DNA of 64,000 nt, taken from contig CM049307.1 of the NCBI GenBank assembly GCA_026874595.1, positions 63,392,370 through 63,456,369 of the forward strand, given 5' to 3'. Shown piece by piece: positions 1 through 64,000 of this stretch. The notes beneath the pieces were generated by a model, which had not been told where the DNA came from, searched no databases, and saw only the letters and a list, made by a program, of their open reading frames with translations. Numbering within the stretch: the stretch's first letter is position 1; each line of letters starts with the position of its first letter. A program made the translations under genes and the position numbers. Source of the stretch: Sipunculus nudus (lineage: Eukaryota > Annelida > Sipuncula > Golfingiida > Sipunculidae).

Positions 1-330
1 AGTCTTAATGACTCAAAGCTGCAGTGTGTGCAGGAAGGTTACAGCTGGTTGCAGCTTCCATGATTCAAAGCTGCAGTGTGTGCAGGAAGATGCAAGAAGA
101 TTAAAGCTGGTTGCAACTTCTATGATTCAAAGCTGCAGTGTGTGCAGGAAGGCTGTGAGAAGGTTACAACTGGTTGCAGTTTCAGTGACTCAAAGCTTCA
201 GTGTGTGCAGGAAGGCTGCAGGGTTTGATCAGTTACCAACAGCCTCTATGACTGAAAGCTGATGTGTGTGATAACAGGTATATGTTAAGCCACAGCCGGA
301 ATGACTTGAAATTGCGATGTGTGCAGCAAG
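1..330. repeat. 62-bp minisatellite
   Basis: The block atgattcaaagctgcagtgt...gtgcaggaag recurs at 8, 60, 122, 185 and 248, with a decayed unit at 301. Spacing is about 52-63 bp, mostly 62-63. Short open frames here follow the repeat and show no domain. It lies in the intron after exon 8. Confidence 0.85.
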
Positions 331-1269
331 ACTTTGAAGAGTCAGTGTAGGATAGTTGCACAAAGGAGTCAACTGGCAGCAGCACCCACAACTGACAGCT
401 GATGTGTGCAGAATTCTATAGCCAACCTAACATGTAGACAAATTAAGACTACATAGTGGCAGCAGTGACTGTACATCTTACCCTACAGTGGTTGGCTCAC
501 TGGATTTTGGAGGGAACGACACCAGTCTTTGTGAACTTGGAAGTTCTGTATTGTTATCTCTGGTAAAGAATATGCAAATCAGTTGCTCATCTCACTATAT
601 GATATCTCACAATATGAGAGTTGAGTATTACAGTACTTCTCTCCTGATAAGATACAGATAAGGTATATTAAAGTTTAGAGTTCATTTCTTCTTTGAAAGA
701 TAAAAGTACTAATAGAATCCTCTTATAAACCTATTTACTGACTGTTATTAATTTTCAGACAATTAGACAATCAGATATACTATCTCACTTTTATTGGGCA
801 ATCTGTTTCCCCTTACATGTCTTGCATGGCACTAAACACAGTTAACAAATGTCAGACATTGCTTTCTATCCAAAACCATCCATGTGTATTGATACATGGG
901 CAACTGATAGATAATAAAATAATAAATATATAAACTTAAATATTATATGATACATCAGACCTACAGTAAAGGACAGCATACACCAGCTGGGCAAATAGCA
1001 ATCACCCTAATGGATACTACTGCACATTCTTTTAATATTAAAATTTATATAGTTTTGTCACATTTATCAAAAAATCATGATTGCAGTGGTTGTTTGCTAC
1101 AAAGTTGCAACAACTTAGTTGCATGGTGCAGACTACTCACAATTTCTGTTGCAAATTAGTTTGCAATAGCAAATTTTGCCACAGATCTCCTGCATACTTC
1201 TTGCAGAATTTTATATGCTGACTGTTTGCATGCAACAGTGATTAATTTGCATGGTTTCATGGCTTCAAT
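331..1269. other. Intron, nothing recognised
   Basis: AT-rich, non-repetitive sequence. No exon, RNA gene or element ends were recognised on either strand. Confidence 0.5.
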
Positions 1270-1274
1270 CGTCT

Positions 1275-1345
1275 TCTGTGGTGTAGGACTAGAGCACAGG
1301 GATCAAAGCTGTAAGTTCATGAGTTTGAACTGCAGCCAAGGAGTG
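1275..1345 (+). repeat. Possible tRNA-derived SINE head
   Basis: The block tggtgtaggactagagcac resembles a Pol III A box. It is followed about 40 bp later by gagtttgaactgc, which is B-box-like. It directly precedes the 54-bp minisatellite. Weak evidence, from motif spacing only. Confidence 0.3.
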
Positions 1346-2820
1346 GAGAGTTTTTTTCATTTAGCCACCCACCCAGGGTGAGTACTCAGGAAAGGAGCGG
1401 AGACTTTTTTTTTTCAGTCAGCCGACCACCCAGGGTGAGTACTCAGGAAAGGAGCGGAGACTTTTCTTTCAGTCAGCCACCCACCCAGGGTGAGTACTCA
1501 GGAAAGGAGCAGAGACTTTTTTTAAGTCAGCCAACAACCCAGGGTAGGTACTCAGGGAAGGAGCAGAGAGATTTTTTTCAGTCAGCCAACAACCCAGGGT
1601 GAGTACTCAGGAAAGGAGCGGAGAGATTTTTTCAGTCAGCCAATAACCGAGGGTGAGTACCCAGGAAAGGAGCGGAGATTTTTTTTCAGTCAGCCAACAA
1701 CCCAGGGTAGGTACTCAGGGAAGGAGCAGAGAGATTTTTTTCAGTCAGCCTACAACCCAGGGGGAGTACTCAGGAAAGGAGCAGAGAGATTTTTCAGTCA
1801 GCCAATAACCGAGGGTGAGTACTCAGGAAAGGAGCGGAGATTTTTTTTCAGTCAGCCAACCACCCAGGGTGAGTACTCAGGAAAGGAGCTGAGACTTTTT
1901 TTAAGTCAGCCAACAACCCAGGGTGAGTACTCAGGAAAGGAGCAGAGAGATTTTTTCAGTCAGCCAACAACCCAGGGTGAGTACTCAGGAAAGGAGCAGA
2001 GAGATTTTTTCAGTCAGCCAACAACCCAGGGTGAGTACTCAGAAAAGGAGCAGAGACTTTTTTTAAGTCAGCCAACAACCCAGGGTGAGTACTCAGGAAA
2101 GGAGCGGAGATTTTTTTTCAGTCAGCCAACAACCCAGGGTGAGTACTCAGGAAAGGAGCAGAGAGATTTTTTCAGTCAGCCAACAACCCAGGGTGAGTAC
2201 TCAGAAAAGGAGCAGAGACTTTTTTAAGTCAGCCAACAACCCAGGGTGAGTACTCAGGAAAGGAGCAGAGAGATTTTTTCAGTAAGCCAACCACCCAGGG
2301 TGAGTACTCAGGAAAGGAGCTGAGACTTTTTTTCAGTCAGCCAACAACCCAGGGTGAGTACTCAGGAATGGAGCGGAGACTTTTTTCAGTCAGCCACCCA
2401 CCCAGGGTGAGTACTCAGGAAAGGAGCCGAGACTTTTTTTCAGTCAGCCACCCACCCAGGGTGAATACTCAGGAAAGGAGCGGAGACTTTTTTTCAGTCA
2501 GCCAACAACCCAGGGTGAGTACTCCGGAAAGGAGCAGAGAGATTTTTTCAGTCAGCCAACAACCCAGGGTGAGTACTCAGAAAAGGAGCAGAGAGATTTT
2601 TTAAGTCAGCCAACAACCCAGGGTGAGTACTCCGGAAAGGAGCAGAGAGATTTTTTCAGTCAGCCAACAACCCAGGGTGAGTACTCAGAAAAGGAGCAGA
2701 GAGATTTTTTAAGTCAGCCAACAACCCAGGGTGAGTACTCAGGAAAGGAGCAGAGAGATTTTTTCAGTCCGCCAACAACCAAGGGTGAGTACTCAGGAAA
2801 GGAGTGGTGTGCTTTTTCAG
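1340..2820. repeat. 54-bp minisatellite, about 27 copies
   Basis: The unit has three blocks: gggtgagtactcaggaaagg, agcagagagattttttcagt and cagccaacaaccca. Units repeat every 53-57 bp, with an exact 54-bp period around 1923-2139. Because 54 is a multiple of three, stretches of the array stay open in some frames; these are not genes. On the + strand each unit contains a T-rich acceptor-like TTTTTTCAG followed about 17 nt later by a GGGTGAGT donor-like site. Confidence 0.95.
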
Positions 2821-3270
2821 GTTTGGCACTCTGCAGGCTTAATGAGAAGACTGTGCCTCTCAGTCTTGTTTCACACACAAAAGTGAACTTTTCACAGGTT
2901 TCAGGTGGTATGTCCCAGCAAATGGGAAGATGTAACATACCCAGGACACACATACAGGTGCAGAACACTGAGCCCGGTTGATTAGGCTACTCCCGGTCAT
3001 TCTGTCCTAAACCGAAATGGATTCTGCAGATGTATATAATACTTAGTTAAGCATGCATTATAAAGTGGATACAAGCAAGTACCTCAATCAAATATATTAC
3101 AAGAAATAACAATTTGCATGTGAAATTCTGACTTGTCTAAAACCTTGTTGCATATAGTTGCTGCACATCTGCAGCCAACATCCCTGGCAAGCATGTCTTA
3201 TGCTTAGGGTCTAAAGGAAATTTATAGGTTTATATTATAAACTTTTTTCGCTGTTTGAACCTGTTATTTG

Positions 3271-3318
3271 TTATTATTTACTTTGTTATTAACTTTTGTT
3301 ATTATTTACTTTGTTAAG
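3271..3318. repeat. 28-bp tandem duplication covering the exon 8 donor
   Basis: The motif ttattatttactttgtta occurs twice 28 bp apart. On the minus strand both copies read AACAAAGTAAATAA, so the donor used at 3310 is duplicated at 3282. Confidence 0.85.
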
Positions 3319-3533
3319 GAATCATTCACAGTTCCGACTCTGCAGACATGAGCGAGTGGGGGGCATTTTCCAGTTGCTGGGTCCACATCATTATACACCA
3401 CAAATGGTCTCTCCTTCAAAGTGACTACTTTGAGCTGGTACTTCTCAGGCCGACCTTTAGGGGGCAGTGGAGAGTCACCTGGCCATGTTATATCATTTAA
3501 CTCCAGACCTTTAGTCTCACTCCAGGTCCCTAT
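3310..3533 (-). CDS. Nmdar2: GluN2-like exon 8 (amino-terminal domain to S1 linker)
   Basis: The acceptor is atcttattttcag|ATAGGG and the chosen donor AACAAA|GTAAAT (last base 3310). It encodes residues 453-526: IGTWSETKGLELNDITWPGD, then SPLPPKGRPEKYQLKVVTLK and ERPFVVYNDVDPATGKC. This is the start of the ligand-binding core (S1), where the VTL.E.PFV motif forms the first strand. The next exon should begin the CC.GFC segment and is outside the window. The donor lies in a 28-bp tandem duplication, so a second copy of the donor is present near 3282. Confidence 0.92.
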
Positions 3534-6500
3534 CTGAAAATAAGATCACAAACATTTACTAACTTAGTTAAAATGTGTTTATCAACAAGCGCAGCTAACT
3601 CTTCAAATACAGGTACAGTGGAACCTGACTGAAAGTCCACTAGCCTAATAAGACCATCCCTGAGTGAATCAAAAGCATCCACACTGGTCATACCTGACCC
3701 GCCTTATTTAATAAGACCACCTGTGAATAAAGACCACGTATGGTCATTAGCACATGTGGTATTATTATACAGATTTCACTGTATTAACATTTGTGTTTCC
3801 ATTTTCCTGTTTTCAGAAACATTTATCATTTTATTAGATCAGCTTCAGGGCTGTAATGATACATATTTTCTCATGATACAATACATATCACATCATTATG
3901 TTCAATATACACATATATGATATACACATTGTATTGTAATTTAGATTCCAAATCAAATTTTCCCTTAATGTAAGCTTCTTACTCTCATGAAATATAATTC
4001 CAAACCATATATAAAATTGATTTCCAAACCACTAGCCAATGTGATGAGATTCAAATTGTTTCTTACCAATTAGGTTTTATCTTAGACGCATTTTGTAAAG
4101 GCACATAAACTTTTGCAAATATATGTGTATTACCTCATGATATCAAGTCATATAGGATGAATATAAAAGTTTACCAGCAAGATCTTCTGGGCACATGTAC
4201 TTACATTTCCCATTTCACCTATTTAATACATTGTTATGGTACCGTGTGTTAGTCAACACAATCTGTGTGTGTATGTTTACCATAAAAAGACTGCGTGACA
4301 AGATGTCCGATCTCATACATACACACCTCTGAATTAAGAAACATGAAAGAAGAAACGCCAGTTGTAAGCTTGAAAAAGCTTGATTTTTGAAGTTATGTGG
4401 TATGGCTTCCAGGTATCTTACATTAATTTTGAGCTTTTTGCTTCTGATCATGCCAAGTGTAAGCTTTTCAAACTGATCGCACATAGTGCAAGCTATTTCA
4501 AACTTATGCACAGCAGTATGCAAAAGGTTTTAATGTGAAATATTAACAGATTAGCATGATATTTTAAGGAGAAAACACTATACTTCATGTATATTTAACA
4601 TGCCTGGTATGTAAATAGGTCCCTTGAAGACTTTATTTTAATGTCGGACATTGCTCTGCATTGTATGATCAATTGTCTTCAACGTATTCATACATGAACT
4701 TCCAAAGATAACAACATGATATTAGACATCAATTTGGTGTGCTGTGTTGTTCTGAAGGTGCATTTGAGTGAGTATGCAATTGGGAAACAACTTTATCTCT
4801 TTTAATATTTCACTAGTTAAACCAAAGGCTATCTAGACTATTGGAGGCTGAGGTCATCACAAGAAGTAAGTATCTCCATGAGGTAGCGTCTCGCTGCAGG
4901 TCCAATTCTGTGCAGAAGTTCAGAAGAAGTTTTTTTTTTGAGATTCTGTAAAAGTTTGATAAATTTGCATATTTTATGAATTTCAAAATTATTTGCACAA
5001 GCTTCAGGTAAAATAAAATCAAAACTGGTCAAGAAATAGAGAAGCATTTTTTGTGATGTTTGATTAAATTTGCATAAATATGTACTATTAATGATTTTGG
5101 AAATTCTGTGTACAACTTTCAAACCCTACAACTAGCCTTATCAGATAAAATAAAGAAAATTAAAATCTGTCGAGAAATAAAGCAGAAGGGGTAAGTTGAA
5201 AATTGTTGAGAGATGCTGGAGAGAAGGATGGATCACCACGGCAAAAGCTATGGCTCAACAAGATAAATATATCAAACTTCACCTTAATTACCTCCTTTTT
5301 TTATACACAGAGACAGTTAAACAATAACATGGTGCAATTCTATGCATCCTAACTTATTTTTACTTATCTTGCAGATTTTTTACTATTATATTCTCACCTG
5401 TGCCCAAGTATGTCCCCGTTTTACATTCATGATCTGCATTTTGATGGGATAAGTTTCAAATCTAGGATTCACAAGCATGGGGTCTGGCTTTTCCTTAGAT
5501 TTCACCAGATATCTGCAACAAAAACAAGAGCAGAAATTAATAACCTGGGGTGACATGGAAGAATAGGACTGCACAAAGGATCTTTCTACTGCATTTCAAA
5601 TACAGCAGTTATTGACAAGAGCACTGCAGTGGTGCATTATATGCCCATGTGTCTTGTCTTGTGAACTGAGTATGTGTGGGTTTTACTGAAAATTTAATTC
5701 AAGTGAGAAACATTCTATTGGTAAATATTTATCAGTCTCATGAAAATCCATCAAATTGATGGTTGGTCTTCATTAAACCACCACAGTCTGGTGACCTCTG
5801 ACTACATTATAAGTATGCAATGATTTTGACAGGTTAATTTGTTAATTTTCCTGTTGATCAAGTCACCAGAATCCACCATTTTCCTGGTAATTTATTGCAG
5901 CAACAATAAATTTAATGGACAGACAGGTGGCACACCAGATTGACCGTGAGTATACCATAATATGTCCTGTACAAAGTTTATAGTTGTACATGCAAAGGGT
6001 ACTTTCTGTTGCTTTCTTAATACTGCAGTTATCAGAAAGGAAGTTCACTGAACATGTCTCGAATTAGGCCCACAGAGACATAAAGAAAACTAATGATTGA
6101 ACTTATTCTCAAGCCGTAACTATGTATCTGGCAGTTGTAAAACCTGACTTAGTCCAGAAAAATTCCAAACATTTTTTTAATGTTAAAATAACAAGTAAAC
6201 CATGAGACATAGAGATGATACTACTGGTTAATAATAAGAATTAAAATAGTTATTTGCAAATGAAGTGAAAATATCATTACCAATTGCATGGAAATTCATG
6301 AAGCATTTTCAGAATTTGGGTAAAAATTAAACATCCATCATTTTACAGTGATTTCAGTAAAATATCTTAATACAGTGCTGTCACTCTGATATAATGAAAC
6401 TCTGGATTTAATGAAAAAAAGTATAATATGTTAAGAGATAAAATATCAAATAATCTGTCAAACGTATGAAAAAAACTATCAAGTCAATGCCAACTTGCCC

Positions 6501-6746
6501 AATCTCATATAATTTCACTGAATTTGATTCTTCTAAAGCTTAAGAAATGATATTTGCAATCAATTGGTGATAAATAGCATTATCAGTATATCATATAAGC
6601 AGTCATTTTGTCAAACACTGGTTAATCTTAGGTCAATAAAATGTCACTATTATGAAGCACTGACAGAACATATCACTCCCATCAAGATCTGAAATATACT
6701 GGTTTAACAGCCTAAAATCATCATCTTGAGGATGCAGATGTGAGCC

Positions 6747-6837
<91 letters not shown>

Positions 6838-9800
6838 GTATTAACACCTGGAAAAGTATGAAAAGGTTCAAGAAGTAGTATTTCTGGAAAAGTGTATTAC
6901 TTTTTCAAAGGTACAGGGGCAAAATGCTTCATCCATAAACTGCACATGCACTGGAGTTTATGTATAAGACTGAGGCACTGAAGCACTTCCATATTTCTGT
7001 TTGTTGGATTGGACCTTCTATCATACTCTTGTGTTAAAATATCATTAAATACATCAGAGATTCAATTCACAGTAAAAAGAGTTGCATTAGACCATCCAAC
7101 TAGCTGAAACAGAGTGAAACTGAACACTTACTCAAACCAGACAGCAGAATCATACCAGTATGTTAAATTACTGCTACAGTTGAACTTTGGGGACAAGTCA
7201 ATATCTCCTATTTGGTTGTCTTCCTTGTCCAGCACCAGCATATTGACTGCATCAAACCAGAGCTTCACCATATCTTTGATCACGTTCTCCATGACGGGAA
7301 CTTCATGGCTGAAGTAGGTCGCTGATGTTAAACAAAGTTAGTCATCACAGGCTGTCATTAACATATACATCACATAATCAATGATTAATAATATGTTTCT
7401 CAAGCACTTTTTAGGGGAAAATGATGCGGGCTTGCAGCATTTATTTTTTAACTGTGAAAATAGTATAAAACCTCATTAATTATTTCTCAGGCACTAGCAT
7501 AGAAATGACAAGTAATGATAAAATATGAGATAATAATTGATGTATAGGTAGAATTGTCATAATTTTGAAAGGATCTTCGAAATATGTAACTTTTTTTTTC
7601 TTTTATGTGTAATATCAACATACAAAGCAGATTATATAAAACTACAGGTGTAAAAATATCGCACAGGACACTGGACTACGCAGGGCAACAGTTAGCCATT
7701 ACATGGTGGATTCCCCATCTAAATGTGTTATTAGAACAAGATCCAAGATCATCTAATAAAGGAATACATTAGAAGTTCCTATAAGCCTCATATAATCTTT
7801 GTTGGTATTTCTTATTTTAAATTTTAACTGCAAAAGTAGTAGAACTGAAGTTGGTCAAAAAACCAATATCTTCCAATGGACCGCAAAGGCAGCCATGTTA
7901 AATCAAGCCAAACAGTCACAAAGCATTTAAATAGGATAAATACACAAATAATTTCTTTTTGTGGAACAAAATTTTACATTTGAATGGTCTTGTACAAAAA
8001 TTTGACCGATTCAAAGTGTTTATTAAAGGTTATAGTTTATGTTTTTATAGAAAACTGAGCATAATGACACATCTTTTTCTATGGACACTGGCACTGCGTT
8101 GTTGCCGCTAAAGAAAATATGATATTATGATATTTTAAGGTCTTTATCAAAGAAGTCAGGTTTAAATTTAAAGCTATTAACTGTCCCATAGATTTTGAAT
8201 TTCAACTCTACAAGTTTATACAAACATAGCCTCCTTCATCCCCCTCTAACCAATCCTCAAAGTTTTCTCAAATGTTTTCTTTTATTAACCATTTCTTTGA
8301 TAATTTTTTTTACAAATATGCTCGGCATACTCTTTTTGGTCTATCACAGCCTGTGAAATTCAATGCCTTTCCTTAAAATTCACAAAATTAGCTACATTCA
8401 AGCAATTGCAAGGCCTTGAAAATATCTTAAAACTAGAACACAGGTAGTCGACAAGCGACTGTGTATCCGCCAAAATCAGAGTGGAACGGGTGAAGTGAGG
8501 CATGGACTGAGTGGCAAGGGGAAATAGAGTGAAGTGTTGCATATTAGCATGGATGTCTGCAGCCAAAATGTGCATGTAGGTTGTGCCACCTACCACAAAA
8601 TCCAGAAAGCTGTTGTATACATATGCAAAAGTTAAGGCAGTGTAAGTTTTGGAAAAATCCTTCCAGTAGTCTCAGAGGAGTTCTCCGGAAACAAATGTGG
8701 CGGCGGCAGTGGAACCCCGTCAAAAACATAGTATTCGCAAAACTTTGTTTTGGCGGATACAAATATTTCCAAGAAATTTTAATGATTTTGAAGCTGGTGG
8801 ACATTAAATAATACAGTACCAGGGTTCATACTCACCTGGTAAATATAAATTTGAGGAGTTTTACAGGTTTTCTTGAGGATTTTCCAGGTCATAAATTAAC
8901 AACAAGACTAAATAATCTTTTCAAATATTAAAGGGGGATGGAAGGGCTTTAGATATTCACAAATGTGCAGCATTTAGTCTCACCTGAGAACTAAACTGAT
9001 TCATGCCTTAGCGAACACTCAAGCTCTTATGATATAGAATGCAAATAACACAGTTGAGAAATCTATTGCGACCAACATGGACTTCACCCAATATTTAAGG
9101 TACATTCCATGTGTAAATAAAAAATAAAACAAGTGACCCATGTGTCATGTCGCTCAGCTGACAGGGAAGAGATTCGCTAAAGGAAATTTTATCATCAGAA
9201 TGGTAGTATATACCCATTCAACTGAAGCATCAAACAGATTAACCAACAGGCCAAGATTTAGTCTTTATTTATATATCTCAAAAATAGAGAAAAAATGTGT
9301 AAACTTTAAAAACTAGAATACGGGTAGCCGACAAGTGACCACGTGTATCCGCCAAAATCAGAGTGGAACAGTTGAAGTGAGGCATGGATTGAGTGGCAAG
9401 GGGAAATAGAGTGAGGTATGTTGCATATTAGCATGGATGTCTGCAGCGTAAATGTGTATGTAGGTTGTGCCACCTACCACAAATCCAGAAAGGTGTCCAA
9501 GTTGTATACATATGCAAAATTTTAGGCAGAAAAGTCAAACCACTACATGTATATGAGTGATTTTAGCCAACGGCAGACAAACAGACAGACACTGTGGAAA
9601 AATGGTTGCAGGTGGCCCCTCCAGTTTTGTGTATGATAAAGACCTATGTGAGATCTATACACATGCAAAATTTTGGCCCAATCGTTCAAATGGTTCCCGA
9701 GATATGAGCTCGGATGTCTGCAGCGTAAACTAGAAAGTAGGTGGCGCCACCTGTCATAAAATCAAGAAAGCTATCCAGGATGTATAAAAGTGCAAAATTT

Positions 9801-12800
9801 TAGGCAGATATGTCAAACCACTGCCGAGATATGAGTGACATTATCCCACGGCAGAAAACAGACAGATGCTGTGCAAAAACAGTTTTGCGTATGATAAAGA
9901 GCTATGTGATATCTATACACATGCAAAATTTTGGCCCAATCGGTCAAACAGTTCCTGAGATATGAGCTTGGATGTGATCAGCTTGAACGTGAATGTAGGT
10001 GATGCCATCTGTCATAAAATCAAAAAGCTATCGTGGATGTATATGCATGCCGAATTTCAGGTGAATTAGTCAATTCACTGCAGAGATATGAGTGATTTTA
10101 ACCCAAGGCAGATGAACAGATGGACACTGTGCAAACATGGTTACAGGTGGCCCCACCATTTTTTTGTATGTTATAAAGCAATCCAAGGGCTACATTTGTA
10201 TAAATTTTATTTCCTGATTGGTCAATCGGTTCCCGAGATATGAGGGTTTATGTGTGGAAACAGACGCACAAATGGACGCTGGATAGAGGGGAAAGGTCAG
10301 AGGTCAACACAAATTGGTTAGGCACTAGTTCACATGTGACTAGATAATTGGTGTAAGTTTCGGAAAAATCGGTCCATTTTTCTCAGAGGAGCTCTCTGGA
10401 AACAAACGTGGCAGCTGCTGAGGAACCCGGTCAAAAACATAGTATCTGCAAAACTTTGTTTTGGAGGATACAAAAATACAGGTGGCTCCACCAATCTGCA
10501 GAAACTAATAAAAACACTTAATGGTCAATATCCATGCAAAGAATCATGGTGATCTCCGCATAAGTTGTTCAGATACTTCAGCTTTTGTATCAAATTGTCC
10601 ATTATTCTGAGGGATACTTCAGAGTCCTATAGCTTGAAGGATATGGGTAACAGAGACCTAATTTCAAGTTTCCACAGGCACTCTTCATGGGCCTCCTTGC
10701 ATGACAAGAATGAAGTTTCTAGGTCCAGTTGTTGCAATTTGTACCCTGTTGACAGATAACCACATCTTTAAAGGTCTCAAAAAAAGAGAAAAAAAATTTG
10801 GTAAAAATGTGAAAAAAATAGAGGTGGCGCACCCAGTCTGCAGAAACAGATGGAACAGCTCATGATCAATATGTATGCCGAAAATCATGCCCATCAGTGT
10901 TGTAGTTATTGAGATATTGAAGATTTTGTATGAAATTTTTGACTACTCTGGGGGGTACTTTGGGGCCCCATAGCTCGAAGGATATGGGTAACAGAGACCT
11001 AATTTCTTGTTTCCATGGAGACTTTTCATAGGTCTCTCAGTGTGTCAAGGATGAAGATTCTAGGTCCAGTCGTTACGATTTGTGCCACGCTAACAGATGA
11101 CAGCATCCTTAAAGGTCTCAAAAATAGAGGAAAAAATCATAAAAAAAACCCAAACAAATACAGGGTGTGCCACCAGTCTGCAAGAACTGATGAAACACCC
11201 CTTGATCAATATGTATGCCAAAAATCATGACCATCAGTGATGTAGTTATTGAGATATTGAAGTTTTTGTATGAATTTTTTTACTACTCTGGGGGTAATTT
11301 GGGGCCCCATATCTCGATGGATATGGGTAACAGAGACCTAATTTCCTGTTTCCATGGAGACTTTTCATAGGTCTCTCAGTGTGTCAAGAATGAAGATTCT
11401 AGGTGCAGTCGTTACGATTTATGCTACGTTAACAGATGACAGCATCCTTAAAGGTCTCAAAAATAGAGTAAGAAATCGTAAAAAAATCAAACAATATAGG
11501 TGGCGCCACCAGTCTGCAGGAACTGATGGAACATCTCATGATCAATATGTATGCCGAAAATCATGACCATCAGTGATGTAGTTATTGAGATATTGAAGTT
11601 TTTGTATGAAATTTTTGACTACTCTGGGGGGGTACTTTGGGTCCCCATAGCTCGAAGGATATGGGTAACAGAGACCCCTATTTCTGGTTTCCAAGGAGAT
11701 TTTTCATGGACCTTTCAGTGTGTCAAGAATTAAGATTCTAGGTCCAGTCTTTACGATTTTTGCCTTGTTAACAGATGTTCACATTTTGAAAGGTCTCAAA
11801 AATAGAGAAAAAAATTCATTAAAAAATCCAACCATACAGGTGGCGCCACCAGTCTGCAGGAAGTGATGACACATCTCATGATCAATAGTTTTGCCACAAA
11901 TCATGACCATCAGTCAAGAAGTTAATGAGATATTGAAGTTTTTGTATGAAATTTTTTACTTTTCTTGGGGGTACTTTGGGGCCCCATAACTCAAAGAATA
12001 TGGGTAACAGAGACATAATTTCTGGTTTACATGGAGACTTTTCATAGGTCTCTCAGTGTGTCAAGAATAAAGATTCCAGGTCCAGTCGTTACGATTTGTG
12101 CGACGTTAACAGATGACAGCATCCTTAAAGGTCTCAAAAATAGAGGGAAAAAATCGTGAAAAATCGAACAATACAGGTGGCGCCACCAGTCTGCAGGAAC
12201 TGATGGAACATCTCATAATCAATATGTATGCCAAAAATCATGACCATAAGTGATGTAGTTATTGAGATATTGAAGTTTTTGTATGAAATTTTTTACTACT
12301 CTGGGGGGTACTTTGGGGCCCCATAGCTCCAAGGATATGGTTAACAGAGACCTAATTTCTGGTTTCCAAGGATATTTTTCATGGACCTCTCAGTGTGTCA
12401 AGAAGTAAGATTCTAGGTCCAGTCTTTACGATTTGTGCCTTGTTAACAGATGTTCACATTTTGAAAGGTCTCAAAAATAGAGAAAAAAATTAGTAAAAAA
12501 TTGAACGATATAGGTGGCGCCACCAGTCTGCAGGAACTGATGGAACATCTCATGATCAATATGTATGCCAAAAATCATGACCATCAGTCAAGTATTTAAT
12601 GAGATATTGAAGTTTTTGCATGAAATTTTTTACTTTTCTGAGGGGTACTTTGGGGCCCCATAGCTGGAAGAATATGGGTAACAGAGACCTAATTTCTGGT
12701 TTCCATGGAGACTTTTCATAGGTCTCTCAGTGTGTTGATAATGAAGATTCTAGGTCCAGTCGTTACGATTTGTGCCTTGTTAACAGATGTTCACATTTTT

Positions 12801-13442
12801 AAACGTATCAAAAATAGAGAAAAAAATTCGTAAAAAATCGAAAAATACAGGTGGCGCAACCAGTCCTCAGGAACTGATGGAACATCTCATGATCAATATG
12901 TATGCCAAATATCATGACCATCAGTCAAGTAGTTAATGAGATATTGAAGTTTTTGTATGAAATTTTTTACTTTTCTGGGGGGTACTTTGGATCCCCATAG
13001 CTCGAAGGATATGGGTAACAGAGACCTAACTTCTGGTTTCCAAGGAGATTTTTTATTGACCTCTCAGAATGTGCCAGGTTAACGGACAGACGGACGGACA
13101 GACGGACAGACAGACGGACGGACAGACGGACAGACAGACGGACAGACGGACGACGGACAAAGAGTGATCGTTATAGCTCAGCTTGACTGAAAGTCAGCTG
13201 AGCTAAAAAACACTTGACACCAGTTTTTTCTACAGGACCTGGAAATGTAATTTAAAAAATCCATGAGTATTCCTGGTTTCAAGGTTGAGTATGAACCGTG
13301 AAGGTCATTTTATATGGTTAACAGTCACATTGACACCTGCTTCTGCATATATCACTTCAGAGTCAGGACTTGAGGGTTTATTTTTATATGATGTATAAGG
13401 TACTGCTTGTAGCTATCATATGCAAGTCTTAAAAAAAACCCT

Positions 13443-13489
<47 letters not shown>

Positions 13490-16400
13490 TCTATTTTATA
13501 TATTCTCAATTAAATAAGAAAAATCTCATACTTTTCAAGACTTTGAATTATTGTTAATCATTATACTCCTTTGTATAACCAAGTCTGAAATCAATATTTT
13601 GAACATCACTTGAGAAACATACATAAATGTGTTTAACCTGAATAAATACAAAATGTAGTTTTACTGAGAGTTTAGAGTATTGTTAAGAGTATCAGAAATT
13701 ATATCTGTACTATTTACTTTATGATTTCACTGTAGCCCATGACACATCTTAAGCTGACCAGAGCAACAAATATTTAAAATATTTGATAAAATATGGCCAA
13801 TAAGTAAATAAATCTCATAAGTGACCTACACATTTCAGTACCATGCTCTGAAAGTTGTCAAAGCATAGTTGTCAAAATGAACTAGGCTTATAAGAAAATT
13901 TAGTCAACAAAAATAAATGCAAAGTTTACCAGGCCAAATTCAAAGCTGTGTGAAATACATAACAGGAATAATTTTCACGAAGATTATAATTTGGTTACCT
14001 ATTGTTCCCACAGGAAATGACTTGTCTGCTTTAATAATGACAGGCTGATCATCATCGTAGCTTTCTTGAAATGCTCCAGGGGTCACCACCACTGACTTAG
14101 TGACCAGCCACACAAACTCCTTGCCAGTTAAACCAAGGTTTTTAGCAACAGCAAAAATCTGACTTGCCTCATGCCTACAATCACAGTTCATGTCAAAACA
14201 CTGATTATGAGAAAAAGGTGTTATGGTACATATCAAGGTTGGAGCTGAATCTGACCTCTGTAGGTTTTGTATGGTTCATGGAAAGACAGCAATTACATAA
14301 CAATTTGGTCAATTTATAGGCTCTTATATACTAAAATCACATGTCCACTGATTTCAATATCCATCCAAACACTGCTTGATTTCTTTGAAAGAAAACCTAG
14401 CTGGTCATGCTTTAGTTACTATCAATAACCAGTAACAAAAAAAGTCTCTTCTATCAATAAATTATTACTGACAGAGAATCATTGACCATTCAGTGTCTGA
14501 ATGACAGTTATCAGCTCACAGGGAAGCAGGTACCATTGAATGTATGTCCTGTAAACCAAACTGGAATCACTTTTACTGTTTAAAGAATGTGATCTTTAGC
14601 ATCTGTTTTGGTTATGACTGGTTATACTTACGTGGAGGCATGGAACAAAATGACCCTGGTTTCAGTATTCTTCACTTCTTGCATCTTTGCATGGATTGTA
14701 GCAGAGTCCAAGGATAAAATCTGTACTTCAGCAAGGATTTCATATCTGAAACCAAATAAATCATTCACTTACTAATATTCTCTTGTTGTATGATCCCATC
14801 TGACCTCAAAGTGAAAATGAAACTGCCTTGAAATACAATCCCTTAATGTTATGATGTTCCTGCCCTGAATTATATGTACACAAAAATCACCACCCCTCAT
14901 CCTCATCATGCTGTATGCTGACTGACATATGTATATAGCAGCTATGCCAGGGCACATAGCAAAGTGTGATGTTATTATGCTCTCACTCCTGACTGATATG
15001 TCATATGTTGCAAACTAATTTGAATTATAATAAAATGCTGTGCTACTTCTTGTGATGATTTTAACAGCTTAAAGAATAATTTTGAGAGAAATTTTGTTAG
15101 AAAACCCAGGTTGATAGGTCTTTTGTAGACTTACAGGTGGCATGTACATGGTCTTACATCACTCTTAAACCAGCCAGAGACAGGACTCAGCTGCTTGTAT
15201 AAACCCAGTGGACCTGTAGAACCCACATGCTTGCGCCATCAATGGAATGTCCTCATAGATTGAAATACATGGCCGACCTTGAAGACAATCACATTGTAAC
15301 TGATGGCCAATTAAACCACCGTGTCCCACATCCAGCCAACAAGTGTTCTGTGACCTTGCTATATTGCCTTGTCCAGCATTGAAACAAATACAATGACAAG
15401 TATGAAAACCTGTCAGTCTATGGCAATTTTCCGTTTTCAGTGTTCATGAAGTTAAATTTGTTGATTTATTTTCACAATTTGAAATAACATTTCTACTTTT
15501 CCTTACTGCTATCTCAAAGTTTTTTAGGATGAAAAATCCCTACACTAGATGAAACCAACAGTGGATATTTATTCTAACCACACAGATGGTCAAAGAGAAA
15601 GCAGTAACATATTAAAAACATCCAATACCGGTACCTGAAAGTCACCCTCTTATAAAACTGTAATACATGGAATTTATCCATTCTTATCAATTCTTCATTG
15701 AATGTTACTGATATCCTCTGTTTTTATTATGTTTACACTTAATTTGAAATAAATAAATTTTATTTAAATCATTTTCAAAATAGCTTAAATATGCATTTGT
15801 AATTTATAAAATATAACTAGAATACGGGTAGTCGACCAGCAACCACGTGTATCTGCCAAAACTAGAGTGGGACAGGTGAAGTGAGGAATGGATTGAGTGG
15901 CAAGGGGAAATAGAGAGAGGTGTGTTGCATATTAGCATGGATGTCTGCAGCTGAAATGTGCATGTAGGTGGTGCCACCTGCCACAAAATCCAGAAAGTTT
16001 ATATCCAAGTTGTATACAACTGCAAAATTTTTAGGCAGATAAGTCAAACCACTGCCGAGATATGAGTGATTTTATCCCATGGCAGACAAACAGACGGATG
16101 CTGTGCAAAAATGGTTGCAGGTGGTATCAACTATACACATGCAAAATTTTAGGAGTATACGTCAAACCAGTCCTGAGATATAAGCCTGGATGTCTGCAGC
16201 CTGAACGTGAAAGAAGTTGGCGCCACCTGCCACAAAATCAAGAAAGCTATCCAAGATGTATATACATGCAAAATTTTAGGCAGATAAGTCAAACCACAGC
16301 TGAGATATGAGTTATTTTATCCCAAGGCAGACGAATAGATATATGCTGTGCAAAAATGGTTGCAGGTGGCGCCACCATGTTTTATGTATTTTATAAAGCT

Positions 16401-19400
16401 ATCCAAGGGCTACATTTGTGCAAAATTTTTTTCCTGATTGAAGATATGTGGCCTGGGTAAATGTGTCAAAACAGACGCACAGATGGATGCTCTGGAGAGA
16501 TGAAAGGTCAGAGGTCAACGCGAAATTTTGGGACCAGTTCACGTGTGACCCGATAATTTTGTAAAGTTTCTGAAAATCTGTCCAGTGGTCTCAGAGTTCT
16601 ATTCCTATTTCTGATTGATCGGCCATTCTTAATAAAGAAACAACTGTGATATCTTCACATTTATAGAAATAAACAACAATTTTGACTGTATATTCATATG
16701 TAACATCACGATGGTTCACCAAATTACCCTTGTCCTTGGGCTGTTGCTTTGACCAAAACAGGTCATACAAGGTCATGACCTCAGAGCTCCATCTCCCAGC
16801 AGATACATGAACAAAAATAGAACTCGCAATGTCTGTCCGCTTTAGAGGGTCGTAATATGTACAGGATACGTAGGCAGGACGGGGATGTTTGTCCATTGTC
16901 TTGGATAGTGAGTTGTCCGCTTTACTGAGTTTACGTTAAACATAATATAGAGGCAAATTTTAAGGGACTGAGATTTAGTGTCCACATTAGTGAGTTGTCT
17001 GCCTTACTGAGTTGTCCGCAAGTAGGAGTTTCACTGTAATGGGTTTCCCTTGGCTCATGTTAAACCTCTCCACAAAGTTTTGTTAACATGTGACCCAGGG
17101 GTCATGATGCTCAGCTGACTAGGAAAACATTTACAAACCGAATTTTATCAATGCAAAATTTTGTAGGTGGTAACCATATTCAACTTAAGCATAGCTCAGA
17201 GCATATTGGTAACAGAGACCTTATTTCAGGTTTCCAAGATTTTTCATGGACCTCCCTTGATGTCAAGTTTGAAGATTCTAGGTGTAATGGTTACAATTTG
17301 AGCCCTGTTAACAGACAACCACATCTTTCAGGGTCTAAAGAAAATGCGTAAAAATTTGAAAAAATCCAGGTGGTGCCACCAGTCAGCAGGAACTGTTGAA
17401 ACAGTCTATGATCAATATGCATGCAAAGAATCATGGTGATAAATGCAATAGTTGCTCATATACTGGAGCTTTGTTTCATAATTTAAATTATTCTTTGGGG
17501 GGGGGGGGGGGTTCTTCTGAGCCCCATAACTCAGAGGATATGAGTAACAGAGACCTAATTTCAGATTTCCATGAAGGTTTTTCATGGACCCCCCCCCCCC
17601 CTCCCCTGATGTCAAGTAAGAAGGTTCTAGGTCCAATTTTAACCATTTGTGCCCTGTTAACAGACAACCATATCTTTGAAGGTTTCAAAAATAGAGAAAA
17701 ATTTTTTAAAAATTAAAAAAATCCAGGTGGTGCCACCAGTCTGTAGGAACTGATAAAACACTCCATATTCAATATGCATGCAAAAATCATGGTGTTCAAT
17801 GCATTAGTTGTTCAGATACCGTTTTCCCCCATAGATAATCCGCACCCGTAGATAATCCGCACCCCTATTCAGAGCTACAATTTCTGAGGAAAAACCTGTA
17901 TATCTGTGCATAATACGCAGCTAGATTATGACGAAATCCTGAATGCTGCAAATTGTTTTTGTGGTGGTCATCGAATATCCGCTCTCTTCGTGGGTGTGAC
18001 TTCGTCAGTCAACACAAGTCTCTAAGCAGAAGATCATTATACTTCTATTAGCAAATTGTCTATTCTCCTCCAATTGTTAAGTGTAAAAAGGGGGATTGTG
18101 CCTGGACCGCTGTTAACCAGGTATTGCAACACTTGTATTAAGCGTCACCAATGCAAGGCCGTTCGTGTCCAAGAAAAGGGGTCGTACGAATGTGTTTTAA
18201 TAAAATACCATCCCCATTCTAACAAAAAAAAACCAGCAATGATACTTCTTAGTTACAGAATGTATACAAAAACACAGGTCTCCTTTGATGTTAATCTAAG
18301 GGAAGCTTTCCGTCATGTCGGGTAACAAACTGTGACAAGCGTGTTATAAGGAGAACTACTCGCACGGTACCCTAGTTAGCCAATTAATGTTAATCACAGA
18401 ACAAACAGTCTTCATTAACTCAACACACGCATAAATATGGGTAACCATCACTTGTTCTCCATTCAGTCGCTTATGGTCATCATGCCACGCAGATCATCGT
18501 ATACGACAGCGTTTAAGTTACAAGTTGTTCAGTATGCTGAACAGAATGGGAATCGCAGTGCTGCTCGCCATTTCGGTATCGACGAGAGCAATGTTCGACT
18601 GTGGAAAAGATTGAAAGGACAATTTGAAAAAATGCCGAAATCAAAGAGGGCCAACAGGAGTCGTCAAGTTTTCTATCCTGAGGTGGACAAGGTGCTGGAA
18701 TGGATCAGTGAATGTCGTGCTCCGGGCAATGCAGTGAGCACAGTGCAAGTTCGACTGAAAGCCAGCCTGGTTGCAAAGATTTCAAGGCTTCCTCAAATTG
18801 GTGTTATCGCTTCATGGCCCGGAATGATCTTTCAATTAGAAGAAAAACCCACATAAGTCAAAAGCTCCCAGCTGATTACGAGGAGAAACTGACAGCTTTT
18901 CAGGCCCACATAATCAAACGCCGCAAAGTACTGGACCCACCACTGTCACTCATTGGTAACGCTGACCAGACGCCGCTAACATTTGATCTACCTGCCAATA
19001 CAACTGTGAAAAAGAAGGGAGCGATCACAGTATCAATCCGTACGACTGGTAATGAAAAAAACAGGTTCACAGTCATGCTGGCCTGCATGGCAGATGGCAC
19101 TAAATTACCCCCGTACGTGGTTTTCAAACGGAAAACCATGCCCAAAGGTGTAAAATTCCCGAGCAGTGTACACGTGCGTGTACAGTCTAAAGGCTGGATG
19201 GACGATACCCTGATGAAAGATTGGATTGATAGCGTGTGGGGGAATTGCGCGGGCGGCCTCACAAAGAAAGAGAATAGCCTATTAGTGTTAGATGCTTTCA
19301 GATGCCACCGCAACCCGGCCGTACTGCAACATCGTAAGCAAGTACACAAGACGGAGGTGGCGATAATCCCTGGAGGGATGACGTCGATACTACAGCCGCT

Positions 19401-22400
19401 GGACGTAGGTGTCAACAGGCCCATGAAGACGCTACTGAAATCTAAATGGGGCGAGTGGATGCAGCACGGGGCCAAGACATTTACAAAGGGAGGTCGTATG
19501 CGCGCCCCAGACCTGGTGACCGTCGTACAGTGGATCAAGTACCTGTGGGGCGAGCTTGATAAGAATATCATCATTAGATCCTTCAAGCGCTGTTGCATTT
19601 CGAACGCCCTTGACGGCACAGAAGATGATATCCTATGGAGTAATAAAGACGAGGAAGAGACTGAAGAAAGCTCGGATGATGAAAACGACACGGATGACCT
19701 GTATTTTGCGGATGAAGAGGTGATGTCATCAGAACAAATCATGCAGTTGTTCTTACAGTCCGACGACGAAGAGTTTGAAGGTTTTGAGAGACAATAAATG
19801 AACTGTATTGATTTGGTACTCTTTGGTGACTTAATAATATATGGAACCACATGCATGTATTGATCATCTGAATATGCATGTATTGATGATAAATGAACTA
19901 TATTGATTTGCTACTCTTTGGTGACTTAATACTTTATGCAACCACATGCATATATATTGATCATTAACTATTCATATCTTTAGTATAATATCATATGCAA
20001 TCATACGCGTTGTGTAAAACATGTCAAATAAGATGGCTTTTTTTCTGAGTAAAATGTTCTATAAGTTTTCATGTGTGAAAAAAAAGATTGTTAGAAATAC
20101 ACACGTTTATTATGTTTTTAAATCAAATTTTCTGTGATGTTTTATATCCACAACGGGGTTTCATTTTAAGCATATATATATGTATATATATATTTAACTA
20201 ACTATAATAAAATACCCTAGGTTTGTAATAAATTTATAACACATCTCCGGGATATCATTAATTTACACAGCTGTTCAAACTGTCCATGCTTGCACAATAG
20301 GGTAATTAATTATTAATTATTAATTAACTTAGGTAACCACCAGGCAATCATTCCTCCCTTGGCTCAAGTTGTTTAAATAGTAATTAGTGTATCACGGAAC
20401 ATTTCCCACGGACAAGGACTGACAGGTGCAGGTATATCAGGTAGAAACGATCCCCTTTTGTGATTTAACACATGTAAAAATATACCGCAGCGCCATCTGC
20501 CAACAGACATTGACATCAAAGGAGGTCAGCCAAGCAATATACCATCATGCATATTTCACAACGGCGATCTTGTTGCAAACCATACTTAAGATATATTTTA
20601 AGTATCTGAAATGAAAAAAAGTGAATCAAATCAATAATTATGTTGTTTTAATGCAAAATTTGTACAAGTAAAGTGAGTATACACTTTGTTTACATAAAAT
20701 CCTTTATTATCGCTCATCATCGGCTCACCGTACGATGTTCAACCCGACTGAAAAAAAGTTTGGAAATTATGTCTCCATGTATAATACGCACCAGGGTTTT
20801 TTATTTCGATTCTAAGATGAAAAAATGCGGATTATCTATGGGGGAAAACGGTACTGGAGCTTTTGTATTCATTTTTCAATCATTCTGGGGTACTTCTGAG
20901 CCCCATAGCTTGGGGGATATGGGCAACAGAGACCTAATTTCAGGTCTCTCATGAGACTTTTCATGGATCTCCATAGATATAAGGTTAGAAGATTGCAAGT
21001 CCAGAGGTTACGATCTGTGCCTGGTTAATGGACAGATGGACAGACAGACAGACAGATGACAGACAAAGAGTGATCGCTATAGCTCATATGATTTTCAGTC
21101 AGCTGAGCTAAAAAATGATTTTCTAGTTATTACATAATCCTGTTACTAGTCAAACACACACAGGTGAAATCATTACCTGCTTGGCAGAGTTAAAAAATCT
21201 CTATTTATGCTAATAGGACCACACAACTCATCAAAGTATCGAATCCCCAAGGTGGTAGCTGAACTGGAAATATATTTGTTTTGTTTTTTTACAGGGACTT
21301 TCACACAGGCCTACCATAGCTAAATATTATTTTCATACTTCAAACAGAAAAATAAATGGGGACATTATATCAAAGGTAAGTAATACTGGAAGTGAATGAG
21401 CTAGAGATATATTTATGGAAACATGCATTTACCCTAGAAAAAAACCTTGCTACTGTCATGAAAATCATTGTCTGGCATTATGTTTAGTTCAAAAAGTTTC
21501 ATGGTATATGTTTTTCTTGAATTGGTTGGTAATTACTCATCAATCAGCGTACTATTTCATGCACAAGATTCATCACCATTTAAAACCACATAGTCCTAAA
21601 TGACACAGATCAAATACTGGTGAGAGATGAGGGACAAATCGAAGGACAGATAGAGTTTACACATCTGGGAGGATACACAGGAACCTCTGCTCCTCTGACA
21701 TCCAATCGTCATGGTCTATTGTTAAGCTGGCTGAGCAAATAGAAAGTCTGTAATGATCTGTCATGTCTGGAGGAAGGCTTATTTGCCATGCATTTCCAAA
21801 GTACTTAGTGGCCCACTTGTAAGTTCTAATGAGATGGATCAAGTCAGTGCTTTGGTGCCTGATCCATCCCACAGTATATGCTATATGGCATCAGACTGTT
21901 GGTCAGTGCTTGATCCTTCAATCAACAGCACCCAGAATGAATATCATGAGATACAAAACTGCCTGTAGAGATATGGGCCCCACACAGCTATATATGCCTC
22001 CATCGCAATAAGAATTTATTCATAACCATATCAGTACATATTACTCTAACATCTAGCAGTAATGAATATTTACCTCTGCCATGCTTTAACATGCTTTATG
22101 CAGTATTTACACCATGGTATCAATTCATGAGTGACCACTGTTTTGAAAATGAACGTTTCTTCCAAGCCCATTTCAGCTTCACCAATAAATTAACCCAGGG
22201 ACATTTTTAAATCCTTCTTTTCTTTCATCTTAGAGTTTGAAAGTATCGGTAAAATTATCAATATGCAGAATATGTTAAACCAAGAACCTATGTCTGACAT
22301 TTTCTCTTCCAATTAAACCCTTGAGATGTTTTTTATGCATGCTTAACTATTTAGAATACATTTTGTGAACAGAATATCTTTGACAAAAAAAGGCATACCA

Positions 22401-25400
22401 GGCATCATGACGCTTGGCTGTATATATCCAACATGTATTACTCCAGACAGAGATACAAATCATTGTATCATCATCACACCTAAGTATGCTTTTGAACTCA
22501 GAAAGGTCAGGTAGATGACTGATGTGTAATTTTTAGGATCTCTCAGTAGAACTAAAATCCTGCCATCCTATAGATGAATAAAGGAGACCCTTCTTTAAGC
22601 CAAAAAAGTAGAAACTGCTGAATATCATTACTTGTGCTCACATCTATACACAGTTAAAGGACAAATGATAAAAGAAGTTTAATAAACTATTTGTTTCACA
22701 ATCAAGGAATAGAGAAGTTTTTCATTCTTTAATTGTTCTATAAGAAATGAATGACGACTCTTTCTTTCCAAATAATAATCATTTGAAAGTGACATCTTCA
22801 CATAAATCACAGTAAAATAATATTAAAGAAGACAATAAAATTAATTGGCAAATTCTCTCTGCGAGTTAATGGTCATCAGGGCAGCCAAATATTACGAACA
22901 TTCAGGTAAATGAGCGCTGGTGTGTTAAGATAATTTCTAAATTAAGGTGAATAATTAAGTTTTCAGGAATTAAATCTTGGGCACAGAACGGGGGGCTAAT
23001 ATGCAGGCCAGCAGAACTTAACAAAGCTCTGGAGGCCTGAAAGTGACAATAATTCAGTGTGCGGGGAAGCATGGAAATAAACCTGATTACAGTGCAGGTT
23101 CTATAGAAATCATCATTTCAATATGTGGCAAATATGGGGATTCAAAAACCCCAGATCGACTTTAAGTGGTGTGAGTGTGACATAAATCACAATGGCTCCA
23201 ATGAAAAGCTACCTAAAGCCAGCTAATTGCTAATTTCAAACTTTGATTAGGAATGGATGGATGATTCTTTTCTTCTCAGGTCATAGGTCATAATGACATC
23301 ATCCCTTCCATCATTAACAGACCTTTCATTCACCAAAAGTAAAATCAAGTACAGCCTTATGAAGAGAGTTTTATTATTAAGTTCATCAGTCTGTCACTTT
23401 TTTTCCTTCTGAGCCTTTAAAACTGGTCTTGTAATCTACATTTCCTTTTCTTCAGAGATTTAGGCCTAATAAAATAAAAGGTATGGTTCTCAGGCCACCG
23501 CCCGCATCAGTTTTAACCACCCATAAAAACAAATTTTATTTTGATTTTCATCATTTAAGAAGATAAAAGAATACAATTTTGATAAGATTTCCTTAGTTAT
23601 GTAGTGCTTTTACCTGTTTAGCCATAAAATTCTGATATTTTCATCTTTTTCCCAGATCATATGAAATTTTTATTCAAACATACAAAAAAAGGTAAAAATT
23701 TAAATTGCACCCAGCCGCACTGATTTCTGAAAAAAGTGCCCGAGAACCATACCTTTTTTATGCCTTACCACTACAATTTATCTGCTTCAAGTTTCGGGTA
23801 CATGCACCTTTTTATGACTTTTATAATTAATCAGTTTATATAATGTAGTATTAACATATTATCTTTTTAATCATGATATTTACTAATATGCATATGTCAA
23901 ATTTGTAATCAAAACTGACATATTTTTATTCTGATAACAATCCTAGACAATTAAAACTTAAAGAAAACTATAAAAAAACTCATTAATTTATAAATGCTGT
24001 GTTAAGCCTTTTCGCATATGAGACATCTATGCACCAAGAGCTTAAAAGCGTTAAAGTTGAATTCTTCATATATGGCTTATTGCTACAGCTTTATATAGTA
24101 GTATAATCAAAATAATAAAATGCAGCATTTTATATTTAAATCTTTGTTATAAAAATTTCTTATGGTAACATTTATGTACGTCATATGTACAAACAGGTAT
24201 TATACATGATTCAAAGAGACACATATAGATTCAATATGTGGATGATAAAATGTACTGGTGTGTCGTTGAATATGATTACACTCAGAAAGAATTAGGATTT
24301 CATTAATCAAGTGATATAGACTCACATGAGTACTAATCATTTAGCTACAAAGTCCCTGTGAGAGACGTTAATTTACCACTGGGGCTTTGCCCTGGCCAGT
24401 TTCTCAAGATAAATATCGACAATCAATATACCAACGTCCATAAACCAACCAGGGGCGAAGCTCTGGTAATAGATCAGAACTGTTAGGATACACACTCAAA
24501 AGCTCTCCTCTTTGTAAAACTTGAAGATTTATATTCAATCAAGCAATCATAAAAACTCACAGATGTCATTCAACTTGCTACAGGTATGAAGCTCTGTCTA
24601 AACAGCTACTTTTCATTACATTCTTTGCAGTCAGAACAGGGCAGTGTTGTGTTTTTAAACCCAAATCAATATTAGTAATAATAACCATGCCTGGAGTAAT
24701 TGATTAAATGTATATATCATGCTTGTACATTCTGGCTAGCTGGCTTATAATTAAAGATAAATCACTGCAGAGTTTAAAAAGGCTGGCAGCTTTATGATAC
24801 CTCATCAGGCAATACAAAGTTTCAGATATGTAGCCTGGAACATGCCTCATCAATTTATGTATGTTGGATCCTGTCCCTGGGAATCCCATAAAGTTAAGAA
24901 AATTCCCAGCTGCAGAATACACATTTGTGAGGCTGTAGATCTGATGATGATAACTGTGTGATGCAGTCAAAAGCTGCAGCTTCACAAATGCAAGTCCTAA
25001 ATTTGAGAATTTTTTTAACTTTCCATGTTTGATGTTTTCATGTTACTCTTTACTATGCTAAATTCAGTGAATAATAATTTCCTTGACTTAGCTGCCTTTA
25101 ATATAACACGGTAATCTTATTTAAAGTTCTTAAAGGCTTGTAAATTTCTGTTTCATGGAAAATATGGAGGGAATCACATAATTGACACTTTAAAGCAAAG
25201 AATACTTTGAAATGAAAATTAGAGAATCCTTACTATTTCCAGGTGAAAATTCCATAATATCATTAAATTTTGCAGGAGATGTGTCAGCTTATATTTAATA
25301 GCTGTCAAAGTAACTAAAACATGCCAAGCTAAAAGTGCCTAGCTGAGCCTACTGGATTGAAAGATGACCTAGCCAGATAACTCTGTATATTAAACTCACA

Positions 25401-28400
25401 ATATCTTTATTAACTTATTGAGGTATGAATTATTATCTCAGCTGGCCAAAATACATTTTTTTCATAGCTCTCACATACATCAGGTTGTGCTGATTACAGC
25501 ATGGCCTGACACCACAATAAATGAGCTTTACATGATAACACTATGCCATTATATCTCATTATATATGCCCTTTCATGTTGAGTGGTAGCTGCTGACCCTC
25601 ATATTATATTATACCTAGGACTAGAATGATATTTGGACAATTAATGCCTCTGACAAGAATCAATATGATTTCTGATGGCTTTGACAATAATAAATGATAA
25701 CCCCATACAATAATCAATATGATTACTTATGGCTCTGAAAATCGATACCATTACAGATGGCTCTAACCAGAATAAATCTGGATTAATCTTCCAAAAACAA
25801 AGTGACGCTTTTATAAAAGAGTGATTTGGCAGACCTGCATTCATCATTATCAGTAAATGATTTAGTAGATATACTGCTATAAGATTACACCGTGCATGGC
25901 TAACCATGGCCTACCATGGTAGGTGAAAATGTGATTGAGAGGTGTTTTAATCAGATACCAAGGAGTTTCATGTTCTCCCTGTGCAATACTGTGCATTATA
26001 TTAGGGTAAAAATGAACAGACAGAAAATATCATTTGCACTGAATGAAGCAAATCAAAATACACAGATACAGCACCACCTACAGCTGTCACCTACAGGAAA
26101 TCATCATAATACCAAATATAACCAATACAAATAGAAATGCACCAGACATATCTGAAATAAAGAAAAAATCTTCCTCCATCAAGATTTTTTTCTGCAGTTT
26201 TCAATATGGCTTGCACTGCCACCCTGATGTAGTACATATGCTCTCTAATTATCAAAGGGGCACGAGTGCTACTAGTTTTGGAAGTACATTGTAACTGACA
26301 GTGGACAGGAGAAGTCGTATCATCAAGTTCACATGGTAAAAAAAATTCAAGTTTGATGACAGCACAAACTCCAGGTCTCCCATACCATCCATCAAACCCT
26401 ATCAGCAAGTTGGGAGTTCTAGCAACAACTGTAGTGGTTGGTCAGACAGATGGAAGGACAAAGTAAATAGACTTGATATGTTTTGCTCAGTTTAAATGTG
26501 ACTGCAGGACACATTTACATATGGTCACACAAACCTTTTGTCTGCATTGGAGAGGTTTTCTGCCATGTCTGCCAGGGATGATATGAACTCCTCTCTGCCG
26601 ATGGTGTTTCCGGTGAGCACAACAAATGTCCTGAAGTTGTATCCTTCCAGGAACGTGAGCATGACCTTACATTGGTGCTGCATTGTGGGAGATGCTAATA
26701 TCACATTGGCATTACCACCTGATGAAGTCTGCAAGAAGAAAAAACCAGGTCTGTGATACACAGTATGGCCGCAGTGATGTACCTGTATTACACCTACCTT
26801 CCTATGCCTACATCTACTTAAATAAAAATTGCTTCCTTTTTTTTTATGTAAATAGTATTACTGTATAAATGATGAATGAGTTATGTGTTCTTTTCCAATG
26901 GACTGTAAGATGATGGTCTCAGTTAAATCAAGCTTCATGTTTGAAAAGAACTTGATCACTATTTTTATTAATATAATATGGTTTATGTCTTTAGCTCTGA
27001 GAAACTGTCACAGTGAATTGCTTATAAGACCTAATCAACTAAAACCTCTCTGGATTCTGACGTGGTATGTTAAGCAACATGCTCTATCTTTTAATGACTG
27101 GTTTAACATGGATTTAATATTTAATATGGAGGTCAGCTGAGACAAAATCAGTGTAAAATGTCCCTTGAATATATTTAGCATCATTAAAATTCATTTACCT
27201 TTATAATTTCTTAATGATTATGGTGAACTGTTAAAATGAAAAATAAAGTAATATCAAATCCATAAAATTTGGCTGCATACACAAAGAGTGACTGTCAGAC
27301 ATTATCGTCCTAAAGTAACAACAGAAATTTTATCACCTCAAAAGCAAACTAGGATTAATTTCAGATGTGATTTTTACCTTTAACCTTTTTACATAAAGAA
27401 GACAGTGTTCTTCCTTAAATGATGGGCCACACATATGCAAAGATAAATCCAATAATGGCTGGTTTAAATACCAGATGTCTATGATAATTAAGAATAAGAT
27501 CAAGGTCAAGGTCACAGGTTTTCAAACTGCTATGAGATTTTAAGTGGTGAAAAAAATTGTGTATCAAATTTGAAGGACATAAAAAAATACTTCTTCAGTT
27601 ATTGCATCACAAAAATGCTAAAGAGTATGGTTTGGCTGATTTGACGTTCTAGATAAAGACAAAGGTCATGCATGAGTTTTTCAAAGTCCTGAGAGAACTT
27701 AATTATAACATTTTGTCTATAAAATTTTAGTACAAAATTTGCAGTACTTCAAAAGTTATCGGGTTCACAAAGTTACAGGGGTAAATTAACTAGAAAACTG
27801 ACAGGTCAGGAAGGGCCCCGCAAAAGATGCAGTCATTATAAACTGAAGTACTGAGAATTTGGTGTACTTTGGTAGCATTGGCTGATAAAGTGATATTTGA
27901 AAATTAAAGAACCTGTACAGAACAGCTGACATGTATAAACTGGAAGAAAAGATATGGTAAAGTGAAAATGTTTAAAGCTATCAAAATAATCATCAGTGAT
28001 ATAAAAGAACTGCATGCATTTTTAGTTTCTATATTTGTGTATTACCTGTGCCAATTATTCTTGGTTGAAGTCTTGGCTGGGCTGTGTCAAATATTTTTCC
28101 AGTATTTGTATGTTGAATTGGCCTTATTATATGTGAGGCTTGAGTCTGTACATGAACCTTGTAGTATTAGAGAAAGTCAGCTGCTGGTTTGTAGTGATAA
28201 AATGGTCATTCTCTTGAACTGAGATTCAGCTGATCTTTGGCTTGGGTGTACAGATTCGCTGTGTTGTGTAGAAAGGCTACATATGAATACAATGTAAATT
28301 TGTTGATGGTCACTATAATAGGTCCAAATTCCTTGAGATGTTGGAAGTGGAGATAGATTTGTCCAAACATGGTCTAAATGAGAGCCACTGTGGTGCATTG

Positions 28401-31400
28401 GGCCAGTGTATCCTTTTCTAGGTAATCTTCAGATTGTCTGTACAAAACATGCTGTGAAAATGTAATGCCGCTGTACACGAGTGACTCGAAAAAAGATTCA
28501 TCCATTTCTGGCCTGCTGATGGAGACTCCAGCAACTGAACACCAAACTGTGTATTACTTTTTTTTTTCCTTCTGACCCAAATATCAATAAGCTTCTCCCT
28601 TAGGCCACGGGTGATACATATTATGTTTGAATCCTATCCATCATATGTTAGGGGAGTTATTATGTAGAAACGAATTTGATTGTTCATCAAATTCTTTGCG
28701 AGTTATTGCATTAACATCATTTGAGAATTATCGCCTCTGTCAAGGTCATCCATCTTCAAACTTGACCTGGCCCTTCATAACAAACATTTCTGGTGCAAGT
28801 TCAGTGAGTGTTAGTCAAATTGTTTGCAAGCTATTTTGTTAACATCATTTTAGCATTATCACTTCTGTGACCTTGAAAAGCTATCAAGGTCACCCATCTT
28901 CAAACATGATATGGCCCATCAAAAGGTCCATCAGTGCCGTGAGTCTGGGGCCCTTATATGAAATACTTTTTAAGAGTTATTGTGTTAACAATGTGTGTCC
29001 TTTTGCATGCATATTTGCTAAGAGAGCGCAACTTTACTAGGTGTTCAGTAATGGTTTTTACCACATAACTTACAGAAAAATGGCTGACTATGACCATATA
29101 TCATGCCTCGTTGCTGTTGACATGAGGACCTGTCCTACTGTTAAGGTGTAACAAACAATTATGGTTACAATTATGATATCTGCCCTGCTGAAAGAAAATT
29201 TAGGACCAAACTGTGAATAACTTTTTATTATCTTTGACCTCCGGACCCCAAAGTTGATAGGGATCTTCCATAATTGTTGGTTAACACATATTTCAGGTTT
29301 GAAGTCAATCCATCAATCCTAACTGGAGTCATCATCCGGTAAATAATTTGTGGACGGATGGATGGACGGACGGCTAGACAGACAAACAAACAGGCTGATT
29401 ACTATAGGGCACCCGCTTTTCAAGCGGGACCCTAATAAACCTAGATTTCCATAGATCTGACTTGAAGATCAAGGTCAAGAATTTTAAAATCATCTGAGAA
29501 CATGGCAGAAACAACTGGTGTGTCAAATTTGGGATATAATAAATATACAAGTTTTCAGCACAACAGAAGAAACCATAGTTGAGAAACTGATATCATGATA
29601 TAATTTGGCATGCAGTCTCAAAAACAAAGGAATAAAATGCCACAAAAATTGTCTTACAAGTGGCACTACAAGTCTTCAGGAACTGATAAAACAAGTTATG
29701 ATCAATAAATATACAAGGTTTCTGAACACTAGAAAAAACCAAAGCAAGGCGTAAATATTAGAAAATATACAGGTGATGTGGTGGTGCCACCAATACATGC
29801 AGCTGATGAAACTGTGCATGATCAATAACCAAAGCAAGATTCATGGCTATCTGTGCATGCATTTGGTATTGAGATAATGGGCTTTTGTATCAACTTTTTA
29901 ATTATTCATGTGTACAAAAATAGGCCTCATAACTCAGAGAATATAGGCTGTAGTGACCTAATTTCTGGTTTATAAGGAGATATTTACAGTACCCATATGG
30001 ATATTAAGTTACCGGTAGAAGCTTCTAGGTCTTACCATTAAGAAATGTGCCCGAACAACCGTACAGCTGATGGACAAAGTGTGATCACTGTATCTCAGAT
30101 GACTTACAGTATATATCCAAATCTCATTTATTTTATTATGAGCCTGCAGTTTGATGACATCTGTATTTGGGCTGGGGAAAAAAATTGATTTTGATTTTTC
30201 TTTTCTGGTCATGCATGCTTTCTGATGAAGATTTGACCTGGGAATATCTGTACTGAATAACATATTATCTAATCCCATTACAAGACTTAATATACTAGTC
30301 ATGAAAAAATCCAAACCAAATTCTGCCATTACTCAGTCTAGATAATCAGTAAAAGGATTCAATACATAATGTCATCTAAGCAATCTAAATTTCATTATGG
30401 GAACTTTGGTATCTGGGATTTGAAAAGAACAAACTTAATGTACATCAATGTAACCAGGGCAACAGAAAGTTGACTGCCTGACAAACACACTACAAATACT
30501 TCAAAACCTCTGAGTGATGGAGCCATTATTAATTTTGTGTTATACAGAAATTCTGAATGAAAAGCAAACAAGTATTGTCTTTCATGTAAAAAAAAACGTA
30601 ATATACCTTGAGCTTGGGAATATGTGCATAAACTTCATCAAATTGATTTACATATGATTGCTCTCACATGTAATGCTTACAGATAATATTGTGACAGTTA
30701 CGGCAAAAACCTGACCAGCAGTAATTGATAAATATATCTATAAAACATTCAAGCAATGTGACACAATTTCTAGAAAGTTAACAAGCTTGTCCTTCCCTAA
30801 AGTCACTCGGCTGGCAGCATCAACTCAGATAAAGAGATGGAACTATATAGGTTTAATACTATATATAGGTCTCTTTGAACATATTTGGGAAAATCACATC
30901 TAAATCTGAATGCCACTAAGGCGTATTGGATCCAAAACTGAAAACTTCTACCCATTATTCATGGTGAATTTCACTCCACCGGCCATTCACCAAGAAAAGT
31001 GTTACAAATTGCCAACACTGATAAATCCAATCAATCATTTGACGGAGACAAGCTCTTCCCTGGTAAAACTGTCTCATTTAGTTCCTTCATGTCATACCTT
31101 CCACCACTTCCTGCTACAAAACCACTGATCAACCAACACTGGTGAGATCAAAGCTGCTCTGTGTTGCAGCCTGAGGGTATATTTTAGTGAACTAGATGGA
31201 TCATGTTTCTGCTATATACAAAGATGCACATCCTCAGAGGACACAGAGAAAGGATGAGTGATGTGACAATAATAAAGACAGCCTGTGGCAGCGATTCTTA
31301 TCATTTATATGCATGGTCTGCTCTACATGTCACAGGCCACTATATCTCCATTAAACCATTAGTCACACACATCCAGCAGAATTCCTTACCTCTTGATCTG

Positions 31401-34400
31401 CATTTAAAACTACAAGTCTAGTGCTAGGGCTTTCAAAGTATAAGAAACTGGAAGTCATTAATTATATTTTAATCAATGAAACTGCTGAAAAGCACATAAT
31501 TCTTGAATATTTTTTTAATCAATAAAGATTACTTAGCAGTGATAAAATGGGATCTTTGAAACTTCTGAACACCAGGACACAGCAACCATGATTTTTTTCT
31601 CTAAATCTGAGGAAAACTTACTCGGAGATTCAAATACTATTTTAATTTTTTCAAGAAAAAGTCATAAAAGATTGGTAAAATGAGGTCCCAATTTTCATGT
31701 TTTCAAGGATACCTCAAATGCATTAATATACAAAACTGAACAATTACCAGGTCAATAGTTATCATTCACACATAGCAAGCACCTAGATGGAATATTAATT
31801 AAGGGCAAGAACAACATGTATGTGTGTACCCATACTGATGATTGCAAATAAACATCAAATGAACATTCAAACATTCTTAATTCACACAAGAACTAAATGA
31901 GAGAATATAAAATGTTAAAGTCACTGAATTTGATTAATATTCTGCATCTGGATAAGTCCCAGACTTGTTAAAACTATCAAGTTTTTAATATAGCTTATAA
32001 ACTTGTGATGGAAAATTTAGGCCAGGAATATATATATATTTTCCTGCTTTTTGAATACATCTACATCTGTTTACCGTGAAACTACGGGGTAATATTGGTC
32101 CAAAGAATTGGTAATTGTTGAATATTTTCAGGCAGATAACATGTATAGAACTTACATGTTCACACAGTATTTAAAGAAGATATATGCATATGTCACTGCC
32201 TGCATTTATTTTGATAACTGTCAATTTGTATGCATTCACTGTCTTTTCTATTTTTACATTGTTTAATTTAGTATTAAGTCAATACAGAGGTTTATAAGAA
32301 ACCTTAATTAGCCAGAATCAGTTAATTTTTATTATTGAGTTCTCTGTGTTTATATTAAGATTGTTTATTTAACTGACTGTATTCAGATCATCTTAATTCA
32401 GTTTTTAAATAAGAACTATAATTCTGCTGAATCATGTTTGGATTTGTAGGCCCTGTGGCCAATTTTTCCTGAATAAAGTTCTGTTCTGTTCTATTGGTCC
32501 AAAGCATCCCTGCCTGCCTCAGAGACCAGATATGTTTTGTCTGCTTGTCCTGACCAGGAGTGCTCGAGGTTGCCTTTCAATGTGGCCAGCTACCACGTAC
32601 AGCCATCAAATATTAATGTGACAGTTCCTGAATCAGGCTGTGGGGATAAGCTGATCACCCGCAGGAGCACCCAGAATCACCAAAACCAAATTATGAATTT
32701 TAATTGACTTGGGCAGCCTGAAAGACAGACACAAATACCAGGCCTTGATCAATTTATACTCCTTCCCCTTGTCTCAATAGTACTGACCTGGAAAACCAAA
32801 TATCACTCCACTCACTGTAATACTGGTAATGTCAGGATCAGGTAATAAAAAGAACAGCTCATGATCAGCAAAGGAATGGTTCTGACAGCATTTTAAGCGT
32901 ACACTGTTTGGCATAATCTCACTGAGAAACCAAGTCACAGTGAACTTACTTTATGTCTGCTGAAAGTATTTTACCATAGATGTCTTCCAAGAAATATTTC
33001 ACAGCTGCCATGGTTGTGAAACATGCCTTTTTTTTAATTTGTGGAGACTGTGGTCGACTGATTGCTATAGCTTGGTTCACTTGTGGTCTGCTGAGATAAA
33101 AATTGTCAAATTTTGTACAATTATTGATCCCTTTTTAATTTTTTTACAAAATGGCCAGTGCTATTGTCTATTTGGCAATGCTTCTCTGAAACTAAGAGAC
33201 TGAAAGCCTTACTTCAATCCCAGTCTGCAACAAACCAAGAAAGAAAAGTACCAGTGGTCCTCAGGTGAAGGGGCTCAGATCAATTAGACATGGTGAAAGG
33301 GAGAAAAACAAACTATCATGAACAGCAGTTATTTCAGGACATTTACTAATGCATATACCTGAAGGTACCTGCAGCCAAAATTACAGGTCTTAATCAGAAA
33401 AAGTTTTTCTTGATATGGCTTATAAACTTAATTAAGTATGTGTAACATCTGAAGAGGTAAATTTCAGTTTGGGACTACATGACTATCATTATATGTGGGG
33501 AACATTTGATTCTGTATTTTTGCCTTTGTTAACATTTTCCCAACAGGAAACCATTAATCATCTGTTATCAACAAATTTGTATTATTTGTTGCACATTACA
33601 AAAGTATGAAAAGGCTGATTTAAGTGTATTAGCCACACTAAGGCTTGATACAAAATGTTTTTTCATGCTTTCAAGTTTACCAACTGTGCAATATAAAGTG
33701 AAGGATCTGTTTACTATTAATCTGCTGTTAGATAGAAGTCATACTGTTTTCTTTATGCATTCAGCAGTGTTCATGGATGATAAGTGAGCACACGCCTGAC
33801 CTCATCAAGCATGATATAAACCAAGTCATAAAAAACACCTGGGAATGGCAAGAGACTCCCATAAAGCACAGTACTCTGCATTACACATCTGTGTTGATTC
33901 CTCTAGGACAGACAAGTAATTTCACAGAGAAATCCCCAGGATGATGATGAGACAATTATATGTAAGGAATGATCCATTGAGGACTCAAATTCATAACCTC
34001 GGACCTAGAGGATTAGATTTACCTTAAAACAGTATCATGACCGATCTATATATGCCTCAACTTTGTGTCTGCTCAAAGTGTAGATTTACATAAAAACATG
34101 TTTCACAAATGATCCTTTAAATGCCTCGTATGTGTTAGAATGTCAGATTTACCTGATAGCAATTTTCTAAGATGTAAAGCACCAAATCAGTGTTTCATCA
34201 ATAGCTTTGGCTGCCAGCTTGCTCTTTAAATTCAGGATGGAGACACCAGCTCCATGGAGGCACAGAATGTAAACATACCAATTACACTAACATGTCTTTA
34301 TGATTTATTTGATAAACCCATCCAGTTCCCAATGTCACAATCAAAGTCCCCTGATGTCATCTGTTGGCAGATCTGTGTTTTTCTGACTCCCTCTAAGGAC

Positions 34401-37400
34401 CCAGCATGTCACTTACTGAATGTTAACAATGCAAAATCAACAGCAATCATCCCATAGGAGAAATTCCTGTGTATAAATGACTGGAGATCACCATTTCTCT
34501 CAGCCTGGGCTTCAATCAGAATGGCAGGTACACTGTCTACAATCCAGTTCATCAATAATACCATGATCTGATGTAGTCTGTGGAGACCACACATATGACC
34601 CAGATTTACAAGATTACAGTCAGAGGAATTTGTTAATTTCAGTTTTTTCAAGGGCAAGTTGATATTCTTAAATTATTAAGATGGTAAACCTGCACACTGA
34701 ATGACTGCCAAAATTAAAACCAGCACAGAGAATAAGGCTCCTTCTATAATGACTGTATAGTCGACATATTCCCTTTCATTAAGGAATAAACTTTCCTTTA
34801 CATTAGCTATTAGGTTTTAATTGTATAACTTAGGAAATGAGACAAGTTGTTCAATATTAATGGAAGAACATCTTTTGTATAATACATCAAAGGCAGACAA
34901 TTGCATCTTATGCACCACTGGCCTTTTTAGACCCATCAGCTGAAAGAAGAACAGTAACACAAGTCTCTTGTACTAACAGGATCAGCTGGAAACAGCCTCT
35001 AGAGAATCACTTCCCTTTTTCTTTCTATAGTTCTATTTGATTTTTGTCCTTAATTATTGCTTTCCATCAAAAGTGATTATAATACGTAAAGTTCTATGGC
35101 TGAAATTTTCAAAAATATTAAACAAAACACTGGCGGATTTAATTTTTAATGACTATATGCAGGCAGAGATCACAGGAAAATCACAGAAACTACTTGAACT
35201 CCCTTTCAACAGACTGAAAAGTATATAATTCTACTGATGCTGGATCATTTTTCAGATCACCTCCAAATTTAATCATCTCTTTCTGACCTAAAGACCCACA
35301 TATTCTTCATTCTACCAATTAAACTACTCCACCAGACATCAGCAACAAGGATAGGCCAATCAACTCTTTATTTCCTTATGGTTAACCTCCTGACAAAAAA
35401 AAAACTTTACAGGATTAACTTGTACACAACCAAAATATGAGCCAGAACTTCTAAGACAGACAAAGAATGATGATTATAAACATAACCTCTGTTGAACTTG
35501 GTTGAAGTATGCTACACTACCATGGCTTGAACATACAACTGTTGCAAGTGTTATGGCAATTATTGTCCATACCTGAGTACCCATGTCCTCATGATGTTTT
35601 TTCACATAGGAATGGTACTTTCCAGCTTTATTTGAAAGACACAGTCCTCAGTACGTGGACAAAAACAATGCAACAGAGTTGCAAAAGAAAATACTTTTTG
35701 CTAGATATTATATACAACAGTAGCAGAATATCTCCATATACTTAAGAAAAATGCTATATGTAAGAAATATTCTTAAAACAATTATCACAAAAAAACATAT
35801 TGGCACTTGGAGAGACTATAAAGCCTGCAGAGTTAGCAAACATTCTCTTCAAGTTTCACATTTACAAACTCATTATTAAACTGGCCTAGGTCATGTATTA
35901 ATTGGCTCCTCACAGAAAATTATGTTTGGCCCATAAGAATACATAAACAGAAAAGTCTATGCAGAGAAATATTCACTGAAATTATATGCAGGCTGTCAAG
36001 CCATCTTACCTTTCCTTCTTTTTTGTCTGTCCTATTTTTCGTACTTTTTCTTGAAAATTCCTACTTGTTCTAATTTATTCCCACTTTTTTGCTTTGCACT
36101 ATAACATGGAATGTCCTCAAACTGAAAAATACTGTGAAATTTCCCTTTTTAAGTAAACAATTCTAGGTGATTTTTTAGCCCCTATGATTTCAGAACTGCA
36201 GGTACAAGCTTGGCACAATGTACAATGTTCTCAGTAATATAACTGTTGATTCTACATTTCTCTGTCAAGAATGAGCAGGGATCATGTTGTGACATGTGTG
36301 ATTTCAGTTCTACTTTTGTCTTACATTTTCATGAGTGTATGCTTGACAGCCTGTGTCTGTGTAATGTCTGAATACAGAATTTTTTGAATTCTTAATACAG
36401 AAGAATGTTGTACCTCTCTTCTGAATTAGGGTATTAGCAGTATTATATACACAGTTCAGCAACACCCAGTTAAAATACAAAACAAATTGTTTTATGTTGA
36501 ATCATTATTTGTATAATTAACAGTCTTAACATAATAAATATTTAATTAAATATAAAATATATACCAGTACTTTTGCAGAACATTGTGGAAAAAGGAAAAT
36601 CTTGCCCCATTAATCAGTCACAAACTAAGTCTTCATATGATTTATATCAGCAATGGGAGCTGAATCTTCACAAAGTCCTTTCAAATTTATTTTCCTTGAA
36701 CATTAACTGCAGCAAATGATAAGGATTCTGGCTGGAACAAGCACCTGCTGGCAGCATCCATACGGCACTGCTGGAAGTTGTGAAGGTTCAGCTCTGTGAT
36801 CATGCTTCTAGGTTAACACTCATCATGCTTGTAGTTTGTATCCGCTTCCTTAATGTACTCAAGAGGAAACAAGCAAGGCCGTGGTCATTAAAACTCTCGC
36901 GTTTTATACCTCACAATAAAATGACTAAGGAAATGACACAGCTTGCCTCATGTTAAACTTGATTAATAAAGATTAACACTCAAGGAAAATATCTGATTCT
37001 CTGAACAATTAAAGAGTTAATTACAATTCTCAAGTAAACTTTGGCTTTTAAGTCCTGGGAGTAACATAACAATGACAAACGTTAAAGTTTATTTATTGAT
37101 AGTTAAACTCGCAGTTGTAGAAATGACTGGCATCAGAGATCACACAGTATCCCTAGATGTAGGGATATATGCACCCTGTTTTCTAATCCATATCTACTGA
37201 CATGCTGTTTATGTGAGATCAACAGACTTATTCAACAGATGTGGCTAAATATATATTGACACACCAAATTTCAGGACAATTCAAAAGGCCAAGTGAACAA
37301 GTAAAATTTCATAGAAATACGATTGCAGATGACACCACAAGTCACTGGTACAATGTTTACAGGAATTAGAGTTCAATCAAAATTTTTCAATGAAGCCTTT

Positions 37401-40400
37401 ACTTAGAATGCTTATCAAAAACATGTTTAAGTGGAACAACAAGCAAGTACAAAAGAAAATGGTAGTTAAGGTGCAGGGAAATACACACTTTCAGAACATA
37501 AGATAAAGATGTTTGAGTGAAATCTCATATTTTGTATCAATTGTACTCCAAACTCAAATTTCTTAATTGCAATAATGGGTAAAATAAAAAATGGGAGAAG
37601 AATATAGGTACACCAGTAGTCTTGCATACGAGATATTTTAAATACTAAGCTATATAAGAGCTAGTGCTTTAGTCAAACAAATTTCTGGAAAATTCACTGA
37701 AGCAAACTTAAGATATATCAAATAGTCTAAATGATTTTCAACCCAAAATATAACAATTCAAGGTAAAGGTCACTCAAAAAATATCATGGCCCCAGACTAA
37801 ATCAGCTTCATCCTCTGGCCCATTTCTTCATACTGGTCAAATGTGAAAAAGTTATCTTGCTTCCAAGAATTGTCTGCTGAATCCAAAGTATCTCTGCCTC
37901 CTGGCTAGAAAAGGTGGAATATTGAACTACCGGTACAGGACTGTCTAATGTGGAGTTAACTATTATAGTATAATGCCTAGCAGCTCCATTTTTTGGTTAA
38001 CTTTACTTTCACTTTCTGATATGAACATTTTTCTATTTTTCCATAATTTGAAATATGAAATTTCTATCACTCCTTGATCAGCAAAGCGGAAAATACCACT
38101 ACTCTGATAACTGATGCCACATTAAATGCAAGCAGCAATATCTCAGTGTTAACAAGTTCACAATTAATTAGCCAATTGCCAGGCATGAATTAATCACAGC
38201 TCTTGACACAAGGTGATCAATCACTTAATATTTCAATTGAAGAACAAGTGATTGATAAATTAATTAACAAGCCTACCCTAAAACACAAGCTAGTGACCCT
38301 AGGGTAATGCTACTCAGTTGCAACATTAATACCATTTTTTATTAAAAATATATATATAACAATAATGTGTTACAATGAAAGAGAGAGCACCGATTTTTTT
38401 TATAAAAAAATAAAATTCTACAAATCATAAATCTTAAAATATAATCTGAATTTACAAATTTTTACTCCAGTGCAATTGGTATAAATTTTGATGCACTGAA
38501 TATTACCTGTTAAACAAGCATAATTATACAGCTGAAAATAATCTACAGTTGACAATGAACTTTTAAATTCAAACAAGCCATAAAATATCATTCATCCTCT
38601 AGCAAACATGAAACGTTCTTAAACCATTCTGGTCCTCATATCAAACGAAGGCAAGGTAAGAAAACGGGCCAAAGGGGGTCCAAATGTCAAGTACATAGAC
38701 TCTACAGCATACTAATCTGGTACAATAATGCTGCTCAGTTGTTCAGTGATGACTTTTTAATCATGGCACTCCACTCCCGGCGATGACGAATTGCACATGG
38801 AAAGCTCATAATAACAGACCATCTTCTGACTGTAAAAGATTTATCCATTGTCTGCCTGATGGTTTGAACCTTTGGACTGTGGCGTTAGCGTACTGCTTTA
38901 ATATATAAGAAATCAAGTGCACTATTATGCCCATCCAGACTGCAGTATTGATCTAGGATTCATAAGATATTCTGTATGGTGTGTACTAGCTGTTCCCCTT
39001 CTAAAATAAATACTCTAGAAAAGCCATGTGTCGGTTTAGGGAATGACACATAAAACCAGCTTAGTTTCTTGATATTTTTCACATTTATGGCAAAATTTTA
39101 GGAAATCTCCTTCCTCTGAACAAATTAATCTACATGATGAAATATTACTTTTACATGAGGACCTAGGTCTGAATGAGCCAAGATAACTGATCATAAAAAT
39201 TGATATTCTGTTATCTTGAACCAATTTTTTAATATTTTACTCTTTCTGAAAACAAGTGACCAATGTAGCATGATGCTAACACTATTGAATATAGAGCTTG
39301 CAAGATTTTCTGATTTTCTATTAATTAAGAAATTATCAATAATAATCAACTGCACCTGGACAAATTAACAAATGTGAAAATTTCTGCTGAAGCCATACCT
39401 TAATTCATGGCACCAGTGCAAATGAACTTAATTGAGAAATGAACATGCAAAACTAGTAACATTTAATTAGCTTCATAATCTCTAAACTTTTTAAATTTTG
39501 CTATGTAAAACTTATAATATAAAGAACAATGTCTTTTTCTCAATCATGTCAAAGTCTACACTGAAAACATTTTCTCGAGTGAATGCCCAAACATCATTCT
39601 AAAAGAAGTTGATAAACTGATAAAAAAGAAATGCGAGCCAGAAAATGCTGCACATGTCCAGATACATGCAGGCATACATTATAGTCTGCTTTGTACTGTA
39701 GGCCCAGAAATCCTTACTTATTGTTTGCATTACAAAATGCTACTGAAATCTGTCATAAAAATGTGGTGAACTATGCAGATACATCCCAAACAAACCATAC
39801 TGCATCTCTGACAATAAATAAAAACACTTATACTAGTTATAGGAAATTAATGTTGGGAGTAATAAAAAGGACCATGTGATTCTATTGACGTGAGATGTCA
39901 CAAGTGTTCTCATATTGATGACCCATAAAGATGCTGCTGAACCTGTTACTGCCACGTCCCAAGCCTCACAACAAACAAGATCCCAGAGAAGAGACAAACA
40001 TCACCACAAGCTGAGCCGATGGCTTTAACTGATGCCACACCAATGTGATATGAATATTGATTGGCTGGAAGTGTTAAGGAAAATGGCTTGTTATAAATCA
40101 TTGGATGGCATGGTATAATATTCACCAGTGGTTGGTAGACAGCCCCACTGCCATGACTGTCATACATCTTAACTCAAGACATTCATAACCTGCAAGAAAA
40201 AAATAATCCCCGCCTTGTGTCTCTCAAAGACTACAGCAAAGTGTGAACCAAGTGTATCACTGGTTCTCCAGTCAGACATAAATCAGGGGATCATGTTTAT
40301 GTATATGTTTGTGTGTGTGTTGAGGTAACATGCACAAACATTTCTGCATCAATGTAACAAAAATTAAAATCAAAAGATTCCAGAATCCACAACAAAACCC

Positions 40401-43400
40401 ATCACAATGATAAATTATATCACTAAGCCAGAATACTTTTCCTTCTTAGAATTTATTCTTTTATATCCTAGATTCTTTTAATTCTGTTTATCCTAATTGT
40501 CATAAAGAAACAACTTACAGAAGTAGGCCCCAAACAAACAAGTGACCCAGGGGTCATGATGCTCAGCTGACCAGGAAGACATTGACAAAAGTAATTTTAT
40601 CATCTGAATGTCAAATTTGAATGAAATACTTTTTCCAAACTTGACCTTTTGTATAAAATCATCCAATATTCATTGGGGTACTATGGAGCTCTGTAGCATG
40701 AAGGATATGGGTAACAGAGACCTATTTTTAAGGTTTACAAGATGACTTTTCAGGGGTCTCCCAGCATGTCAAAAAATAAAATTCTAGGTCCAGTTATTAT
40801 GATTTGTGCCTTGTTAACAAATCCAAATGTTTATTCTGGGGGGTATTTCAAAGCCGCATAGGATGAAGGATATGGGTAACAGAGATGTAATTTCAGGTGC
40901 ACAAGGAGACTTTTCAGGGGCCTCCCAGCATATCAAGAAAGGAGATTCTAGGTCAAGTCATTATAATTTGTGCTCTGTTAACAGATGACTAAATCTTTAT
41001 TCTGGGGAGTACTTCGGAGCCCCAGAGCATGAAGGATATGGGTAACAGGGACCTTATTTCGGGTTTCCATGTAGACCTTTTATGGGCTTCCCTGGAGGTG
41101 AGGACAGAAGATTCTAGGTCCAGTCATTATGATTTGTGCCCTGTTAATATATGACCAAATCTTTATTCTGGGGGGTACTTCAGAGCCCCATAGCTCACAG
41201 AATATGGGTAACAGGGACCTTATTTCGAGTTTCCATTTAGACCTTTTATGGGCTTCCCTGGAGGTGAGGACAGAAGATTCTAGGTCCAGTCATTATGATA
41301 TGTGCCCTGTTTACAGATGTTCACATTTTTAAAGGTCTCAAAAATAGAGAAAAAAATTCGTAAAAAATCGAAAAATACAGGTGGCGCCACCAGTCTTCAG
41401 GAACTGATGGAACCTCTCATGATCAATATGTATGCCAAAAATCATGACCATCAGTCAAGTAGTTAATGAGATATTGAAGTTTTTGTATGAAATTTTGGAC
41501 ATTTCTGGGGGGTACTTTGGGGCCCCATAGCTCAAAGGATATAGGTCACAGGACCTAATTTCAGGTTTACAAGGAGAATTTCCATAGACCTCCCAGGATT
41601 TCAAGTAAGAAGATTCCCGGTCTAGCGGTTACGATTTGTGCCCTGTTAACAGACAGACGCCTGGATGGCCAGACGGACGACGGACAAAAGGTCATCCCAA
41701 CAGCTCAGATGACTTTCAGTCAGCTGAGCTAAAAATTGAAAAAATACAGGTGGCGCCACCAGAATGCAGAAACTGATGAAACATTTCATGATCAATATCC
41801 ATGGAAAGAATCATGGTGATCAATATAATAACTGTTCAGATACTTGAGCTTTTGTATCAAATTTTCCATTATTCTGGGGGGTACTTCGGAGCCCCATAGC
41901 TCAGAGGTTATGGGTAACAGAGACCTAATTTCAAGTTTTTAAGGAAACTTTTCATGGGCCTCTCAGCATGTCAAGAGAGAAGATTCTAGGTCCAGTTGTT
42001 ACGATTTGTGCCATGTTAACAAAGGACCGCATCTTATGAGGTCTCAAAAATAGAGAAAAAAATTCGTAAAAATAAAAAAAAATACAGGTGGCGCCACCAT
42101 ACTGCAGAAACTGATGACACATTCCATGATCAATATCCATGCAAAGAATCATGGTGATCACTGCAATAGTTGTTTAGATACTTGAGCTTTTGTATCAAAT
42201 TGTCCATTATTCTGAGGGATACTTCAGATGACTTACAGTCAGCTGAGCTAAAAACACTTAATGGTCAATATTCATGCAAAGAATCATGATGATCTCCGTA
42301 TTAGTTGTTCAGATACTTCAGCTTTTGTATCAAATTGTCCATTATTCTGAGGGATACTTCAGAGTCCTATAGCTTGAAGGATATGGGTAACAGAGACCTA
42401 ATTTTAAGTTTCCACAGGCACTCTTCATGGGCCTCCTTGCATGACAAGAATGAAGTTTCTAGGTCCAGTTGTTGCAATTTGTACCCTCTTGATAGATAAC
42501 ATAGGTGGCGCCACCAGTCTGCAGGAACTGATGGAACATCTCATAATCAATATGTATGCCAAAAATCATGACCATCAGTGATGTAGTTATTGAGATATTG
42601 AAGTTTTTGTATGAAATTTTTGACTACTCTGGGGGGGTACTTTGGGGCCCCAGAGCTCGAAGGATATGGGTAACAGAGACCTAATTTCTGGTTTCCATGG
42701 AGACTTTTCATAGGTCTTCTAGTGTGTTGAGAATGAAGATTCTAGGTCCAGTCGTTACTATTTGTGCCATGCTAACAGATGACAGCATCCTTAAAGGTCT
42801 CAAAAATAGAGGAAAAAATCGTAAATCGAATGATACAGGTGGCGCCACCAGTCTGCAGGAACAGATGACACATCTCATGATCAATAGTTATGCCACAAAT
42901 CATGACCATCATTCAAGTAGTTAATGAGATATTGAAGTTTTTGTATGAAATTTTTTACTTTTCTTGGGGGTACTTTAGGGCTCCATAGCTCGAAGAATAT
43001 GGGTAACAGAGACCTAATTTCTGGTTTCCATGGAGACTTTTCATAGGTCTTCTAGTGTGTCGAGAATGAAGATTCTAGGTCCAGTCGTTATGATTTGTGC
43101 CACGTTAACAGATGTTCCAATTATGCCAAAAATCATGACCATCAGTCAAGTAGTTAATGAGATATTGAAGTTTTTGTATGAAATTTTGGACATTTCTGGG
43201 GGGTACTTTGGGGCCCCATAGCTCGAAGGATATGGGTAACAGAGACCTAATTTCTGGTTTCCAAGGAGATTTTTCATGGACCTCCAAGGATGTCCAGTAA
43301 GAAGATTCCAGTTCTAGCGGTTATGATTTGTGCCTGGTTAAGGGACAGACAGACGGACATACGGACAGACAGACAGATGGACAGACAGACAGACGGACAA

Positions 43401-46400
43401 CGGACAAAGAGTGATCGCTATAGCTCAGATGACTTTCAGTCAGCTGAGCTAAAAAACCTGTAAATTACCTGAAAATGGCATATAGGATTTAGAGAATCAA
43501 ATTAAAACAAGGCCTACAGGCCTAATGCGAACCTGTGCATATGGATATACACCAGGTATAGAACGCTTCAATGCTGAACCACTACTTTTCATATATATGA
43601 ACATTGCAAGTACTTAACACTTTGAACAAGAAACAATACACAAACATCACTGCTGCAATACTGGCATGGGTGCACACAACGAAAAAATTATTGTAGGTGG
43701 CACCACCAGTCTTGTATATGACAAAGCTATTTGACATGCATAAATATGCCCAATTTCAGGCTGATATATCAAATTCCTCCGTAGAATTAAGCAGGCACAT
43801 ACACTTTGCAAAAGACTTAAAGTCATTGTAGAAGGCGACCCTTGTCTTGTGAACGAGAAAGCCACTAAAGACACATAGACAGGTCGGAATATCAGGCCAA
43901 TACATCAAACTTACCTTAAGTCTGATGCACGGGGCAAACCAGGCTTAGGTGAGAAAGGCTGTTGCCCCAAGTGTACTGTGACAAATTACTGGCTCAGGCT
44001 ACTGTACTGAGTGAACTCTTGACTTGCACCTGGCTAGACTGAGTGAACTTTTGACCTGTACCTGGCTGCACTGAGTGAACTCTTGACCTGTTGCATAATC
44101 TGACACAGTTGGCAGTCTGCCAAAGCTATAAATAAATCCAGGCTGACCTTTTGCCTACTGCCAAATCTGAAATAGTAGGCACACAATTGCATAAGCTCAC
44201 AGATTGGCTCCATATGCAGCCCTGAGTGGCATGACACCCATGAGGTGATCACATGATCCTAAGGTGATCACATGCTACCCATTATATGATCACATGCTGC
44301 CCATGAGGTGATCACATGCCTTGTGCTTGGCTGCACTGATTAAACTCTTGACCTATATTTGGCTGCACTGAATGAACTCTTGATCTGTTGCCAAATCTGA
44401 AACAATTGGCAGTTTCTCAACCTATTCAAGAAACATACACAATCTTGGCCTGTTATGTAACTCTGCTAATATTTAATCAACACAAACCATTTGAACAAAC
44501 TTTAGAGGGATCGCCTCTGGGATCATTTCTGTTAAATATTGAACAATTTTGCTGGACCGTTTACAAGAAGAAGACTTTTAAAGTTTTTTCAGCTTTTTCC
44601 CTGTAATATCTAAGTAAATGCAGATAGCAAAAATAAGCTGAATCCATCAACATTTGATATGTGACAGATAATTGCATAAATTTTGGGGAAAGTAGCTCCT
44701 GCTATTCCTGAGAAATTATGAGTTGAGTACAGATGATATGTAATATCGTAAATCTACATATTTAAAAGCTTTTAAAAAACATTCTTGTCAATATTTTCCA
44801 TAGATAACCCGAAATCTAAATGTCTAGAGGCATGATGTAATGGATGCTGATAAACTGGTGCTAGGCTAGATGTATCTGCTTCACACAGCTAATATATATG
44901 GTAAATTGACTCTATTCAATCTTTATAATTCAGCCAAAATTCATTCTTTGGAACCATAAAAGACAATTATGATAAGAATTATTCAGGGAATTGTTCTTGC
45001 AAAATATTAAACAAACTTGCCTCAGAATCATCAGTCGAAAAACATTTTGTAGGTTTATAACTAATATGGGAAAATAACAGCAAAATGGCAAAGTTCAGCT
45101 TCCCATAACTCAGCCAAAAATCATTGGACCAAAACCATTTGAACAAAATTGAATCATCAACATCTAAGGATACTTAATGTGTGAGATTTAAGAATTTGGC
45201 CAAGTGGTTTTTGAGAAGAAGATTTTTGTAGCCACATAGCTAACATGGGCTGTTATGGCATATGACTAAATTCAGCTTCCCATAACTCAGCCAAAAGTCA
45301 CTGAACTGAGTCCATTTGAACAAACTTGAATTATCAACATGTATGGATAATTAATGTGTGAGATTTAAGAATTTGGCCCTGTGGTTTTTGAGAAGAAGAT
45401 TTTTGTAGCCACTTAGCTAACATGGGCTGTTATGGCATATGACTAAATTCAGCTTCCCATAACTCAGCCAAAAGTCACTGAACTGAGACCATTTGAACAA
45501 ACTTGAATTATCAACATCTAAGGATAATTAATGTGTGAGATTTAAGAATTTGGCCAAGTGGTTTTTGAGAAGAAGATTTTTGTAGCCACATAGCTAACAT
45601 GGGCTGTTATGGCATATGACTAAATTCAGCTTCCCATAACTCAGCCAAAAGTCACTGAACTGAGTCCATTTGAACAAACTTGAATTATCAACATGTATGG
45701 ATAATTAATGTGTGAGATTTAAGAATTTGGCCCTGTGGTTTTTGAGAAGAAGATTTTTGTAGCCACTTAGCTAAAATGGGCTGTTATGGCATATGATTAA
45801 ATTCAGCTTCCCATAACTTAGCCAAATGTCACTGAACTGAGACCATTTGAACAAACTTCAGAAAGCACTACCCTAGGATAATTTCTGTGCGATATTAACC
45901 AATTTTGCCATATTGTTTCAGAGAAGAAGTTATTTGTAGCTGTCAGTATGATACTGGCACTGACGACCCCCCATACAAAAAAGGCTGATGCAGGTGGCGC
46001 CACCAAAACCTCAATTTCAGATATGACTCATGTGACCAACATTGGCATAAAGTTTGGTGATGATAGCTCAAGCCATTTCTGAGATTGTAATTTTAGTATG
46101 CTTTTTTGGACAGATGACTAAGTTCAACTTCCTGTAACTCGGCCAAAAATACCGAACTTAAACCATTCAAACAAACTTGAGAGAGATTGTTCAAGGAATC
46201 ATTTCTGTAAAATATTGGACAATTTGGCTGAACAAATTCGGAGAAGAAGATTTTTAAATTTTTTTTCAACTTTTTCCTTATAAAAACTAAGAAAATGCAG
46301 TTAGCCAAAAAATAAACAAAATCCGATAGTTTTTTAGATGACTAATTTTATGCATAAAATTACGTGATGCTAATTCTTGCCGTTTTCAAGATAGTATGGG

Positions 46401-49400
46401 TTAACGTACAGATGAAGGACAACAGACGACGCCACACCATCGCATAAGCTCACAGGTTGGCTAAAAATTCGGCAATGGCGGCAGCTTTGGCTTTCCACTG
46501 AAAACATAATATCCGCAAAACTCTATTTTGGCAGATACAATGATTGTAGCTGGCACCACAAATCTTATATACAACGAAGAGATACAGTGAAACCCCACAA
46601 TTACGACCACCCTGGGGACTGAGCAAAGTGGTCGTAATTGGGGGGTGGTCGTATTTGTGAAACTCTTACCTTGGTTGCATATATCACGCCGATGTTTAAT
46701 GTGTATCAGTTTGTATATATTGCGTATCTTTAATGTGAATTATCACAAAATATTTTACTAAACGGAGAACCCTTTTTATGAATGTTTTATTTTGTGTAGC
46801 TGAAAAGAAAACAAAATTGTTTTATATATTTATTCATGATAAAAATATATATACATGTACACATATGTGATTAACACATAATTACACTAGAGACAATACG
46901 AAGGTAACCTACTTGAACATATTGAACATACGTGGCTGTCATATATTTAGCCCTCCGCTTGAGTATTATATTGTGTGCACTTGAGTTTTACCGACGCTAA
47001 ACTGCTGAGCCAGTTGGCGCCGACTGCATCCTGGTATTCGGCCTTGATTAACACCACTTTCTCCTTCAAGGAGAGCTCTTTCCGAGGCATGGTCGCACAA
47101 CAGCAAGCAATTTAAACGCAAACTTAACCAGTAGAGAAATAAACTGACAGCGATTTATCTGACATTTATAAGACAGCTTTATAAGACAACGGATTTGCCA
47201 CCATGCAAGCTTTATATTCATACATTTGACTGACTGCTCAATACTCAGTGTAAGGTATGAGCACATTTAGGATTAACAAGGTCATAAATTTGACCAATAA
47301 GGATTGAACATTACGTGATTAGTAAAAATATTAAGCTCTCATCCCCGCATTTTTGATAGCTGTAATACATGTGATTACTGAGGGGCAATTAGCATCGCTA
47401 GCCCAAGACCCCAGGGCAGTTAGCCAGGCAGACCAGCTCATTAAGTAATCAGGCTGATAGTTACCCTCTTTGATCACCAACTTACGCCTCAACGAGTCTC
47501 AGCGCAGACACCGAGTCAGGAAGATATGCGGGACCAGATTTACACTAGGGTTGGGAACCCTTGTTACCCTCTTTGATCTTTCGTCAAGGCGCCTGTGACA
47601 AGGCGCAGCCATTGACTCGTGACAAAAGTTGTTTCATTACTTCTCGGCGGTGGTTGCATTAGCGGGGTCGCATTAGCGCTGGGGCCAGGATATTTGGTCA
47701 TAATTCTGAATTCAGGGGTGGTCGTAATTTTGAGTCATTTTTAAACATTAATAAAATAAACAAAATTCGGGACCAAGTAAAGTGGTCGTAATTGTGGGGT
47801 GGTCGCAATTGTGGGGTGGTCGCAATTGTGGGGTGGTTGCAAGGCGGGGTTCCACAATATAAATATGCCCAATGTCAGACTGATATGTCAAAACCCTCCT
47901 GTGAAATAAGCAGGGACATACACTGTGCAAAAATTATTGTAGGTGGCGCCACCAGTCTTGTACACTATAAAGCTACCCGTTATGTATAAACATGCACAAT
48001 TTTAGGCTGATGTATCAAATTCCTCTGTAGAAATAAGCAGGCATATACACGGCAAAAGTCAATGTAGGTGGCACCACCTGTCTTGTAAATGAAAATATCA
48101 TCAAAGACGCATAGACAGGTCAAAATATCAGTCCAATACATCAAACTTCCCTAGAGTTTGATGCACTGGGCTGACAAGGCTTAGGTGAGTAAGGCAGTTG
48201 CCCCCTGAGTGACCTGTGACAAATTGCTGACCCAAGCTACTGCACTGAGTGAACTTTTGACCTGTACCTGGCTGCACTGAGTGAACTCTTGACCTGTTGC
48301 ATAATCTGACACAGTTGGCAGTCTGCCAAAGCTATAAATAGATTCAGGCTGAACTTTGGTGCCAAATATGATGCAGTGAGCAGTCTGCCAAAGCTATAAA
48401 TAGAATGCAGCTACTGCACTGAGTGAACTCTTGACCTGTACCTGGCTGCACTTCTTCCAATCCTGGTACTGTGCCAAAACTATTTATAGAGCTGAAATCA
48501 TCTTGGCTAATGGCCAACATCAAGGCACTGGCAACCGGCAATGGTAAACCAAGTGCTGCCATCCTTACACAAAGGTGGTCCAAACTTGAAATAACTTTTA
48601 AATTTATTTTCCCAATACAAAATGATTTTCAGCTGACTTTTTATAAAAAAGAAATCAGGTATATGTAAAATTATTACGGATGCATACTGAATGCAAAATT
48701 AAAATACAGATATATCTCATTGATGGCAAATTCTTGAATTAAGTTGAGTAGGGACACCAATAATTTATAATCTACGTTTGGTTGTCTTTATAAAGCCACA
48801 GAGAGCTGAATAACCATGATTGTAACATTGCCTGGTATGATGAATAACTTAAATCATAAATCTAAATATTTAAAAGCTTTTAAAAAAATTTTTCTTGTCA
48901 ATATTAACCAAAGATAACCTGAAATCTAAATGTCTAGTGGCATGATGTAATTGATGCAGATAAACTGGCGCCGGGCTAGATGTAACAGCATAACACAGCT
49001 AACATATGGTAAAATGACTCAATTCAATTTCCATGATTCAGCCAAAAATCATTCATGTGGAACCATTAATGACAATTATTATAAGAATTATTGTAGGGAT
49101 TATTCTTGTAAAATATTTAACAAACTGGCTTCATTGGCATCAGTCTAAAAACGTTTTGCAGGTTTATAACTCATTTAGGAAGATGCAGCAAACTGGCTAA
49201 GTTCAGCTTCCCGTAACTTAGCCAAAAAGCACTGAACCAAAACCATTTGAAAAAACTTGAATTATCAACATCTGAAAACAATTAATGTGTGAAATTTAAG
49301 AATTTGGCCCTGTGGTTTTTGAGAAGAAGATGCAGCCACTGAGCTAAAATGGGCTATTATGGCATATGACTAAATCCAGCTTCCCATAACTTAGCCAAAA

Positions 49401-52400
49401 GTCACTGAAAAGAGACCATTTGAACAAACTTCAGAAAGCACTACCCTAGGATCATTTCTGTGCTATAATAAACATTTTGGCCACATGATTTCAGAGAAGG
49501 AGTTTTTTGTAGCCCTCAGTGTGATTCAGGCACTGATGACCTCATACAAAAAAGGCAGATGCAGGTGACGCCACCAATACCTCAATTTCAGATATGACCT
49601 ATGTGACCAATATTAGCATAAAATTTGGTGATGATAGCTCCAGCCGTTTCTGAGATTTAAATTTTAATATGCTTTTTTGTACAGTTAACCAAGTTCAACC
49701 TCCTGTAAGTCGGCCAAAAATCTCCAAACTGGAACCATTCGAACAAACTTGAGAAAGATTGTTCCAGGGATCATTTCTGTGAAATATTGAACAATTTGGC
49801 TGAACAGTTTCAGAGAAGAAGATTTTTAAAGCTTTTTTAGCTTTTTCCCTATAAAATCCAAGAAAATGCAGTTACGAAAAAATATACAAAATCTGATATA
49901 GTTTTTTGGATGACTGAATATTTGCAAAAATTTGGTGATGCTAGCTCCTGCCGTTTTTGAGATAGCTATGGTTAACGTACAGATGACGCATGACGTACGC
50001 CGCCGCACCATCGCATAAGCTCACAGGTTCGCTAAAAAAAATACTACATTCTCTCCCATCGATTTCAAAAAGTACTCAAAATCTACAAAAAGCTTTGAAA
50101 ATGGCAAGGGTGTGTGCCGTAACATCCAACCTAATGGCCGGGAGAGGTAATGTAAAGCTCCATGTAAAGTTTTGTTTCTGTCTATCAGTACTTGAGACAA
50201 TTATGCATTTGTTTACTGTGTAACTGTTTATATATATATATGTTATTGGCACTAAGATATAAATTAGTAATCAGTGAAATAGCCATCTAGCAAAGCAGTG
50301 GCCTGAAAGAATTATCTCATGTTGTACATGCTAATAAAATTTTACTAGAACCACTCTTATCAGTTGTGCCTGTATGTGTGAGTACTAACAGCATATTAGA
50401 ACAGTTAGATTAAATTTATAAGAACAGATTAAATATATAAAAACAATTAAATCTACAACTTAAAAGTTTACAATAACTCCTTCATGGGTGAAAATGGCAC
50501 CTAACCAGAAATTCAAAATATAGTTCTAATATTTACAAAGTCCCAAAAATGAAACAGGAAACTGATTTATAATGAGCATTAGTTTTAAGTGGTGTCTCCT
50601 TCAATGTTCCTTTTGTAACTATACAATTCACACCACAATTTAAGAAGTACAACCAAACCAAATTTCAGGACAATCCACGTAATCATTGGATAAAAATGTT
50701 ATCAAGAGTCAAAATTGCCCAACTGTAAGTATTTATGATTACCCCGGTATATCAAAATATTCTGATGAACCTGTGTTTAGCCAATTTTCTTTTTATATGG
50801 TATAGAGTAATAGTAATATCTGAAGATAATTGACAATATGACCAGTATAGGCACAACATAATTAGTTTTGTTAGTCCTAACAGCTGAACTTATTGACAAT
50901 TTTAATAAAATATTCACTTCATGTAATAAAGCCATATGAAGGGCTAAATAATTATACACTATATCAAGAACTGCCCAGTTTAATGATTCCAGTTCCAATT
51001 ATCTGTTTTTGTCCAAGTAAATACAAAGAGATATCTATTTTATCATCCATGCATTTACCCATTTAATAGGTTCATTAACATTCAGTGACATTTCCAATGC
51101 CTGAAACAAGAAAACAGATTGGTTGTTGGCTAAAAGTGAATTACAAATTCAGCCTACATGTATATAATTTCAGTTATCTTTCGGAGCACTTTAACATGCA
51201 ATCTCAAAATGTATATTTTCCAGAGTGATCACACAGCAAAACAGCAAACCAAATCAGCATATAATTTACCCCTGATAAGTGGCTGAATATGAATTTAATA
51301 ACACTCTGTTTATAGACTATTTGGCTTGATATACCTGCCTAAAATATACATGATAAACAGAAACCCTACCTCTAAAAGTGTGCAAATATACGGAGAGGTT
51401 GGGGATTTCCATTAGCAAAGTGGTAGAGCAAACAACTGGCACCTGGAAGGTCAATTTTCATACAGAGTGAAGCAACTTTTCTTTGTATTCATGTACCATG
51501 AACCAGAAAGGCATACCTACATCTAAATGATAAACATGTTGTTTCAATCTTAATTCAAATCTCTGCTGAGATATTTTACAAGGCCTACAGGCCTAATGCG
51601 AACCTGTGCAAAGTTTGGGAGTATGAATGGAGGTTTATTTTAAAAATTTAATATTGATCCTTCTAAGTCCTGCATATCTACCTTAGTCATTATGATTTCA
51701 GCAAAATGGACATTTCGGACCTGAAAGTTTCAGACTAGGACATTTTAAAACTAGAATATGGGCAGTCGAGAAGGGACTATGTGTATCCGCAGAAATCAGA
51801 GTGGGACGGGTGAAGTGAGGCATGGATTAAGTGGCAAGGGGAATAGAGTGAGGTGTGTTGCATATCAGCATGGATGTCTGCAGCGTAAACGTGAATATAG
51901 GTGGCGCCACTTTTCATAAAATCAAGAAAATTGTCCAGTATGTATAAACCTGCAAAATTTCAGGTGGATAAGTCAAACCAGATATGAGCTAGGATGTCTG
52001 CAGAGTAATCGTGAATGTAGGTGGCACCACGTGTCATAAAATCTAGAAAGCTGTCCAGGATGTATAAACCTGCGAAATTTCAGTTGAATAAGTCAAACCA
52101 CTGCTGAGATATGAGTGATATTATCCCAAGGCAAATTAACAGATGGACGTCTGCAAAAATGGTTGCAGGTGGCACCACCATTTTTAGTGCATGTTATTAA
52201 GCTATCAAAGGGCTACATTTGTGCAAAATTTTTAACCTGATCGGTCAAACAGTTCCCGAGATATGCGGGTTTATGTGTGGAAATAGACGCACAAATGGAC
52301 GCTGGGCAGTGAGGAAAGGTCAGAAGTCAACCAAAAATGAGGGCACAGCAGTTCACATATGACCTGATGATAAACCCAATTCGCTTAAAATGCAATCCAA

Positions 52401-55400
52401 GTTTTTTCAAACAGTTGAAAGATATAGTTCCAATAACCTGGGAATTCTGGATGTAAACATTGTGTCTAGACGTCTAGACGCTGTGTCTAGACGTCTAGAC
52501 ACATTGTCTAGACACCCCCCCCCCCAGCCAGGTCAGTTGCCATGGTGATGTCTTGACCCCACCTGTTTGTACTGAGTGACCTCTTGACTTGGCTGCTGAA
52601 AGTCAGCATGTTGTCAAATCTGTTTTCAAATACAGCAAGCTTTTTCAATTGGCTACAATGTTTTTTTTAAAGCTGTATTTACCCAATCTATTCTTATAAA
52701 ACTGGCATAACCCTACCATAGAATAATTCTTGTAAAGTTTAAACCAATCAGCTTAACAGTTTCATCATAAATCAGTGTATAAGCTAGAAAAGTTTAAAAT
52801 TACATTTTCGCTTGTAAAAAACACATCAATGTAGGTGGCACCACCAATACCTCAAAATCAGATATGGCATATGTGACAAACATTGGTATAAAATTTGGTG
52901 ATTATAGCTCCAGCCGTTTCTGAGATTTTAATATTAGTGTGCTTTTTTGGACAGATGACTAAGTTCAACCTCCTGTAACTCGGCCAAAAATCTCCTAACT
53001 GGAACCATTCAAACAAACTTGAGAAAGAATGATTCAGGGATCATTTCTGTGAAATATTGGACAATTTGGCTGGACAGTTTCAAAGAAGAAGATTTTTAAA
53101 GGTTTTTAAGCTTTTTCTCTATAAAATATAAATTAATGCAGATACCCAATAATAAGCTCCAGGGCACCAAGTTTCACATGTGACTAATTTTTTCACATAA
53201 TTTGGAGCTGCTAGCTCCGACAATTTCTGACTTACAGCCATGGACGGCGGAAAGCCAGTCCTGGACGGCGGATGGCTGATGGCAGACGATGGATGGACGA
53301 CGCTGCGCCATAGCATAAGCTCACAGGTTCGCTAAAAATCAAGCAATAAAACCAATGACTGGTACAACATGACAATCATATTTATCTCTGTCATATTTAC
53401 CAAAATGAAAGTCCAACTGAACTCAACAAATAAAACACTCATTTGTATCATCAGTTTCAAACAGCTCATCATCTGCATTCAGGAGAGGTACAATTTATCC
53501 TCCGCTTCACATGATGTGAAAATGATTGACAAATCATGATAAATAAGATAAATGAGTTTAAAGCACTACAACTGTCAGTCTGCCATGAAAGTCAAAATTT
53601 TTTTTATAAATTGCTGCAAAAATTGATCTAAATGACAGCTCAGTGGACAAATCTGCAATCAGTTGATCAATAGCTGGCACTCAGGGGTTAGCCACTGACC
53701 AGACAATCTTAATGATGCACCATAAAAACATATAAGCTACTTAATGATGTGCGGCCAAGATCAATATGAGAGATTATCAGTGCTTCAGTGACTGGATCAA
53801 GGGCTTTGACTTTTTCACGGCCCTTATCCTCATACAATGGTCACCCATAACACCTGCTTAAAGTCAGAGCAGATAAACTGGTGTGAAAAAAGTCCCAGCA
53901 TTATGCCTGAATGAAAGTAACTGCAGTATTTTAATGTAAAAATGTATTTGCGGAATTCATTACCTGAGAAATAAGAGCAACATATTTCCTTGTGAATCCC
54001 CTACTTGTTCAGCAGCAGCCTATCATGTAAATGTCAAAATCAATATGTTATCTGCAGCAATGGGATTTAAGCTATTAACAAAACTCATCAATGGAATAAA
54101 TTGCAGAGACAGGAAGTCAATGACAAATATGAAATAATGCATTACAACCAAAGATACCTACTGAGTAATGAATATTGAAATGTAGCAAGTTATCTGAGTC
54201 ATACTTGAACTATTTACTCAAGATCAATCCATTACAGATTAAGGGTAAAGAAAAATCTTATTTTAATATATTCTTTCTATTGTCACTCTATATTCTAGAA
54301 TTGGATTAGATAGCAGAAAAGACCGATTCCTCCAAAAACTTCTAGCATACACATAATTTGTCAATTTTAAATTGCCATATTATTTGAAAAAAATTGATTT
54401 TTTTTATATTTTAGAATGAAAAGGTTCAAGATTATACCATTAATAAAATTTTCCTTAAGAAGTTATGGTAATGTAAAAAGTGCATAAAAGAATCCTTACT
54501 GTATATGTCCAAGATGGCCACCATGAAACCTGAATACAGGATTCAGTAGGAATTTAAACTGTACAGGTAGGGACAGAGCTTTCCACTCATGATATGTAAC
54601 TTTCACAACAAAAACTGCAGTGCAAATGCCATCCATGCTATTGGAGTAAGGTAGTTATCTTAACATTACACTATTAATGATGAATTACATGGTACTAAAT
54701 TTTTTATAAAAGTGTAAATCCCATCTCCATGCTGACCACCATCATTTCCTGCACCTTGCATGACAAAGTTCTCAATCATATATCTCAGGGATGTGGAATT
54801 CCTATGTCAAACTTGTCCAAATCAGAAATTTATGGACACAGACATGACATTTTCTGCCACTTGCTCATCCTTGGACAAGTAAAAAGTCGCCATAGTTTTT
54901 CCCTGTAGAAGTGACAACAAAATCATGAGCAGGGGAACAGGTCTATGCTGGCTTCAACTTTGGCTATCATCAAGGACATTCACCCCATGTCACCCGCGGT
55001 TTTTATGCCAAATTTAGACCATTTAGTTTGCAGAAGGGGATCACCAGTAATGTTACTTAACCTTAGGAGTGTGACTTAACCTTACCTGATGAATGTCACT
55101 GTACCTGTAGAATGTAACTTTACCTTTGTAATATGTTTCTTTACCTGTGGATAAGCACCTTACCTGGTGAATGTTACTGTACCTTTGGAATGTTACTTTA
55201 CCTGTGCAATGTTACCTTACCTGTAGAATGTAACTTTACCTGTGCAATGTTACTTTATTTGTGGAATGTGACTTTACCTGTCAAATGATAATTTACCTGT
55301 GTAAACCCTGTTCCAGCACCATCCCACACCAGCACAGGTATGCCAAGATTTGAGACCATCCGAATGAGGAGTCGAGATGCTCTAATCTCCTCTTGATCAT

Positions 55401-55776
55401 CTCCTGGTGTCAGGTACAACAAAGTATTAATCCTTCTCTCACTCAAGGCTACACACATCCAGTCAAGTGTTCCAACTGGACTAAACTTTTCAGGTAAGTG
55501 TACTTTAGGAATCTGTGTATCGTATGACTTATATAAAGCTTCATATTCATATGCATATTGGCCGTGTGCATATCTGGCAGCCCCTGAAAATGACCTAATG
55601 ACCGTCCATAGGAAGGGAGGGCAAAAAATCTCCATGGCGATCTTTTGCTTGTCAGTTTCAAAGAAATCTGCATATTGATCAAAATTTGTATTATCATCAC
55701 TCTCAAACTGACACGTGATCATCTGTATCAACAACACTCTGTGAAGCAGGAGCACTGGCAGGAAGCGTGTATCCAT
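3310..55776 (-). CDS. Nmdar2: NMDA-type ionotropic glutamate receptor, GluN2-like subunit (5' eight exons; 3' part outside window)
   Basis: Glutamate-binding subunit of the NMDA receptor, a ligand-gated cation channel of the neuronal plasma membrane that normally assembles with GluN1. Eight exons read through in one frame (480+194+87+114+176+190+115+224 = 1580 nt, 526 codons plus 2 nt) with GT-AG borders and matching phases. The product runs from a candidate signal peptide (residues 1-23) through the bilobed amino-terminal domain (roughly 40-430) to the S1 linker (453-526). Recognisable stretches are RRINTLLYLTPGDD, CKVMLTFLEGYNFRTFVVLT, AVAKNLGLTGKEFVWLV and DITWPGDSPLPPKGRPEK, which follow the order of vertebrate GluN2 and insect Nmdar2 domains. 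The CC.GFC S1 core, membrane segments and S2 are not in the window and should lie to the left. GluN2 is preferred over GluN1 because of the VDP.TGKC segment before S1. The start codon is the least certain part. Confidence 0.88.
3616..3781. mobile_element. MITE of Tigger/pogo type (166 bp)
   Basis: Starts cagtggaacctg and ends in the near-inverse cagatttcactg. It is flanked on both sides by TA, the usual target duplication of Tc1/mariner/pogo elements. No coding sequence. Confidence 0.7.
3784..5397. other. Intron between exons 7 and 8, nothing recognised
   Basis: AT-rich unique sequence. Short open frames on both strands have no recognisable domains or splice-supported continuity. Confidence 0.5.
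5398..5512 (-). CDS. Nmdar2: GluN2-like exon 7
   Basis: The acceptor is tgtttttgttgcag|ATATC and the donor GCACAG|GTGAGA. It encodes residues 414-452 (YLVKSKEKPDPMLVNPRFET, MQIMNVKRGHTWAQ), equivalent to the F.EDG....P.L.II.L...R.W..VG segment at the end of the amino-terminal domain. It leaves in phase 0. Confidence 0.88.
5513..7131. other. Intron between exons 6 and 7
   Basis: AT-rich unique sequence apart from the TA microsatellite near its right end. Confidence 0.5.
6750..6833. repeat. (TA)n microsatellite, about 84 bp
   Basis: An uninterrupted run of TA dinucleotides. Confidence 0.97.
7132..7321 (-). CDS. Nmdar2: GluN2-like exon 6
   Basis: The acceptor is tgtttaacatcag|CGACC and the donor TTTGA|GTAAGTG. 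It encodes residues 351-413 (TYFSHEVPVMENVIKDMVKL, then DAVNMLVLD and KFNCSSNLTYW). The cysteine in FNCSSN corresponds to the conserved Cys of the second lobe, and NCS and NLT are potential N-glycosylation sites. Phases agree with both neighbouring exons. Confidence 0.9.
7322..8432. other. Intron between exons 5 and 6, unique part
   Basis: AT-rich sequence with no recognised gene or repeat ends. Confidence 0.5.
8433..8763 (+). mobile_element. Family A repeat, short copy (A1)
   Basis: The left end ctagaacacaggtagtcgac is followed by tgtatccgccaaaa. The right end is a hairpin at 8731-8760 (gtattcgcaaaac, ttt, gttttggcggatac). The right arm is the reverse complement of the left subterminal motif. 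About 330 bp with a single core; no protein-coding capacity. Interpreted as a non-autonomous Helentron-associated-like element. Confidence 0.75.
9312..10473 (+). mobile_element. Family A element nested in B1 (A2)
   Basis: The left end ctagaatacgggtagccgac is followed by gtgtatccgccaaaa; the right-end hairpin is at 10442-10471. Several cores contain gtaggtggcgccacctgtca, then cataaaatcaagaaagctat and gcaaaattttaggcagat. It interrupts the 5' part of B1, so it is the younger insertion. Confidence 0.8.
13080..13160. repeat. GACA/GACG microsatellite before the B1 3' hairpin
   Basis: A run of gacggacagacagacgga-type tetranucleotides. Similar runs precede the 3' ends of B2 (about 21035-21065), B3 (about 41651-41690 and 43345-43405) and D (about 29350-29390). 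Confidence 0.9.
13174..13205. repeat. 3' terminal hairpin of B1
   Basis: tagctcagc and tgact pair with agtca and gctgagcta around a gaa loop. The stem is 14 bp with one bulged T. Confidence 0.9.
13212..13998. other. Intron, unique, with (TA)n at 13445-13489
   Basis: AT-rich sequence containing an interrupted TA microsatellite of about 45 bp. Nothing else recognised. Confidence 0.6.
13999..14174 (-). CDS. Nmdar2: GluN2-like exon 5
   Basis: The acceptor is tgtgattgtag|GCATGAG and the donor ACAATAG|GTAACC. It encodes HEASQIFAVAKNLGLTGKEF and VWLVTKSVV, among the most recognisable GluN2 amino-terminal motifs (I..VA...GLTG..Y.W.V). A variable acidic stretch (ESYDDDQPV) follows and then SFPVGTIG. 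Residues 292-350. Confidence 0.93.
14175..14631. other. Intron between exons 4 and 5
   Basis: 457 bp of unique AT-rich sequence. No element recognised. Confidence 0.6.
14632..14745 (-). CDS. Nmdar2: GluN2-like exon 4 (114 nt)
   Basis: The acceptor is tttatttggtttcag|ATATG and the donor CTCCAC|GTAAGT. It encodes residues 254-291 (YEILAEVQILSLDSATIHAK, NTETRVILFHAS), matching the lobe-2 strand-helix-strand of GluN2 (LTLD...L..L.....RLLFC). It enters and leaves after two codon bases and, like exon 3, is a multiple of three. Confidence 0.88.
14746..15817. other. Intron between exons 3 and 4, unique part
   Basis: AT-rich. No gene or repeat end recognised. Confidence 0.5.
15818..16600 (+). mobile_element. 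Family A element, 3' truncated (A3)
   Basis: The left end ctagaatacgggtagtcgac is followed by cores with ggtggtgccacc (about 15967) and ggtggcgccacc (about 16367). The copy stops at ctcagag near 16600, where a Tigger-like fragment begins; the 3' hairpin is missing. Confidence 0.7.
16601..17036 (-). mobile_element. Fragment of a Tigger/pogo-type transposon, one end only
   Basis: It ends ggagtttcactg followed by TA, the mirror of the cagtgaaactcc start typical of Tigger-like elements. gagttgtcYgc-type subterminal repeats occur near 16910, 16991 and 17019. The other end is not visible and no transposase motif is recognisable. Confidence 0.5.
17819..20851 (+). mobile_element. Near-complete pogo-superfamily DNA transposon (3033 bp)
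   Basis: Perfect 26-bp terminal inverted repeats lie at 17819-17844 (starts ccgttttcccccatag) and 20826-20851, flanked by TA on both sides. It carries one transposase reading frame broken by a single frameshift. The subterminal motif tagataatccgcaccc is repeated near 17834 and 17850. A tandem duplication of about 96 bp follows the transposase (about 19797-19990). It is visibly less AT-rich in its coding part than the host introns. Confidence 0.95.
18482..19797 (+). pseudogene. pogo-type transposase (HTH + DDE_1), frameshifted
   Basis: Transposase of the surrounding element. The ATG at 18482 begins MPRRSSYTTAFKLQVVQYAE, an N-terminal DNA-binding helix-turn-helix with AARHFGIDESNVRLWKR. A CENP-B-like second helical region (VLEWISECRAPGNAVSTVQV) follows. 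Near 18765-18775 the frame shifts and a few family residues seem to be missing. The second frame continues with DFKASSNWCYRF and SIRRKTHISQKLPADYEEKL into a DDE_1 catalytic domain. Candidate catalytic Asp codons are at 18964 (NADQTP), 19291 (LVLDAF) and 19402 (LQPLDVG). The protein ends in an acidic tail (DEEETEESSDDENDTDD) and a stop at 19797. The catalytic triad is intact, so the damage is limited and probably recent. POGK-like members of the family have the same layout. Confidence 0.92.
21177..21263 (-). CDS. Nmdar2: GluN2-like exon 3 (87 nt)
   Basis: A short exon found by phase: acceptor atatttccag|TTC, donor AAGCAG|GTAATG. It completes the AG| codon left by exon 2 and leaves AG| for exon 4, encoding about 29 residues (SATTLGIRYFDELCG, NRDFLTLPS). 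The sequence is not diagnostic on its own. It is supported by its position between two certain exons, good splice signals and an unbroken frame. Its length is a multiple of three, so it could be skipped without a frameshift. It sits just downstream (in + coordinates) of the 3' end of repeat B2. Confidence 0.75.
21264..23476. other. Intron between exons 2 and 3, unique part
   Basis: No exon or element ends recognised. The 22840-23260 stretch is unique and rich in TAATTA/TTAAT-type motifs. Confidence 0.5.
23477..23759. mobile_element. MITE with aaaggtatggttctc inverted ends
   Basis: The left end aaaaggtatggttctcaggc is mirrored at the right end by cgagaaccatacctttttt. About 280 bp, AT-rich interior, no coding capacity. 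The target duplication is unclear. Confidence 0.65.
24373..24469. mobile_element. Miniature inverted-repeat element (about 97 bp)
   Basis: ttaccactggggctttgccc at the left is mirrored by gggcgaagctctggtaa at the right (imperfect inverted ends of about 22 bp). It could fold into a long hairpin. Confidence 0.55.
24470..26534. other. Intron, nothing recognised
   Basis: AT-rich unique sequence between exons 2 and 3. Confidence 0.5.
26535..26728 (-). CDS. Nmdar2: GluN2-like exon 2
   Basis: The acceptor is ttttttcttcttgcag|ACT and the donor AAAAG|GTTTGT. The exon is 194 nt, entered in phase 0 and left after two codon bases. It encodes residues 161-224 (TSSGGNANVILASP, CKVMLTFLEGYNFRTFVVLT, GREEFISSLADMAENL). 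This matches the GluN2 segment in which lobe 1 crosses into lobe 2 (the QQ..VM..I.EEYDW.. stretch of vertebrate subunits). It is separated from exon 1 by a 28.6-kb intron full of nested repeats. Confidence 0.9.
26729..28489. other. Intron 1, left part, with decayed repeat
   Basis: 27480-27830 has ggtcaaggtcacaggttttc-type sequence resembling family D cores, much diverged. The remainder is unique. Confidence 0.45.
28490..29437 (+). mobile_element. Family D repeat with 3' hairpin
   Basis: Imperfect internal repeats contain gtcatccatcttcaaac and cattaacatcatttgagaat (copies near 28740 and 28890). A ggacggatggatggacggac microsatellite follows, then a perfect hairpin at 29412-29428 (cccgctt, ttc, aagcggg). 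The layout matches the 3' ends of A and B; a matching 5' motif was not found. Confidence 0.6.
29640..30112 (+). mobile_element. Decayed family B cores (B4)
   Basis: Two cores with gtggcactacaagtcttcag and ggtggtgccaccaatac, then cctcataactcagagaat. It ends gtatctcagatgacttacag. Strongly diverged from B1-B3. Confidence 0.6.
30113..32092. other. Intron 1, nothing recognised
   Basis: AT-rich unique sequence without supported features. Confidence 0.5.
32106..32491 (+). mobile_element. 3' fragment of a LINE-type retrotransposon with target-site duplication
   Basis: The 386-bp insertion ends in cctgaataaagttctgttct, a short simple-repeat tail. It is flanked by identical 13-bp copies of tattggtccaaag (32093-32105 and 32492-32504). 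The exact duplication and repeat tail indicate target-primed insertion of a 5'-truncated non-LTR element, or a SINE sharing its tail. No coding sequence remains. Confidence 0.8.
32505..40537. other. Long unique part of intron 1
   Basis: About 8 kb of AT-rich sequence with no supported exons. 37245-37340 resembles a decayed A/D-type core (accaaatttcaggacaattc). Short open frames show no domains. Confidence 0.45.
40538..43451 (+). mobile_element. Family B composite (B3)
   Basis: The left end acaagtgacccaggggtcat carries gctcagctgac. There are three successive 3'-type ends (gtcagctgagctaaaa at about 41732, 42251 and 43451), each closing a block of cores, which suggests nested or tandem insertion of B copies. 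Early cores (40660-41330) are shortened units of about 170 bp; later ones are of the 337-bp type with ggtggcgccacc. A GACA/GACG run precedes the last hairpin. Confidence 0.82.
44236..44320. repeat. 24-bp minisatellite with tgatcacatg, four units
   Basis: tgatcacatg recurs four times at 20-30 bp spacing inside C1. Confidence 0.75.
45101..45985. repeat. 177-bp tandem array, five units
   Basis: The motif tcccataact starts at 45101, 45278, 45455, 45632 and 45809, exactly 177 bp apart. Units alternate between two variants. Confidence 0.95.
46471..46541 (+). mobile_element. Family A 3' end fragment (A6)
   Basis: gaaaacataatatccgcaaa then ctctattttggcagataca matches the hairpin end of A1 and A2. 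Only the tail remains, directly after the end of C1. Confidence 0.65.
46585..47857 (-). mobile_element. Tigger-like deletion derivative nested in C2 (1273 bp)
   Basis: It starts cagtgaaaccccacaattac and ends with its inverse (ggcggggttccac, last two bases mutated), flanked by TA. gtggtcgtaattgtgggg-type subterminal repeats lie at both ends. It retains only an N-terminal transposase fragment. Flanks match an uninterrupted copy of the core in C1 (near 43740). Confidence 0.85.
46947..47090 (-). pseudogene. Truncated Tigger-like transposase, N-terminal HTH only
   Basis: The ATG at 47090 begins MPRKELSLKEKVVLIKAEYQ, as in CENP-B/Tigger proteins. The continuation of the helix-turn-helix (QLAQQFSVGKTQVHTI) is in another frame and runs into a stop, so the open frame ends after 47 codons. 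No catalytic domain is present. Non-functional. Confidence 0.75.
50038..51398. other. Intron 1, mostly unique
   Basis: No supported gene. 50590-50760 resembles a decayed core with accaaatttcaggacaatcc. Confidence 0.45.
51399..51472 (+). repeat. tRNA-like sequence, probably a SINE remnant or tRNA pseudogene
   Basis: ttagcaaagtggtagagcaa closely resembles the tRNA D-arm and A box. It is followed at tRNA distance by ggaaggtcaattttcatac in the B-box position. The acceptor stem and anticodon arm do not pair well, so it is not called as a functional tRNA. Confidence 0.4.
51751..52375 (+). mobile_element. Family A element nested in C3, 3' truncated (A4)
   Basis: The left end ctagaatatgggcagtcgag carries gtgtatccgcagaaatcaga. 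Cores contain ggtggcgccac and ggtggcaccac. The 3' hairpin is absent. Confidence 0.75.
52461..52520. repeat. Palindromic tctagacgtctaga cluster next to a C tract
   Basis: The 16-bp core gtctagacgtctagac occurs twice (about 52464 and 52484), a third half-unit tgtctagaca follows, and then a run of about 11 C. The second copy lies within the perfect 18-bp palindrome tgtctagacgtctagaca. Confidence 0.9.
53339..55049. other. Intron 1, right end, nothing recognised
   Basis: AT-rich unique sequence up to the splice-donor minisatellite. Confidence 0.5.
55050..55297 (-). repeat. 19-bp minisatellite made of splice-donor units
   Basis: On the minus strand the unit reads GTAAAGTAACATTCYACAG. Starts of the + strand ACCT motif are 55084, 55103, 55122, 55143, 55162, 55181, 55200, 55219, 55238, (55257 mutated), 55276 and 55295, an almost perfect 19-bp period, with two more decayed units near 55060 and 55079. 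The last unit, at 55295-55297, is the donor of coding exon 1. Confidence 0.92.
55297..55776 (-). CDS. Nmdar2: GluN2-like exon 1 (first coding exon in window)
   Basis: The ATG at 55776 has a strong context (A at -3, G at +4) and begins MDTRFLPVLLLHRVLLIQMI, a plausible signal peptide ending near MITCQ. An in-frame ATG at 55803 has a weaker context, and a TGA closes the frame just upstream, near 55820. Residues 114 onward (RRINTLLYLTPGDD, then SNLGIPVLVWDGAG) match the first lobe of the amino-terminal domain. The exon ends in phase 0 at TTTACACAG|GTAAAT (last base 55297). That donor is the terminal unit of a 19-bp minisatellite. An overlapping open frame from an acceptor-like site at 55872 could mean that the true exon starts further upstream and that this sequence carries a 1-nt change. 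Confidence 0.8.
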
Positions 55777-55872
55777 TGTGAACAAACACCTGGCTAACCA
55801 CATTTGTTTCAGCAAAGTAACTGTATCTCATTGGGTTCAGGATATCCTTCCTACCCCTGTTTATCCACTCAG
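55777..55872 (-). other. Possible 5' UTR or overlapping coding frame upstream of the GluN2 start
   Basis: An acceptor-like ctgcctctttatag precedes 55872. From there one frame stays open (EWINRGRKDILNPMRYSYFA and beyond) across the chosen start to a stop near 55689. This could be 5' UTR, or coding sequence joined to the main frame by a frameshift. Confidence 0.35.
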
Positions 55873-58800
55873 CTATAAAGAGGCAGTCTTGTTATATTCT
55901 CCTTGATGTATATAGTCTTGTTTCTTCCAGCACTGAACAGGGCAGCAGGAATTCTTCTGTCTGAAATACATGGATAATACTTTATTATCATGGTTTTAAA
56001 ATTCCTAAAGCAGGGTTCCCAAAACTTTTCAGCCAATCAAAATCATTCCAATATTTTCATGAACTTGAAAAAAAATCTTGTTTCTTCCTTTACAACTTTA
56101 ATACGAAACTGTAACATATCAAAAAGGCAACTTAAGATCATCCATGGAAACTTGCACCTGAAAAACAATGTTGAAGAACACTTAATTAAATATATTAATT
56201 GAAGTTGTGTTATTCTTACAGCTAAGAGATATTCTGTTAATCTATCAATGGTATTCTAGCTAGGAGCATCTTCCAGTCATGTCTTGAAACTCTGGATCCT
56301 GGGCCCTGTCTTTGTCCTTATTTATGGAAAGGATTTCTTAAGTATGACCTTTATGGGATTGGCATCAACTTGGGAACACCCATGTTATCACTGGTTTGCA
56401 TATCAATGTGTGTACCCCCAAACACAGAACTGTGACCCACATAAGAGGGAACTGTGTGCTATTTGGTGAGGACAAGGGTTACTGTATTTTTTTAAATATC
56501 TTATAATTCATTTGGAAAAATAATATTTTCATTGGTGGGAATAAGATTTACACATTCTGAAATTCTCATATTTCATGATTATTTTTCATTATTGAAAAAT
56601 CATGACTTTTTAAGTACTGAAATTTTAAACTTAAAAAAATTCATGACATTTTAATGGTGTGGGAACCCTGAAAAGACAATGAAGTTGACAATACAGTTGA
56701 ATCCTCCGCTACTGGACATTGGAGGACCTGGTTTTTGCATATAACATATAGGGTGCTGTATTAGACAGGTTTCAAAGATTAATTTTTAAAGAAACCCTTT
56801 AGTATCCTAGCATAATAGGGGTTTTAGTGTCCATGATGAGAGATTTTCCTGCATACACCATATTTGCATTTTAATATCTTTGCCAAGAGGGATGTTTTTA
56901 TAACCACTGGTTATGAGTTAGTTTGTCTGTCTGCAACTAAAGTCAAAAATGAATTAACTGATTTTGATGGTATTTTTGTTGAGGAGTAGGGTAACACCTT
57001 ACCAACTATCCATTTGGAGGTGATCTATATAAACATAATTTGATTTTGTTTAAAGGAATCTTTGCCACTGTGAAATGCAGCATTCAGTTTACCCGGCTCT
57101 TTACACACCGCTTCACCTATAGGCCTACTACCTACATATCCCAAGCGCTGTTTGTTTTGGCCTGGTTTTCTGGGTCCCTACACAAGAAGGAAGCACTGTA
57201 TGTTGGGCCAATCAGATGAGACCTGGTGCTGGAAGTAACATGCTCTATGATTGGCTGAAAAGGTCACAATAGCAAATATAAATGCTGTTTGCAAAATCTT
57301 TTTAGGGGTTGAAGAGGCCATTTTGTATGAACTAGACCACATATTTATGATTCCATAAATATTTGTTTCCCTCGTGACTGCGTGTAAACAATGCCCAATA
57401 TGCAACACACAACTGATGTGACAAGGAATCTACATTATTAGCAGTACATGTTGCCAGCAAAACAGTTTACCAGCCAAGGGAGGAATACCCGGAGCCAATG
57501 TTATTACATTTCACTTTGAGTGACAGCTCATCACACAAGCAACTGTTTGAATAGGCCACAGGCTCAGACAGAATGGCCAAACACATGGTTTGTACAGGTC
57601 CTTGTGCACAAAGGATGCCCAGCCAGTGAGCTGTAATTCAAATGAAATGTAACAAAATTGGCTTTTTTGCACATCTGGCTGACTGTTCTCCAATTTGCTG
57701 GCAAAGAATACATTGCTTAACAAACATTATAATGTCATAATTGGTCGATGATGCGAGAACGCAGAGGAAGCATTAAAATTTAAAAAATTTTACTAAGAGT
57801 AACCATAAAACTGTCATCAAGCAGCACTTGAAGCACAGTTATGGGCGGAGCCATGTTGCCTGTCAAGTGTTTGTTAACTGGCATTGGGTTGGCTTCCAGT
57901 CACATCATACGCACAATGTTTTTCAGCAGACAACTACCCACCACCTGGTGTCTAAGTCTATCATAAATGGTCAAACCAGGCAGATCTGGAAAATCAGTAG
58001 CTTCTTTTGAAGCGCAAGATTTCCGCTGCCTCGGGAGCGCACATTCAGTTTTGTAATCCACTGGAATTTTAGACATTTTTTTTTAGAATTTTTATAAAAA
58101 GTTTCATTTTACATCATAATTAATGTCAAAAGTCAAGTTTCTGCATGGTTTCTTTCAAGAAATATGATGAGAAAGCACACTGACTTAAATGTTTGTGGCC
58201 TCCTTTTCTACATATATACACTATCTTATCCAGAGCTGCCATTCTTGCTCACTTGACACTGCAAAAATGTCTCTGACATCAAATGAAGAGGTTCATGCAA
58301 AGAGAGCCCTTGCCAAAAAGATCCCTGAGCAAAAATGCAAGTCATAAACAAAACAACGGAGAAGCTTTCATTTAAGAAATTTGCCTTGCTGAAACAATGG
58401 ATTAATGTAACAGACAAGGTCAGATGAGCAGGGAGTGACCCTTCTGTTGAGAAAATGGTTGACTCCATGCATGAACTTGGTGCCAATTACCTACGGCAGA
58501 ATAGGACTACTTTTGCATGGTAAGGTGTTATCCTGTACTGGCTGAGCAGGGACCTGAATGTCCAAATCATCAGTCCCAGTGGACATAGCCTCTGGCTAGT
58601 CATGGTAATAAGTAAGCTTGCTGCATAAAATGTGATTATCAATGCACCAATCATTGTCTATCTGGGCACACCACCTCTGGGAATTTTAATTTACTAGGCA
58701 TTCAGTGATGGGGGAAGATGGCTTATTTGAATATGTTACCAGAAAATACAAGGAAAATAAAGTGTTGTGACCTGACAAAGTTCTGTAGACAAACTCTGTA

Positions 58801-58889
58801 ATTACTGATTCTATATATCACATATTGCAGTCTTTACAAGTTTCACCTTCCAATGTTACAGATGTCTCTTTTATTGTATGCAGCAGTCT
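55873..58889. other. Upstream of the GluN2 coding start, nothing recognised
   Basis: No promoter motif or coding exon could be supported. Short open frames lack domains. Confidence 0.4.
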
Positions 58890-59602
58890 TACATGTGTAT
58901 GTGCAGCGCTAGCACTGGCCGTTGCTATGACGGCATAGCCCGGCCCATGCTTGGGGTCTGACCTGTAATTAAACAGCAGTCATGCTAGTCTTGGGCTTTC
59001 TCGCCTGGCCGAGCCGGGCTGGCCCAAGAGTGTAACCCCGACATGAAGAAACCTAGCATTGTTCTACATGTTTCCTGTAACATGTGTGTACTGTGTATCA
59101 TGTTAGGTTCTTTGGATTGTTCAGGAAATGGAAAGTTTTTGGCTTGAGGTGAAAAGGTATAGATAAGGGGCTGTGTTTTAGAGCCGAGAGAGAGGAGAGA
59201 TATATTCCAGAAGACACAGAAGAGTGTAAGTCAGTTTTTGGACCTTTTCCTATAATTGTGGCAGTTATAGCTTTTCTTCGAATTTGTAAAGGATTTTATA
59301 TAGTCTTTAGTTTGCCTTTTGGATCACTATCAGAATTTCACTTTTGGATTACAACAAATTGATTTTGTGATTGAACTGGACTGTTATTCTCTGAGAAGAT
59401 TTATGTGAACTGTTCATCTGGATTATATGCTTTAAAGGACTTTTTGTCACTGTGACAGTGGTGGTATCCAGGTACTGTACATGTTATTTATATACTTGTA
59501 TTGATTTACTGTTGTACTGTTGTTGTACTGTGTAATTTTATTGATTTAGTGTAATGTAATGTTAGGATTGTTTTAAGAATAAATTATAATTATTTGTGAA
59601 CA
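58890..59602. other. GC-rich patch followed by LTR-like sequence
   Basis: 58900-59040 is clearly richer in G+C and CpG (cggcatagcccggcccatg, gccgagccgggctggccc) than its surroundings. 59060-59602 begins tgttc, ends gaaca, and has a polyadenylation-like aataaa at 59578. No target duplication was confirmed. It could be a solo LTR or an upstream exon/promoter. Confidence 0.3.
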
Positions 59603-61330
59603 CTAGTGGCCCATGAGCCATGATGCTCAGCTGAATTCAAGAAATGTTGAACAATGAGCAAAATGACTGCTAGAGTGCTAAAAAATCATGAATTTTGTGA
59701 AGAGTCCTTAGAATTGTCTGGTTTATAAGATAAAACTCCAAGATGGATTGACATGCCAAATTTCAGACCAATATCTTAAACCACTCATAAGATATGAGCA
59801 ATTTTCACCCAAAGCACATGTAGGCATGCAGTTGTCACCACCAGTCTTGAGTACAAGATGGAGGAGTCCAAGATCTATGGGTATGCACCAATTCAGGCCA
59901 ATACAGCAAATCACTCCTGAGAAAAGGGCATTTATTTATTCTACAAAACTGGGAAAGTATGTGGCGCAACCTGTCTGATTTACAAGAAAACTTTCCAAAA
60001 TGGATGGACATGCAAAATTTCAGAATAATATCTTGAACCATTCCTAAGATATGAGCAATTTTCACCAAAGGCAAATATACCGATGGATGCCACGCCAAAA
60101 CGACTGCTGACGGTGCCACCCATCTTGTTTACGAGATGTAAGTGTTGAGGATCTATGAACATGCACAATTCTATGGCAAATGCACAGATGGACACTACGC
60201 AAAAAGTATTGTAGGTGGCGCCACCAGTCACAATTATGAGATAGAGAGATCCAAGATTTATGGACATGCAAACTTTCAGCACAATACTGATTGAGCAACT
60301 CACAATAAGGACACCTGTCTTTGTTAGGCACAACAACATAGGTGAAGGAACAACTATGCTGGGTTTCGGAAAGATTGGTCGAAGGGTCTCAGAGGAGTTC
60401 TCTGGAAACTAATGCAGAGTTTTTATATCACATTTTTAATTATTCTGAGGGCTATTTACGAGCCCCATAGCTCAGAGGATATGGGTAACAGAGACCGTAT
60501 TTCAGATTTCCATAGAGACGTTTTATGGACCTCCTTTGATGTCAAGTAAGAAGATTCAAGGTCCAGCAGTTATGACTTGTGCCCCGTTAACAGATGACAG
60601 CTTCTTTGAAGGTATCAAAAACAGAGAAAAAAATATGTAAAAATTAGAAAAATACACATGGTGCCACCAGTTTGCAGGAACTGATGATCAATTTTCATGC
60701 AAAGAATCATGGTGACCAAGGAAGTAATTATTAAGATACTGAAGCTTTTGTATACATTTTTTATTATTCTGGGGGGTACTTTCAGACCTATAGCTCAAGA
60801 GGATATGGATAACAGAGACCTAATTTCAGGTTTCTAAGGAGATATTTCACAGACCTCCCTTGATGTCAAGTAAGAAGATTCCTGGTCTAGCAGTTGCGAT
60901 TTATGCCCTGTTAACAGATGACAGCTTCTTTGAAGGTCTCAAAAAAAGAGCAAAATATGCGTAAAAATTCGACAATTCCATGTGGCACCACCAGTTTGCA
61001 GGAATGAATGAAATACTCCATTATGAATACCCATGCAAAAAATCATGGTGATCAATACAACAGTTGTCCAGATAGTGCAGCTTTTGTATCAAATTATTAA
61101 TTATTTTGATGGGTATTTACGAGCCCCATAGCTCAGAGGAAATGGGTAACAAAGCCCAGATTTCATGTTTCCACAGAGATTTTTCATGGACCTCCCTGGA
61201 TGTAAAGTTAGAAGATTCCACGTTCAGCAGTTAAGATTTGTGCACTGTAGATCGACAGATGACAGCTTCTTTGAAAGTATCAGAAATAGAGAAAAAAACT
61301 CGTAAAATGTAGAAAAAGTATAGGTCTGGA
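59603..61330 (+). mobile_element. Composite of A- and B-type cores (B5)
   Basis: It starts with a B-like 5' end (gccatgatgctcagctgaat). Decayed A-like cores (59740-60410, including ggtggcgccacc near 60216) follow, and then B-type cores near 60660, 60985 and up to 61320. Confidence 0.65.
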
Positions 61331-62120
61331 GCTATATAAGATCTATACCCACGCAGAATTTCAGGCCAAAACCTCAAACCAGTCCTAAGATATTAGCATG
61401 GATGTCTGCTGTGTAAACATATTTATAGGTGGTGCTACCTACCAAAACAACAAGATCTATCCAAAATGTATGCACATGCAAAATTTCAGGCAGATAAGTC
61501 AAACAAATAGATGGACACCTTGCAAAAATAGTTGCAGGTGGTGCCACAAGTTTTGTGTGTCTTAAGGTTGAGCTATGTAAGATTGATCTATAAACATGCA
61601 AAATTTTAAGCCCATACACTAAACCATTAGCATTGATATCTGCAGCATAAACATGATTATAGGTGGTGCAACCAGTCATAAAAACAAGAAATCTACACAA
61701 GATGTGTACACATGCAAAATTTCAGGCAGATAATTCAAACCATTGCCCAGATATGAATGATTTGAACCCAAGGCAGACAAACAGATGGACGCTGTGCAAA
61801 AATGGTTGCAGGTGGAGCCACCAGTTTTTTGTATCGTATAAAGGTATCCAAGAGCTACACTCATGCAACATTTTAGCCCAATTTGTCAAACAAGTCCCAA
61901 TTAAGATATGTGCAAACAGATGCACAGATGGATGCTCTGCAGGGAGGAAAGGTCAGAGGTCAACCCAAAATAAGGGCGCAGCAGTTCACATGTGACCAAA
62001 TCATAATTCTGAGCTTCATAAAATCCAGTTGTTACGAAGGAGTTCTCCGGAAACTATGCTGAAGCGGCGGCATCCGGCTGAAAACAAAGTATCCACAAAA
62101 CTTTGTTTTGGTGGATACAA
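61331..62120 (+). mobile_element. Family A element, 5' truncated (A5)
   Basis: Cores with ggtggtgctacc, ggtggtgccacaag and ggtggagccacc. It ends in the family A hairpin (gtatccacaaaac, ttt, gttttggtggatac) at 62089-62118. Confidence 0.75.
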
Positions 62121-64000
62121 AAAAGGGGATTAATAGGGGAAGAGAAACAAAATGGGGTTTCCAAAAGAGGGACAAAAGGAAAAAAAAGGGCATGGCATGG
62201 CAAATAAGTGGGGCAAAAAGAAACATATATATGAAAATGTGTCTATCCAGAAACAAGAGTGGCTGCCTTGTTGATTGATACAGGCCAGTGCTGATTGGCA
62301 GCACAGATGGCTGGAATTCTGCAGACCCTGACAAATTGAACCCAGTCTTGCTGGTGTCAGGGAAGAGGTTTGTCATATGCTGATGATAAGACCACAAGAT
62401 ATCAGTCTGAATCAGTATAACCTCAATCTGGAGACATCCCTGTCATTCAGAGTCACCTACAAAAAGACAAAGCGGGGCCCTAGTTTGCCTGAGCACATTT
62501 AACATCATCATGTGACCACTACCTGGGAAAAAAGTAAAAAATTTGGTTTTGTGTAATACTTCTTTATACTTGCAAGGATGAAACAAAAAAATAATGGTCA
62601 TACCGATTATGAATTTCTTTGAATGTCATTATACAAATGATAAACTCTGAAATACTGAAGCAATCTGCACAACACAATTCTTCCCCTGGCTCAACATCCC
62701 GCACACTTCTCCAACCTCCAGTCGGAATATTGTTCACAATTAATTTTTTCCCTACTTCAAGGTAAATGGTATTTATATAGTTAAAAGTTTCAATTCTATG
62801 TTTACTAAGGTTGAAATACAAAAGTCAAAGTTTCAAATTTTCAAATTCAGGTTGAGATATAGAAGTCAAGGATTTCTATTTATTAGTTTAAAACACAACA
62901 GCAAAAGTTCAATACATTTCATGGTAAAAGATAAGTCTGAAGTTTCCATATTTAAAGGTCAAAGACCTGGCTATACAGGAAAAAAAGACCATTTTTACAG
63001 CAGCACACACAGGAAGCCAAGACTATCAACCAACCAATAAAATGATCCGGTCTAGTACTGTACACTAAGTTATACAGGGTTTTTGTTTAATCAGCAGGCT
63101 TTAGCCATTTCAGCCAAGTTTAAATTCTGAATAATAAATACTTGTATCAACAGTGAGAATTATGATATGGGCTGACAGCTTGCCAAATGTTGTCTCAGTG
63201 CCCTTACAATTTCATTTTATTAAGACGTACCAGGAATATTTTTTTTACAGGTGCTCATCCCCAGTAGCATCAGGTGGTAAATAGGAAAGGTGAATGATTA
63301 TACCTCAACCTTATGGCAAAGGATAATATGTTTTACTCTTGGTTATTTGTTTAGTCTAGTTGTTAGAAACTTCATGCAAAAAGGTTTTAACATATTTTGA
63401 TACAAATTTACAGAAGACTAGGATAACATCCATGGAACATTCCATTACATTTAGGATGTAATCTGAATCACCATTACATGTTTTAATTCAAATTATTCTA
63501 TCCCAAAGTGACATACAGCTACTTAATCTTTCTAATGAAGTTATTCCCTGGTAGTAAGGGGCTGCTTTGTCTTGGAGGTGACCTGGAATGGGGTTGTGGA
63601 ACTTTGCTTGGTGTGTGCACAGCTCATTTTCATAAGAATCCTGGCAGTGGTTTGTGGGCATCTCTGACTACTTCTTGATAAAAGTGCAATACACTGTGTA
63701 TCAGTGACCCAAATGTCATATTCACTAAAGCCAGAGTTTTCACATGCAACCTGTAACATTCCGGTTTTAGTGTTAACACAAAGTGGCAGTGAAGATGAGT
63801 AGTTTTGAGAAACTGTGAGAAATATACCAGTCAGGGTTGTTCAAGGACCCAGGCTGAAACCAGGCTGAAACTGTGAATATTCACAGACATTGTATGGACA
63901 AACAAAGATACAAGCAATGCATAACAATACCTGAGCCATTTTCAACAGCAGAGGTAATCATGAAACAGCAGATCATCTCCAAAATATGCCAGATAGCCAT
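62121..64000. other. No recognised features
   Basis: AT-rich sequence with short, domain-free open frames. Confidence 0.45.

Follow-up and report, generated by a model that had tools for sequence, protein, structure and literature searches.

Tandem repeats that carry splice signals have been described at exon/intron boundaries. In amphioxus, minisatellite-like tandem duplications of such boundaries, called 'mirages', occur in Adh3, globin, troponin C and PGBD5, and AG/GT is reported to be kept in many copies (here and below, the slash marks the boundary), the length of the repeats to be unstable and regular splicing to be undisturbed (PMC3087553, PMC3902484). Intron 7 of human F7 begins with several 37-bp repeats in a row, the first of which contains the donor; only the most upstream donor is reported to be used normally, under what is termed 'oriented scanning' (PMC6627357). 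Tandem duplication of AGGT-bearing sequence has furthermore been described as a route of intron gain (PMC4974935).

Here, we describe a 19-bp donor-bearing array in a gene for a GluN2-type NMDA receptor, where it adjoins the end of the first coding exon that we could recognise. The window, that is, the whole stretch of 64,000 nucleotides that was analysed, corresponds to C2:63392370-63456369 of a 1.43-Gb genome. The array is of a known kind, that of the mirages and the F7 repeats; new are the gene, probably the phylum, and signs that further exon ends in the genome share the arrangement. Our literature search, which covered most papers at listing level, returned no report of donor-spanning arrays in a spiralian.

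The amphioxus mirages and the GluN2 array have in common a boundary-spanning unit, many AG/GT copies and a position on the intron side of a splice site, at GluN2 presumably a working donor, and the 10-72 bp units of Adh3 bracket the 19 bp found here. Mirages also differ from our locus: length instability and normal splicing were demonstrated in amphioxus, and the GluN2 array, described here at the level of sequence, repeats the donor side only and occurs in a spiralian-looking rather than a cephalochordate genome. F7 intron 7 is, by analogy, the closest mechanistic parallel. In both cases the first homologous repeat holds the real donor, each further repeat carries a spare donor downstream of it (one GluN2 unit excepted), and use of a spare donor yields no working protein, at GluN2 on the evidence of predicted stops. 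That splicing starts from the first donor is reported for F7 but presumed for GluN2, and the F7 repeats are 37 bp long, highly homologous and variable in number in people, whereas the GluN2 units are 19 bp long with 73% matches. The duplications described for intron gain likewise create splice sites in tandem, but they make new introns, while the GluN2 array lengthens the start of an existing one. At IFI6, a minisatellite of 12-bp in-frame units reportedly offers several used donors at one exon end. The GluN2 array resembles it in presenting several donors at one exon end, but its spare donors meet stops at codon 172 or 174 instead of continuing into readable protein.

Results

Gene, window and genome

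The features of the GluN2 locus and the array loci elsewhere with protein matches are collected in Table 1. 'Exon 1' denotes the first recognised coding exon, and a 5' UTR exon may lie upstream of it. It is single-copy according to a genome search and, taken alone, gave no match in PDB or Pfam. Joined to exon 2, with which it agrees in phase, it matched 72 PDB sequences at E ≤ 1, the top one at 1.8e-4; among the best 60 of these, 59 are named GluN2A or GluN2B and one only 'Glutamate receptor'. The best alignment, to GluN2A, crosses the joint of the two exons, and the Pfam match of the joined exons is to ANF_receptor (E 0.018, below its cut-off). Exons of the ligand-binding and channel domains follow immediately below the window, also on the minus strand, the channel exon having NMDA 2D as its top match (E 6.9e-20). 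The match across the joint and this channel exon uphold the sequence-only reading, which had placed the donor at the end of a GluN2 exon. An open frame at 13940-14275 that weakly resembles the amino-terminal domain probably represents a later GluN2 exon. Also within the GluN2 gene region, a 361-aa open frame at 18712-19794 (+) matches a DDE_1 transposase and a Tc5 DNA-binding domain and is a recent-looking DNA transposon.

Homeodomain exons on contig C12 carry KLTGP and IKELNE(Q) tails (loci L052-L054), which we take to be the signatures of spiralian Lox5 and Lox2/Lox4; a Post2-like exon (L057) is also present. Together, these homeodomain features make the animal probably a spiralian rather than a lancelet. 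Eight further contigs (C60, C61, C62, C66, C72, C74, C75 and C89) hold nine COX1-type frames of 577-578 codons without stops in the standard code. These look bacterial, and genomes of symbionts or contaminants may be present in the assembly; beyond bacterial-type frames, the COX1 search gave one 51-codon fragment and no clear mitochondrion.

Table 1. Features of the GluN2 locus (window coordinates) and protein matches at array loci elsewhere in the genome.
Feature	Position	Strand	Details and basis
First recognised coding exon, GluN2-type NMDA receptor	55297..55776	-	ATG at 55776; 480 nt, 160 codons; phase 0 end CAG/GTAAAT
19-bp donor-bearing tandem array	55077..55301	-	Intron side of exon end; TRF and unit reading
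First two unit boundaries (real donor 55297, spare donor 55278)	55278..55297	-	Sequence reading
In-frame TAA	55255..55257	-	13 codons past exon 1; translation
Degenerate unit without GT	55240..55259	-	CAA/ATAAAG at 55259; sequence reading
Stretch with three CAG/GTAAGG donors (55221, 55164, 55086)	55086..55221	-	U1 duplex -11.5 kcal/mol versus -8.3 kcal/mol for the real donor
Intron 1	26729..55296	-	28,568 nt (28.6 kb); phase 0 at both ends
Exon 2	26535..26728	-	Pyrimidine-rich acceptor TTTTTTCTTCTTGCAG/ACTTCA; donor AAAAG/GTTTGT; phase 0
Open frame with weak amino-terminal-domain match	13940..14275	-	77 aa versus ANF_receptor, E 0.0058, below curated cut-off
L036			SKAP55 PH domain, E 8e-4; protein match
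L040			DNA-PKcs, weak at E 0.61 but 6/6 matches; protein match
L046	C10:37884500-37886600		tRNA methyltransferase, Pfam E 3.5e-5; protein match
L048			ArsA ATPase, E 0.006; protein match

Anatomy of the array

TRF reports a period of 19 at 55082-55300 (11.4 copies, 73% matches) and, for the same array, overlapping rows with periods 38 (55077-55301) and 57 (55082-55298). AG/GT is present at all 11 boundaries that the sequence-only reading had listed (55297, 55278, 55240, 55221, 55202, 55183, 55164, 55145, 55124, 55105 and 55086), so that 11 of the 12 units from 55297 to 55086 retain the splice signal; the loss of GT that had been noted at 55259 is equally borne out. Some details of the earlier description need amending. 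The general unit AG/GTA(A/C)(A/G)G fits as regards AG/GT, but the real donor, GTAAAT, departs from its last G; the 19-bp spacing agrees with the TRF period, apart from one spacing of 21; and the array does not extend to 55050, since the unit at 55067 has no donor and the array proper stops near 55077-55082.

The proposal that the functional donor is itself a member of the array withstood a closer comparison. The unit at 55297 equals the interior consensus at 16 of 19 bases, which together with phase and homology indicates that the units span an exon/intron boundary whose donor is presumably the working one. Outside the donor core (-3 to +6), agreement with the interior consensus is 8/10 positions, a level reached by none of the 108 other AGGTA sites on both strands of the window (maximum 7). 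Going from the donor into the exon, likeness of successive 19-mers to the array unit falls to 9/19, then 2/19 and 5/19, and it fades within the last approximately 9 exon bases. The array gave a single match in a genome search that skips simple repeats, and has one copy in the assembly.

The genome is minisatellite-rich, with 29 TRF rows in the window. One of the other arrays (1338-2804, +), antisense to the GluN2 gene, consists of 27 copies of a 54-bp unit in which an acceptor-like TTTTCAG alternates with a donor-like GGTGAGTA; at 1301-2860 there are 20 exact copies of the former and 23 of the latter, resembling a row of would-be 17-nt mini-exons.

Coding consequence and U1 pairing of the spare donors

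Reading on from exon 1 meets a stop after 13 codons, as had been stated. The further claim that distal donor use would truncate the receptor is borne out by translation: whichever of the ten spare donors is spliced to exon 2, a premature stop results, at codon 174 inside the extension for nine of them and at codon 172 in exon 2 for 55278. In a crude model of U1 pairing (a simple fold with the U1 end), 5/10 spare donors beat the real donor (-8.3 kcal/mol), three of them by more than 3 kcal/mol. These three (55221, 55164 and 55086, each at -11.5 kcal/mol) sit 76, 133 and 211 nt downstream of 55297; 55202 reaches -9.4 and 55105 -9.1 kcal/mol, and the remaining five are equal to or weaker than the real donor. 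Since five spare donors pair better with U1, a rule based on strength only would not choose 55297, and position must matter.

Recurrence in the genome

A search with 3x CAGGTAAGT gave 115 matches, and the 100 listed ones fall in 18 separate arrays; for each, 2 kb on the 5' side was examined for an exon. At ten loci, inspection by eye reveals an acceptor followed by a frame that stays open up to the array's first donor, and the units there include the last exon bases. A mechanical rule, which asks for an acceptor-like site plus an open frame leading to that donor and was drafted after the flanks of these 18 arrays had been read, yet before the control was run, is satisfied by 10/18, eight of them shared with the set by eye; the ten include L034 and L037, which have no other support, and L036, whose frame differs from that of its PH match, while L045 and L048, both exons by eye, were missed.

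Among control arrays found with the reversed pattern, the rule is satisfied by 1/13 (Fisher p = 0.007); of the control loci, L062 gave no assessable flank, its array filling the piece, L063, L064 and L068 have no TRF array and were assessed at a fallback position, and two of these, L063 and L064, seem to belong to a single dispersed repeat. Of positions drawn at random from the window (n = 3,000), 17.4% satisfy the rule (binomial p = 3e-4), as do 4/17 of the window's own donor-like AGGTRAG sites. For a second donor word, AAGGTAAGT, the proportion is 2/6, giving a pooled 12/24 versus 1/13 (p = 0.011).

Protein matches ending near the donor were obtained for four of the 11 putative exon peptides searched (of 18; L034, L037, L038, L042, L043, L050 and L051 were left out), and three of these four loci are among the ten that satisfy the rule. 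The search with L036 also gave CD8 alpha chains in 6/9 rows, which we take as chance. For the exon peptides of L035, L039, L041, L044, L045, L047 and L049, and for those of L113 and L114 from the second word, the protein search gave no match.

Read-through from the exon meets a stop within 16 codons at 9/10 of the loci identified by eye, and array periods are multiples of 3 in 7/18, with no sign of selection for frame. Read-through stops and periods outside multiples of 3 thus make the copies look spliced out. The exception is L046, a methyltransferase exon with a 36-bp donor array open in frame over at least 46 codons, whose spare donors would insert 12-residue repeats rather than a stop. Overall, this genome occasionally appears to have a minisatellite on a splice boundary, the duplication being tolerated when the first donor is used.

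A donor-bearing array is not always a mirage, and we rejected this generalisation: at L030 and L031 the donor words are opposite in strand to the exon. L030 (1480-1900; C1:1.64 Mb) has a UVSSA-like exon flanked on both sides by arrays, and L031 (1380-2300; C1:2.09 Mb) an NCAPH-like exon with an array beside its acceptor. No exon is evident by eye upstream of the array at L032. Very long or compound arrays with many donor words occur at L116 (C15:41.51 Mb), L041 and L047; at L116 the exon rule finds no exon.

Prevalence and the donor-seeding idea

Of 111 Lig_chan and Glu_bd matches, 40 were fetched and 37 were given a donor by rule; donor-bearing arrays were found at 0/37 of these iGluR exon ends (upper 95% bound 7.8%). 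One of them, L100, had been flagged by the rule as an array at a donor and was set aside, being an AT-rich 14-bp repeat of 2.2 copies whose unit has no donor; two further iGluR exon ends have AT-rich repeats within 150 nt.

We also considered whether donors preferentially seed arrays and dropped the idea, as no clear enrichment is left at the array or single-site level. A 7-mer donor pattern gave 2,995 matches versus 430 for its reversed control, but these are overlapping matches, not arrays; there are at least 18 donor-word arrays versus 13 reversed-word arrays, single sites number 15,332 versus 12,946, and AAGGTAAGT gave 18 matches versus 33 in its control.

Discussion

We consider it likely that the array is a near-neutral mirage in which the 5'-most donor does the work, and we infer the following multistep scenario: (i) a tandem duplication copied a unit spanning the exon/intron boundary, comprising approximately the last 6 exon and the first 13 intron bases; (ii) repeated slippage or unequal exchange lengthened the array into the 28.6-kb first intron; (iii) the spliceosome uses 55297, the spare donors normally being silent; (iv) any leak to the spare donors would produce early-stop transcripts that would be degraded. 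With all copies placed downstream of the real donor, the array would leave the protein as it is, provided that splicing starts from the 5'-most donor. Only the upstream donor is reported in use in F7 under normal conditions, and mirages are reported to leave splicing undisturbed in amphioxus (PMC6627357, PMC3087553, PMC3902484); by this analogy, a silent array appears the better default compared with the tuning by copy number that the sequence-only reading had suggested.

Tuning would require the array to act as a regulatory valve, with measurable use of the spare donors followed by early stops and decay setting the level of GluN2, and copy number adjusting it. The invariable stop at codon 172 or 174 and the five spare donors for which the U1 model gives lower energies than for the real donor speak for such a valve. 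The units themselves also speak for it: conservation is higher in the donor core than elsewhere in the unit (0.91 versus 0.77, p = 0.017), and parsimony places 8 changes in its 9 columns versus 25 in the 10 others (p = 0.004). The donor window ranks only second of 19 circular windows for conservation, however, and these tests concern 12 related units of a feature that was picked because of its donors. Higher conservation of the donor core is not predicted by pure neutrality; it is suggestive and keeps a functional reading alive. Against the valve, only the most upstream donor is reported in use in the F7 repeat, and mirages are reported without aberrant mRNA (PMC6627357, PMC3087553, PMC3902484). 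On balance, we regard regulation of this kind as unlikely. A more far-reaching view, that donor-spanning minisatellites recur genome-wide in a spiralian instead of being peculiar to lancelets, that selection keeps the spare donors as U1 landing sites or as a decay leak, and that GluN2 output tracks array length, is speculative and in our judgement unlikely.

The row of donors might alternatively act unspliced, gathering U1 snRNP and thereby aiding recognition of exon 1 or blocking early polyadenylation. Eleven donors within 212 nt, all complementary to U1, with their core retained and placed at the head of a 28.6-kb intron, would suit this function; a donor-bearing array at 0/37 iGluR exon ends argues that such a platform is not needed in general, and we find the proposal quite improbable. 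The array could also be an assembly artefact, as it comes from one assembly, or an intronic minisatellite whose relation to the donor is coincidental. Both are very improbable, given that the units have diverged (73% matches), unlike collapsed or stuttered copies, and that the real donor is itself a unit (16/19). Recursive splicing, in which the AG/GT of each unit serves as acceptor and donor for stepwise removal of the intron, is scarcely credible: CAG/GTAA has the shape of a ratchet point, but the units have no pyrimidine tract (6-8/15 pyrimidines before the AC AG of 8 units versus 12/15 at the exon 2 acceptor), and steps of 19 nt would, to our knowledge, be far below known animal introns.

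Arrays of this kind carry a warning for annotation, as gene finders can put exon ends at the wrong unit. Each such array is also a natural competition test, offering up to a dozen donors of unequal strength behind one exon of an ordinary gene. If 55297 wins over the stronger donors at 55221, 55164 and 55086, position would outweigh U1 strength outside mammals too; if it does not, the length of the array would be an inherited means of adjusting an NMDA receptor subunit. With several exon ends carrying such arrays, this one genome would provide a ready panel for the study of donor competition.
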